From: Tricholoma matsutake
Taxonomy: Eukaryota > Basidiomycota > Agaricomycetes > Agaricales > Tricholomataceae
DNA length: 64,000 nucleotides
Direction of reading: 5' to 3'
Assembly (NCBI GenBank): GCA_026075535.2
Contig: AP026543.1
Location: 8,308,001-8,372,000, forward strand
The notes below the pieces were generated by a model. It was not told the DNA's origin. It ran no database searches and saw only the letters and a list, made by a program, of their open reading frames with translations. Shown in pieces: positions 1-64,000 of this stretch (position 1 is the stretch's first letter; each line of letters starts with the position of its first letter). The position numbers and the translations under genes were made by a program.

Positions 1-263
1 CCGGGGGGACCGAGACAGCACCAGACGGCGAACTAACGGCTAGCCTTTGTGGGGGGGGCCCCTCCCCTATAGATTATTGCCTTTCCTGTCTGAGAGGACA
101 ACACTGGTATGCCCGCCATAACATGGCTTCTGCAAGGGACCTGGTGTGGCATGCGGACATAGGGAATGCGTAGTCTTAGTAGTACCTTGTTTGTATCTTG
201 ACCCGTGGACTGCGATCGAGCCCCACATTATAAATTGTTAACCCAAAAAAAAAAAAAAAAAAA
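1..263 (+). mobile_element. B retroposon, 3'UTR tail (subfamily 2)
   Basis: This is the 3' end of a B element cut by the window edge, ending in poly(A) at 245-263. It matches, in the opposite orientation, the 3'UTR of the copy at 19,251-21,518, including the variant tail in which the usual segment before the final hairpin is replaced by a version containing TTGTATCTTGACCC. The last ~45 nt carry the tail shared by L and B (GTGG..CCAC stem, then TTATAAATTGTTAACCC). No coding sequence is left. Confidence 0.75.
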
Positions 264-1083
264 GGGCGAGGAGATTCACTCCCTTACCCATTGATCTTGG
301 CTTTGCTCTCTACATGGGCAACACCCCTCTCAAGCCCAAGGTCACCTGGAGGTACCTCGGGTTTTTCTTCGATCGCAAACTCTCCTTCAAGGAGCACACG
401 CGGTTCTACTCCACCAAAGCCCTTACCACAGCAAGGGCAATGGGAATGCTCGGCAATTCTGTGAGAGGGCTAACCCCCATGCAGAAACGCCTCTTGTACC
501 GCTCGTGTGTTGTACCTATCATGACATATGGACTGAGAGTCTGGCACTTCAAAGGCGCTCACGTCAAGGGTGTCATCAAAACATTGGCCCAGATGCAGTC
601 CATCGCTGCTCGCTGGATCCTTGGTGCATTCCGTACCACCCCCATTGGTGGGTTGGAGAGTATCGCAGGACTGCTGCCTATGCAGCTGTTACTCCGCCAT
701 CTAGTCGACCGAGGGGTATTCAGAACCCCCCTATTGGCTCCATCACACCCCCTAAGAGCCATCTTAGGGCCTAATCACGTCGGCTCCACCCACTCTCATG
801 AGCTAGGACTCTGGGGAGGAAACATGCTTGACACACTCACCCTACAAGGCCCCTCTGTCGCCTCGGCTGCAGCTCTGGCTCTTGTACCGGGCGATGAATT
901 CGACCCCTTCGGGGAAGAAAACACTCCTGGAAACAGAGTGAAGGATCTATTCCCCACTCGCTTCTCTTCTCATCGTCTCACCTCTAAGGAGGATGGAGCA
1001 AGGAATTCTTACAGGGGGGACCTCGATAAAGCCTGGGCATCGGCCCAAGTGGAGGATGACACTCTCGTTGTTGCAGTGGATGC
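264..1083 (+). pseudogene. LINE 'L' fragment: end of RT to start of RNase H
   Basis: The open frame from 314 reads the C-terminal RT and linker region of L (WRYLGFFFD, FKEHTRFYSTKAL, MTYGL) and stops in the first RNase H strand (VVAVDA) at the poly(T) at 1084. It is 5'-truncated, abutting the poly(A) of the previous element, and 3'-interrupted by a minus-strand B element. The phenylalanine run beyond residue ~257 of this reading frame is only translated poly(T). It has no independent function and is a relic of the autonomous partner family. Confidence 0.85.
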
Positions 1084-3317
1084 TTTTTTTTTTTTTTTTT
1101 TTTTTTGGATCAGAATTTATAACGCGGGGCTCAAGCGCAGTCCGCGGAGCAAGGTACAAACTTGGGTACTACTTTATCTACGCGTTCCCCTCGCCCATCC
1201 CCCACTCAGGTCCCCGTTTTAGCCACCTTTAGGCGGGCAGTTCCACAGACGTTGGCCTCTCAGCCAGGAAAGGCAATAATCTGGAGGGGGCGCCCCCCCC
1301 TCCCGAAGTTAGCCATTAGATCGCCCCCTGGAGCAAACGGTCCCCCAGCCACATGTCTGACCGAGGCCAGACCAGGCGCAGCAGTGTTAATTCACCGTAA
1401 ATCCCCCCTTGCGGGAGGAATAACCGTCTGCGTTTTTCCAGCCAACGAGGATTGACCACCCCAGACAAATGAGGTGGACCATCACCGTGTTGTGCACGAG
1501 TGACAGTAACAAGGCGGGTGGTTGTTCACCTGGTTATTCACCGTGACCGCCGTAAGTAGGGGGCCAAGACCCCCCTCGAGCAAATGCACCTAAGTGCACG
1601 CACTCGATGACATCGTCCCCCCCGCAGTGGGGGGAAGGTATAGGGAAGCGACACCGTGTCACCCTCCCGATAGTGGCCACCAGTTACTTGGTGGCCGTGA
1701 ATGTAGAGGGGGATAGCCCCCTGTACTAGTTGCGGCGCTGCTGTCCACGAGGACCTCGAGGACGACAGCGCCGTGCTGGGGACGAGGGTTCCCCAGATTG
1801 AAGCTCTGATTGAGCGGTGTGCACCGCCGCGTAGGAAGCCCGGAAGGCTGCTGGAGACGTGAGGTCGAGAGGTGTCGGAACGGCTGCTAGTTCCGCCGAC
1901 ATCGTCTCAGACAGTCGCCAGGTGGTCGTGAATAACTCCCAGGCCATTTGGCGCCATGCGTTCCTCTCTGCAGGGGGAACGGCGGATGTACGGACGGTAC
2001 CAATGAACATGGTCATCGCGTCGAGTTGGTGTAACATGGCATGAGAGGTGGCTTCGATTTCCAACCTGTCATTCACAGATAGCGGCACTTCGTCCTCCAC
2101 CAACTCAGGGATGGGGGGCAAAGGCGGTAATGGGGCAGGGGATGCCTCCGGATAGAAGAGCTCAGCCATGCCGAGCTCCTGTGAATACATGTCCTCGCGT
2201 TCGAGACTGCGAGTCCACCGTTTATGTGCGACATGGACGTCCTGCGCCCACAGCACACGGTCTATCGTTTGCCTCGAGGCCAGCTTGGGGCTGCTCTCGG
2301 CGTAATTGAGGGCCTCTTGCATAGCAAGAGAGTCCTCGTCATCCTCAGGGTCGGAGAGGTCTTCTCCAGCCCATAGATCTCTAACTGCCCGTAGGGCAGT
2401 AGCTACATCCGGATCGTCTTGATCGTACCGGGTGTCGTAGTCTTGGACGTCATCATCAAAGATGTCGCCCGTGATCAGAACGGGGTCGCGTAGACCCCGA
2501 TGTGGTGGTTGGACTCTGGTTCGCCGTTTGGGCATTGAGAGAGAGTGTGTGTTAGTGCTAGTAGATGATGGTAAGAATCAAAATACGCAGCGTGGAATCG
2601 ATAATGGCTGGTCCCTTATCTACATTCCGGGTCCACCCGATCCAGCCTCCTAACGCTCCGAGGGGGCGAGCAAGCTGCACATCCTGCTGCCTAGTGGGAG
2701 AGTATTGAACCCGGGTCATGACACCCTAGACGAGTGAGCACCGGAGGTAGAGAGTGGGTGGAGAGTGGCGGCCACCAAGGTAACGACCTAGCCGCCAGGG
2801 GGCACCATCGCCCGGCCCCTTTTAACGATGGTGTATTCCAACGGGTAGTCAGTGTAGCATGTCTCTAGTAATAGAAACTCACAGAGCATGGAGGCTAGAA
2901 GCCTCCCAGACCACCAGCAATCCAGTGATAACGTCCCTTCTCCCTAAGCCAGACCTCCCCCAACTAAACGAGTGTGTCGACTTGGGCGAGCGTTGAAGCA
3001 GGCATCCCACACCCACTCTAAGCCCCCAGAGGGACCCAGACTACTCTTTCATAAACAACACTCACCTAGTCAGGATCCTCGAAGCCCAGGAGAACGAGAC
3101 AGATAGCAGCCATTGTCAAAAACAATGACTGGGGCATCCACGGAGATCGGATGGACGGATCTCTTAGCAAATCAGGGTAGGCCTGGAGACGCCGAGAGCG
3201 TTCGTGATGGTGAAATCCGATCGAGAATCGGACGAAAATTGGAGTGTCGACGTCGCTTGCAACGTTGAGCAGAGGTGTTTACCACTATTTATGGTGGTTG
3301 TAACAAGTCAAGGAGCG
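1084..3317 (-). mobile_element. Full-length B retroposon, copy a
   Basis: Read on the minus strand, this is a complete 2.2 kb element. It has a 5' end GCTCCTTGAC (near 3317), a 5'UTR to 2536, an ORF at 2535-1726, a 3'UTR to 1107 and poly(A) as poly(T) at 1084-1106. It interrupts the RNase H region of the L copy to its left. The L sequence on its right is 3'UTR, so a simple insertion would need an additional deletion; no clean TSD is visible. It is almost identical to the copy at 21,633-23,858, which points to recent movement or duplication. Confidence 0.85.
1726..2535 (-). CDS. B-element ORF protein, 269 aa, unknown family
   Basis: I do not recognise the family. The protein starts MPKRRTR, then has an acidic stretch (residues ~20-75: LITGDIFDD, QDYDT, LWAGEDLSDPEDDEDSLA), a charged middle with LASRQTIDRVLWAQDV and ELGMAELFYPE, a proline-rich segment (residues ~130-143), the strongly conserved ELVEDE box, a probably helical core (HQLDAMTMFIGTVR, WRQMAWELFTTTWRLSE), LDLTSPAAFRASYAA, and a basic Arg/Pro/Gln tail. 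It has no RT, endonuclease or zinc knuckle. The same order is kept in diverged subfamilies, suggesting selection on the protein. The acidic N-terminus and basic tail would suit a nucleic-acid or RNP partner, but that is a guess. The ORF is intact, with a single long frame and ATG at 2535. Confidence 0.7.
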   Translation of the reverse strand: MPKRRTRVQPPHRGLRDPVLITGDIFDDDVQDYDTRYDQDDPDVATALRAVRDLWAGEDLSDPEDDEDSLAMQEALNYAESSPKLASRQTIDRVLWAQDVHVAHKRWTRSLEREDMYSQELGMAELFYPEASPAPLPPLPPIPELVEDEVPLSVNDRLEIEATSHAMLHQLDAMTMFIGTVRTSAVPPAERNAWRQMAWELFTTTWRLSETMSAELAAVPTPLDLTSPAAFRASYAAVHTAQSELQSGEPSSPARRCRPRGPRGQQRRN

Positions 3318-3710
3318 GCGACCGGGGAGGCGCCTGAGCGCTTTCAGATCCGCTGTCGGTTACGCGTTGCAACGACTCCAGTCGACTACGCTTTCCTTTC
3401 CGAGCTGAGAGGCTCACGTCGGGGCGGCAGTTTCCCCTAAATCTTGCACGCATACCCGTAGGGATTCGGGGATCACAACATCGTCAAGCTCGGGTTGTCG
3501 GTACGCCACCACTGGCAAGTCCGTTTACTCGATAAAGGGGGCCCCCTTAGTAGTCGTCGCAGTTATCCAGGTGGTTGGTGCGAAGATTAGCAGGAGGAGG
3601 ACTTGGGCTGGGCGTAGTGTACTTCGTTTGTACGTCTCTGCCGCGGACTGCGATCGGGCGCCGCGTTATAAATTTTTGACCCAAAAAAAAAAAAAAAAAA
3701 AAAAAAAAAA
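3318..3710 (+). mobile_element. LINE 'L' 3'UTR fragment with poly(A)
   Basis: This stretch matches the last ~365 nt of the L 3'UTR found at ~29,170-29,533, followed by 28 A (3683-3710). It includes the terminal perfect stem CGCGG/CCGCG and TTATAAATTTTTGACCC before the tail. It contains no coding sequence. Confidence 0.8.
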
Positions 3711-4993
3711 CATGGCATCAGAGGTGGCTTTGATTTCCAGCCTCTCATCCCTAGATAGCGGCACTTCGTCCTCCACCAGCTCGGGGACGGGGGGCCAAGG
3801 CGGTAGTGGGGCAGGGGATGCCTCCGGATAAAGGAGCTCAGCGATGCCGAGCTCCTGTGAATACATATCCTCCTTAGGGAGGCTACAAGCCCAGCGCTTG
3901 TGTTCGACGTCGACACCAAGTGCCCATCGTACACGATCGATCGTTTTCCTTGAGGAGAGCCTAGGCCCTCCCTCGGCAAAAATGAGAGCCTCCTGCATGG
4001 CAAGAGAGTCGTCATCGTCATCATCGTTAGGGTCGGAGAGGTCTTCCCCGGCCCATAGATCTCTAGCTGCCTTGAGAGCAGCTGCTACCTCCGATTCATC
4101 TTGCACGAACTGGGTGTCGTAGTCTTGGACGCCATCATCAAAGATGTCGCCCATGATCAAAGCGGGGTCGCGTAGACCCCGATGTGGTGGTTGGCCTCTG
4201 GTTCGCTGTTTGGGCATTGAGAGTGTGTGTTAGTGCTAGTAGATGATGGTAAGAATCAAAATACGCAGTGTGGAATCAATAACGGCTGGTCCCTTATCTA
4301 CATTCCGGGTCCATCCGATACAGCCTCCGAACGCTCCGAGGGGGCGAGCAAGCCACACATCCTGCTGCCTAGTGGGAGAAGATTGAACCCGGGTCATACC
4401 ACCCTATAAGAGTGAGCACTGGAGGTAGAGGGATGGTGGTGAGAAGCGGCCACCAAGGTGTAGGCCTAGCCGCCAGGGGGCACCATTACCCGGCCCCTTT
4501 TAGCGATGGTATATTCCAACAGGTAGTCAGTGTAGCATGTCTCTAGTAGTAGAAACTCACAGAGCATGGACGCAGAAAGCCTCAAAGACGACCAGCAGTC
4601 CAGTAAGAACATCCTTCCCCCTAAGCCAGACCTCCCCCAGCTAAACGAGTGCTTCTACTTGGGCGAGCGTTGAAGCAGGCATCCCACACCCACTCTAAGC
4701 CCCCATAGGGACCCAGACTACTCTTTCATAGACATCACTCACCTAGCCAGGATCCTCGAAGCCAAGGGGAACAAGACAGATAGCAGTCACTGTTGGAAAC
4801 AATGACTGAGACATCCCTGGAGATCGGATGGACAGATCTCTTAGCAAATCAGGCCAGGCCTGGAGACGCCGAGAGCGTTCGTGATGGCGAAATCCGATCA
4901 AAAATCGGACCAAAATTGGAGTCTCGACGTTGCTACCAACATCGAGCAGGAGTGTTTACCACTGTTTATGGTGGTTGTAACAAGTCAAGGAGC
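3711..4993 (-). mobile_element. B retroposon, 3'-truncated, with N-terminal ORF part
   Basis: The minus-strand B ORF runs from ATG at 4217 down to ~3711. It is broken inside the segment EATSDAM, where the poly(A) of the plus-strand L tail begins. About 170 N-terminal residues remain and are closest to those of the copy at 19,251-21,518 (LWAGEDLSDPNDDDDD). The 5'UTR continues to the B 5' terminus at 4993. The C-terminal part, 3'UTR and tail are missing. Confidence 0.8.
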
Positions 4994-5352
4994 ATTTTGA
5001 GAGGGGAGTTGCCCATGTACGGGGCAAACCCTAAGTCGATCGGGAGAGGAGTAAAGCTCCTTGACCTTGAGAAATGAAATATCTTGGACTTGTCATGTTC
5101 CAAGATGAGTCCGAGGGATGTGAATGCCTGGAAGATCCAGCCATACACTTCTTTGAGAAGGGGGAGATTATCCTCCAGTCATGCTGAGCGGGCGATGAGG
5201 GTACCATCATCCACATAAGACATGAGATCAACCTTGCAGCCAATCTCACTTCTTCTGAAGAGTTTCATTATGGGCATCAAATATAACGCTGATAAGACAG
5301 GTGATAGGGCAGAGCTTTGTCCCACCCCCATATCGGCTGCAAAGGAGCCAGA
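4994..5352 (-). pseudogene. LINE 'L' fragment: RT core
   Basis: On the minus strand this reads the L reverse transcriptase from SGSFAAD through the YVDDG region to YGWIFQAFTSL and SRSRSFTPLPIDLGFAPYMG, with frame breaks. It stops at both ends against other elements: the 5' end of a B copy on the left and the poly(T) of another L copy on the right. Confidence 0.75.
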
Positions 5353-6611
5353 TTTTTCTTTTTTTTTGGGTCAAAAATTTATAATGCAGTGCCCAATTGC
5401 AGTCTGCAGCAGCGACATACAAACAGAGTACACTACGCCTAGCCCAGGTCCTCCTCCTGCTAATCTTCACACCAACCACCTGGATAGCTGCAATGACTAC
5501 TAAGGGGGCCCCCTTTATCGAGTAAACAGACTTGCCAGTGGTGGCGTACCGACAACCCGGACTTCACAATGTCGTGTTCCCCAAATCCCTATGGGTATGT
5601 GTGCAAGATTTAGGGGAGACTGCCACCCCGACGTGAGCCTCTCAGCTCAGAAAGGAAAGCGTAGTCGACTGAGTCATTGTAACTCATAACCGACAGAGGA
5701 TCTGGAAGCGCTCAGGTGCCTCCCCGAACTGGTACCTAGTTTCGTGTTCCCCCTCCCTGACAGTCGCTCCTGAACATGGGTGGGCCCCCTTTATGAGGGT
5801 TAACGGACTCGTCTGGTGTCCTACAGCCACCCCGACATACTGATCACACTAGCTAGAACCAGACAGGGGTCATATGCCCTGCGTGCACAGCCTATCCTGG
5901 ATCCCATGCTAGCGGGGTGAATGACCATAGTGCAGGGTTATTGTCCAAAAATTCGTGGAAGCCTTTGACGGTGTCTGGGCTTGCACGAGTTTCTTTGCGG
6001 TCTACTGACGGGCAGACGCGTAAAACATGATCTCGAGTCTGGATCTCAGGACCACAGCACCAGCATTGGTACTCCCCGTCGAGGGAGAAATGATGATGAT
6101 ACTCCCCTATAGGAGCATGGCCAGTAATCATGCAAGTTGCATGGGAAGTGTCAGTAGTACTGTTTCCCATGACTTTCAGCCATGGCCCACCTTTGTGGGT
6201 CGAGGGTAGAACTGGTTTCCCCCCAACTCCTTTGAGTTGGAGGAAGTGCCATCCATGATACAACGGTTCCAAAAACCGTGTGTGCCAATCCTTGCAAACC
6301 GCCTTTTTGACTTGGTTTCTAAGGTAGTCAAGAGATGTCCAAGGGTGTCTGCCCATGGAGATCCTGGTAGATGTAGCTACATCGTGAGCCATCTTATGTA
6401 CGTTCCACTCGAATTTAGAGGGGACATGCCAGAATGTAATGTTTCTCTCTTTGCCTCTGACTAGCCAGGAACAAAGTGAGTGACAGGGGTCCAGGGCAAA
6501 TATTTGTCCAGAACGTGGTGTTGGATCCACAAGGGACTCGATGCCCACAGTAGAATCTGAGAAAATCACCAACTTTTTGCATCCCTTGCTGCATGCAGCA
6601 GAGATGCCCAG
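5353..6611 (-). pseudogene. LINE 'L' copy, 5'-truncated: RNase H, Cys/His tail, 3'UTR
   Basis: This minus-strand copy keeps an open frame at 6572-5892. The frame has the RNase H strand VIFSDSTVGIESL, the FWHVPSKFEWNVHKMAHDVA segment (distal acidic/His part of RNase H), and the C-terminal motif CWCCGPEIQTRDHVLRVCP that resembles the terminal Cys/His motif of many LINE ORF2 proteins. It ends in AWDPG and a stop at 5892. A ~520 nt 3'UTR and poly(A) (5353-5367, interrupted by one non-T) follow. The upstream part of ORF2 is absent. Confidence 0.85.
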
Positions 6612-7573
6612 TTTTTTTTTTTTTTTGGATCAGAATTTATAACGCGGGGCTCGAACGCAGTCCACAGAGCAGGGTACAAACTCGGGTACTACTCTATCTA
6701 CATGTTCTCCTCACCCATCTCCTACCCAGGTCCTCGTTTTAGCCACTTTAGGTGGGCAGTGCCACAGACATTGGCCTCTCAGCCAGGAAAGGCAATAATC
6801 CGGAGGGAGAGCCCCCCCCTCCCAAAGCTAGCCATTAGATTGCCTACTGGAGCAAAACAGTCCCCCAGCCACATGTCTGACCAAAGTCAGACCAGGTGCA
6901 GCAGTGTTAATTCACTGTAAATCCCCCCTTGCGGGAGGAATAACTGTCTGCGTATTTCCAGCCAGCGAGGGTTGACCACTCCAGACAAATGAGGTGGACC
7001 ATCACTGTGCCGTGCACGAGTGACAGTAACGAGGCGGGTGGTTTTTCACCTGGTTATTCACCGTGACCGCTGTAAGTAGGGGGCTGAGACCCCCCTCGAG
7101 CAAATGCACACATGTGCATGCACTCGATGACATCATCCCCCCCGCAGTGGGGGGAAGGTATAGGGAGGCGCCACCATGTCGCCATCCCGATAATGGCCAC
7201 CAGTTGGTACTTGGTGGCTGTGAGTGTAGAGGGGGATAGGCCCCTGTACTAGTTGCGGCGCTGCACACCCACTCTAAGCCCCCATAGGGACCCAGACTAC
7301 TCTTTCATAGACATCACTCACCTAGCCAGGATCCTCGAAGCCAAGGGGAACAAGACAGATAGCAGTCACTGTTGGAAACAATGACTGAGACATCCCTGGA
7401 GATCGGATGGACGGATCTCTTAGCAAATCAGGGCAGGCCTGGAGACGCCGAGAGCGTTCGTGATGGTGAAATCCGATCGAGAATCGGATAAAAATTGAAG
7501 TGTCGACGTCGCGTGCAACGTTGAGCAGAGGTGTTTACCACTATTTATGGTGGTTGTAACAAGTCAAGGAGCG
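6612..7573 (-). mobile_element. B retroposon with ORF deleted
   Basis: Poly(T) at 6612-6626 is followed by the complete B 3'UTR up to the last codons of the ORF (~7260). The sequence then jumps directly to the 5'UTR at ACACCCACTC (~7264) and runs to the B 5' terminus at 7573. The whole ORF and part of the 5'UTR are gone, leaving a 0.96 kb SINE-sized derivative with both ends intact. Whether this arose by deletion or by a template jump is unknown. Confidence 0.8.
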
Positions 7574-8035
7574 GTGTGATGTCTCTAGTAGTAGAAACTC
7601 ACAAAGCATGGAGGCTGGAAGCCTCCCAGGCAACCAGCAGTCCAGTGAGAGTGTCCCTCCTCCTAAGCCAGACCTCCCCCAACTAAACGAATGCGACGAC
7701 ATGGGCGAGCGTTGAAGTAGGCATCCCACACCCACTCTGAGACCCCAAAGGGACCCAGACTACTCTTTCATTGACAATACTCACCTAGCCAGGATCCTCG
7801 AAGCCCAGGAGAATGAGACAAATAGCAGACACTGTCAGAAACAGTGCCTGAGGCATCCACAGAGATTGGATGGACAGATCCCTTAGCAAGTCAGGCTACG
7901 CCTGGAGACGCCAAGAGCGTTCATGATGGTGAAATCCGATCGAAAATCAGACTGAAATTGCAGTCTCGACATTGCTACCAATGTCGAGCAGGAATGTTTA
8001 CCACTGTTTATGGTGGTTGTAACAAGTCAAGGAGC
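7574..8035 (-). mobile_element. B retroposon 5'UTR fragment
   Basis: This is the minus-strand B 5'UTR from the ATGTCTCTAGTAGTAG region to the 5' terminus, with no ORF or tail. The conserved hairpin CACTGT/ACAGTG is present at 7830-7846. Confidence 0.75.
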
Positions 8036-8283
8036 ACTGATTAGGCCCTAAGATCGCTCTTAGGCGGTGTGATGGAGCCAATAGGGGGGGTTCTGAATAC
8101 CCCTCTGTCGACTAAACGACGCAGTAACAGCTGCATAGGCAGCAATCCTGCGATACTCTCCAAGCCCCCGATAGGGGTGGTTCAGAATGCACCATGGATC
8201 CAGCGGGCAGCGATGGACTGCACCTGGGCCAATGTTTTGATGACACCTTTGACATGAGTGCCTTTGAAGTGCCAGAGTCTCCA
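8036..8283 (-). pseudogene. LINE 'L' fragment: RT/RNase H linker
   Basis: Minus-strand homology to the L linker region (MQLLLRRLVDRG..RTP, AWILGAF-like, TLAQVQSI, HFKGTHVKG), short and bounded on both sides by B sequences. Confidence 0.7.
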
Positions 8284-8605
8284 CAAGGGGGGATTTACAG
8301 TGAATTAACATGGCCATGCCTGATCTGACTTCAGTTGGATATGTGGCTGGAGGACCGGTTCGCACCAGCGGGTGATCTAATACCTAGCTTCGGGAGGGGG
8401 TCTCCCCCTCCAGATTATTGCCTTTCCTGGCTGAGAGGCCAACGTCTGTGGCACTGCCTGCCTAAAGTGGCTAAAATGGGGACCTGGGTTGGGAAGCAGG
8501 TGAGGGGAACATGTAGATAGAGTAGTACCTTTGTTTGTTCCCTGCTCCGCAGACTGTGTTAGGGCGCCACATTATAAATCGTCAACCCAAAAAAAAAAAA
8601 AAAAA
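8284..8605 (+). mobile_element. B retroposon 3' tail, 5'-truncated
   Basis: Plus-strand B 3'UTR, from the GGGGGGATTTACAGTGAATT region to poly(A) at 8589-8605. A 5'-truncated copy like this is the usual product of incomplete target-primed reverse transcription. Confidence 0.75.
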
Positions 8606-8867
8606 GTGGATAGTCAGTGTAACATGTCTCTAGTAGTAGAAACTCACAGAGCATGGAGGTTGGTGGCCCCCAGGACAACCAACAGTCCAGTAAGAATGTC
8701 CCTCGCCCCTAAGCCAGACCTCCCCCAGCTAAATGAGTGTTTCTACTTGGGTGAGCATTGAAGCAGGCATCCCACACCCACTCTAAGCCCCCATAGGGAC
8801 CCAGACTACTCTTTCATAGACACCACTCACCTAGCCAGGATCCTCAAAGCCAAGGGGAATGAGACAC

Positions 8868-11118
8868 GTTGCTCCTTGACTTGTTACAACCACCATAAAT
8901 AGTGGTAAACACTCCTGCTCGACGTTGGTAGCAATGTCGAGACTGCAATTTTCATCCGATTTTCGATCGGATTTCACCATCATGAACGCTCTCGGCGTCT
9001 CCAGGCGTGGCCTGATTTGCTAAGAGATCTGTCCATTCGATCCCCATGGATGCCCCAGTCACAGTTTTCAACACTGGCTGTTATCTGTCTCGTTCCCCTT
9101 GGCTTCGAGGATCCTGGCTAGGTGAGTGGTGTCTATGAAAGAGTAGTCTAGGTCCCTATGGGGGCTTAGAGTGGGCATGGGATGCCTGCTTCAATGCTTG
9201 CCCATGTCGACGCACTCGCTTAGTAAGGGGAGATCTGGCTTAGGGGAAAGGTCACTTCTACTGGATTGCTGGTCAGCCTGGGTGCCACCTCCTTGCTATG
9301 TGAGTCACTACTACTAGGGACAAGCTACACTGACTACCTGGTTGGAATACACCATCGTTAAAAGGGGCCAGGTGACAGTGCCCCCTGATGGCTAGGTCAA
9401 TGTTCTGGTGGCCGCATTTCACCACCAACTTCTCACCTCCAGTGCTCACTCCGTTGGGGTGGTATGACCCAGGTTCGATCTTCTCCCACTCGACAGCAGG
9501 ATGTGCGGCCTGCCTGTCCCCTCAGAGCGATTGGAGGCTATATCGGGTGGATCCGGAATTGAGATAAGGGACCGTCCATTAACGTTATCATGCTACATAT
9601 CTTGACTTCTACCGTCATCTACTTTTGCTAAATCATCCTCAATGCCCTCTGCAAACCATAGAGCACGAATTGGGCACCGGGTGGCACACAGCAACCCCCT
9701 CTTACACACCAATTTCGACGTCGCAGACTTTGACAACGACTATCTCCCAGAGTTTGGTCACATCTCTCTGGGTGGATGGGACTCTGATGTGGACAACCAG
9801 CTCCACAATCTATGGTCGGAGGATGACTCCTCTGACCTATCAGAAGTTGATGACTCTGCCAGCGGCGGAGACGTCGAATTTATCCCAGGTCTCACTGAGC
9901 TAGCCTCGCAGGAGACTATAAACTGCATCTTGTGGTCACAGCATGTGGCCAACAATACGAGTAATCTGGCTCTCGAGCTTGGGCTCGAGGCCAACAACAA
10001 TCGGGAGCTCAGCATCGCCGAGCTCCTTTATCCAGAGGGGCAGCAGGAGCAATCTGTGCCACCCCTCCCCACTTCACCGGGTTCATCTGCCATCCCAGAG
10101 TTGGTGGAGGATGAGCCTCTGTTGTCGAGAGATGAGAGGGTGGAATTAACAGCCGCTTCTCATGGCTTTCTACATCTACTGGAGGCAATGACAATTTTTG
10201 TCGGTACTGTCTGGGTGTCCGCCGTCCCTCTCACAGAGAGGAATATATGGCATCAGATGGCTTGGGAATTATTCACAACCACCTGGCGATTGTCCAAGCC
10301 AATGTTGGCAGAACTAGCAGCTGCTGGGTTGCCTCTTGATCTCACGTCACCGGCAGCCTTCAGGGCTTCCTATGCAGCTAGGCAGGCAGCTCAAGCAGAG
10401 CTCCAACATGGGGAACCTTCATCCCCATCACGACGCTGCCATCCTCGAGGTCCTCAAGCACAGCAGTGTCACTACTGAAAAGGGGGAACCACCCCTCCAC
10501 ATATATGCCCACCACAGGAGTGGTGGCCGTTATCAGGATAATGACGCTTAGCCATTACCCTACACCTTCTCCCTGCTGCAGGGGGGATGTTGTCATCAAG
10601 CACATGCACATTTTGGCACTTGCTTGAGGGGGGCCTTGGCCCCCTGCCTATGGTAGTTCCGGTGAGTAACCAGGTGAATAACCAGCTACCTCATTTTCAT
10701 CACTCGTGTGCAGGCACAGTGATGGTCCACCTCATTTGCCTGGGGTGGTCAACCCTTGTTGGCTGGGAACATGCGGACAGTTATTCCTCCCGCAAGGGGG
10801 GATTTACAGTGAATTAACACGGCTGCGCCTGATCTGACTTTGGTTGGATATATGGCTGGGGGACTGTTCCACACTAGCTGACGACCTAATGGCTAGCTTT
10901 GGGAGGGGGGGCTCCCCCTCCGGATTATTGCCTTTCCTGGCTGAGAGGCCAACGTCTGTGGCACTGCCCACCTAAAGTGGCTAAAACGGGGACCTGGGTG
11001 GGAGATGGGCAAGGGGAATGCATAGATAGAGTAGTACCCGAGTTTGTACCCCGCTCCATGGACTGCATTTGAGCCCCGCATTATAAATTTTTGACCCAAA
11101 AAAAAAAAGAAAAAAAAA
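8868..11118 (+). mobile_element. Full-length B retroposon, copy b, with 13 bp TSD
   Basis: This is the clearest complete element in the window. It has the 5' terminus GCTCCTTGAC at 8871 (after three extra bases), the 5'UTR to 9641, the ORF at 9642-10,478, the 3'UTR, the shared tail TTATAAATTTTTGACCC and poly(A) at 11,098-11,118. It is flanked by GGGGAATGAGACA (8854-8866) and GGGGAACGAGACA (11,119-11,131), a 13 bp TSD with one difference. Insertion follows CCAA in the target. These are hallmarks of target-primed reverse transcription of a full-length RNA. Confidence 0.92.
9642..10478 (+). CDS. B-element ORF protein, 278 aa (subfamily 3)
   Basis: This subfamily has a different N-terminus (MPSANHRARIGHRVAH, then FDVADFDNDYLPEFGHISL), but keeps the acidic block (LWSEDDSSDLSE), LASQETIN, ELSIAELLYPEG, a proline-rich segment, ELVEDE, SRDERVEL, HLLEAMTIFVGTVWVSAVPLTERN, WHQMAWELFTTTWRLS, LDLTSPAAFRASYAARQAAQAEL and the basic tail. 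The frame is intact. Conservation of the C-terminal ~170 residues with the MPKRRTR subfamily, while the N-terminus diverges, is what selection on the C-terminal core would produce. Function unknown; no known catalytic motif is seen. Confidence 0.7.
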   Translation: MPSANHRARIGHRVAHSNPLLHTNFDVADFDNDYLPEFGHISLGGWDSDVDNQLHNLWSEDDSSDLSEVDDSASGGDVEFIPGLTELASQETINCILWSQHVANNTSNLALELGLEANNNRELSIAELLYPEGQQEQSVPPLPTSPGSSAIPELVEDEPLLSRDERVELTAASHGFLHLLEAMTIFVGTVWVSAVPLTERNIWHQMAWELFTTTWRLSKPMLAELAAAGLPLDLTSPAAFRASYAARQAAQAELQHGEPSSPSRRCHPRGPQAQQCHY

Positions 11119-11347
11119 GGGGAACGAGACAGATAGCAGTCACTGTTGGAAACAATGACCAAGACATCCCCAGGGATAGGATGGACGGATCTCTTAGCAA
11201 ATCAGGCCAGGCCTGGAGATGCCAAGAGCATTCATGATGGCGAAATTCAATCAAAAATTGGACGTAAATTGAAGTGTCGACGTTGTGAGCAACGTTGAGC
11301 AGAGGTGTTTACCACTGTTTATGGTGGTTGTAACAAGTCAAGGAGCG

Positions 11348-11709
11348 ATGGGGGACGTTGTCATCGAGCACATGCAGGCGGTTATTCCTCCCACAAGGGG
11401 GGATTTACGGTGAATTAACACTGCTGCACCTGGTCTGACTTCGGTCAGACATGTGGCTGGGGGACTGTTTTGCTCCAGTGGGCGATCTAATGGCTAGCTT
11501 TGGGAGGGGGGGGCTCCCCCTCTGGATTATTGCCTTTCCTGGCTGAGAGGCCAACGTCTGTGGCACTGCCCACCTAAAGTGGCTAAAACGAGGACCTGGG
11601 TAGGAGATGGGCGAGGGAACGCGTAGATAGAGTAGTACCCGAGTTTGTACCCTGCTCTGCGGACTGCGTTCGAGCCCCGCATTATAAATTCTGATCCAAA
11701 AAAAAAAAA
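11348..11709 (+). mobile_element. B retroposon 3' tail, 5'-truncated
   Basis: Plus-strand B 3'UTR ending in TTATAAATTCTGATCC and 12 A (11,698-11,709). It is of the CTGATCC tail subtype rather than the TTGACCC subtype. It is followed directly by a run of ten G. Confidence 0.75.
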
Positions 11710-12559
11710 GGGGGGGGGGCGTTGTCCATCCCATCCCTCCAAGTAATCCATCCTTGGGACGTTGTGAGGGTCGTTGGTGACCGTGCCCGACCTAGGTCGT
11801 CCACTTCCACCAGCTGCCTTGTCGATTGCTCGTTGGAGGGTGGTGTTCCCCAAGTTGTGGTCCATGCCCATCATGGCTGCTGCTGCCAGCACTGCACCGA
11901 GCTGTTTAGCGATAATCTGCTGTTCTTCAGCAGTAGGTCGTTTGGATCCTGTCGTCCCTAGGATGGTTCTGAATCCGACAGTATATTCCCCCAAATCATT
12001 CGCAAAGGTGGATGGACCGGACCAGCCCAATCATCGTCTGCATCGCTTGCCATCTCTGTGTCCTGTATCGCAGGATTGGGGTTAGATGTAGCCACGTCGT
12101 CAGCCCACTGTCAAGCAGGTGTGGAAGGGGTGGTAGGAGGTGCAGGGGATGAAGTAGCCCGCCTGGGAGATAATGCTGGCACGCTGAATTGCTGTGCTCG
12201 CGGAGTCACAATTCCTGCCCCATAGGGGGAGGGGGTTGGAGAGCCTCTTTGGGTCCGATGTGGGCCCACTGAGGGAGTAATCTGTGTGTTTCTGCGACTC
12301 CCAGAGAGTCACAGAGAGTCAATTGGATCGTCGCCAGGAGTTCTAGGTGTACCCAATCTGGAAGGTCTCCCCTCATCCATCGCTTCACCCGATCTCCCCC
12401 CTCTTCTAGATTGTGAATCTGACATGCGTTGGTAAGACGCTGGTTATACCGGATCACTGAGATCATGGACAGATTGAGCTGCAAAGTGTGAAAATGGTGT
12501 CAACGAAGTTTTTTGTGGCTGTGCATGTTGCGGTAGGAAGACAAGAAGTGATAGGGAGT
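11710..12559. other. Unassigned segment between retroelements
   Basis: This ~850 bp matches neither L nor B elsewhere in the window. On the minus strand an open frame (12,030 down to ~11,710) encodes ~105 residues including TVGFRTILGTTGSKRPTAEEQ, an Ala/Met-rich stretch and GNTTLQRAIDKAAGGSGRP. A second minus frame at 12,484-12,206 follows upstream. It could be the N-terminal part of L ORF1, whose 5' end is never seen intact here, or a third element. I cannot decide. Confidence 0.4.
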
Positions 12560-12831
12560 AGATGTCATGTTATATGCATATGTCTATTCTGACAGCCAGC
12601 ACTCGGCTATTACATTCCTGTATGAGAACGTCATGCTAATTCCTCACCTTCACTTCATGTGTGGCAACTTTAACGTGAGACACATTTCCTGGGATCCCCA
12701 GGGGCCTGAACACTTGATTCATGCTGACCACTTAGTGGAAATGGCAATGGCTCTAGGCCTAATGAGGGCCCTCCCAGTTGAGGAGGGACCCACTCATTTT
12801 CCCCCACAACAGGGCTTTCACCCCACAGTGA
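12560..12831 (+). pseudogene. LINE 'L' fragment: APE endonuclease part
   Basis: The frame reads YVYSDSQHSAITFLYE, HFMCGNFNVRHISWD and GPTHFPPQQGFHPTVI, the central part of the L apurinic-type endonuclease (the GNFN/GDFN motif is the conserved Asp/Asn site; here Asp has become Asn). It is interrupted at 12,832 by a minus-strand B tail. Confidence 0.8.
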
Positions 12832-13290
12832 TTTTTTTTTTTTTTTTTGGGTCAACAATTTATAACGTGGGGCTCGATCGCAGTCCGCGGAGCAGGATAC
12901 AAACTTGGGTACTACTATAACTATGCGTTCCCCTCGCCCATCTCCTACCCAGGTCCTCATTTTAGCCACTTTAGGCGGGCAGTGCCACAGACGTTGGCCT
13001 CTCAGCCAGGAAAGGCAATAATCCGGAGGGGGAGCCCCCCCCTCCCAAAGCTAGCCGTTAGATTGCCCCCTGGAGCAAAATGGTCCCCCAGCCACATGTC
13101 CAACCGAAGTCAGACCAGGCGCAGCAGTGTTAATTCACTGTAAATCCCCCCTTGCAGGAGGAATAACCGTCTGCATACGGCCAACAAGGGTTGACCACCC
13201 CAGACAAATGAGGTGGACCATCACCATGTTGTGCACGAGTGACAGTAGTGAGGCGGGTAGTTGTTCACCTGGTTATTCACCAAGACCACA
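12832..13290 (-). mobile_element. B retroposon 3' tail
   Basis: Poly(T) at 12,832-12,848, then minus-strand B 3'UTR to ~13,290, where the 5' end of a plus-strand B copy begins. The ORF and 5'UTR are absent. Confidence 0.75.
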
Positions 13291-14126
13291 CGCTCCTTGA
13301 CTTGTTACAACCACTATAAACAGTGGTAAACACCTCTGCTCAACGTTGCCAGCGACATCGACACTTCAATTTACGTCCGATTTTCGATCGGATTTCACCA
13401 TCACGAACGCTCTCGGCGTCTCCAGGCCTGCCCTGATTTGCTAAGAGATCCGTCCATCCGATCCCCGGGGATGCCCCGGTCATTGTTTTTGACAATGGCT
13501 GCTATTCATCTCGTTCCCCTGTGCTTCGAGGATCCTGGCTAGGTGAGTGGTGTCTATGAAAGAGTAGTCTAGGTCCCTATGGGGGCTTAGAGTGGGTGTG
13601 GGATGCCTGCTTCAACGCTCGCCCAAGTCGACGCACTTGTTTAGTTGGGGGAGGTCTGGCTCAGGGGGAGGGACATTGTTACTGGACTGCTGGTCGTCTC
13701 TGGGGCTTCCAACCTCCATGCTATGTGAGTCACTACTACTAGGGACAAGCTACACTGACTACCTGTTGGAATACACCGTTGCTAAAAGGGGCCGGGTGAC
13801 GGTGCCCCCTGATAGCTAGGTCGATGCTCTGGTGGCCGCATTTCACCACCGACTCCTCACCTCCGGTGCTCACTCCTCTGGGGTGTTATGACCCGGGTTC
13901 AATCTTCTCCCACCAGGCAACAGGATGCGCGGCCTGTTTGCCCCCTCGGAGCGTTTGGAGGCTATATCGGGTGGACCTGGAACTGAGATAAGGGGCCATC
14001 TGTTATCGACCTTACGCTACGTACTTTGACTGTTATCGTCATTTACCTGTGCTAACTCACTCTCAATGCCCAAACAGCTGAACAGAGACCAAACCACATG
14101 CTGGGGCCTTCACGACCCCACCTTGA

Positions 14127-16384
14127 TTTTTTTTTTTTTTTTTTTTTTGGGTCAACAATTTATAACGCGGGGCTCGATCGCAGTCCGCGGAGCAGGATAC
14201 AAACTTGGGTACTACTGTAACTACGCTTCCCCTCGCCCACATCCTACCCAGGTCCTCGTTTTAGCCACTTTAGGCGGGCAGTGCCACAGACGTTGGCCTC
14301 TCAGCCAGGAAAGGCAATAATCTGGAGGGGGGCCCCCCCTCCCGAAGCTAGCCATTAACTCGTCCACCAGTGCAGAACGGTCCCCCAGCCACATATCCAA
14401 CCGAGGTCAGATCAGGCGCGGCCGTGTTAATTCACTGTAAATCCCCCCTTGCGGGAGGAATAACCGTCTGCATACTCCTGGCCAGCGAGGATTGACCACC
14501 CCAGACGAATGAGGTGGACCATCACTGCGCTCCCGCACGAGTGACAGAGATGTGGTAGCTGGTTGTTCACCTGGTTATTCACCGGAACTACCGTGGATAG
14601 GGGGCCAAGGCCCCCTTCGAGTAGATGCCGTCGAGGGCATACGCTCGGTAACAACGTCCCCCCCGTAGCGGGGAGAAGGTAGAGGGGAGCGACACACTGC
14701 CACTATCCCGATATCGGCCACCAACTAATTGGTGGGAGTAGATGTGGGGGGGTGACACCCCCCTTTCAGTAGCGGCGCTGCTGTGCTCGAGGACCTCGAG
14801 GATGGCGGCGTCGTGATGAGGACGAGGGTTCCCCATGATGGAGCTCTGCATGAGCTGCCTGCCTAGCCGCGTAGGAAGCCCTGAAGGCTGCCGGTGACGT
14901 GAGGTCGAGAGGCAATCCGGCAGCTGCTAGTTCTGCCGACATTGGCTCGGACAATCGCCAGGTGGTCGTGAATAACTCCCAGGCCATCTGATGCCATGCG
15001 TTCCTCTCAATGAGCGGAACGGCGGATACTCGGACGGTACCGACGAAAATCGTCATAGCCTCCAGTAAATGTAGAAAGCCATGAGAGGTGGACGTTATGT
15101 CCACCCTCTCATCTCTCGACAACGGAGGCTCATCCTCCACCAACTCTGGGATGGCGGATGAACCCGGTGATGTGGGGAGGGGCGGTGCAGATTGCTCCTG
15201 CTGCCCCTCTGGATAGAGGAGCTCGGCGATGCCGAGCTCTTGATTGTTGTTGGCCTCGAGCCCAAGCTCGAGAGCCAGATCATGCACCTCGTCGGCTATC
15301 ACTTGTGATGCCAAGAAGCGGTTTATCGTCTCCTGCGAGGCTAGCTCGGTGAGACCTGGAATGAATTTGACGTCTCTGCCTGTGGCAGAGCCGTCATCGT
15401 CGTCTGGCAGGTCGGAGGAGTCATCCTCCGCCCAGAGATTGTGGAACTGGTTAGCCACATCAGAGTCCCATCCGCTCAGGGAGACGTGTCCGAACTCTGG
15501 GAGGTAGTTGTCGTCGAAGTCGGCGAAGTCGGCGTTTGTGTATAGGAGGGGGTCGCCATGAGCCGCCTGGTGTCGAGTTCGCGCTCTACGGTTTGTAGAG
15601 GGCATTCAGGATGATTTAGCACAAGTAGATGACAGTAGAAGTCAAGATACGTAGCGTGTTAACGATAACAGACGGTCCCTTATCTCAATTCCGGGTCCAC
15701 CCGACACAGCCTCCAGACGCTCCGAGGGGGCAGACAGGCCGCAAATCCTGCTGCAGATTGGGAGGGGCGATTGAACCTGGTTCCGAACACCTCGAGGGTG
15801 TGAGTGCCGGAGGTAAAGAGTCGGTGGTAAGTAGCGGCCACCAGAGCGTTGACCTAGCCACCAGGGGGCACCATCGCCCGGCCCCTTTTAATGATGGTGT
15901 ATTCCAATGGGTAGTCAGTGTAGCAGGTCTCTATAGGTAGAAACTCACGCAGCATGGAGGTAGGAAGCCTCCCAGACGACCCACAATCCAGTGAATATGT
16001 CCCTTCCCCTGAACCAGACCTCCCCCAGCTAAACGAATGCAACGACTTGGGCGAGCGTTGAAGTAGGCATCCCACACCCACTCTAAGCCCCCATAGGGGC
16101 CCAGACTACTCTTTCATTGCCAACACTCACCTAACCAGGATCCTCGAAGCCCAGGAGAGCGAGACGAATAGCAGACACTGTCAAAAACAGTGACCGGGGC
16201 ATCCACAGAGATCGGATGGACGGATCTCTTAGCAAATCAGGGCAGGCCTGGAGTCGCCGAGAGCGTTCGTGATGGCGAAATCCGATCGAAAATCGGACCA
16301 AAATTGAGGTGTCGACGTCGCGTGCAACGTTGAGCAGAGGTGTTTACCACTATTTATGGTGGTTGTAACAAGTCAAGGAGCGAT
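14127..16384 (-). mobile_element. Full-length B retroposon, copy c, with 13 bp TSD
   Basis: A complete minus-strand element: poly(T) 14,127-14,148, 3'UTR, ORF 15,605-14,766, 5'UTR to ~16,381. The host B ORF sequence GACCCCACCTTGA is present at both 14,114-14,126 and 16,385-16,397. In element orientation, poly(A) joins the target after TAA. It belongs to the same subfamily as copy b. Confidence 0.92.
14766..15605 (-). CDS. B-element ORF protein, 279 aa (subfamily 3)
   Basis: An intact frame with ATG at 15,605. It begins MPSTNRRARTRHQAAH and follows copy b closely: LPEFGHVSLSGWDSDV, LWAEDDSSDLPDDDD, LASQETIN, LGIAELLYPEG, ELVEDEPPLSRDERVD, WHQMAWELFTTTWRLSE, LDLTSPAAFRASYAARQAAHAEL and a basic Arg-rich end. 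Two intact, non-identical copies of one subfamily with mostly conservative changes suggest selection on the protein or recent activity. Function unknown. Confidence 0.7.
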   Translation of the reverse strand: MPSTNRRARTRHQAAHGDPLLYTNADFADFDDNYLPEFGHVSLSGWDSDVANQFHNLWAEDDSSDLPDDDDGSATGRDVKFIPGLTELASQETINRFLASQVIADEVHDLALELGLEANNNQELGIAELLYPEGQQEQSAPPLPTSPGSSAIPELVEDEPPLSRDERVDITSTSHGFLHLLEAMTIFVGTVRVSAVPLIERNAWHQMAWELFTTTWRLSEPMSAELAAAGLPLDLTSPAAFRASYAARQAAHAELHHGEPSSSSRRRHPRGPRAQQRRY

Positions 16385-17403
16385 GACCCCACCTTGATTA
16401 CGGGTGACATCGTTGGTGATGATGCCCAAGACTATGACACCCAGTTCTCACAGAACGAACTGGAGGTAGCAGCTGCCCTAGGCAGTTTGAGATCTGTGGG
16501 CCGGGGAGGACCTCCCCAACCCTGACGACTATGTGGACTCTCTTGCTAGGCAGGAGGCCCTCGCTTACACTGCACGCTGCGTATTTCGATCACTTGCATC
16601 ATATACCAGTACTAACTTGCTCCTGATGCCCAAGCGGACAACCAGAGACGATCGTTCCAATGATCCTACGCCTCCGGCAGCTGTTCCAGCTTCCTGTGTG
16701 GCGATGCCAACAGCTCTAGCAGAGCTCCAATCTGGGGAACCCTCGTTCCCAGTACAGTGCCGTCATCATCACAGATGGCTGTGCTGCTACTTGTGTGGGG
16801 CATCCTGCTCCACACCCATCACCGCCAGTCCACTGGCTGCTGTCGGGTTGGTGACAAATGTCGCTACCCTTTACGTTCTCCCCGCTGCGGGGGGGAAATT
16901 GCTACCGAGTGCATGTGCTGGCAGTGCATTTGCTCGAGGGGGGCTTTGGCCCCCTGCTTATGGCGGTTCCAGTGAATAACCAGGTGAACAACCAGCTGCC
17001 ACATTACTGTTACTCGTGCATGACACGGTGATGGTCCACCTCGTTCATCCGGGGTGGTCAATCCTTGTTGGCTGGGAGTATGCCGACGGTTATTCCTCCC
17101 GCAAGGGGGGATTTATGGTGAATTGACACTGCTGTGCCTGATCTGACTTTGGTTGGATATGTGGCTGGGGGACCGCTTCGCACCAGCTGACGATCTAATG
17201 GCTAGCTTCGGGAGGGGGTCTCCCCCTCCAGATTATTGCCTTTCCTGGCTGAGAGGCCAACGTCTGTGGCACTGCCTGCCTAAAGTGGCTAAAACGAGGA
17301 CCTGGGTAGGATATGGGTGAGGGGAAGCGTAGTTATAGTAGTACCCAAGTTTGTATCCTGCTCCGCGGACTGCGATCGAGCCCCACGTTATAAATTGTTG
17401 ACC

Positions 17404-17446
<43 letters not shown>

Positions 17447-18010
17447 CCATGACCGCTGCAAGTAGGGGGCCAAGGCCCCCCTCAAGCAAATGCAAACATG
17501 TGCATGCACTCGATGGCATCGTCCCCCCCACAGTGGGGGGAAGGTATAGGGAGGCAACACCATGTCACCATTCCGATAATGGCCACCAGTTACTTGGTGG
17601 CCGTGAATGTAGAGGGGGATAGGCCCCTGTACTAGTTGTGGCGCTGCTGTCCTCGAGGACCTCGAGGACGACGGTGCCGTGCTGGGGATGAGGGTTCCCC
17701 AGATTGAGCAGTGTGCATTGCCGCATAGGAAGCCCAGAAGGCTGCCAGAGACGTAATATCCAGAGGTGTCGGAGCGGCTGCTCGTTCCATGGACATCATC
17801 TCAGACAGTCGCCAGGTGGTCATGAATAACTCCCAGGCCATTTGGCGCCATGTGTTCTTCTCTGCAGGGGGAATGGCGGGCATACGGATGGTACCAACAA
17901 AAATGGTCATCGCGTCGAGTTGGTGTAGCATGGCATGAGAGGTGGCTTCAATTTCCAACCTCTCATTCACAGATAGCGGCACTTCGTCCTCCACCAACTC
18001 AGGGATGGGG

Positions 18011-19138
18011 TCCCTGGCTAGCTGGGGACGTGGAGAGAATTGTAACATTCGGGCATGTCCCCTCGAAGTTTGAGTGGAACGTACACAAGATGGCTCACGA
18101 TGTAGCTACATCTACCAAGATCTCCGTGGGCAGACACCTGCGGACGTCTTTAGACTACTTTAAAAACCAGGCCAAAAAGGCCGTTTGTAAGGATTGGCAC
18201 ACCTGGTTCTCAGATCCGGCGTACCATGGACGGCATTTCTACCGACTCAAAGGTGTTGGTGGAAAACCAGTATTACCCTCGACTCACAAAGGTGGGCCTT
18301 GGCTGAAAGTAATGGGAAACAACACCACATTGACTTCCTGTTCAACTCATATGATCACTGGCCATGCTCCTATAGGGGAGTATCGTCACCGTCTCTCCCT
18401 CGATGGGGAATACCAATGCTGGTGTCTTGGTCCTGAGATACAAACTCAAGACCATCTGCTACGCATCTGCCCGAAGGTGAATCACAAAGAAACTCGTGCA
18501 AGCCCAGACTCCATTGAAGGCTTCCATGAATTTATGGACAACGACCTGGCTCTCGGGTCGTTCAACTCACTTGCATGGGATCCAGGATAGGCTGTGCGTG
18601 CAGGGTGTATGACCCTCATCTGGTTCTGGCTAGTGTTATCGGTATGTCGGGGTGGCCATAGGGCACCAGACGAGTCTGTTAACCCTCATAAAGGGGGCCC
18701 ACCCGTGTTCAGGAGCGACTGTCAGGGAGGGGGGACACGAAACTAGGTACTGGTTCGGGGAGGTGCCTGAGCGCTTTCAGATCCACTGTCAGTTGTGCGT
18801 TACGGCTTCGATGCTGACTACGCTTTCCTTTCCGAGCTGAGAGGCTCACATCGGGGCAGCAATATCCCCTAAATCTTGCACTCATACCCGTAGGGATTCG
18901 GGGAACATGACATCATCAAGTCCGGGTTGTCGGTACGCCACCACTGGCAAGTCCGTTTACTCGATAAAGGGGGCCCCCTTAGTGGTCATCGCAGCTATCC
19001 AGGTGGTTGGTGCGAAGTTCAGCAGGAGGAGGACTTGGGCTGGGCATAGTGTACTCTGCTTGTATGTCTCTACTGCGGACTGCGTTCAGGCATCGCGTTA
19101 TAAATTTTTGACCCAAAAAAAAAAAAAAAAAAAAAAAA
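18011..19138 (+). mobile_element. LINE 'L' copy, 5'-truncated, with ~10 bp TSD
   Basis: An open frame to 18,590 reads the end of RNase H (FGHVPSKFEWNVHKMAHDVATSTKI) and the C-terminal Cys/His motif (CWCLGPEIQTQDHLLRICP), ending AWDPG. A ~525 nt 3'UTR and 24 A (19,115-19,138) follow. The target sequence CTCAGGGATG is present just left of the insertion (17,998-18,007) and again at 19,139-19,148. Insertion follows CCAA. This shows that L itself uses the same kind of integration as B. Confidence 0.85.
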
Positions 19139-19250
19139 CTCAGGGATGCAAAGGCGGTAATGGGGCAGGGGATGCTTCTGGATAGAAGAGCTCAGCCATG
19201 CTGAGCTCCTGTGTATACATGTCCTCGCGTTTGAGACTGCGAGTCCATTG

Positions 19251-21518
19251 TTTTTTTTTTTTTTTTTTTTTTTTTTTGGGTCAACAATTTATAACGCGGG
19301 GCTCAATCGCAGTCCGCGGGTCAAGATACAAACAAGGTACTACTAAGACTACGCATTCCCTATGTCCGCATCCCACACCAGGTCCCTTGCAGAAGCCACG
19401 TTATGGCGGGCATACCAGCGTTGTCCTCTCAGACAGGAAAGGCAATAATCTCTAGGGGACGGGCCCCCCCCACAAAGGCTAGCTGTTAGTTCGCCGTCTG
19501 GTGCTATCTCAGTCCCCCCGGCCACATATCCGACCGAAGTCAGATCAGGCGCAAGCAGTGTCAATTCACCGTAAGTCCTCCCTTGCGGGAAGAGTAACCA
19601 TCTTTCACCAGACAACGAGGATTGACCACCCCAGGTGAGTGAGGTGGACCATCACTGTGTCCATGCACAAGTGACAGTGACGAGGCAGCTGGTTATTCAC
19701 CGGAACTGCCGTAGCTGGTTATTCACCGGAGCTACTGTAGGTAGGGGGTCGAGGCCCCCCCCACGAGCAAATGCTACACTGAGCATGCACTCGGTGACAT
19801 CATCCCCCCCGCAGTGGGGGGAAGGTAAAGGGTGGCGACATATTGTCACCATCCCGACAACAGCCCTGGTGGGCGGTGAAGAGAAGGGGGGGTCCCCTTC
19901 TTCAAGCTCGGCGTGGTCATTGGCGGGGGCCATGAGGACGTCGACGCCGTTCCGGGGACAAGGGTTCCTCGGTTGGAGGCTCTGCCGCTGGTGGAGCAGA
20001 CTGAGCCGCCTGCATCGCCGCATAGGAAGCCTGGAAGGCTGCCGGAGACATAAGGTCGAGGGGAGCTGATGCCGCGCGAAGCGACTCCATCATGCTCCCT
20101 GAAAATCACCAGGTGGTGGTGAAGAGCTCCCACGCCATCTGACGCCAAGAGTTCCTGTCGTTGAGAGGAACTGCGGACACTCGGACGGTACCTACAAAAG
20201 AGGTCATCATGTCCAGTAGATGTAGCATGGCATCAGAGGTGGCTTCGATTTCCAACCTCTGATCCCTAGATAACGGCACTTTGTCCTCCACCAGCTCGGG
20301 GATGGGGGGCCAAGGCGGTAGCGGGGCAGGGGATGCCTCCGGATAAAGGAGCTCAGCGATGCCAAGCTCCTGTGAGTATATATCCTCCTTTGGGAGGCTA
20401 CGAGCCCAGCGCTTGTGTTCGACGTCGACACCAAGTGCCCATCGTACACGATTGATCGTTTTCCTCGAGGAGAGCCTAGGCCCCCCCTCGGCAAAAAGGA
20501 GAGCCTCTTGCATAGCAAGAGAGTCATTGTCGTCATCATCGTTAGGGTCGGAGAGGTCTTCCCCAGCCCATAGATCTCTAGCTGCCCTGAAAGCAGCTGC
20601 TACCTCCGATTTGTCTTGCACGAACCGGGTGTCGTAGTCTTGGACGCCATCATCAAAGATGTCGCCCGTGATCAAAATGGGGTCGCGTAGACCCCGATGT
20701 GGTGGTTGTTGGCCTCTGGTTCGCCGTTTGGGCATTGAGAGTATGTGTGTTAGTGCTAGTAGATGATGGTAAGAATCAAAATACGCAGCGTGGAATCGAT
20801 AACAGCTGGTCCCTTATCTACATTCCGGGTCCACCCGATCCAGCCTCCGAACGCTCTGAGGGGGCGAGCAAGCCGCACATCCTGCTGCCTAGTGGGAGAA
20901 TATTGAACCCGGGTCATAACACCCTAGAAGAGTGAGCACCGGAGGTAGAGAGTTGGCGGAGAGTGGCGGCCACCAGGGCATCGACCTAGCCGCCAGGGGG
21001 CACCATCGCCTGGCCCCTTTTAACGATGGTGTATTCCAATGGGTAGTCAGTGTAGCATGTCTCTAGTAATAGAAACTCACAGAGCATGGAGGCTGGAAGC
21101 CTCCCAGACAACCAGCAATCCAGTGATAACGTCCCTTCTCCCTAAGCCAGACCTCCCCCAACTAAACGAGTGTGTCGACTTGGGCAAGCGTTGAAGCAGG
21201 CATCCCACACCCACTCTAAGCCCCCAGAGGGACCCAGACTACTCTTTCATAAACAACACTCACCTAGTCAGGATCCTCGAAGCCCAGGAGAACGAGACAG
21301 ATAGCAGCCATTGTCAAAAACAATGACTGGGGCATCCCCGGGGATTGGATGGACGGATCTCTTAGCAAATCAGGGCAAGCCTGGAGACGCTGAGAGCGTT
21401 CATGATGGTGAAATCCGATCGAAAATCAGACAAGAATTGAAGTGTCGACGTCGCATGCAATGTTGAGCAGAGGTGTTTACCACTATTTATGGTGGTTGTA
21501 ACAAGTCAAGGAGCGTTG
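19251..21518 (-). mobile_element. Full-length B retroposon, copy d, with 12 bp TSD
   Basis: Poly(T) 19,251-19,277, subfamily-2 3'UTR, ORF from ATG at 20,735, and 5'UTR to 21,515. The host sequence GCGAGTCCATTG is duplicated at 19,239-19,250 and 21,519-21,530. The 3'UTR is diverged from the other full copies yet keeps the terminal shared tail and the GC-rich hairpins. Confidence 0.92.
19880..20735 (-). pseudogene. B-element ORF with premature TGA (copy d)
   Basis: The frame from 20,735 is intact to 20,106 (209 codons) and reads the standard B architecture (LITGDIFDDGVQDYDT, LWAGEDLSDPNDDD, ELGIAELLYPE, ELVEDKVPLSRDQR, WRQMAWELFTTTW). It meets a TGA exactly where the other copies have an Arg codon in TTTWRLSE. 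In-frame coding continues beyond (LDLMSPAAFQASYAAMQAAQSA, then an Arg/Pro-rich end to ~19,880). A CGA-to-TGA transition explains the stop. Confidence 0.8.
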
Positions 21519-21632
21519 GCGAGTCCATTGTTTATATGCAACATGGACGTCCTGCGCCCACAGCACACAGTCTATCGTTTGCCTTGAGGCTAGCTTGGGG
21601 GCTGCTCTCGGCATAGTTGAGGGCCTCTTGCA

Positions 21633-23858
21633 TTTTTTTTTTTTTTTTGGATCAGAATTTATAACGCGGGGCTCGAGCGCAGTCCGCGGAGCAAGGTACA
21701 AACTCGGGTACTACTTTATCTACGCGTTCCCCTCGCCCATCCCCCACTCAGGTCCCCGTTTTAGCCACCTTTAGGCGGGCAGTTCCACAGACGTTGGCCT
21801 CTCAGCCAGGAAAGGCAATAATCTGGAGGGGGCGCCCCCCCCTCCCGAAGTTAGCCATTAGATCGCCCCCTGGAGCAAACGGTCCCCCAGCCACATGTCT
21901 GACCGAGGCCAGACCAGGCGCAGCAGTGTTAATTCACCGTAAATCCCCCCTTGCAGGAGGAATAACCGTCTGCGTTTTTCCAGCCAACGAGGATTGACCA
22001 CCCCAGACAAATGAGGTGGACCATCACCGTGTTGTGCACGAGTGACAGTAACAAGGCGGGTGGTTGTTCACCTGGTTATTCACCGTGACCGCCGTAAGTA
22101 GGGGGCCGAGACCCCCCTCGAGCAAATGCACCTAAGTGCACGCACTCGATGACATCGTCCCCCCCGCAGTGGGGGGAAGGTATAGGGAAGCGACACCGTG
22201 TCACCCTCCCGATAGTGGCCACCAGTTACTTGGTGGCCGTGAATGTAGAGGGGGATAGCCCCCTGTACTAGTTGCGGCGCTGCTGTCCACGAGGACCTCG
22301 AGGACGACGGCGCCGTGCTGGGGACGAGGGTTCCCCAGATTGAAGCTCTGATTGAGCAGTGTGCACCGCCGCGTAGGAAGCCCGGAAGGCTGCTGGAGAC
22401 GTGAGGTCGAGAGGTGTCGGAACGGCTGCTAGTTCCGCCGACATCGTCTCAGACAGTCGCCAGGTGGTCGTGAATAACTCCCAGGCCATTTGGCGCCATG
22501 TGTTCCTCTCTGCAGGGGGAACGGCGGATGTACGGACGGTACCAATGAACATGGTCATCGCGTCAAGTTGGTGTAACATGGCATGAGAGGTGGCTTCGAT
22601 TTCCAACCTGTCATTCACAGATAGCGGCACTTCGTCCTCCACCAACTCAGGGATGGGGGGCAAAGGCGGTAATGGGGCAGGGGATGCCTCCGGATAGAAG
22701 AGCTCGGCCATGCCGAGCTCCTGTGAATACATGTCCTCGCGTTCGAGACTGCGAGTCCACCGTTTATGTGCGACATGGACGTCCTGCGCCCACAGCACAC
22801 GGTCTATCGTTTGCCTCGAGGCCAGCTTGGGGCTGCTCTCGGCGTAATTGAGGGCCTCTTGCATAGCAAGAGAGTCCTCGTCATCCTCAGGGTCGGAGAG
22901 GTCTTCTCCAGCCCATAGATCTCTAACTGCCCGTAGGGCAGTAGCTACATCCGGATCGTCTTGATCGTACCGGGTGTCGTAGTCTTGGACGTCATCATCA
23001 AAGATGTCGCCCGTGATCAGAACGGGGTCGCGTAGACCCCGATGTGGTGGTTGGACTCTGGTTCGCCGTTTGGGCATTGAGAGAGAGTGTGTGTTAGTGC
23101 TAGTAGATGATGGTAAGAATCAAAATATGCAGCGTGGAATCGATAACGGCTGGTCCCTTATCTACATTCTGGGTCCACCCGATCCAGCCTCCTAACGCTC
23201 CGAGGGGGCGAGCAAGCTGCACATCCTGCTGCCTAGTGGGAGAGTATTGAACCCGGGTCATGACACCCTAGACGAGTGAGCACCGGAGGTAGAGAGTGGG
23301 TGGAGAGTGGCGGCCACCAAGGTAACGACCTAGCCGCCAGGGGGCACCATCGCCCGGCCCCTTTTAACGATGGTGTATTCCAACGGGTAGTCAGTGTAGC
23401 ATGTCTCTAGTAATAGAAACTCACAGAGCATGGAGGCTAGAAGCCTCCCAGACCACCAGCAATCCAGTGATAACGTCCCTTCTCCCTAAGCCAGACCTCC
23501 CCCAACTAAACGAGTGTGTCGACTTGGGCGAGCGTTGAAGCAGGCATCCCACACCCACTCTAAGCCCCCAGAGGGACCCAGACTACTCTTTCATAAACAA
23601 CACTCACCTAGTCAGGATCCTCGAAGCCCAGGAGAACGAGACAGATAGCGGCCATTGTCAGAAACAATGACCGGGGCATCCACGGAGATCGGATGGACGG
23701 ATCTCTTAGCAAATCAGGGCACGCCTGGAGACGCCGAGAGCGTTCGTGATGGTGAAATCCGATCGAAAATCGGACGGAAATTGAAGTGTCGACGTCGCTT
23801 GCAACGTTGAGCAGAGGTGTTTACCACTGTTTATGGTGGTAGTAACAAGTCAAGGAGC
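21633..23858 (-). mobile_element. Full-length B retroposon, copy e
   Basis: Poly(T) 21,633-21,648, 3'UTR, ORF 23,077-22,268, 5'UTR to the B terminus at ~23,857. It is nearly identical to copy a at 1084-3317 along the entire length, with scattered single-base changes. No TSD is visible because the right flank is another B tail rather than the continuation of the left flank. Confidence 0.88.
22268..23077 (-). CDS. B-element ORF protein, 269 aa
   Basis: An intact frame from ATG at 23,077. It differs from the ORF at 1726-2535 by only a few residues (for example Thr for Ala in the ERN(A/T)WRQ segment and Arg for Cys in the basic tail). Architecture: acidic N-terminal block, ELGMAELFYPE, Pro-rich, ELVEDEVPLS, probably helical core, LDLTSPAAFRASYAA, basic tail. 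Function unknown. Confidence 0.7.
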   Translation of the reverse strand: MPKRRTRVQPPHRGLRDPVLITGDIFDDDVQDYDTRYDQDDPDVATALRAVRDLWAGEDLSDPEDDEDSLAMQEALNYAESSPKLASRQTIDRVLWAQDVHVAHKRWTRSLEREDMYSQELGMAELFYPEASPAPLPPLPPIPELVEDEVPLSVNDRLEIEATSHAMLHQLDAMTMFIGTVRTSAVPPAERNTWRQMAWELFTTTWRLSETMSAELAAVPTPLDLTSPAAFRASYAAVHTAQSELQSGEPSSPARRRRPRGPRGQQRRN

Positions 23859-24373
23859 GATGTTGTTGGCATCTACTCGAAGGGGGCCTTGGCCCCCTAT
23901 CCACGGTAGTTCCGGTGAATAACCAGGTGAACAACCAGCTACCACATCTCTGTCACTCGTGTGGGAGCGCGGTGATGGTCCACCTCATTCATCTGGGGTG
24001 GTCAATCCTCACTGGCCGGGAACATGCAGACGGTTATTCCTCCCGCAAGGGGGGGGGATTTACAGTGAATTAACACAGCCGTGCCTGATCTGACTTCGGT
24101 TGGATATGTGGCTGGGGCCCGTTCTGCACTGGCGGACGAGTTAATGGCTAGCTTCGGGAGGGGGGGCTCCCCCTCCAGATTATTGCCTTTCCTGGCTGAG
24201 AGGCCAACGTCTGTGGCACTGCCCGCCTAAAGTGGCTAAAATGAGGACCTGGGTAGGATATGGGTGAGGGGAAGCGTAGTTACAGTAGTACCCAAGTTTG
24301 TATCCTGCTCCGTGGACTGCGATCGAGCCCTGTGTTATAAATTGTTGACCCAAAAAAAAAAAAAAAAAAAAAA
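23859..24373 (+). mobile_element. B retroposon 3' tail, 5'-truncated
   Basis: Plus-strand B 3'UTR beginning near the GGGGGCC..GGCCCCC hairpin and ending in TTGTTGACCC and 22 A (24,352-24,373). Confidence 0.75.
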
Positions 24374-25107
24374 CTCGAGACCATATATTACGCATCTGCC
24401 ATGCAGTAGATCGCAAAGAGACTCCTGCTAGCCCAGACTCCGTCGAAGGCTTCCACAAATTTATGGACAATAATCCTGCTCTAGGATCGTTCACCCTGCT
24501 TGCATGGGATCCAGGATAGGTTGTGCGCGCAGGGCATATGACCCTCGTCTGGTTCTGGCTAGTGTTATTGGTATGTCGGGGTGGCTGTAGAGCACCAGAT
24601 GAGTCCATTAACCCTCATAAAGGGGGCCCACCCATGTTCAGAAGCGACTGTCAGGGAGGGGGGACATAACACCAGGCACTGGTTTGGGGAGGCGCCTGAG
24701 CGCTTTCAGATCAATTTAGGTGCCCGTCCAAAGTGTGATATCACACTTTGGCAGCACCTAAATGTCGGTCATGTGTTATGACTTTGTCGACTACACTTTC
24801 CTTTCTGAGCTGAGAGGCTCACGTCAGGGCGGCAGTCTCCCCTAAATCTTGCACTCATACCCGTAGGGATTCGGGGAACATGACATCGTCGAGCCCGGGT
24901 TGTCGGTATGCCACCACTGGCAAGTCCGTTTACTTGATAAAGGGGGCCCCCTTAGTGGTCATTGCAGCTATCCAGGTGGTTGGTGTGAAGATCAGCAGGA
25001 GGAGGACTTGGGCTGGGCATAGTGTACTCTGTTTGTATGTCTCTACCGCAGACTGCATTCAGGCATCGCGTTATAAATTTTTGACCCAAAAAAAAAAAAA
25101 AAAAAAA
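24374..25107 (+). mobile_element. LINE 'L' 3' end with poly(A), carrying a palindrome insertion
   Basis: The last ~45 codons of L ORF2, with damage, and the L 3'UTR to poly(A) at 25,088-25,107. A ~50 bp foldback sequence replaces the usual bases at 24,714-24,763 and is not seen in the other L 3'UTR copies. Confidence 0.8.
24714..24763. repeat. 50 bp foldback palindrome in an L 3'UTR
   Basis: The outer arms ATTTAGGTGC (24,714-24,723) and GCACCTAAAT (24,754-24,763) pair perfectly. The inner arms CCAAAGTGTGAT (24,728-24,739) and ATCACACTTTGG (24,740-24,751) also pair perfectly with no loop. Only a 4 nt and a 2 nt bulge separate the two stems. Other L copies lack it (compare 3345-3390, 18,778-18,830 and 29,200-29,240), so it is an insertion of unknown type. 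Confidence 0.9.
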
Positions 25108-28100
25108 GAGCCTCCTTGGAGACTGATAAGACACGCCCCATCTGCCCACAACAGGGAAGGGGAGGAAGTTATCGGTGCACCGATGAGCCCCAACTGGGGT
25201 ACCTTGGTATGACCATCAGGGGTTGACACCCCTCCACGCGTGGCTGTCTACTTTGCAAACAGCATTGCTAATCTCAGACTGGGTCTCCGCCGAGATCTGA
25301 TCGACGATCATGACATTCTTCTATTCTCCCTCAGAATAGGGGAAGATGTCATGTTACTCGCTAACGTCTATTCAGACAGCCAATACTTGGCCATCACACT
25401 TCTTTATGAAAGTGTCATGATGATCCCATGCTTGCACTTTATGTGTGGTGACTTCAACATGAGACACGCCTCCTGGGATCCCCAAGGGCCTGAACACTCT
25501 ATCCACACTGACCACTTGGTGGAAACAGCAACGGCTCTAGGCCTAACAAGGGCAGCCATCACACTCTTGTATGAAAGTGTCATGACGATCCCACGACTAC
25601 ACTTCATGTGTGGCAATTTCAACATGAGACATGCCTCCTAGGACCCCCAGGGGCCTGAACACTCCATTCATGCCAACCACTTAGTAGAAACAGCAATGGC
25701 ACTAGGCCTAACAAGGGCTCTCCCCACTGTGGAGGGACCAACCCATTTTCCCCCACAACAGGGCTTTCACCCCACGGTGATCGACCTAATGTTTATACCC
25801 ATGGATCTAAGATTTGTGTTGTACTGCGATATTGTCCCAGAAGTCAGGGGTATGTCTGACCACGCTCCCCTGACACTGACACTACCTGGTCTGGGATCTC
25901 TGGTCCCGGTCACCAAGTGGGCAATCAAAAAAGGATCCGAGGAGGAAGCATCATATCTTGATGCTGTCTCCTCCGCTTTAAATCCATGGCTTCAGTGGCA
26001 TGGAAATACTTTGGCAGAGATCGATGACATTGTTTCGGTGATATCAACGATTTTAAACAAGGCATGGGATAACCATGCCAAGGAATCTCACCTAGGCAAG
26101 TCATCCAAAGGATGGTGGACAGACAAATGCAAAGGTGCACTTGACGCTTACAGAGCCACTCGAGATGAGGAGGACTGGAAGCATTACCGCAAAGTCATCC
26201 AACATGCGAAATGCGACTTCTTCAATGACTGCATCCAAGAAGTGGCCACTATGAACAGATGACCCTGGGACCTTGTGTCCTGGACCTATCAAAGAAACCT
26301 GCCATCGTACGAGGCAATCTCCTATCGGGGAAAGCCTTGCAACGATCTTGATTCCCTGTGGGCTGCCCTTGATGGCTCATATAATGCTGCTTCAGACCGA
26401 GTTGTAGATCTGAGCATCCTAAACAATCTGGATCTGGTGCCTGAAAGGGCCTGGATCCTGTTCTCCATTATGGAAATGAAAGAAGTGCTCAGTGCGTGTT
26501 CTTCCCATTCCGCTCCAGGTCCCGATCATGTTACATGGTCACACCTAAAACACTGGTGTAGCAACCCTGAGGTAGCAGGTCTCATCACCCGCATAGCCGA
26601 GGCTTGCATCACCGTTGGCCACTGGCCAGCACACTTCAAGGAATCCCTGTCGGTTATTATCCCAAAACCAGGGAAACCTAATTACTCTATGCCAAAGTCA
26701 TTCAGGCCTATTGTGCTATTGAACACTCTGGGCAAATTAGTCGAGAAGATGCTGTCTAGGTGGCTTCAGTTCGATGGAGTGGCCCATGAAGCCTTCAAGC
26801 AAAACCAGTTCGGAGGAGTTGCCCAGTGTTCCATGGAGGATGCAGGAATCTACCTTACCCACCTAGTCAGAGCAGGATGGGCCCAAGGTCTCAAAACGAG
26901 CGTTGTTGCATTCGACATCACCCAATTTTTCCCCTCCTTGAACCACCAGGTTCTGCTGGAGATCATCTCTCGGTTGGGATTCCCTGCGCAAGTAGTGAAT
27001 TTCTTCTGTTCCTACCTTGTCAGTCGGAAGACGACCTATAAGTGGAATACCTTCTCATCTGGCTCCTTTGCAGCAGATGTGGGGGTGGGACAAGGGTCTG
27101 CCTTGTCCCCTGTCCTATCGGCGTTATACCTAACGCCCATTATGAAGCTCTTCAGAAGAAGCAACATCGGCAGAGATGCCGATCTCATGTCTTATGTGGA
27201 TGATGGCACTCTCATCACCTGCTCTGCACAGCTGGAGAATAATCTCCCCCTTCTCAAAGAAGCGTATGGCTGGATCTTCCAGGCATTCACCTCCCTCAGA
27301 CTTGTCCTGGAACATGACAAATCGGAGATATTCCACTTTTCTAGGTCGAGGAGCTTCACCCCTCTACCAATAGATTTAGGGTTTGCCCCGTACACTGGCA
27401 ACTCACCTCTCAAACCCAAGACTACCTGGAGGTACCTTGGGTTCTTCTTTGATCACAAGCTCTCCTTCAAGGAACACACGCGATTTTACTCCACCAAAGC
27501 CCTCACAATGGCGAGGGCAATGGGAATGCTCGGCAATTCTGTCAGAGGGCTAACCCCCATGTAGAAACGCCTCCTGTACCACTCATGCATCGTACCCATT
27601 ATGACGTATGGACTGAGACTCTGGCATTTCAGGGGCGCACATGTCAAAGGTGTCATCAAAACGCTGGCCCAGGTGCAGTCCATCACTGCATGCTGGATCC
27701 TCGGTGACTTCCGTACCACCCCTATCGGTGGACTGGAAAGTATTGCAGGACTGTTGCCCATGCAACTGTTACTGTGTAGATTAGTCGACAGAGGGGTATT
27801 TAGAACCCCCCTGCTGGCCCCATCTCACCCCCTGAGAGCAATCTTGGGAGCGAAACACGTTGGCATGACTCACCCTCATGACTTAGGTCTCTGGGGAGGG
27901 GACGTGCTCAACACACTCACACTACAGGGCCCGTCTGTCGCTTCTGCAACAGCACTGGCCCTTGTACCGGATGATGAATTCGACCCCTTTGGGGAAGAAA
28001 ACATGCCTGGAAACAGAGTTAAGGACTTGTTCCCCACTCACTTTTCCTCTCATCGCCTTGCCTCCAAGGAGGACGAGGCGAGGAAATCTTACAGGAGTGA

Positions 28101-29539
28101 CCTTGACAAAGCCTGGGCTTCTGCCCAGGTGGAGGAAGACACTCTCATCGTTGCAGTGGACGCGTCAGTGCCCACCGATGCTAAATTCCAAGCTGTCGCT
28201 TGCGCACTCGTCTTCGGACAAGGTGAGCAAGTCAATCGCATTGTCTCAGCTTCTGGGAGGGGAACCCCCCCAGAAGTCAAACTATTCGCCCTCCAGCTGG
28301 GCATCTCAGCTGCTTGCAGCAGGGGCTGCAGAAAGCTGGTGATCTTCTCGGATTCTACAGTGGGCATCGAGTCCCTTGTGGATCCAACACCACATTCTGG
28401 GCAAATATTTGCCCTGGACGCTTGTCGCTCACTTCATCCCTGGCTAGCTGGAGACAAAGAGAGAAACGTTACATTCTGGCATGTCCCCTCGAAATTCGAG
28501 TGGAACATACACAAGTTGGCTCACGATGTCGCTACATCTACCAAGATCTCCATGGGCAGACACCCTTGGATGTCTCTAGACTACCTTAAAAACCAGGTCA
28601 AAACAGCGGTTTGTAAGGATTGGCACACATGGTTCGCTGAACCGTCATATCGTGGATGGCATTTCCTCCAACTCAAAGGAGTCAGAGGAAAACCAGTACT
28701 ACCCTCAACCCACAAGGGTGGTTGAAAGTCATGGGGAACAGTACTACTGACACTTCCCGTGCAACTCGTATGATCACTGGCCATGCTCCCATAGGGGAGT
28801 ATTGTCATCGTTTCTCTCTCGAAGGGGAATACCAATGTTGGTGTCTCGGTCCTGAGATTCAAACTCGGGATCACATTCTGTGCATCTGCCCAGCAGCAGA
28901 TCACAAAGAAACTCGTGCAAGCCCAGACTCTGTCGAAGGCTTCCATGAATTCTTGGACAATAACCCTGCAATAGGGTCGTTCACCCCATTAGCATGGGAT
29001 CCAGGATAGGTTGTGCACGCAGGGGGTATGACCCTCATCTGGTTCTGGCTAGTGTGATCAGTATGTTGGGGTGGCTGTAGGGCACCAGACGAGTCCATTA
29101 ACCCTCACAAAGGGGGCCCACCCGTGTTCAGGAGCGACTGTCAGGGAGGGGGGACACAAACCCAGGTACTGGTTTGGGGAGGCACCTGAGCACTTTCAGA
29201 TCTACTGTCGGTTGCATGTTATGATGACTCAGTCGACTATGCCTTCCTTTCCAAGCTGAGAGGCTCACGTTGGGGTGGCAGTCTCCCCTAAATCTTGCAT
29301 ACATACTGATGGAGTTGTGGGGAACACAACATTGTCAGGTCCGGGTTGTCAGTATGCCACCACTGGCAAGTCCATTTACTCAATAAAGGGGGCCCCCTTA
29401 GTGGTCATTGCAGCTATCCAGGTGGTTGGTGCAAAGATTAGCAGGAGGAGGACTTGGGCTAGGTGTAGTGTACTTCATTTGTATGTCTCTGCTGCGGACT
29501 GCGATTGGGTGCCGCGTTATAAATGTTTGACCCAAAAAA
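25108..29539 (+). pseudogene. LINE 'L', longest single copy: APE-RT-RNase H, 5'-truncated
   Basis: This is the best view of L ORF2. It starts inside the endonuclease (WRLIRHAPSAHNREGEE), then has HFMCGDFNMRHASWDP, the DLMF / SDHAPLTL endonuclease end, and the RT (26,275-27,564: APGPDHVTWSHLK, FRPIVLLNTLGKLVEKML, QFGGV, FDITQFFPSLNHQ, GVGQGSALSPVLSAL, SYVDDG). RNase H follows (27,601-28,725: VAVDAS, ELFALQLG-like, IFSDS, KLAHDVA) and then CWCLGPEIQTRDHILCICP and AWDPG (ends 29,009). The 3'UTR runs to 29,533 with six A. Stops at ~26,260 (TGA), 27,562 (TAG) and one in the duplicated APE unit, plus a small deletion near 28,722, inactivate it. APE+RT+RNase H places it near Tad1-like or I-like fungal LINE clades; the exact clade is undecided. 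Confidence 0.9.
25391..25720 (+). repeat. 165 bp in-frame tandem duplication in the APE domain
   Basis: 25,391-25,555 is followed immediately by a diverged copy at 25,556-25,720. Each encodes 55 residues running from AITLLYESVM through HFMCG(D/N)FNMRHAS to TALGLTRA or its equivalent. The first unit has the catalytic GDFN; the second has GNFN and a TAG in place of Trp. Confidence 0.9.
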
Positions 29540-32500
29540 GGCCTAACAAGGGCCCTCCCAGTTGAACAGGGACCCACACATTTTCCTCCACAACAGGGCT
29601 TTCACCCCACAGTGATCGACCTGATGTTCATACCCACAGATCTGAGATTCATGTTGTACTGCGAAATCGTCCCAACAGCCAGGGGTATGTCCGACCACGC
29701 CCCGTTGACTCTGACACTGCCTGGCCCGGGATCTTTGGTTCCGGTTACCAAGTGGTCCATCAAAAAAGGATCTGAGGAGGAAGCATCGTACCTCGATGCC
29801 ATCTCCTCCGCTTTAAATCCCTGGCTTAATTGGCACGGAAACACATCAGCAGAAATCAATGATGTCATCTCGGCGATATCAACAATTTTAAACAAGGCAT
29901 GGGATAACCACGCTAAGGAATCTCACCTAGGCAAGTTGTCCAAAGGATGGTGGACAGATGAATGCAGAGGTGCTCTAGATGCCTACAGGGCCTCCCATGA
30001 TGGAGAGGACTGGAAGCACTACTGGAAAGTCATGTGACATGCAAGGCGAGACTTCTTTGAGGACCGTATCCACAAAGTGGCTACCATGAACAGACGACCC
30101 TGGGACCTAATGTCCTGGACTCATCAATGTAACCTACTATCGTTCGAGGTGATCTCTTATCAGGGAAACCCTTGCAACGATCTAGATTCTCTATGGGCTG
30201 CCCTTGATGGGTCCTACAACACTGCCTCGGACCAAGAAGTCGATCTGAACATCTTAAATGATCTGGATCTGGTGCCTGAAAGGGCTTGGGTCCTGTTCTC
30301 CATTATGGAAATGAAAGAAGCACTTAATGTGTGTTCTTCCCGATCTGCTCCAGGGCCCGATCATATTACGTGGTCACACCTAAAACACTGGTGTAGCAAC
30401 CCTGAACTAGCGAGCCTCATCACTGCAGGACATTGGCCTGCGCACTTCAAGGAATCCTTGTCGGTAATCATCCCGAAACCAGGGAAACCTAACTATTCTA
30501 TGCCAAAGTCATTCAGGCCTATAGTACTCCTGAACACTCTGGGCAAGCTAGTCGAAAAGATGCTGTCTAGACGGCTCCAGTTCGACGGAGTGGCACACAA
30601 TGCTTTTGAACAAAACCAGTTTGGAGGAGTTGCCCAGTGTTTCACAGAGGACGCAGGAATCTACCTCACCCACCTCGTCAGGGCAGGATGGGCTCAGGGC
30701 CTCAAAACGAGCATTGTCACCTTCGACATTGCTCAATTCTTCCCCTCATTGAACCACCAGGTTCTGTTTTTTTTTTTTGGATCAGAATTCATAACATGGG
30801 GCTCGAATGCAGTCTGCAGAGCAGGGTACAAACTCGGGTACTACTCTATCTATGCATTCCCCTTGCCCATCTCCCACTCAGGTCCCTGTTTTAGCCACTT
30901 TAGGCGGGCAGTGCCACAAACATTGGCCTCTCAGCCAGGAAAGGCAATAATCCGGAGGGGGAGCCCCCCCTCCCGAGGCTAGCCATTAGATCGTCCACTG
31001 GAGCAAAACGGTCCCCCAGCCACATGTCTGACCAAAGTCAGACCAGGCGCAGTAGTGTTAATTCACCATAAATCCCCCCTTGTGGGAGGAATAACCATCT
31101 GCATATTTCCAGCCAACAAGGGTTGACCACCCCAGACGAATGAGGTGGACCATTACCATGTTGTGCACGAGTAACAGAGATGTGGCAGCTGGTTGTTCAC
31201 CTGGTTATTCACCGGAACCGCCGTAAGCAGGGGGCCAAGGCCCCCCTCGAGTAAATGCCAGAAGCTGCATGCACTCGATGACATCATCCCCCCCACAGTG
31301 GGGGGAAGGTATAGGGTAGTGACAAAATGTCACCGTCTTGACAGCAGCCACCAGTCACTTGGTGGGCGTGAGTACAGCGGCGTAGGCCTCTGTTCTAGTT
31401 GTGGCACTGCTGTCCACGAGGACCTCAAGCATGACAGCGCCGTGCTGGGGATGAGGGTTCCCCAGATTGAGGCTCTGATTGAGCAGCTTGCATCGCCGCA
31501 TAGGAAGCTTGGAAAGCTGCCGGTGATATGAGATCAAGAGGTGTTGCGGCGGCAGCTAGCTCCACAACATCATCTCAGACAATCGCCAGGTGGCCGTGAA
31601 TAAATCCCAGGCCATTTGGCACCATGCATTCCTCTCTGCAGGGGGAACAGTGGACACACGGATGGTACCAACGAACATGGTCATCGCATCCAGTTGATGT
31701 AGCATGGCATGAGAGGTGGCTGCGATTTCCAACCTCTCATTCACAGATAACGGCACTTCATCCTCCACCAACTCAGGTATGGAGGGTAGAGGCAGTGATG
31801 GGGCAGGGGATGCCTCCGGATAAAGGAGCTCAGCAATGCCGAGCTCCTGTGTATACACATCCTTGTGTTCAAAACTGCGAGTCAGTCATTTGTGTGCGAC
31901 ATGGACATCTTGCACCCACAGTACATGGTCGATCATTTGCCTCGAAGCAAGCTTGGGGCTGCTCTCGGCATGATTGAGGGCCTCCTGCATAGCAAGAGAA
32001 TCCTCGTCATTGTCAGGGTCGGAGAGGTCTTCTCTGGCCCATAGATCTCTAACTGCCTTTAGGGCAGCTGCTACCTCCGGATCGTCTCATTCGTACCGGG
32101 TGTCATAGTCGTGGATGTCATCATCAAAGATGTTGCCCATAATCAGGGGGGGGGAGGGGGTGTGAAGCCCCCAGTGTGGTGGATGGTCTCTGGTTCGCCA
32201 TTTGGGCATAGAGAGTGAGTTAGCACTAGTAGATGATGGAAGAGATCAGGATATGTAGCGTGCTATCGATAATGGCTGGTCCCTTATCTCCATTCTGGGT
32301 CCACCCGATACAGCCTCCAAATGCTCTGAGGGGGCGAACAGGCCGCGCATCCTGTTGCCTGGTGGGAGAAGATTGAACCCAGGTCATAACACCCCAGAGG
32401 AGTGAGCACCAGAGGTGAGACATCCCCAGGGATCGGATGGATGGATCTCTTAGCAAATCAGGCCAGGCCTGGAGATGCCGAGAGCGTTCGTGATGGCGAA

Positions 32501-33020
32501 ATCCGATCAAAAATCGGACCTAAATTGGAGTGTCAATGTCGCCGGCAACATTGAGCAGAGGTGTTTACCACCGTTTATGGTGGTTGTAACAAGTCAAGGA
32601 GTGATGCCACCAGGTTCTGTTGGAAATTATATCCCGGTTGGGGTTCCCTGTGCAAGTGGTGAACTTCTTCCGCTCCTACCTTGTGGGTCACAAAACGACC
32701 TATAAATGGAATGCCTTCTCATCTGGCTCCTTTGCAGCCGATGTGGGGGTGGGACAGGGCTCTGCCCTATCCCCTGTTTTATCGGTGTTATATCTAACAC
32801 CCATAATGAAACTCTTCAGAAGAAGCGATATTGGCCACAAGGTCGATCTCATGTCTTATGTGAACGATGGCACCCTCATCGCCTGCTCTGCACGGTTGGA
32901 GGACAATCTCCCCCTTCTCAAAAAAGCATATGGCTGGATCTTCCAGGCATTCACCTCCCTCGGACTTGTCTTGGAACACGACAAGTCTGAGATATTTCAT
33001 TTTTCAAGGTCAAGGAGCTT
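29540..33020 (+). pseudogene. LINE 'L' copy split by a B insertion
   Basis: L sequence at 29,540-30,766 (end of APE through RT: SDHAPLTL, APGPDHITWSHLK, FRPIVLLNTLGKLVEKML, FDIAQFFPSLNHQV) resumes at 32,607-33,020 (GQGSALSPVLSVL, SYVNDG, YGWIFQAFTSL). Part of the RT has a deletion relative to the copy at 25,108 (the segment before GHWPAHFKES). The catalytic box reads YVND instead of YVDD. A stop is present at ~30,036. The RNase H part is missing. Confidence 0.85.
30767..32606 (-). mobile_element. B retroposon, decayed, with 13 bp TSD
   Basis: Poly(T) 30,767-30,778, B 3'UTR, a decayed ORF (readable at 31,858-31,556: ELGIAELLYPE, ELVEDEVPLS, WCQMAWDLFTATWRLSE; start region near 32,207) and a 5'UTR with an internal deletion at ~32,416. 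The TSD CCACCAGGTTCTG lies at 30,754-30,766 and 32,607-32,619. In element orientation insertion follows CCAA. More stops and changes than in the other copies suggest it is older. Confidence 0.88.
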
Positions 33021-33026
33021 TAAGTC

Positions 33027-33906
33027 GCTCCTTGACTTGTTACAACCACCATAAACAGTGGTAAACACCTCTGCTCAACGTTGCTGGCGACGTCAACACT
33101 TCAATTTAGGTCCGATTTTTGATTGGATTTTGCCATCACAAACGCTCTCGGCGTCTCCAGGCCTGGCCTGATTTGCTAAGAGATCCGTCCATCCGATCCC
33201 CGGGGATGCCCCGGTCATTGTTTTTGACAATGGCTGCTATCTGTCTCATTCCCCTTGGCTTCGAGGATCCTGGCTAGGTGAGTGGAGTCTATGAAAGAGT
33301 AGTCTGGGTCCCTATGGGGGCTAAGAGTGGGATGCCTGCTTCAATGCTTGCCCAAGTAGAAGCACTTGTTTAGCTGGGGGAGGTCTGGTGGCTTAGGGGG
33401 GAGGGACGTTCTCACTGGACTGTTGGCCGTCCTGGGGGCCTCCAACCTCCATGCTATGTGAGTTTCTACTGCTAGAGACAAGCTACACTGACTATCCACT
33501 TGGAATACACCATCGTTAAAAGGGGCTGGGTGATGGTGCCCCCTGGGGGCTAGGACAACGCTTGGGTGGCCGCTCACCACCACCTACTCCTTACCTCCGG
33601 TATTCACTCCTCTGGGGTGCTCAGAACCGGGGTCAATCTTCCCTCCCACTAGGCAGCAGGATGCGCAGCCTGCCTGCCCCCTCGGAGCGTCTGGAGGCTG
33701 TATTGGGTGGACCTGGAATTGAGATAAGGGGCCAGCTGTTATCAATCTCACGCTGTGTACTTTGACTTCTACTGTCATCTACCTGTACTAACTCACTCTC
33801 AATGCCCAAACAGCCAACCAGAGATCAACCACCACACCGGGGGCTTCATGCCCCCTCCCTGATTACGGGCGACATCTATGATGATGACATCCAAGACTAC
33901 AACACC
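33027..33906 (+). mobile_element. B retroposon, 5'UTR plus ~35 codons
   Basis: It starts at the B 5' terminus GCTCCTTGAC (33,027) and runs through the 5'UTR to ATG at 33,802 and MPKQPTRDQPPH. It stops abruptly after DIYDDDIQDYNT, where the next B copy begins. No 3' part of this copy is found after the following elements. Confidence 0.8.
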
Positions 33907-34780
33907 ACTCCTTGACTTGTTACAACCACCATAAACAGTGGTAAACACTCCTGCTTGATGTTGGTAGCAACGTCGAGACTTCAATTTTGGTCCGATTTTT
34001 GATCGGATTTTGCCATCACAAATGCTCTCAGCGTCTCCAGGCTTGCCCTGATTTGCTAAGAGATCCGTCCATCTGATCCCCGGGGATGCCCCGGTCATTG
34101 TCTCTGACAGTGACTGCTATCTGTCTCGTTCTCCTGGCCTTCGAGGATCCTGACTAGGTGAGTGTTGTCTATGAAAGAGTAGTCTGGGTCCCTCTGGGGG
34201 CTTAGAGTGGGTGTGGGATGCCTGCTTCAACGCTTGCCCAAGTCGACACACTTGGTTAGTTGGGGGAGGTCTGGCTTAGAGAGGAGGGACATTATCACTG
34301 GATTGCTGGTCGTCTGGGAGGCTTCCAGCCTCCATGCTCTGTGAGTTTCTACTACTAGAGACATGCTACACTGACTACCCATTGGAATACACCATCGTTA
34401 AAAGGGGTCGGGCAATGGTGCCCCCTGATGGCTAGGTTTTACCTTGGTGGCCACTTTTCACCACCAATTCTCTACCTCCGGTGCTCACTCTTCTAGGGTG
34501 TTATGACCCAGGTTCAATCTTCTCCCACCAGGCAGCAGGGTATGCGGCCTGCTTGCCCCCTGGGAGCGTTTGGAGGCTGTATCGGGTGGATCCGGAACTG
34601 AGATAAGGGACCATCTGTTATTGATGCCATGCTACGTATCTTGATTTCTACCATCACCTACTAGTGCTAACCTACTCTCTATGCCTAAACGGCGAACCAG
34701 AGCCCAACCACCATGCTGGGGTCTACACAACCCCTCCCTGATTACAGGTGACATCTATGACGATGACGTCCAAGACTCGA
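33907..34780 (+). mobile_element. B retroposon, 5'UTR plus ~33 codons, tandem
   Basis: A second B copy in the same orientation. Its ORF starts at ATG 34,681 (MPKRRTRAQPPCWGLHN) and again stops at DIYDDDVQDS, the same ORF position at which the preceding copy breaks. The third copy starts here. Confidence 0.8.
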
Positions 34781-36643
34781 CGCTCCTTGACTTGTTACAA
34801 CCACCATAAACAGTGGTAAATACTCCTGCTTGATGTTGGTAGCAATGTCGAGACTCCAATTTTTGTCTGATTTTCGATCGGATTTCACCATCACGAATGC
34901 TCTTGGCGTCTCCAGGCCTGCCCTGATTTGCTAAGAGATCTGTCCATCTGATCCCCGGGGATGCCCCGGTCATTGTTTTTGACAATGGCTGCTATTCGTC
35001 TCGTTCCCCTGTGCTTTGAGGATCCTGGCTAGGTGAGTGGTGTCTATGAAAGAGTAGTCTAGGTCCCTATGGGGGCTTAGAGTGGGTGTGGGATGCCTGC
35101 TTCAACACTTGCCCAAGTCGACGCACTCGTTTAGTTGGGGGAGGTCTGGCTCAGGGGGAGGGACATCGTTACTGGACTGCTGGTCGTCTTTGGGGCTTCC
35201 AACCTCCATGCTATGTGAGTCACTACTACTAGGGACAAGCTACACTGACTACCTGTTGGAATACACCGTTGCTAAAAGGGGCCGGGTGACGGTGCCCCCT
35301 GATAGCTAGGTCGATGCTCTGGTGGCCGCATTTCACCACCGACTCCTCACCTCTGGTGCTCACTCCTCTGGGGTGTTATGACCCAGGTTCAATCTTCTCC
35401 CACCAGGCAACAGGATGCGCGGCCTGTTTGCCCCCTCGGAGCATTTGGAGGCTGTATCGGGTGGACCTGGAACTGAGACAAGGGGCCATCTGTTATCGAT
35501 CTTATGCTACGTACTTTGACTGTTATCGTCATTTACCTGTGCTAACTCACTCTCAATGCCCAAACGGCTGAACAGAGACCAAACCACACGCTGGGGCCTT
35601 CACAACCCCACCTTGATTACGGGTGACATTGTTGGTGATGATGCCCAAGACTACGACACCCAGTTCTCACAGAACAAACTGGAGGTAGCAGCTGCCCTAG
35701 GCAGTTTGAGATCTGTGGGCTGGGGAGGACCTCCCTGACCCTGACGACTATGAGGACTCTCTTGCTAGGCAGGAGGCCCTCGCTTACACTGCATGCTGCG
35801 TATTTCGATCACTAGCATCATATACCAGTACTAACTTGCTCCTGATGCCCAAATGGACAACCAGAGACGATCGTTCCAACAATCCTACGCCTCCGGCAGC
35901 TGTCCCAGCTTCCTGTGTGGTGATGCCAACAGCTCTAGCAGAGCTTCAATCTGGGGAACCCTCGTTCCCAGTACAGTGCCGTCATCATCACAGATGGCCA
36001 TGCCATTACTTGTGTGGGGCATTCTGCTCCACACTCATCACTGCCAGTCCGCTGGCTGCTGTCGGGTTGGTGACAAATGTCGCTGCCCTTTACGTTCTCC
36101 CCGCTGCGGGGGGGAAACTGCTATCGAGTGCATGTGCTTGCAGCGCATTTGCTCGAGGGGGGCCTTGGCCCCCTGCCTATGACGGTTCCGGTGAATAACC
36201 AGGTGAACAACCAGCTGCCACATTACTGTCACGCATGCATTACATGGTGATGGTCCACCTCATTCGTCTGGGGTGGTCAATCCTCATTGGCTGGGAGTAT
36301 GCGGACGGTTATTCCTCCCGCAAGGGGGGATTTACAGTGAATTAACATGGCTGTGCCTGATCTGACTTTGGTTGGATATGTGGCTGGGGGACCGCTTCAC
36401 ACCAGCTGATGATCTAATGGCTAGCTTCGGGAGGGGGGCTCCCCCTCTGGATTATTGCCTTTCCTGGCTGAGAGGCCAACGTCTGTGGCACTGCCCACCT
36501 AAAGTGGCTAAAATGGGGACCTGGGTGGGAGATGGGCGAGGGGAACGTGTAGATAGAGTAGTACCCAAATTTGTACCCTGCTCCATGGACTGCGATCAAG
36601 CCCCACGTTATAAATTGTTGACCCAAAAAAAAAAAAAAAAAAA
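34781..36643 (+). mobile_element. B retroposon, complete ends, internally deleted ORF
   Basis: A 1.86 kb copy with the 5' terminus at 34,781-34,790, ORF start at 35,556 (MPKRLNRDQTTRWGLHN), a frameshift near 35,735 (AGEDLP-equivalent read as WGGPP then a stop), an internal deletion covering the ELVEDE core, the 3'UTR and 19 A (36,625-36,643). It shares its deletion and several diagnostic bases with the split copy at 13,291-17,443. Confidence 0.85.
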
Positions 36644-36770
36644 CAAGATTTCAAGTTGGAAAGCAGTCAGAACAGGAAAATGAAGTGTAGAATGAAGGCA
36701 TAATTGTAGTTATAACAGCTATTTACACATTGCCAGGGATGCAAAATTATTGGCGCCCTCTGTTGGGAGC

Positions 36771-39700
36771 CTAACATACAACCAGGACCTTCCTGCCAAT
36801 ACTATAAGTGCCTGCTGGCCGCTGGACAGTTGTGACATGAGTGATAATATGGACAGGCTCAATAATACTAAGGTTGTTAGAGGGGAGTGCATCAACAATT
36901 TGTACCATAAATCCAGGGTGGTGTATGAATGGTGCCTGCCTCTCCTCTTGTGTAGATAGTGATTGATGTGAGCAGACTCTTATAAAGGTGTGCATTATTC
37001 CCTTCAGCAGAAGTCTCCAAATGTTTTGAATGAATCCTGTATCATGAGCCTGTGTCAATGGATTGTAGAACTTTATAGCACTGTTTCCTTTATGTGACTT
37101 TTCACAACTGAATGTGCACTCATCATGGTGCACCTGCAAAAGATGCTGGGCTTGTGGAGAGAGAATAATGGCATTTGGTGGATGGGGAAGATCAGAGTAA
37201 GCTCGGTATGGTCTTCCTGTCTGGTGAAGATAATTAAGCAGATTGTTATAATCTACTTCAAGAAGGCAAGGTGCCTTTGCTAGAATATCTGCCACTTCTG
37301 TAGACTGGAGAGGTACTGGATGGTCATCCATGGCCATGTCTCCTGGCTCAAGAATATCACATAATTCTTTTAAATGATCTTTGCTGTGCAGTAAAGCATC
37401 TACACATGCTTGACGACTCATCTGACAAAGCATTGTAAGATCTAAATCCCCTGATCTTGGTATTAGCTATCAATCTTTGAGCAAAATAATTGAAACACAT
37501 ATGGAGATGATGATTGGTGTTCATTTTTTGCAACTTATTCATTTGTTCACCTGGAAACTCACTAAAAGAAGCCAAAGGACCCCAATATTTGAGAAGAGCA
37601 CCATTATGCATTGCATAATGATGGTTTGGCTTGGATGGACAATGTGGAAAAAGTTGTTGAATAGCAGTTCAATATTGAATATAATGCTGAGTATAGGCAT
37701 CAGCATCAGCATTGGAGGTTTGATATGCAGCTACAATATTTGTTGCTGCAACAACATGATAGAAGCAGTAGAAGTGCTGGTGGTGGAAATTTGTGGCAGT
37801 AGTTATGTACCAGAATTCAGGAATAATGAGGGAAAAGATACATGTGAAGAGGGTGAGATATTCCTGAGCTTTGAGCTTGCCATGGCTTGGTTCACCAAGA
37901 TTGGTTGGTGGTCTTTGTATCCATGTTGGAAGAGTGATATCATGAATGCAATTTCTTATTCCTTGTAGCTCAGTTTCTGTGAAGCTAAAAGGCAAAGGGT
38001 CAACAGGAATATAGTTATCATCATCATCATCATAATTGAAGTCATATGCATAGGGATTTGTGTGGCTCTGTGTGGTGGCTGTAGGTGTTGATGATGAGGA
38101 TGAGTCTGATAATTCAGAAGAAGATGGTGAGGGAGACATAGGTGGTGGTGTGTGGTGCATTGCCATTGCAGCCTCAAGATTATGTTTAGCTGCTTCTTGA
38201 AAAAGGTCATTCAATTCTTCAGCAGAATCTGATACATCTGCCTCACTCCACTGCTCATCCTTTTCCACCTCTTTAACTTTTTGGCTTTCATCCTCATCCT
38301 GTCCAATTCCCCAGAGTGCATGAAGATGATGCTGTAAAACACCCTCAAGCCAGTTATGCATAAAACCTAGTACAACATGTTTGACTGGATCCCAATATGG
38401 AAGATTATGCAGTGGAGTCCATTGCACACCAGTTGTCTTTGCAGAGCATTTCGACCAGCTTTGGTTGTCTGATGCAACCATGCCTCTGCCTGTGCACCAT
38501 TGCAGAGTTCTCAAGATTGAATATTGAGATCCTCTAGCTGATCACTGGTGCAGAGGCAGAAAGAACAGAACATTGTAGCACCATGTCCCAAAAAGCCAGT
38601 AGCCTTGCAACTTCCCTCAAGATCAGCAATCACAGGTGCAATTTTAGCTTTCACAGAGATGCCATCAGGATGTCTAGATGTTGGCAAATTTTGGCCTGGT
38701 GCAGCACCATACTTGGCAACAGATTTGATAACAGGTTCAAGAAGATGAGAGATGGTTGTGGGGTCAGGAAGATGGGGATGAGGTGTGAGACCAACAATAA
38801 ATGTATTCTCAAATTGATACCGAAAATGAAAAGGTAAGTTCAAGCAATAAAGCAGGATTGCTCCACAAGACACTTTTTTGCCTATATATAAAATAAGCTG
38901 TGTCATAGTCTATGCAGAATTTGTTAATAACTTACCAGCAATCTTATTGGTATAAGGATTAAACCAATCAATATAGATTCCAAATATTAGATGATAAGGA
39001 AACTGTAGAAAACCCTGCAAGTCATCCCAAGCAGGACTATCCTGGATATCATTCATAGTGGCACCAAAGGCAGCTGGTATATGGTTTCTGTGGTGGTTGA
39101 AAGCCTCATGAAGGCTGTCTTCAATGACCTTGGAAGATAAAAAGAACTGAAGCCAAGAATCAAAGGATTGTGTAGTGTATAGACAACATGGGACCCATTT
39201 AGGCCCATTTGGAGTATTCTGAGTTGTCCAGAGTTTTGTGTTACAGGATTGTGATCTTGGGGATGCCTTCCACTGACATTGCCAAGGAATAGGATGAGAA
39301 AAGAGGGGAAAGCACTTGGGGCAGCATGCTGTCCAAATGATTTCTGGCTCTGAGCAGTGAAGCTGATATGCTGTATGGACATCATGAGGAAGTTTGATGT
39401 TTGGAAGCTTGACATTGAGTCCAGATGATGAAAGAGCAACCTCGACAATAGAGAGAGTCACAGAGATAATAAGTTGAAGTCCTTGTAGAATTTTGTTGGT
39501 GATAGAACGACTCACACCAGCTCTATTGTGGAGCCAGATGACAAGGAGGCAGATCATCTTTGTGATAAGTACTGTAGAAAAGTTGATATCTGCATAATTA
39601 CTATTAGTCTTGATCTAACAATAACAATGTAGCACTTACCTGTGGGAGAATTAGAAGCTCTAGAACATTTTGGTGATGGACTTGGGGATGATGATTGCCG

Positions 39701-39853
39701 CTTCCCCTTTGCCAGTTGTGAAACAGGCCATTTATCCTGTTTCTCATGCTTCAAATGGGTAGAACCATCAACATACTGTCCTGGCTGTTCAACACCATTG
39801 ATGAAGATGGTTTTTGTGCTACAAATTGTGTAGTTACATATGACTAGAGGCAT
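36771..39853 (-). pseudogene. Tnp2/CACTA-like transposase, degenerate
   Basis: Minus-strand exons can be assembled. Exon 1 is 39,853-39,640 (MPLVICNYTICSTKT, PGQYVDG). A 50 nt GT-AG intron (39,639-39,590) separates exon 2 (39,589-38,936: LVIWLHNRAGVSRS, CCPKCFPLF, FGIYIDWFNPYTNKIAG). A 54 nt intron (38,935-38,882) leads to exon 3 (from 38,881: LPFHFRYQFENTFIVGL, ATMFCSFC). The DDE-type region continues at ~38,430 (LHNLPYWDPVKHVVLGFMHNWLEG) and 37,900 (TWIQRPPTNLG, HGKLKAQEYL), followed by a C-terminal domain to 36,771. These resemble the basidiomycete Tnp2 (Transposase_21) family. Damage includes a TGA at ~38,511, a frameshift near 38,430, a TGA at 37,669 and a frameshift near 37,460. Introns are intact, so decay is recent or ongoing. 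It is unlikely to make active transposase. Confidence 0.8.
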
Positions 39854-41479
39854 GGTGAACTTGGTGAAGCCTCAGTGAAGGAAAAGAGGGGGGAAAAATG
39901 ACAGCTGTTTTGGACCATTTTAATAGAAACATCAAAATTGGTTGCTATTGTAACTGATGTACATCCTCTAACTGTCCCATGCAAGAGTCTGATGCCTGTC
40001 ACCATAGTCACTATCATGAACCTATTGATTTAAACAGATATTTGTTTGTAAAAGGACATCAATCCAAGTGCTCAATTTGGTAGGATTATGTAATAAGGTG
40101 CAAACTCCAGTCAACTATGAGTCAACCGTGAGTCAACTGCCTCAGAACTTGCCTGTTGTGTGATGGTATTACAACAGGTATACATTACATTAATGATGGG
40201 CATTTAAAATCAATAAGTAATGCAAATCTTAAAAGTTGTCATGAAAAAAAATTAGTATTAGCTATTTATTCAGAGAAGTAAATATTTGTATATATGTAGA
40301 TGGATGGGTAGGTGGGTGGATGGATTACATAATAAAAACAATCAGAAAAGAACTTGTATTTGCCACATGAAGTGGTGGCCCACTATCCCCAAGTCACCAT
40401 TTCTCTAATTTCAGCCTACAATCCCATTTTTATCCAAAATAACAACCCAAAGTCCCCTCAAAATATATTTCCAGAGATGGTTTTGGTTGTCAATCATCCA
40501 ATCTTTTGCTAGAAACAGAGTAATAGGATTTTGATCATTTCCTTCCCTTTTGAATAAAATGATGGCAAGCTTCGAAAACACGATCAAGCGCATCATGACA
40601 ACACGTAAAAAATATAATTGAGTAACAGGGCTATGGGAAGGCGCAGCAAGCATCACCTCAATCTTGGACATTATGGACAGCGAAAGAAATGCAGATTAAC
40701 TCCAGACTCAGATAATAAAGAGAATGTTAGAAATATAATACATTGCATATTCTGATCTGATCTTCAAAAAAAATTAGGCCACACCCACAGCACAGTTCAC
40801 TAGTACTCAACACATAACAGTTCACTAGTATGCTTGCTTCTTTGGCAGATGTCCCCCTTATATCCATGCAACAATTTTCCATGTGGTCACTTTGATTCAT
40901 GGATGCCTATCGCAAAGAGCTAAATGGCAAACAGGCTGCATGGGCACCAAAGAAGTATCGGGGTCACTGCATGATTCCAGAGACCATCCTATGTGAGCTC
41001 ATCACTGCAAACATCAATTGAAAAGTCAGAAACCACTACACAGATTCATCTAATTCTATAATTTTCAAGTATATATTTACATTGTCATACATATTCTATA
41101 CATACATTCTCCAGTGTACATACTTATAAAGAACTTGTAATAATGTTGTCAACGTCCTTAATCGTTATTGATCACTTGATGCATTAATGAGTCATGTGTT
41201 TGGTCACAGTGCCATCACAGTGCATGTGATGGTAGAGAGTGGATGAACCCTATCTTATATGCATACTACTTGCTTGCACTTGAATAATATAAATCATATA
41301 AAAATTGAGCAAGTTGCCTTATATGGTAATACAAATAATGACAAATATATGTCACTATATCTCTAATGTTTTATGCATGCTATGGTTACTTGCTTGCATT
41401 TCAACTATATAAATCAAATAAGAATTAGAAAAATTGCCCAACATGGCAATAGAATAAAAGCACATAATCACAAAAAAAA

Positions 41480-41940
41480 ACATTTCTGAACTCAGCTCAA
41501 AAAACTGGTTAGAATGTTATATAACATCACATATATACTAATAAGATTTGGCCAATTTGATGGTAAATACCTTATATAGCAATAAAAAGTAGTCACATTG
41601 GCTATGTAGATGACATTTCTGAATTCAGCCACAAAAATGGGTAGCAATAGTATAATTTAGTCAATTTGAAGGTAATTACTGTATATGGTAATAGAAAGAT
41701 GTCACATAAATGACATTTCTGAACTCAGCTCAAAAATCTAGTCAAAATGGTATATAACATCACATACATCAATAAGGTTTAATCAATTTGATGGTAATTA
41801 CCATATATAGCAATAGAAAGAGATCAATGAATAACATTTCTGAACTCAGCTCAAGAAACCAGTCAGAATGATCATATACATCAATATGATTTAGCAAATT
41901 TGATTATAATTACCATATAGGGTAAAGTCACATGATCACA
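41480..41940. repeat. Degenerate ~120-130 bp tandem repeats
   Basis: Four units can be followed by the recurring words ACATTTCTGAAYTCAG (41,480, 41,609, 41,714 and 41,838) and TTTGATGGTAATTACC-like (41,550, 41,670, 41,790 and 41,900). A second pair of related ~60 bp segments (ACAAATATAAACAACCTTTG) lies at ~42,080 and ~42,330. Such subterminal repeats are common next to CACTA ends, but no element end is proved. Confidence 0.7.
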
Positions 41941-42978
41941 TAAATGATTGGCAAATGATGTAATTCTCATCAGTAGTTAAATGAGCCTAATCAGACAAGA
42001 AATGAGTAAGATACAACACTTTTGATTTTAAAACAAATAAATGCAAATGAGCAAGATATAGTATTTTTAATGATTTAACAAACAAATATAAACAACCTTT
42101 GTCAGCACACTCAAATCAGATGTGCAAATAGTACACATTTTATTTGCAGGTTAAATCAGTTGGATTAAAGAAGAACTGACTAAAATACCAAGTTTATACA
42201 ATACAAACAATGCCAAACAATGAGAAATATGATCTCAATGATGGGCCAATAATGTATCTTCTCATTCCAAGTTAAGTAAACCAACTTGGCCAAGAATTGA
42301 GCAAGATACAGTATTTTAATAATCTAACAAACAAATATAAACAACCTTTGTCAGCACAGTGTAAAGTGCCCAAGTTACATACCCTTCCACAAGTTAAATA
42401 AACTCAATTGAGTGGAAACTGGCTTTGATATAGTCTTTTTGATCTTGTTGATCTATAAACTAACAATGCCAAACATCAGTAAATATCTCCTGATGATAGA
42501 CCAACAGTATATTTTCATTTGTGAGTTGAATCATCCAAATTGGATGAAAACTGAAGGAGATACTATATTTAGTCATGACAACAATGCCAAACAATGCCAA
42601 ACACTCTCCCAATGATTGGTCAATGATATACTTTCCCATCTGTAGTTAAATGAACCTAATTGATAAGAAATGAGTGAGATACATGCTTTTGATTTCAGAA
42701 CAAATAAATGCAAATATATGACACATATTGAAATGCCCGGGCTGAGGTAAGGCATTTCCATTATTTGAGTCCGGTTACAAGCATATCCAGATATCCGTAA
42801 ATCTGTGTCTCGGCTAAAATTAAGTCACAAGGTTACAAAAGTCACTAAATTTTTGTAGTCATTGCTTCAGATTACTGACTGTGAGTAAAATGCAGCCGTT
42901 TTTGTCATGTGCGCTGGATTTTTCATTGATTGCTGAGTATAAGAATGAGTCTTCTGTAAACATAAGGACTCGTAACGC

Positions 42979-45900
42979 CTAAGTCGTTCAGGCCAATTGT
43001 GCTCCTGAACACTTTGGGCAAGCTAGTCGAAAAGATGCTGTCTAGGTGGCTTCAGTTTGACGGAGTCGCACATGAAGCCTTCGAACAAAACCAGTTTGGA
43101 GGGGTTGCCCAGCATTCCACAGAGGATGCAGGAATCTACCTCACCCACCTCATCAGGGCGGGATGGGCTCAGGGCCTCAAAACAAGCGTAGCCACTTTTG
43201 ACATCGCCCAATTCTTTCCCTCCCTGAACCACCAGGTTCTGTTGGAGATTATCTCCCAGTCAGGGTTCCCTGCGCAAGTAGTGAACTTCTTCCATTCCTA
43301 CCTTGTCGGTTGCAAAATGACCTACAAGTGGAATGCCTTCTCATCTGGCTCCTTTGCAGTGGATGTGGGGGTGGGACAGGGCTCTGCCCTGTCCCCAGTC
43401 CTATTGGCGCTATATCTAACGCCCATTATGAAGCTCTTCAGGAGAAGCGAGATCAGCAAAAGTGTTGATCTCATGTCATATGTGGATGATGGCACCCTCA
43501 TCGCCCACTCCTCACGGTTAGAGGATAACCTCCCCCTTCTCACAGAAGTGTATGGCTGGATTTTCCAGGCATTCACATCCCTCGGACTTGTCCCGGAACA
43601 TGACAATTCAGAGATATTCCATTTCTCGAGGTCGAGGAGCTTCACTAGGGCAAGGCAGGGGTTACCCCTGGGTGCCAAATCTCATACCCTTACCCCTACC
43701 CCTGAACACCCTACCCTTAGGGGTAAGGGTATGGAAACATATAAGGGTTGCCAAGGGTATGGGAGGGTTTGTCAAGGGTACAAGGGTTTGGCACAAAATC
43801 AACATATTTGGAGCAAAATTCATTTGAAAAGTGTTGATAGCTATTGTATTTACTATTAATATCACATATCAATACCTCTTATTAACATATGAAAGCCATT
43901 ATCATGTTGGACAATTCCAAAATCTGGATTTAATTGATGAAAATCTTGAATATGAGTCTTTGTAGCTGAAAAATCAAATGATATTCTTGCATAAGCATAC
44001 CCCTGGCATACCCCTGTACCCTTAGTAAGGGTACAGGGGTATGCAAGGGTATGAACTTCCAAACCCCTACCCTTACCCCTCATACCCTTAGCCCAAAAAC
44101 ACAAGGGTATACCCCTACCCCTGCCTTGCCTTAAGCTTCACTCCTCTGCCGATAGACTTAGGATTTGCCCCATACACAGGTGACTCCCCCCTCAAACCCA
44201 AGGTCACCTGGAGGTACCTGGGCTTCTTCTTTGATCATAAACTCTCCTTCAAGGAGCATACACAATTCTACTCTACCAAAGCCATCACTACTGCAAGGGC
44301 AATGGGCATGCTGGGCAATTCTGTAAGGAGGTTAAATCCCATGCAGAAACACCTCCTTTACCACTCATGTGTCGTGCCCATCATGACATATGGGTTGAGA
44401 CTCTGGCACTTCAAAGGCGCATGCATCAAGGGTGTCATTAAGACATTGGCCCAGGTGCAGTCTATCACTGCATGCTGGATCACTGGTGCATTCCATACCA
44501 CCCCTATAGGTGGTTTGGAGAGTATCGCAGGGCTGTTGCCTATGCAACTGCTACTGCGCCATTTAGTCAACAGGGGGGCATTCAGAACCCCCTTGCTGGC
44601 CCCATCCCACCCCCTCAGGGCTATCCTGGGGCTGAAACACGTGGGCAGCACCCACCCTCATGAGCTTGGGCTCTGGGGAGGTGATGTGCTGGACACACTG
44701 ACACTACAAGGCCTGTCTGTTGCCTCGGCAGCAGCACTGGCACTTGTTCCAGATGATGAATTCGACCCCTTTGGGGAAGAAAACATGCCTGGAAACAGAG
44801 AGAAGGATCTTTTCCCACCTCACTTCTCCTCTCATCGTCTCACCTCGAAAGAGGACAAGGCGAGAAGTGCATATAGGGGTGACCTCGACAAGGCCTGGGC
44901 AGAGAAAGACACCCTGGTTGTTGCAGTGGATGCTTCTGTGCCCACTGATGCCAAATACCAAGCAGTCGCTTGTGCCCTGGTCTTTGGACAAGGGGAACAA
45001 GTGGATCATATCATCTCAGCTTCTGGGAGAAGAACTCCCCCAGAAGTTGAACTATTCGCTCTCCAACTGGGTGTCTCTGCTGCTTGCAGCAGGGGATGCA
45101 AAAAGTTGGTGATCTTCTTGGATTCTACAATGGGTATTCAATCCCTTGTAGACCCCAGACCACACTCTGGGCAAATCTTTGCCCTGGATGCTTGTCGCTC
45201 TCTGTGCCCCTGGTTAGGTGGGGACACAGACAGAAATGTCTCATTCTGGCATGTCCCCTCAAAATTCAAGTGGGGCATGCACAAGAAGGCACACAATGTA
45301 GCTATGTCTACCAAGATCTCCGTGGGCAGACACCCTCAGACGTCTTTGGATTACCTTAAAAACCAAGTCAAAAAGGCAGTTTGCAAGGATTGGCACATGC
45401 AGTTCGCAGAACCAACCTACTGTTGTCGGTGTTTCCTCCACCTCAAAGGTGTAGGGGGAAAGCCTGTTTTACCCTCGACTCACAAAGGTGGGCCTTGGCT
45501 AAAAGTGTCGGGATCCAGCACAACTGGTACTTCCCGACTCACCCAAATAGTTACAGGCCATGCTCCCTTGGGGGAGTATCACCAATGTTTCTCCCTCGAC
45601 AGGGAATACCAATGCTGGTGTCTTGGTCCCCAGGTTCAAACTCAAGACCATGTATTATGTGTCTGCCCTGCGGCGGTTCGCACAGAAACTCATGCAAGCC
45701 CAGACTCTGTCGAAGGCTTCTACGAATATTTGGACAATAACCCAGAAATTGGGTCATTCACCCCGCTCGCATGGGATCCAGGATAGGTTGTGTGCACAGG
45801 GCGTATGACCCCCATCTGGTCCTGGCTAGTGTGATCAGTATGTCGATAGCAGCTGTAGAAGGTGGTCGATGAGTCTGTTAACCCTCATAAAGGGGGCCTG

Positions 45901-46328
45901 TCTGCATTTGGGAGCATCCATCAGGGTGGGGGAACACAACACCAGGTACTGGTTCAGGGAGGCACCTGAGCACTTCCAGATCCACTGTCAGTATTGCATT
46001 ACGATGAGTTTGTTGACTATGCTTTCCTTTCTGAGCTGAGAGGCTCACATCGGGGTGGCAGTTTCCCCTAAATCTTGCACACATACCCATGGAGTCTTGA
46101 GGGACACAGCATCAAGTGACAAGTCTGGGTTGTCGGTATGCCACCACTGGCAAATCCATTTAATCGATAAAAGGGGCCTCCTTAGTAGTCGGCGCAGTTA
46201 TCTAGGTGGCTGGTGCAAAGATTAGCAGGGGGATGACTTGGATCGGGTGTAGTGTACTTCGTTTGTATGTCTCTGCTGCAGACTGCATTTGGGTGCCACG
46301 TCATAAATTTTTGACCCAAAAAAAAAAA
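42979..46328 (+). pseudogene. LINE 'L' copy split by a MITE: RT, RNase H, 3'UTR
   Basis: A 5'-truncated L starting in the RT (FRPIVLLNTLG-equivalent at ~42,985), with GVGQGSALSPVLLAL and SYVDDG, then interrupted at 43,646-44,133 by a MITE. It resumes at 44,134 with PLPIDLGFAP. The frame 44,302-45,786 is open for 494 codons and gives the cleanest L RNase H: VAVDAS, ELFALQLGVSAACSRG, IFLDSTMG (Asp kept), VPSKFKWGMHKKAHNVA (final Asp changed to Asn), then CWCLGPQVQTQDHVLCVCP and AWDPG. The 3'UTR ends at 46,317 with poly(A) 46,318-46,328. Loss of the last RNase H Asp suggests inactivity. Confidence 0.88.
43646..44133. mobile_element. hAT-type MITE, 488 bp, exact 8 bp TSD
   Basis: The terminal inverted repeats TAGGGCAAGGCAGGGGT and ACCCCTGCCTTGCCTTA (one mismatch) bound a 488 bp non-coding insert. 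AGCTTCAC is duplicated at 43,638-43,645 and 44,134-44,141, and removing the insert plus one repeat restores the L sequence. The 8 bp TSD and TA(G)GG-type ends fit the hAT superfamily. The ends are rich in AAGGGTA/TACCCTT words, with an internal perfect hairpin around 44,008-44,045. It has no transposase and must be mobilised in trans. Confidence 0.93.
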
Positions 46329-46890
46329 GAGGTCAATCACCATGGGATGAAAGCTCTGTTGCAGAGGAAAGTGTGTGGGTCCATCCTCAGTGGGGATGGC
46401 CCTTGTCAGGCCTAAAGCCATTGCCGTTTCCACTAAGTGGTCAGCGTGGATGGAGTGTTCAGGCCCCTGGGGATCCCAAGAGGTGTGTTGCATGTTAAAG
46501 TTGCCACACATGAAGTGTATGTTACGATTTTCTGTTATTGTAACCCACGACAACCAGACATATGCCAGCATGGCCGGGTACTCTAATTTTTCCATTCGAC
46601 TCGACTCACCTCTGATGGAAGATGCCTTGACGCATGGTGACTCCATGCACCCGAACCCACTCCCACATGCACCGTGGTATGACAACCCCTTTTACATGAG
46701 GTCCATGACGTCGGACCCTCACGATCAACATGCTGCGCCACAGCATGTCCTTGACATCGGATCCTTGACATCGGATCCATGACATCGGATGCCTCATGCA
46801 AGGCATGAGGCCTGTCTTTTCTATTGTTCTTTCTATTTATACTTGATAACGATCTTACATTCCGATTGGACGATAGACATCCTCGAACCG

Positions 46891-46934
46891 TATATAAGCT
46901 GTAGTAATACTGTCTGTATTCCTCAGCTTGACCT
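46891..46934 (+). promoter_or_regulatory. Gypsy TATA box and inferred mRNA start (self-primer)
   Basis: TATATAA at 46,891-46,897 is followed 26 nt later by TCAGCTTGACCT (46,923-46,934). This 12-mer is exactly complementary to 47,269-47,280 just after the LTR. The spacing from TATA is what an RNA polymerase II start needs, so the 12-mer would be the 5' end of the mRNA. The start site is inferred, not measured. Confidence 0.7.
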
Positions 46935-46973
46935 AATTCAACCAACGGTCTTAGACTCAACCAGAATACTCGA

Positions 46974-47222
46974 CAACTAAGGAAGTCCCTTAGTTGTGAT
47001 ACACTCGAACTCAACAGCTTAGGAAGCCCCTAGCTGTGATAACCCGAACTCGACAGTTGGAAAGCCTCCAACTGTGATACATGAACAAACAGTCTACTCA
47101 GAAAGCCTCTGAGTATGGATAGCCGTGACTACTTGAGGAAGTACCCAAGTGAAGGCAGGAAGCCCGATACACTAGGAAAGTCTCCTAGTGCGATACCAAT
47201 ACAGTTGGAAAGCCTCCAACTG
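46974..47222 (+). repeat. Array of hairpins with AAGYC loops in the LTR
   Basis: Hairpins with different stems but near-constant five-base loops: CAACTAAGG/CCTTAGTTG (46,974-46,996, loop AAGTC), CAGCT(T)AGG/CCTAGCTG (47,015-47,036, AAGCC), CAGTTGGA/TCCAACTG (47,054-47,074, AAGCC), TACTCAGA/TCTGAGTA (47,095-47,115, AAGCC), ACTTG(A)GG/CCCAAGT (47,131-47,150, AAGTA), CACTAGGA/TCCTAGTG (47,170-47,190, AAGTC), CAGTTGGA/TCCAACTG (47,202-47,222, AAGCC). Most are followed by (T/C)GATA(A)C. The array is repeated in the 3' LTR at ~53,554-53,803. It lies downstream of the inferred start, hence in the RNA. Confidence 0.9.
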
Positions 47223-47268
47223 CGATACACAAAGCCAAGGCTGAGTCGAGACCTATAGTCTTAACAAA

Positions 47269-47280
47269 AGGTCAAGCTGA
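47269..47280 (+). promoter_or_regulatory. Gypsy primer-binding site (self-priming)
   Basis: AGGTCAAGCTGA lies two bases after the 5' LTR end and is the perfect reverse complement of 46,923-46,934. There is no TGG start as expected for a site pairing with a tRNA 3' CCA. This matches the Tf1/sushi mode, in which the mRNA 5' end primes its own reverse transcription. Confidence 0.75.
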
Positions 47281-47556
47281 TCTACAAAGTCCACCTACCT
47301 AGGTGCAGACACAACGTCTTTCAGACAAAGCCCAGATAGACCTCCGACAGGAGCATCGACATCAGGAAGAACCTCATGGTATAGATACCAAGGTTGACTA
47401 GTATGATACTCAGAACCAGCACAAAGGTGGTTCTCAAAGTGAACAGAAGACGAGGAACCAAGATACCTCACTGAAGAAGACTTCAGATCGACAAGCAAAG
47501 AAGAAAGCCCAGAATGAGACCCATTCTCCTTATCCAACAACGACATCCCTGATAAC

Positions 47557-48408
47557 ATGTCTACCGAACCCACCACATCGACCAAGGAGATTAGAATCCG
47601 AACCCCCTCTGACTTCACAGGGGACCGAGCAAGAACTGCAAAGTTCTTGCAAGAAGTGAAACTCTATCTGAGAGTAAATCACGGAATCTACGACACAGAT
47701 GAAAAGAAAATCATCTTTGCGTTGTCGTTTATGAATGGAGGAACCGCCGCACCCTGGGCACAGACATGGGCAGAAAAGGAAGACCTAGGGACATGGTCAA
47801 CCTTTGAAACGGCGCTCAAAGTAGCATTCACCCCGATCGATGAAGCTGGCAGAGCCAGAACCGAAATGAAAACACTAAAGCAGGGACAGGACCTGGAGGA
47901 CTACATTGCACAGTTCCGAATCCTGCGAGAGAAGGCAGGAATCAACGACGACACCACCCTCATTGAACTCTTCATGGATGGGCTGAACCCCAAGCTCCTT
48001 GAAAGAGTTTTCAATATGGAAACGATCCCGACAACCTTGGAAGGAATGATCAACGCCGCCTCCAAGTATGATGGACAGTGGAGGAGAGCAAAAGCCATTA
48101 CAGGGAGGCTGCAGGAGGCTTTTATGAGGAAGCTCCCAGCCTCTAAGGCAAAGGAAACCCCACTCGAGATCAACCACCTCTCCTACCAGGAGAGGATCGA
48201 ACACATGAAAAAAGGATTGTGCTTTGTGTGCCACCAGCCTGGACACAGAGCAACCGAACACAAGAAAGGGGAAAAAAGGACCGAGGACCGGCCATCCCCA
48301 AAGAACAAAGGCAAAGAAGCCTACTCAAAGATCCGAGCGATCTTGAACGAACTCAATGGAGAAGAGAAAGTGACTGCTGTTGCTGCCATCAGAGATGAGG
48401 GTTTTTAA
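47557..48408 (+). CDS. gag: Gypsy gag, 283 aa
   Basis: Structural protein forming the particle and binding RNA. A capsid-like helical region covers residues ~20-190 (RTAKFLQEVKLYLRVN, FALSFMNGGTAAPWAQ, FTPIDEAGRARTEM, QDLEDYIAQFR, LIELFMDGLNPKLLERV), typical of retrotransposon gag. A zinc knuckle near residue 229 reads CFVCHQPGHRATEH, where the usual last Cys is His. A lysine-rich stretch follows. ATG at 47,557 is the first good start after the leader. It ends at TAA 48,406-48,408, directly after the heptamer GGGTTTT, so the product is either Gag or, after a -1 shift, Gag-Pol. The frame is intact although pol is broken. Confidence 0.9.
   Translation: MSTEPTTSTKEIRIRTPSDFTGDRARTAKFLQEVKLYLRVNHGIYDTDEKKIIFALSFMNGGTAAPWAQTWAEKEDLGTWSTFETALKVAFTPIDEAGRARTEMKTLKQGQDLEDYIAQFRILREKAGINDDTTLIELFMDGLNPKLLERVFNMETIPTTLEGMINAASKYDGQWRRAKAITGRLQEAFMRKLPASKAKETPLEINHLSYQERIEHMKKGLCFVCHQPGHRATEHKKGEKRTEDRPSPKNKGKEAYSKIRAILNELNGEEKVTAVAAIRDEGF
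48399..48405 (+). promoter_or_regulatory. Putative -1 frameshift site GGGTTTT
   Basis: The gag frame reads GAG GGT TTT TAA, so G GGT TTT is a canonical X XXY YYZ heptamer abutting the stop. A -1 slip enters the frame that opens at 48,399 and continues into the protease (48,423 onward). The pol frame has a stop at 48,396-48,398, so the overlap is only ~10 nt and coincides with the heptamer. Confidence 0.75.
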
Positions 48409-51400
48409 AGGGGTGGCCTGCCTTGATGCCAGGTACCACCAAACTTTCTGTCTGCTCTGTACTACTAGCCACTTTGAAAAATCAATCTATGCGCTTAGAT
48501 GTCAAAGTGGCAGGGACAGGCAGAGGAAAAGACATCAAAACCGAAGCCCTACTCGACTCAGGAGCGGGAGGGATATTCATGAGCCATGAATTTGCAGAAA
48601 GCAGTGGATTCGAATTGCACCCCCTGGAAAGGGTAATCAGAGTCAAGAACGTGAATGGAACCCCAAACAAGAGAGGGGAAATCTCCCACCGTGCCAGAGG
48701 ACTCTTAACGATCAATGGAAGGACTTTCCCAACGACGTTCCTGATTGCAGGACTGGGAAAGGAATCAATCATCCTAGGTCTGCCATGGCTCAGAAGAATC
48801 AACCCAGTGATCGACTGGAAGATCGGAACCTTCCAGTTCAGGACGAAGGATGAGACTTACCCAGAGTTCTCATATGGGAAAGGAAGAACCCTTATCGGTA
48901 GGGTACTGACCAAGAAAACTGACGATGAACACCTGTCATGGTGCCGAAGGGGAACCAAAAATAAGAAGAACCCCCTTGACATGACAAAAGAAGAATGACA
49001 GGCATGGTGCCAAGGCATCATTGCTAGAGACCAAGAAAAGCTCACCCTCAAGAAGAAGACTGCCGAGGAAGAATGAGCACGATGGAAAAAGGCAGCAACC
49101 AGAGAACTGGAGAAACTGGCTGCCAAGAAGGAAGAAAGACGACTGGCATTGGCCTGGATAGTCGCGAAACAGAGGGAAAAGATTACCCTGAAGAAAGAGA
49201 AACCAACGAATGAAGAACGGCGAGCGGATTGCCGAAGAATCGTCGCCAAGGCAAGATCAATGGGGGGAGCCCTCCATGCTGAACCAAGAGGAAGCAAGAT
49301 GCCCATTGAGACAAGAAAGGCGACGATTGAAGAAATAGACGATGAAGAGATCACGATCACGACTCTTCAGAATGTGGAACCCATTGGGCCGCAAGATGAA
49401 GAAGACACTGGGAAGGAAAACCCAGCACAGGCAAACCACAAACAGGCAACAGAACAGGCAACAGAACAGGCAATGGAACAACCGAAAGAGACACCCAAAC
49501 CAAAGATCGAAGACGACGAGCTACTGGTCACCTACATCCAAGGAGAACCCGTCATTGGAATATTCGAACCAGCTAAGACACCGCTGACAGAAGAATATGA
49601 TGAGCCAACATACAGATATTCTCTGACGACGAAGAAAATCTCTCAGATCATGAAGGCAAAAGGATCACCGCGATATGCTTATGGACAAAACATCTGGATT
49701 AGGGCAAAGACATCGGTCTCTCAACACCTGACACACAAGAAGGAAGGAGACCCCAAACAGAAGACCCTAGATGAACTACTCCCCGAACAGTACAAGGAGT
49801 ATCGACGGATATTTGAAAAGGAAGCATCGAAACGATTCCCAGAATCAAGACCCTGGGATCACGTGATCGAACTAAAACCAGACTTTGTAGCAAAGGATTG
49901 CAGGGTTTACCTGTTGTCGCCAGCAGAACAGAAGAAACTCGACGAGTTTCTAGACGAAAGCCTGCAGAAAGGATACATCCAACCATCAAAATCACCCATG
50001 GCGTCGCCATTCTTCTTCGTTGCAAAGAAGGACTCGGACGCGCTACAACCCTGCCAAGATTACAGGTACTTGAATAACGGAACAATCAAGAACACCTACC
50101 CACTGCCGCTGGTAGGAGACCTGTTGGACAAACTAAGAGGGGCAAAATGGTTTACAAAATTGGACATCCGATGGGGATATCACAACGTCAGGATCAAAGA
50201 TGGAGATCAATGGAAAGCAGCCTTCAAGACAAATCGGGGGCTGTTTGAGCCAACGGTGATGTTCTTTGGATTATGCAACTCACCAGCGACCTTCCAGGCG
50301 ATGATGAATGAGATATTCTGCGACATGATCGGAGAAGGATGGCTCGTGATCTACATGGACGACATCCTGATATTCTCCAAGGATCAGAACGAACACCAGG
50401 AAAGGACAAAGAGGGTACTGCAAAGACTGGCAGAAAATGACTTGTACCTGAAGCCGGAGAAATGCAAGTTCGATGTCCATGAGGTGGAATTCTTGGGTCT
50501 GATCATCTGACCCAACGAAATTGCCATGGACAGCACGAAACTGGCAGGTATACAGGATTGGCCAACCCCGACAAACATAAAGGCAGTCAGATCTTTCCTG
50601 GGATTTGGAAACTTCTACAGGAAGTTTATTGGACATTTTGCGGAGACAAGCAGACTGCTTAATGAACTGACGAAGAAGAACAAGATGTTCAACTGGACAA
50701 AGGAATGCGAACAGGCCTTTCAGATGCTGAAAAGGAAATTTGCAGAAGCACCGGTACTGCTGATGCCAGACCCAACAAAGCCATTCACGATTGAATCAGA
50801 CGCCTCAAAACATGCGACAGGAGGAGTGCTGAGACAATGGGATACGAATGGAGACTGGCATCTGTGCAGATACATATCGCATGCGCTGACACCAACAGAA
50901 TGGAACTACGAGATATACGACAGGGAACTTCTGGCGATAGTACGATCACTGGAAACTTGGAGACACTACTTGCTGGGTTCAGAACACCCAGTAGTAATCC
51001 TCTTGGATCACAAGAACCTAATGTACTTCCGAACGGCACAGAAACTGAACAGACGACAGGCAAGATGGAGCTTATTCCTATCGGAATTCGACTTGCAACT
51101 CATCCACGTACCTGGATCTCAGATGGTACAGAGCGATGCGCTATCACAGAGAGCAGACCATATACCGGAAGAAGACAATGACAATGAAGACGTCACAATG
51201 CTGCCGGAAACAGTATTTGTGAAATTCATTGACACAGAAATGCATGATCTACTTGCAGGTAGTATCATGAAAGACAATCTGGTAAAGAGCGCAATCGAGG
51301 TGCTAAAGACCAAAGGAACACCGCCGATAAGGTTGGCATTAGAAGACTGGAAGATAGAAGATGGCCTTCTATTCTTCCGAGACAGGTGCTACGTCCTGGA

Positions 51401-52679
51401 CAATGGAGAACTACAGAAGAAGCTGGTGCAAAAATACCATGAAGGAGTAACCAGTGGACACCCGGGACAATGGCAAACAACCGAAATGATCAGGAGAGAC
51501 TACTGGTGGCTGGGGATGATGACGTACATCAAGAACTACATTGCTGGATGTGCAGTATGCCAGCAGATGAAGGTCAACACACACCCAATGAACCCCCCAC
51601 TACAGCCGATCAAATCCAAAGTGACAAGACCATTCACAATGGTGACGACAGACTTTATAACTGACTTGCCAGAGTCCGATGGTTATGATGCACTCATGGT
51701 CGTGGTAGACCATGGGCTTACGAAGGGGGTAATTTTTATCCCTTGCAGGAAAACGATAGATGCATTGGGAGCAGCCACCCTCTACCTAGACAATGTCTAC
51801 AAACGATTCGGCCTCCCAGACAAGATCATCTCTGACAGAGATCCCAGATTTGCCTCACAGCTGTTCCAGGAGCTAGGAAGGCTGCTCGGAATCAAGCTGG
51901 CAATGAGCACTGCATACCACCCCCAGACCGATGGGGAGACAGAATGGGTGAACCAGGAAGTGGAAGTATACTTACGGATCTTCTGCTCGAACAACCAGGA
52001 GAATTGGAAGCACCTCCTCCTGACTGCAGAGTTCACGCACAACCAGAGAACGCACTCCGTACAGAAGAACTCCCCGTTCTACCTCATGATGGGCTATGAG
52101 CCCAAGGCGATCCCACTCCCCTACCTGAAGACGAACATACCAGCCATAGAAAAATGAATAGTTGCACTGCAACGGGCCCGAAACGAAGCGAAGGCAACTC
52201 ATGAGTTGGCCAGACAAATGATGGCAGAAAGAACGACAAGGCACTTCACCCTGTTCAAAGAAAGAGACAGAGTGTGGCTAGAAGCAAAGAACCTCAGAAC
52301 AATGCACCAAACGAAGAAGCTTGCACCGAAAAGAGAAGGACCATTCTCTATCAAGAAGGTCCTGAGCCCACTCTCCTACCGACTGAAGCTGCCAGGGCAG
52401 TGGAAGATACACCCGGTGTTCCATGCGGCGCTCCTTTCCCCATATAAAGAAACCGAAACTCATGGACCAAACTTCCCAGAACCACCACCCGACCTGATAG
52501 AAGGCGAATTGGAGTATGAAGTGGAAGCAATCATCGGACATAAGAAGAAAGGAAGGACCATGCACTTCTTAGTGAAGTGGGTCGGATACCCAACCTCAGA
52601 GAACTCCTGGGAACCTGAGGGAAACCTGAAACATGCCAAGACAATCCTAGGGGCATATAAACAGCGACAACAGCTGTAG
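48399..52679 (+). pseudogene. pol: Gypsy pol with four in-frame TGA stops
   Basis: One reading frame encodes, in order: aspartic protease (ALLDSGAGGIF, ~48,547); a charged linker (~48,900-49,700); RT (49,149-50,510: YIQPSKSPMASPFFFV, DYRYLNN, FTKLDIRWGYHNVRI, MFFGLCNSPATFQ, YMDDILIFS); RNase H (50,526 on: ESDASKHATGG, DRELLAIVRSLETW, LDHKNLMYF); integrase with HHCC (SGHPGQWQ..CAVCQQMK), core Asp-Asp-Glu (TTDFITDLP, ISDRDPRF, ETEWVNQ); GPFSIKKVL; and a chromodomain (YEVEAIIGHKKKGR, FLVKWVGYP, NSWEPEGNL). TGA stops at 48,996, 49,074, 50,508 and 52,155 each sit where Arg would fit, consistent with CGA-to-TGA changes. All catalytic motifs are kept. The chromodomain probably targets insertion to heterochromatin, as in known chromoviruses. 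Confidence 0.93.
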
Positions 52680-52750
52680 AAACCAAGACCAAAAACACCC
52701 ACCGAACCGACTACAGAAGGACCACCCCTAGAAAAAGAAAAAGATTAACC

Positions 52751-52966
52751 ATGCTCACTGGAATAGAGATTCTCGCCATTGTCATTGGCACGATCCTAGC
52801 TGTTGCAACAGCCCTTACCTTTGCATCCTGCCTTTACGAAATCTTTCGACCAGGACCTGAACCCCCGATTACAGACATCGAATTCTCCATCCTACAATGC
52901 CCTATGGAGAACCCATTTCTCTACGAGAATACCACCCTGCTGACACCACTGCCTGAGGCAGCATGA
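52751..52966 (+). CDS. Small ORF with one membrane segment, downstream of pol
   Basis: 71 aa, ATG at 52,751 in a frame different from pol and starting 71 nt after its stop. Residues ~5-30 (EILAIVIGTILAVATALTF then ASCLYEIF) form a clear hydrophobic helix, preceded by a short N-terminus and followed by a Pro-rich polar tail (PGPEPPITDIEF..., TPLPEAA). Placement between pol and the 3' LTR is the position of env-like genes in some LTR elements, but it is far too short for an envelope and lacks a signal peptide with cleavage site or glycosylated ectodomain. It may be a real accessory gene or chance. No family recognised. Confidence 0.45.
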   Translation: MLTGIEILAIVIGTILAVATALTFASCLYEIFRPGPEPPITDIEFSILQCPMENPFLYENTTLLTPLPEAA

Positions 52967-53092
52967 ACCAGAAGAACCTGATCGTGGTCCGAGTTCGGAC
53001 ACAAGTTATTCCTCCATCGCACCCCCCGACCCACCCCATTCACCTATCCAGACCACATCCAACCAGACCCCAGAGGAGGAACGAAGATATTA

Positions 53093-53129
53093 TTCGAAGT
53101 CAGTGACTTCGAAGATAGAGAGAGGGTGA
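53093..53129 (+). promoter_or_regulatory. Gypsy 10 bp inverted repeat and polypurine tract
   Basis: TTCGAAGTCA and TGACTTCGAA (53,093-53,113, one base between) form a perfect palindrome. It is followed by the purine run GATAGAGAGAGGGTGA (53,114-53,129; one T near each end), which ends exactly at the 3' LTR and should prime plus-strand synthesis. Confidence 0.8.
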
Positions 53130-53847
53130 TGTTACAATTTTCTGTTATTGTAACCCATGATGACCAGACATACGCTGGCATGGCTGGGTACTCTAATTTT
53201 TCCATTTGACTCGACTCACCTCCGACAGAAGATGCCTTGACGCATGGTGACTCCATGCACCCAAACCCACTCCCACATGCACCGTGGTACGACAACCCCT
53301 TTTACATGAGGTCCGTGACATCGGACCCTCACGATCAACATACTGCGCCGCAGCATGTCCTTGACATTGGATCCTCATGCAAGGCATGAGGCCTGTCTTT
53401 TCTATTGTTCTTTCTATTTATACTTGATAACGATCTTACATTCCAATTGGACGATAGACATCCTCGAACTGTATATAAGCTGTAGTAATACTGTCTGTAT
53501 TCCTCAGCTTGACCTAATTCAACCAATGGTCTTAGACTCAACCAGAACACTCGACAACTAAGGAAGTCCCTTAGTTGTGATACACTCGAACTCAACAGCT
53601 TAGGAAGCCCCTAGCTGTGATAACCCGAACTCAACAGTTGGAAAGCCTCCAACTGTGATACACGAATGAACGGTCTACTCAGAAAGCCTCTGAGTACGAA
53701 TAGCCGTGACTACTTGAGGAAGTACCCAAGTGAAGGCAGGAAGCCCGATACACTAGGAAAGTCTCCTAGTGCAATACCGATACAGTTGGAAAGCCTCCAA
53801 CTGCAATACATGAAGCCAAGGCTGAGTCAAGACCTATAGTCTTAACA
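53130..53847 (+). repeat. Gypsy 3' LTR, 718 bp
   Basis: Starts TGTTACAATTTT, ends CTTAACA, and contains the same TATA, self-primer 12-mer and hairpin array as the 5' copy. The tip stem GTTACAAT/ATTGTAAC is perfect here but has one changed base in the 5' LTR. Confidence 0.95.
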
Positions 53848-55190
53848 GTGTAGGCATGGGATCATCATAACACTTTCATACAGAAGCGTGATGGCCGAAT
53901 GTTGGCTGTCTGAGTAGACATTAGCAAATAGCATGATGTCCTCTCCTATTCCCAATGAGAATAGTAGAATGTCACAGTTATTGATCAGGTCCCAATGGAG
54001 ACCTGGTCTGAGATTAGCGATGCTGTTTGCAAAGTACACAGCAACATGTGGGGGGGAATCGATCCCTGATGGCTGCACCAAAATGCTCCAATTGGGGCTC
54101 ATCAGTGTGCCGATAACTTCTTCTCCCTCCCTGTTGTGGGCAGAGGGGGTGTGTCTTATAAGTCGCCAGGGCAGCTCTTGGATAAAAAGCAAGTCATAGT
54201 CATCTACGAGATCTGCCAGTAATGAGTCCATGTAACCATAGTTTCTGTTTACATTTTGACTAAAAACCCTTAAACAAGGGACAGATCTAAGTCTGTCTCT
54301 CATTTACATTCGACCACCGCATCCTGTGGGAAGGTAAGCAGGAGGGGAGTGAGACATGGATCTCTCACTCACCTCGTCATAGCAAGCCTTGATCCAGTCA
54401 CAGTCAAAGCAATGTCACCAGAAATTGCATCAACGATCATCAGATGCGTGGTTCTTCCAGCAGTTTATGCACCTAGCCGGGTGAGGACATGCTGCCCCCT
54501 CAGGGGTGGCTGGGATAGGAGGGTTCACCTTAGCATTTCCCTTGCAGCACCCCACTAGGGCACGATGGTGCTCCTTGCGATGTCACATGTGGTCCTGTGC
54601 AGATCAAACATTTTGTCTGCAGTGCTCTGCATGCTGGGGTGGAGTGGCCCCACTTTCAGCAGTGTCGACATAGCAGGAGTCCAGGGTTTGCCCTGGCTGC
54701 CCTAATGTATGCGATGTAGCATCCAAATTGGACACCACACCCAATGAGAGCCTTAGCTTGTGCACCACTGACTGAGTCAGCAATGTTGAGATAGACAGTG
54801 CACATATCTGACATCTTTGAGTCATGTACTACCCATGGGGGAACCTGTAACACCGTGAGGTCAGAGATGCCTGACTTCCCCAGGTGAGCAATGACGACAT
54901 CTGGCATGATAGCCTTGTCATTAGCAATGTATGGCACATCGACCATTTTGAGGTACAATGTGGATGTAGGTAGCACCACATTGACTTGCACCGCAAAGGG
55001 GAACACCTTGTGGGTGGCCTCCTTGAAGCAATGAAGGTCCTCCTCAGAGGCCACAACATCAGTATATACTGAGATGTTCCCAGCATGCATAGATGCAGAT
55101 TGTGCCACTAGCTTGGAGTGGTGCAGTCTGAGAGTGATCCTGACTTGGAAGTCAGCAGGGTTCGCTCCCTCCTCCAGGGGGGGGCAAATA

Positions 55191-57148
55191 TGTACAAAAA
55201 ATAAATGCTGGCAATTGTCTGTGCCTTGAAAAAATGGTGCTCAGATCTTCTTGGCTCTCAATTCTATGTGTACACAGACCACCGGACACTCAAAATTTTT
55301 GATACTCAAAAAGACCTATCCAGAAGACAGGCCAGGTGGATGGAACACCTGTCACAGTTCGACATGAATATTTGTTACATCAAGGGCGAGGATAACACCA
55401 TCACTGATCCCTTGTCCCATCTGCCCGCTGACACAGTGGATGAACAATGTGATGATGTTGACATCGCAGACTCCCCGCTACGTTGGGAACACTGGCAGAG
55501 TCCTGCAAATATTTGTGGAGCTGTCCTTTCAGTTTCAGCTGATGAGTCCTTCCTAGCAGATGTACACGAGGGTTACAAACATGATGAGTTCTGCCAAAAG
55601 CTAGTCATGTCCTCATCAGGAATGCCTACAGCTTGCTTGATAAATGATCTGTGGTACTCAGGAGACTGCCTAGTTGTTCCTAGATATGGCACTCTGCGCA
55701 AGGACCTCTTTCAGCTGGCTCACGATTCACTTGGCCATTTCAGCACAGATAAATCATATGCTACTATAAGACATTGTTATTATTGGCCTAATATGCAATG
55801 GGATTTAGAGATGGCATATGTACCTGCTTGCACAGAATGCTAATGCAACAAGGGCAGCACTGTTAAGGCAAAGGGCCCTCTCCACCCACTTCCAATCCCT
55901 GAGTCTAGAGGTGACTCTGTATGCCTTGACTTCGTGGGCCCCCTGCCAGAAGATGCTGGATTCAACTGCATTTTGACGGTGACTGACAGACTTGGGTCTG
56001 ATGTATGCCTTATCCCTACAAGGACCGATATCATGGCACCGAAACTTGTGCTGATTTTTTTCAATGAGTGGTATTGCAAGAATGGTTTGCCCCTTGAGCT
56101 GATCTCTGACTGTGACAAGCTGTTCATGTCCAAATTTTGGAAAGCTTTGCATGCATTGACAGGCATGCACCTGAAAATATCAACTGTGTATCATCCTCAA
56201 ACTGATGGTGCTAGCGAATGCACAAATAAAATGCTGAACCAGTGCATACAGTTCCACATCAAGCATAACCAAAAAGGATGGGTTCGAGCCTTGCCTATCA
56301 TTCATTTCCATATGATGAACTCTGTAAACGCATCTACTAAGTTCTCTGGTTTTCAAATCCAGATGGGTCGCAGTCCTCACATCATCCCTCCCCTGGTGCC
56401 TGGGACCTGTACAGAAATTATGCCTGAAGATGTTGCTGTAAAGCTTATCATCACGCAAATTGAGGAAGACATTGCAGAAGCCAAAGACGCCTTGATGGGC
56501 ACAAAAATTATGCAAGTGTTTTTCACTAATAAATCACAGGGACCAGAGGATGTGTACCTCGTTGGTGACAAAGTGATGCTAGCTATGCTTCACCACTACC
56601 ATGAATTTAAAGCCGGTGACAAGTCCAGGTTTGCAAAATTTTTCCCTCAGTGGGATGGACCGTTTACAGTGACAAAGACCTTCCCAGAAACATCTTCTTA
56701 CACTTTGCATTTGCCAAATTCTCCTACCATGTTCCCAACTTACCACGCCTCCTTGCTGAAATGACATAATGAAAATGACACTGACCTTTTTCCATTGCGT
56801 GAGCTGGAATGACCAGGACCCATCATGACCAACAATGGCCTGGAGGAATATCACATAGAAAAGATCATGGACAAACAAAAAAGGGGACACAGCTATCAAT
56901 ACCTTGTTTGCTGGTCAGGTTACTCTGAGTCTGATGACTTATGGCTACCACAACGGGAGCTAGAAGACTGCAAAGCACTCAACCGATGGAAGGCAAGTAG
57001 GGCAGAGGAAACACAGTAGCTTTTTCCCACTGGGTTTTTTAATGCACCTGTTGTTTGGTTGATGTGGTGTTTGACTTATTATTTTTGGCCTGGTTACTTA
57101 CTGCTCTTCTCAGTTGCTCCCTCATACATTTCTTTAAGGTTGGGAGGG
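55191..57148 (+). pseudogene. pol: Second gypsy/chromovirus, 5'-truncated: RNase H, integrase, chromodomain
   Basis: A single frame from 55,205 encodes the RNase H end (LLGSQFYVYTDHRTLK, DNTITDPLSHLPAD), the integrase zinc region (AHDSLGHFS..HCYYWP..CTEC), the core with Asp-Asp-Glu (CLDFVGPLP, ISDCDKLF, YHPQTDGASECTNK), the GPFTVTKTF segment and a chromodomain (YHIEKIMDKQKRGHS, YLVCWSGY, DDLWLPQREL; ends 57,019). In-frame stops: TAA 55,841, TGA 56,762 and TGA 56,810. It is clearly a different lineage from the 46.5 kb element. A polypurine run (AAGGTTGGGAGGG) precedes the LTR at 57,149. Gag, protease and RT are missing, cut at ~55,191 next to L ORF1. Confidence 0.9.
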
Positions 57149-57404
57149 TGTAAGCATGGGCTTACATCATATTGACACCTATTTGTATTTGGACCTTATA
57201 AACTATGATGCATATAGCTTATCTCCATTCTTCCTTTCCCCCATACTGTTCCCTTAATACTTTGCTTGTTATAATGTCTCTCGCTTCTAATTACACACTG
57301 TTAGCTTGTTATTTTGCGTAATTGGCAGTGAGTGTTCAGTTTCCTTTTCCTCTCCTTCTCCTTTAGTGTTTCCTATCCCCTGTAAAAGGGATAGGTTTCC
57401 AACA
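57149..57404 (+). repeat. LTR of the second gypsy element, 256 bp
   Basis: Starts TGTAAGC (tip hairpin TGTAAGC/GCTTACA) immediately after the purine run and ends TTTCCAACA next to copia coding sequence. TATAAACT at ~57,201 could be its promoter. The stem CCTATCCC/GGGATAGG lies at 57,372-57,395. With the 5' half of the element missing, no TSD can be checked. Confidence 0.7.
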
Positions 57405-58153
57405 ACCCACAATTCCATCAATGTTCAAAACACATCACTCTTTGCCATCACTGGGTCAGGGACCTTGTGAATAAAAAAGTTCTTGATATACAAAACTGTC
57501 ATGATCCAGAGCAAACTGCAGATGTATTAAACAAAGCTCTACTGAAGCTGAAATTTATGCGACATAGAGAAGAGATGGGCATCCAGTCAATGCACAAGTA
57601 ACCCAGTAGCTTTCCTTGCATGTGGATAGGTTTTTCCCACTGGGTTTTTCACCACACAGAGGTTCTGACACACTTGGATGAAGTAACCATTCCCCAGTAC
57701 TCAAACCATGCCAAGGTAGATCTTGTTCAGAACCAACTTGATCACATGAAATGGGTGACATTTCAACAGACTTCTGCTGAAGTTTCTTAACAGCACATTA
57801 TCAAAAAATCCCTTCCCACAGAGTTATTTAAACCATAGTATTCCAGGTGCTAATGAATTTACAATAGGAAAAACTTGACTGTGGAAGCTGCCATTAAGTT
57901 TCTCGAAGCAAGAACTTCTGGATGTGACAACATGGTCACAGCAGCCAGATTCAATGCTCACAAACCTAATGGTGACTCAGCCTCACCACATTTGGAGAAA
58001 GTGAAGTGACATATCTTTAGGGAAGACATTTCTGTGGGGCCACAATTTTCAAAATGTTGTCTAGCCAAATGGCAATTATGATTTGGAGAATGTCACTCAT
58101 TTCATGTGATCAAGTTGATTCTGAATGAGATCTACCTTAGGCTTGAGGGGGAG
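57403..58153 (+). pseudogene. Ty1/copia remnant: RNase H C-terminus and 3' region
   Basis: The frame from 57,403 reads NPQFHQCSKHITLCHHWVRD, then LVNKKVLDIQNCHDPEQTADVLNKAL and LKFMRHREEMGI, ending at TAA ~57,600. This is the typical end of copia pol (compare the conserved ...KHID..HFIR...Q.ADILTK pattern of that family). Non-coding DNA with an inverted repeat follows to a purine run GAGGGGGAG before the LTR. The gypsy LTR abuts the pol frame at its left. Confidence 0.8.
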
Positions 58154-58316
58154 TGTTGGGATACAGGCAAGCCATGCCTAGTCCAAGTACATAATGCTAT
58201 TAATAGTACATGCTATATGTAGAATGTAGTACACTCACTACTTGCAATAGGAGTATACAAGACATCTAGGTCTCTCTTTGACTCTCACTACACTCACTAA
58301 GAATTCCCCCCTCACA
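58154..58316 (+). repeat. Copia-type 3' LTR, about 160 bp
   Basis: TGTTGGGATACAGG follows GAGGGGGAG, the usual copia PPT-LTR junction. The right end is taken at CCCCTCACA by the expected terminal CA and is uncertain, because no second LTR is in the window. Confidence 0.55.
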
Positions 58317-58705
58317 GTCAAACCCCAAAACCCTGGATGGTTTTTGAGGGCACTGGATGTTTGTGCTGACCTCCAAAATTTGGTCACTAAAATTTGTTGA
58401 CTTTGTTTGTCCTAACTGTAGATATTCGGAGGAATCATTCTATTATATATATATACAAGGACTTTGTAAAGTTCAAACATTTGCCTATATTGACATATCA
58501 AGGCCAACTTGGATTCACGAGCCAGTCAGTTCAATCAACTGCTTATTCTTGAACACATCATTTCTCTCAAATAGAGAGATGCTTCAATCTTGCTTACAGT
58601 AACATAAGATGGGTAAAATGCATACATCGTAAAAGTAAACCGAAGGCATGACATATCCCATAAAGTCAATGACCACTCTCGAATGTAAGAGACAAAGCAA
58701 TAACT
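58317..58705. other. Intergenic DNA between copia LTR and eL18
   Basis: AT-rich, no convincing coding sequence. A frame of 81 codons at 58,357-58,602 has no recognisable features. This is the boundary between the repeat-rich block and the gene block. Confidence 0.5.
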
Positions 58706-59525
58706 TTACACCTTGAAGGCGCGAGACTTTCGGCGGCCTCGAGCCATCTCGAACTGAAAGCAGTGGAAAGAATTAGAAACTTTCTATGGAAACGAATAAC
58801 ATAAGAATTACTTTGCGCCCTTTTGACGTTGTATAAGGCTTCTTATGTTTGTGTGGACCTACCGACCATTATCAACAAAACATTGCATACAGATCTCGAA
58901 TTGCTTACCCATTCCAAAATGTTTGTTGGCCTCCCGTGAGGTCTTCACACCTCGCAGCAACACAGTGTTGGCACCAGCAGGCGCACGCAATGCAAGCTGA
59001 TCCAGTGTCAGTGCTTCCCCTCCCGCATTGAGAATCCGATCCTTTGCAGCCCGCGTGAAGCGAAGAGCAGCAACAGTTAGCTTTGGGATCTCGAGTTGTC
59101 GAACATCATCGGTAACTGTGCCCACTGAAACGATAATCTTCGAATCACGATCGGGGGTGTTCGAAGTTTCTCTGATAACTTTTGATAGAGAGATAGGAGG
59201 CCGGTTGGTCTTCGACAAGAAGAGGCGATTGAGGATAACCTGGAATAATAGCGTTAGGTCCTTCAGTAAGCGAGACATGAAAAATCAAAGACCTTGTTGA
59301 AATCAGAATCTGTGCGGCGTGCTAGGAATCTATAGAGCTGTAATGCCTGGTCTTAAAAAACTAAAACGTGGGGATTATTGAGCATACCTTGACAAGGAGA
59401 AGGAGGTAGGGATCCTCGCTTTTGGGGGCGGTTCGGTTGCCCTTCTTGACGTGGTGAAATCTGAGGTCAATACCCTAGAGATGCAGTATGAGAAGATTCA
59501 CTGGCAGACACAACGAACTCACCAT
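58706..59525 (-). CDS. rpl18: 60S ribosomal protein eL18 (RPL18), six exons
   Basis: A component of the large cytoplasmic ribosomal subunit. Six exons on the minus strand give 189 aa: 59,525-59,523 (ATG only), 59,474-59,388, 59,346-59,293, 59,239-58,909, 58,858-58,812 and 58,753-58,706. All introns are GT-AG, 41-58 nt. The protein begins [20 protein letters not shown]. It continues [92 protein letters not shown] and ends [12 protein letters not shown]. Length and motifs match yeast Rpl18 (186 aa) throughout. Intron placement right after the ATG is common in ribosomal protein genes. Every junction preserves the frame, so the gene looks intact. Confidence 0.97.
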
Positions 59526-59714
59526 AGTTGTCGGCGACCTAAGAGTTTGTGTCCGTTTGAGCGTGAAGGGGCTTGATGCAACTGTGCAGTCACAACAGTT
59601 TAAGTTCGATCTCCGAGAGTCTCCGCTTCAATTGTATGGGCGCCAAACTGTTGGTGTTTGTTAAAAAGCTCGCCACCACAAATACCTGTCAATAACTCTT
59701 GAAGCTGAACCATC
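59526..59714. promoter_or_regulatory. Divergent promoter region eL18 / Tra2-like
   Basis: Only 189 bp separate the ATG of the minus-strand eL18 gene and the ATG of the plus-strand Tra2-like gene, so both 5'UTRs and core promoters must share this stretch. No TATA box is obvious. Co-regulation is an inference. Confidence 0.6.
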
Positions 59715-60781
59715 ATGGTGCGTTGCAGTAGCAGAATAGATTTTGTTTTTACTGATATCAAATTGCTCTCTAGTATGGTGAATCTGCCGCTGCCACTCCC
59801 GTCGATCCTTATTCGGACGCGTACACTGCGCCTCCTTTGGCACCAGCGCCAACTGACAGGGACCCTCTTCCCTCACGCGGACGCTCTCGTTCTCGCAGCC
59901 CCGGCGCTCGCAGCAATAACAATGCAGGTTATCGTAGTCCCCCTTATCGTCGGAGGTCTCCTCCTGCCCCCAGGCGACCCCCGCACGCCCCAATTGTGGG
60001 TCAACCTTTTCCTGCTTTTGTAACAATCATATAATGCTTACAAGACCCAGCAGGCGCCCAATCCGTCCAATGTGCTGGGTGTCTTCGGGCTCAGCATTCG
60101 CACCCAAGAGCGCGACCTGGACGAAGAGTTTAGTCGTTTCGGCCGAGTTGAAAAAGTGACCATCGTTTACGACCAGAGGGTGAGTAGTGTTGCAGTCGTA
60201 CGGTGTAGTGATGCTTAGGAAATCAATGCTAGTCTGATCGCTCTCGGGGATTTGGTTTCATAAAAATGGCGACCGTTGAAGATGCTACTCGATGCATTCA
60301 GGAACTCAATGGAGTCGTAAGCAGTAATCATCATCTGTTGTGATTAGTTCTCAGTTCTTCCCAGGACTTGAACGGTCGTCGCATCCGTGTGGACTACTCG
60401 GTCACTGATCGCCCGCATGCTCCAACGCCTGGCGAGTACATGGGGCACCGTCGTTCCGGCCGCGACTCTTATCACGGTAGCCGTGACCATCGTGATCGTG
60501 ACTCATATCGCGACCGAGAGCGTGATTCTTATCGTCGAGGAGATCGTGACAAGGACCGGGATCCTTATGGTCGCGATAGTCGAGACTGGCGTGAACGTCG
60601 CAGCCCAGCACCATCAAGGGGTGGCGGACGTTACTCACCTGACTATCGGCGTCGCAGAAGCTATTCAAGAAGTCCTCCCAGAGGCGGCAGTCCTGTGCGA
60701 GGAGGTGGTCGGGATTACGAAACTGCTACCACGGCTAACCCTCCAGCCCCGGCTGCAGCCGATTCCTCGTCTCGTTGGTAA
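59715..60781 (+). CDS. tra2: Tra2-like SR splicing factor (RS-RRM-RS), five exons
   Basis: An RNA-binding regulator of pre-mRNA splicing, expected in the nucleus. Exons 59,715-59,717 (ATG), 59,774-59,995, 60,045-60,179, 60,233-60,316 and 60,365-60,781 give 286 aa. All introns are GT-AG (48-56 nt) and every join keeps frame. The N-terminal ~75 residues contain a short RS region ([27 protein letters not shown]). An RRM follows at ~85-160: RNP2 [29 protein letters not shown]1 [20 protein letters not shown]. Next is the TRA2-type linker ([12 protein letters not shown]), then a long Arg/Asp/Ser-rich tail with RS and RD repeats. RS-RRM-RS order and the linker are typical of Transformer-2. The short first exon is assigned by frame and splice logic; an upstream start is possible. 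Confidence 0.93.
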
Positions 60782-61509
60782 AGGTATTATCTTGGAAATA
60801 GTTTGATGCACTTCTGGAAACTCGTCCACTGCTGTTTCGTGGATCCGTGGACAAGCTGTCAAGAAGTCAAGGGTCAAGGGCGAAGGTCAAGGGCGAAGGT
60901 CAAAATTTTAACAAGTGATGAAGAGGTACCTTTTTTCGTGGCCGTCCTTCGTGGCTCAAGTTTCTTCTTCAAATTTTCATCTCTATGATCCGTCGTACAT
61001 GCTTCGTGAAGAAACCTCTGACTGGAACCATATTCGATAGCAAAATTCAAGTTGTCAAGTTATCTCCTCGTCTTGCCTGTTTTCTAGTTATGATTCCACC
61101 TGTCCTCTTCGCCTATTGTATTGTTTGGAAGTACAAGAATCTTCAATCTTCCCACGGCCGAAACGAGCCATCCTAAATGACTTCGGGTCAAGGACAAGTT
61201 TATTCTGGATTCTGAAACACGGGATGACCATGCGTACGGTATATCGCAAGAATTAAAAGTCACTAACACTCTTGGGCAGTCTTCTACTGCATCGAAGTAT
61301 GCATTGGAATACATCACAGGCTCAAGTTGAGGCCAAAGACGGCGCCTTGTGGCTTTATCAACGCTACATTTAATGACGGGTACGTATCCATTTGGTTGTT
61401 CAAGTCATTTATGTTGTCCGTATGTAGGCAAAATACAAATATTTGTTGTCCTTACATAATAATTATACGCGATGTTCATTCAAATTTTCTGCCCGAGTCT
61501 TTGAATACT
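60782..61509. other. Intergenic region with a 13 bp tandem repeat and a small TM ORF
   Basis: It contains ~2.5 units of GGTCAAGGGCGAA at 60,871-60,904. It also contains a 63-codon frame at 60,985-61,176 (MIRRTCFVKKPLTGTIF... with hydrophobic LACFLVMIPPVLFAYCIVW) that could encode a small membrane protein. No homology is recognised, and no intron or codon evidence supports it strongly. The rest is probably the Tra2 3'UTR and the promoter of the next gene. Confidence 0.4.
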
Positions 61510-63807
61510 ATGCCACGGATAAGAAAAAGTGCGACAGCTGTCTAGATTTTTCCTCCTGCTATTGTTGATGATTCTGCAGAAACTAGTAACCGTGTCTCCA
61601 CCAACGAGCGGCGCAAGGTCACGAACAAAGTTCGTGAAAGCAGAAAGAAGAAGAAAAAGGCAGCGAAAAAGAATCCTCAATGGATATCCAGTAAGTCATG
61701 AATGTTGTTTTCATTGCACATGGGCTATATACATTGCTTCTTGTCTGTTTGTAGAAACACCTAAAGATCCTGGCATCCCAAACAATTTTCCCTTTAAGGA
61801 CCAGGTTCTAGCTGAGGTCTCTGAGCAACGGAGAGCGGTGAGTTTTGGAACGATATGCCTGCATTATGCGCTTAGATCGTTGTTAAGGACGCCGAGGAGA
61901 AGCAAAGGAAAAGAGAAGAAAGAAGGGCTTTGCGTTCCCAGGCGAGGGGAGGAGAATCATTTACTAGCGGTTTGAATGAGGTGGTGCGGAAAGTAGGAGA
62001 GACCGAAGAACTCACAGGATTGCAAGTGGGAAATGATGCCATTGGTGGTATTGGTGCGAAAATGCTCACGAACGTGCAAGCACTTAAACCCGTCCGGGTC
62101 ACTCACGTTGAGGACGAACCTCAGCATGATGTTCACGTTTCGATCCACCGTGACCTGCCAACCCTTCGAGCAGTTCTGGACGAGTCCGACATGGTCATCG
62201 AGATTCTCGATGCTCGGGATCCTCTTCCCTTCCGCAGCTTGCATATCGAAGAGTTAATTGCGTCGAAGCCAGGGAGACGAACTCTTCTGCTTCTAAACAA
62301 AATCGGTAAGTTCTCAGTCCCCTCCGGCGCCATGCTCAGTTAATAATATGATGTCACAGACACCTGTCCTCGCGAGTCGATTGAAGCTTGGGCTGCATAT
62401 CTGCGGACGCAACATCCTACCTTCCTTTTTCGTTCCGCAACTGCCTTCTTGCCTTCAGGACCGGAGTTGACGGCCCAATTAAAAGGAAAAGGAAAGGCCA
62501 AGTTCTCTGCTGATAATGGGCTGGGAGTTGACGCAGTTCGTGCGTACCTGGGTGAAATGGCGCAAGCAAAAGACGACGACAAACCATTGGCAGTTGCTGT
62601 TCTGGGGCCCACGAATGTATGTTTCTTACACTGCTATTTGCTATTGCGATGCGACATCCAATAGACTGATAGCCTCTCGCAAAACCAGGCCGGTAAAAGT
62701 TCATTTATCAATTCGGTTCTGCGAAACTCTGTTTTCCCCATCTACTCGCCGGACAGGTCGTCAAGAGGCCCATCGACGACAGAGGTTGCACAGGAAACCA
62801 TGTTGGAGGTTGGCGGTCAACAAATCAGATTAATAGATACACCTGGGCTCGTTTGGAAAACGGATGAACCTGCTACAAATGCCGAAGTTCGTGCACGAGA
62901 CATTCTCCTGCGAAGCAGGGGTAGAATTGACCGCCTGAAGGATCCATCAATGGCCAGTAGGTTTCTCTTTGATTTTATAGAGCTTCCTACCTATTGTTAT
63001 GCACAGTTTCGCACATTGTCAGTCGGTCCAGCACCGAAGACTTGATGATATTCTACAGTCTCCCAGCATTTGCAAAGGGCGAGCCTAATTCATTTTTATC
63101 TGGCGTAGCTCGCTCGCATCAGCTAGTCAAAAAGGCTCGTGATATCGATGTATTCTCCCCGATATATGCTTATCAAGAAACAGCGAGGGGAACTGGATAT
63201 GACTGGTGCATCGCGAATTGTGCTGCGCGACTGGAGCACCGGGAAATTTCCACGTTATACCACTCCGCCGACAGAGATGCCAACTCCCTCTGCTGCGGTC
63301 TCCACCGATAATATGCAAAAGTTTCATGTGGACGAGCCAAACATTCTGGCGACTTGTCCATCGCGAAAGGAAATGTGGAAGAATAGCGGCCTTGTCAAGC
63401 TTGTCCCTGGAGATCTTGAAGCGCGAAAGGTGGTTTTAGATGAACAGTGGCTTGTGGCGGAGGAGCAGGAGAATGACGAGGTCGCTAAATCCGCCGAGCA
63501 AAGCAGCATAGAGATTTACGACGACGGACCTCACGATTCTCTCGATGGTGATGGTGACGAGGAAGAAGCTGAGGATGATTCGGATAACGATGAGGCGCCT
63601 CAGAAGCCTCTGCCCATACTCAACAAAGTGAAACGCAAACGCGAAATTGAACACGCCACCTCTCGCCCGATCAAAAACGCTGTGTTCGCCTCTGCTTCGG
63701 AAGGCAGAACGTACAAGAGGGAGAGAAAAGTTGCCAATGTTATGACCAGAACAAAACGGGCACAAAACGCTGACGACGAGGCCTACGATTTTTCCAAGTT
63801 TTTCTAA
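61510..63807 (+). CDS. NUG1: Nucleostemin/Nug1-type circularly permuted GTPase
   Basis: A nucleolar GTPase for 60S subunit maturation and export (GNL3/Nug1/Grn1 family). Exons: 61,510-61,528, 61,580-61,690, 61,755-61,837, 61,888-62,305, 62,360-62,616, 62,689-62,956, 63,007-~63,134 and ~63,184-63,807. N-terminus: a Lys/Arg-rich GNL3_N-type domain (ERRKVTNKVRESRKK, KKNPQWISK) and PKDPGIPNNFPFKDQVLAEV. GTPase motifs come in permuted order: VIEILDARDPLPFRS, G4 LLLNKID, G5 FRSAT, G1 GPTNAGKSS (split by the 62,617-62,688 intron), G3 DTPGL. Then FAKGEPNSFL, VLRDWSTGKFPRYTTPP, an acidic segment (DGDEEEAEDDSDND) and a basic tail ending YDFSKFF. All joins keep frame. The last intron lacks a clear GT donor (see findings). 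The gene appears intact. Confidence 0.93.
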
Positions 63808-64000
63808 CTAGACTTTAGTGTAAACGCAAGTTTGCAATACTTCAAAGTGTTGCAACGGTCCTAACAAGCAATGTCTTACGAGTCTCCGCATTATGGTTTC
63901 CATAAAGTTACTTCCCGACTGCCCAATCATCTTGTTAGCATACTGTCCTCCCTCATCGGACAGCGTTTATTTTATTTGAACACTTGATAGGCTTATTTCT
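63808..64000. other. Downstream flank of the Nug1-type gene
   Basis: No coding sequence seen. Probably the 3'UTR and the start of the next intergenic region, cut by the window. Confidence 0.5.

What the first reader, a model, noticed from the sequence alone, without database searches (positions are those of the whole stretch)
8868..11118. B: a protein-coding but RT-less retroposon family
At least five full-length copies (1084-3317, 8868-11,118, 14,127-16,384, 19,251-21,518, 21,633-23,858) share the layout 5'UTR, one ~270-280 codon ORF, 3'UTR, poly(A), with no RT or endonuclease. Most non-autonomous LINE partners (SINEs) lack ORFs. Here three subfamilies with very different N-termini keep the same C-terminal core (ELVEDE, WRQMAWELFTTTWRLSE, LDLTSPAAFRASYAA), suggesting the protein matters to spread. 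I recognise no family for it. It may be an undescribed retroposon class, or an ORF1-like protein of a split two-component system.
Basis: partly seen in the sequence, partly recalled or inferred. Interest (0 to 1): 0.9.

Follow-up and report, generated by a model that had tools for sequence, protein, structure and literature searches.

The report
Protein-coding LINE parasite in mushroom centromeres
In the matsutake mushroom, a 2.2-kb mobile element whose two ends resemble those of a complete LINE in the same genome, but which lacks that LINE's copying enzymes, encodes one selectively maintained protein of unknown fold; the copies found lie almost only in the presumed centromeres.

Summary
The five full-length copies are real. 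The genome fits matsutake (Tricholoma matsutake): 161,040,721 bases, 13 contigs; window chr6:8,308,001-8,372,000. Each copy has a ~775-nt 5'UTR, one ORF (269-280 codons where intact), a ~600-nt 3'UTR, poly(A), and no RT.
I read B as a non-autonomous retroposon mobilised in trans by a LINE intact elsewhere in this genome (6.4 kb; 636-aa ORF1, 1289-aa EN-RT ORF2). Both termini resemble: a 16-nt head (11-15 of 16 identical) and the last 38-69 nt before poly(A) (79-84%). Target duplications of both are preceded by A (B 40/41, LINE 7/7).
B's protein is not detectably related to the LINE's ORF1 and has no significant Pfam, PDB or fold match. It is under purifying selection between subfamilies (dN/dS 0.23-0.39; out of frame 1.0-1.5). 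Subfamily I is a mosaic of I2-like and II-like halves.
417 of 418 scored B hits lie in 14 intervals set by the LINE hits, apparently the published GC-rich, LINE-rich putative centromeres.
B is not wholly new: a near-identical ORF is in databases as 'CzcA-like protein' (Q9C4A5), and B may be marY2N (2001; sequence unavailable here). New, as far as I found, are the LINE pairing and the selected orphan protein.

The parts
8868..11118 (+). B element, subfamily IIa, full length
   Evidence: locus L001
8872..8887 (+). 16-nt 5' head CTCCTTGACTTGTTAC, resembling the LINE head (11-15 of 16 identical in ten LINEs)
8868..9641 (+). 5'UTR, about 770 nt
9642..10478 (+). B ORF, 278 aa, stop-free; orphan protein
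10479..11097 (+). 3'UTR; its last 38 nt match the LINE 3' end at 82% (57-69 nt at 79-84% in the other four window copies)
11098..11118 (+). poly(A), one G inside
8854..8866 (.). 5' copy of target-site duplication ggggaaYgagaca (other copy 11119-11131)
   Evidence: read by eye; one mismatch, not counted among the 41
14127..16384 (-). B element, subfamily IIb, full length; ORF 14766-15605, 279 aa, 99% identical to Q9C4A5 'CzcA-like protein'; target duplication GACCCCACCTTGAT read by eye
19251..21518 (-). B element, subfamily I2, full length; ORF broken by TGA after codon 209
21633..23858 (-). B element, subfamily Ia, full length; ORF 22268-23077, 269 aa
1084..3317 (-). B element, subfamily Ia, full length, 99% identical to the 21633 copy; ORF 1726-2535
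13291..17427 (+). older, degenerate B element (5' and 3' parts), split by insertion of the 14127-16384 copy
3709..4993 (-). B subfamily I2, 5' part only
30767..32605 (-). B, subfamily I type, internal deletion of about 380 nt in the 5'UTR
33026..34781 (+). two B 5' parts in a row (positions 1-887 and 3-884), each cut early in the ORF
34781..36646 (+). longer degenerate B copy (positions 1-1016 and 1458-2233) with poly(A)
24371..29539 (+). LINE pieces (EN/RT/RNase-H-like ORF2 and 3' end with poly(A)), the presumed helper family
18011..19137 (+). LINE 3' part with poly(A); its 3'UTR used for tail comparison
53854..55184 (-). LINE 5' part (ORF1 C-terminal half and start of ORF2)
42975..46328 (+). 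LINE 3' half, interrupted at 43646-44133

Best explanation
B is a non-autonomous, protein-coding non-LTR retroposon that uses the enzymes of a LINE family intact in the same genome. B RNA is made from an internal promoter in its 5'UTR (inferred). The LINE's endonuclease-RT recognises the shared 3' tail and poly(A), nicks a target next to an A, and copies B by target-primed reverse transcription, leaving 11-15-bp duplications (products shown; the step itself inferred from similar ends and site signature). B encodes a ~30-kDa acidic protein with a mostly helical core (low-confidence model) and an arginine-rich tail. It is kept by selection in the amplifying lineages, most simply because it acts in cis on its own RNA, for example in RNP formation, nuclear entry or chromatin access (selection shown, role inferred). 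The copies of both elements found here lie almost only in the putative centromeres; in this window many are nested in one another.
For: No RT in B: 58 of 70 loci have both ends within 2158-2477 nt. Intact helper: L061 has ORF1 636 aa and ORF2 1289 aa with EN, RT and a sub-threshold RNase-H-like match; 36 of 98 listed LINE hits show a 1289-aa frame, two of them with a TGA. Similar 3' tail with poly(A) left out: 38-69 nt at 79-84%, E 1e-4 to 3e-11, five window B copies against L061; median identity 0.79 over the last 40 columns for 74 distinct B and 22 distinct LINE tails. Similar 5' head at the junction: 11-15 of 16 in ten of ten LINEs. TSDs: 41 of 58 B (4 of 3306 mismatched pairs), 7 of 10 LINE; A at -1 in 40/41 and 7/7. 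Purifying selection: dN/dS 0.27-0.38 in nine of ten subfamily pairs on near-fixed codons, 0.23-0.39 as pairwise medians over all ten; in four pairs 0.23-0.36 in frame, 1.00-1.52 out of frame; third-position excess without CpG sites in 17 of 18 comparisons. Co-location: 417 of 418 B hits inside intervals set by the LINE.
Against: No transcript, protein or mobilisation assay. The shared ends are short: the 84-88% included poly(A), and without it identity is 79-84% over 38-69 nt; the head is 16 nt and as low as 11 of 16. Upstream of the last ~95 nt only one ~50-nt block resembles, at the edge of the shuffled range (scores 41, 37, 41; maxima of 200 shuffles 42, 36, 38). Beyond the A, no extended target motif links the two elements (p = 0.08). 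No compensatory changes support a tail hairpin. dN/dS used stop-free ORFs found mostly by protein similarity, which favours low values; the frame control and near-fixed-difference count reduce but do not remove this. Ia-Ib near-fixed differences are too few to exclude 1 (0.41, 0.15-1.04). Other RT families could also serve B. The clustering rests on best-scoring copies and lacks a Ty3 control.
Confidence: 0.7

Rival explanations
1. B is the remnant of a second, autonomous LINE whose ORF1 is the B protein; its RT-bearing form is lost or was not among the scored hits (as HeT-A may derive from TAHRE).
For: dN/dS well below 1 would fit inheritance from an ORF1; terminal sequences like a LINE's fit internal deletion.
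Against: No RT between B's ORF and its poly(A) in 58 two-ended loci of 70; no detectable similarity to the helper's ORF1 (hhalign probability 0.2%); no RT domain is listed on any of the 11 B homologues found among 5.8 billion proteins, although the length filter of that search would miss a much longer fusion.
Confidence: 0.14
2. The ORF is a passenger: a captured host or orphan reading frame that plays no part in spread; the apparent constraint comes from sampling intact copies or from RNA-level constraint.
For: The set was picked mostly by protein similarity; no homologue or fold explains a function; the UTRs are mostly more conserved than the N-half between subfamilies I or I2 and II.
Against: Out-of-frame dN/dS is 1.0-1.5, so the constraint follows the reading frame; it holds for near-fixed differences and mostly without CpG sites. 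Of the 40 best hits to the 5'UTR alone, at least 22 have a stop-free ORF (matched by eye; 6 have stops, 12 unknown); youth alone could explain this last point.
Confidence: 0.11
3. The copies spread mainly as DNA (segmental duplication or conversion inside centromeres), not by retroposition.
For: One nested pair of B elements recurs on chr4 and in the window at 93% identity, so duplication of segments also happens; 17 of 58 two-ended B and 3 of 10 LINE copies lack a duplication under the criterion used.
Against: 41 of 58 two-ended B copies have duplications of 11-15 bp and poly(A).
Confidence: 0.04

Closest known systems
HAL1 (half-L1) and L1, mammals (PMC5753468, passages)
   Same: Non-autonomous LINE-linked element that encodes one protein and no RT
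   Different: HAL1 encodes the partner's own ORF1p; B's protein shows no relation to its LINE's ORF1
HeT-A with TART/TAHRE, Drosophila telomeres (PMC5537684, passages)
   Same: Non-LTR element in a specialised chromosome region, its protein reported under negative selection, RT from an uncertain outside source
   Different: HeT-A forms head-to-tail telomeric arrays, thought to need no DNA nicking; B nests in putative centromeres with target duplications; the seven B proteins examined have 0-3 Cys, so no zinc knuckles
NARTc/L1Tc, RIME/ingi and TSIDER1, trypanosomes (PMC3820030, abstract and passages)
   Same: Non-autonomous elements that share a 5' signature with a LINE and depend on its machinery; poly(A)
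   Different: Those are short and non-coding; B is 2.2 kb and coding, and its shared head is only 16 nt
marY2N, T. matsutake (AB047280; Murata 2001, not held; described in PMC10627285, passages)
   Same: LINE-like, mRNA-like with poly(A), concentrated near chromosome centres or ends in T. bakamatsutake; may be B itself
   Different: Sequence not available here, so identity could not be tested; the paper seen calls it a LINE
Grem-LINE1, Mucoromycota (PMC7763443, passages)
   Same: LINE around fungal centromeres
   Different: No protein-coding non-autonomous partner is mentioned in the passages seen

Membership tests
Non-autonomous partner of a LINE | No RT or endonuclease of its own | tested here: met
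   58 of 70 loci two-ended at 2158-2477 nt with the single ORF; no RT domain in the ORF
Non-autonomous partner of a LINE | 3' end shared with an autonomous LINE of the same genome | tested here: met
   38-69 nt before poly(A) at 79-84% in five window copies against L061; 74 B and 22 LINE tails, median 0.79 over 40 columns
Non-autonomous partner of a LINE | Target-primed insertion with same duplication size and site signature as the helper | tested here: met
   B 11-15 bp, A at -1 in 40/41; LINE 10-15 bp, A at -1 in 7/7; no longer motif
Non-autonomous partner of a LINE | Mobilised in trans by that LINE | not testable with these tools
   needs an assay
SINE | Short, non-coding, Pol III head from tRNA, 5S or 7SL RNA | tested here: not met
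   2.2 kb and coding; no Rfam family at gathering score in the window, only three matches below gathering score in one B copy
HAL1-type (ORF1-only LINE derivative) | Encodes the partner LINE's ORF1 protein | tested here: not met
   hhalign against LINE ORF1: probability 0.2%, E 0.39; shallow profile, one ORF1 sequence
HeT-A-type telomeric element | Gag with zinc knuckles (recalled) in telomeric head-to-tail arrays | tested here: not met
   0-3 Cys in the seven proteins examined; TSDs; clusters mostly internal, the chr12 cluster reaches the chromosome end
Autonomous LINE | Encodes RT | tested here: not met
marY2N | Sequence identity to AB047280 | not testable with these tools
   2001 paper not held and no tool gives the record; mRNA-like with poly(A) fits the description

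The most novel reading that the evidence does not exclude
A two-element centromere system: the LINE supplies endonuclease and RT, and B supplies an acidic, arginine-tailed protein that brings B RNA, and perhaps the LINE's, to centromeric chromatin, as HeT-A Gag does for Drosophila telomeric elements. B would then be a co-operating or targeting partner, not a mere parasite.
Probability: 0.12. Interest if true: 0.85.

Novelty: new variant of a known kind. Interest (0 to 1): 0.55.

Why it matters
Elements that borrow a LINE's machinery in trans should gain nothing from coding, unless the protein helps its own RNA. An RT-less element whose protein, not related to its helper's ORF1, is kept by selection suggests that a LINE parasite can have its own cis-acting accessory protein. 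Because helper and presumed parasite have similar ends and live together in putative centromeres, the pair offers a concrete handle on how a LINE chooses its RNA and how mushroom centromeres are built. It also suggests that the database name 'CzcA-like protein' for this ORF is misleading.

Tried and rejected
AlphaFold2 on the whole protein gave pLDDT 35.5 and was not used. On the C-terminal core it gave pLDDT 61, four helices; Foldseek found nothing with E <= 0.001 among 87 weak PDB matches. Pfam gave only chance-level matches (E 0.13-0.47) and PDB sequences none. A consensus tail hairpin had only one-sided, CpG-type changes and was dropped. A longer target motif shared by B and LINE was not found. 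A ribozyme or tRNA-like head: none convincing. My first figures for the shared ends (84-88% over up to 87 nt, ~21 nt head) were too favourable; on checking, the 3' figure had included poly(A). A Ty3 control for the centromere clustering could not be run; I rely instead on the published statement that LTR elements are depleted in these regions (PMC10211490).

Full report
WHERE. The window is chr6:8,308,001-8,372,000 of a 161,040,721-base, 13-contig genome. That paper reports one GC-rich (~55%), LINE-rich, LTR-poor region per chromosome, two on chromosome 1, proposed as centromeres.

OBSERVATION. The five B copies are as described. Four of five ORFs are stop-free; the 19251 copy has a TGA. B covers 52% and the LINE 33% of the first 46.4 kb.

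GENOME-WIDE. Protein searches scored 139 hits with the IIa query, 143 with I and 136 with I2, out of 1728, 2203 and 1805 first-look candidates. These are lower bounds, and a copy may be in more than one list. Of 70 B loci fetched (L001-L060, L082-L091), both ends were found in 58, length 2158-2477, median 2237; in 12 they were not, for reasons not examined. No RT fits between ORF and poly(A) in those 58.

HELPER LINE. Locus L061 (chr4) carries a complete LINE of about 6.4 kb: ORF1 636 aa with three CCHC-like motifs and ORF2 1289 aa with Exo_endo_phos, RVT_1 and a sub-threshold RVT_3 match. ORF1's stop is followed at once by ORF2's ATG. Of 98 listed hits to its RT part, 36 show a 1289-aa frame, two of them with a TGA. 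RT relatives: 278 proteins at E <= 0.001, 120 listed; the named ones are mostly Agaricales, with Hericium and Trametes; many are unnamed.

SHARED ENDS. With poly(A) removed, the last 38-69 nt of the five window B copies match L061's 3' end at 79-84% (E 1e-4 to 3e-11). The 84-88% over 56-87 nt had included poly(A). Over 74 distinct B and 22 distinct LINE tails, poly(A) excluded, the median identity is 0.79 for the last 40 columns, 0.72 for 60 and 0.69 for 78. Further upstream only one block of about 50 nt resembles, at the edge of the shuffled range. At the 5' end 60 of 62 B heads read CTCCTTGACTTGTTAC; ten LINE heads match it in 11-15 of 16 positions. A short variable string, often CATCG or ATCG, precedes the head in both families. 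A duplication of 10 nt or more was found in 41 of 58 two-ended B copies, 11-15 nt long, against 4 of 3306 mismatched pairs. Seven of 10 LINE copies have one of 10-15 nt. The base before it is A in 40/41 and 7/7; the base after is non-A by the way poly(A) was trimmed. No longer motif was found: LINE sites scored with the B matrix against random A-preceded sites gave p = 0.08, B sites left out one at a time p = 0.015.

IS THE PROTEIN SELECTED? I compared 64 stop-free ORFs: Ia 23, Ib 7, I2 7, IIa 14, IIb 13. Four came from the window, the rest from loci found by protein similarity; loci whose longest matching ORF was under 255 aa were left out. On columns where each group is at least 80% one codon, dN/dS is 0.27-0.38 for all codons in nine group pairs, upper bootstrap limits 0.39-0.61; the tenth, Ia-Ib, has too few changes (0.41, 0.15-1.04). 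Median pairwise values are 0.23-0.39 over all ten pairs. The same code in shifted frames gives 1.00-1.52 for four pairs, 0.23-0.36 in frame. Third positions stay the most divergent after CpG sites are masked in 17 of 18 comparisons; the exception is the Ia-Ib core, with few changes. As a check not based on the ORF, I matched by eye the 40 best full-length hits to the 5'UTR to the ORF lists: 22 have a stop-free ORF, 6 have stops, 12 are in neither list. Youth alone could explain that; the between-subfamily constraint is the stronger evidence.

MOSAICS. In 150-column windows, using one window copy each, I and I2 are 93-98% identical over the 5'UTR, 74-95% in the N-half, but 67-70% in the core; I and IIb are 49-67% in the N-half, 79-81% in the core and 92% at the 3' end. 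So I combines an I2-like 5' half with a II-like 3' half. Database protein P0003 is a II/I chimera by eye. Between I or I2 and II the ORF N-half is more divergent than the UTRs, so UTRs have been exchanged or are constrained.

PROTEIN. In seven examined: about 30.5 kDa, pI 4.6-4.9, C-terminus basic (net +1 to +6 over the last 30 residues), 0-3 Cys. Pfam matches at chance level only and no PDB sequence match, no detectable relation to LINE ORF1, no confident model, no significant fold match. All homologues with a named source are from T. matsutake; P0004 and P0131 have none (9 hits; 11, where only the 7997 candidates sharing most words were scored). P0006 is Q9C4A5 'CzcA-like protein', 99% identical to the 14766-15605 ORF.

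CENTROMERES. The 98 LINE hits fall into 14 groups, one per chromosome and two on chromosome 1. With 300-kb margins these intervals cover 7.9% of the genome and hold 139/139 IIa-query, 143/143 I-query and 135/136 I2-query B hits; the odd one is chr6:6.835 Mb (places typed). The LINE hits lie inside by definition. Hits are the best-scoring copies only. No CENP-A data exist here; 'centromere' is the published inference, and I take these intervals to be the published GC-rich regions from their number and layout, as the paper's coordinates were not seen. A Ty3 control could not be run.

KNOWN OR NEW. PMC10627285 (passages) describes marY2N (AB047280) as a LINE that resembles an mRNA with poly(A), rich near the centre or end of chromosomes in T. 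bakamatsutake. That fits B at least as well as the LINE, but the 2001 paper is not held and the record could not be read here. The listings of my searches showed no paper describing an RT-less coding partner of this LINE; they cover only open PMC papers.

MECHANISM. Shown: similar ends, target duplications, shared A signature, selected ORF, co-location. Inferred: internal promoter, use of the LINE's enzymes, cis action of the protein. Not known: what the protein binds.

Noticed in passing
L061 reverse complement 1-2507 and window 14765-17267: The same nested pair of B elements (one inserted in another, opposite strand) occurs on chr4 and chr6 at 93% identity, which points to exchange or duplication of segments between centromeric clusters.
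   Followed up: partly
window 6612-7573 and 30767-32605: Two internally deleted B copies (about 310 joined to 1577, and 185 joined to 565).
   Followed up: no
window 46.7-53.8 kb: Ty3/gypsy-type element (gag-, RT- and integrase-like frames by eye) with similar flanking repeats, just outside the dense LINE/B block.
   Followed up: no
window 43646-44133: A 488-bp insert with inverted ends (AGGGCAAGGCAGGGGT... / ...ACCCCTGCCTTGCCTT) rich in ACCCTT-like repeats splits the LINE; MITE-like by eye.
   Followed up: no
chr1, about 7.2-7.5 Mb and 16.0-16.9 Mb: Chromosome 1 has two LINE/B clusters, agreeing with the published idea of a fused, dicentric chromosome.
   Followed up: partly
chr12, 9.28-9.91 Mb of 9.913 Mb: The B hits reach the chromosome end, so this centromere would be terminal.
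   Followed up: no
5' junctions of B and LINE loci: Short variable strings mostly ending in CG (CATCG, CGACG, CAACG, ATCG, ACG) lie between target duplication and element head in both families; heterogeneous transcript start or added bases.
   Followed up: partly
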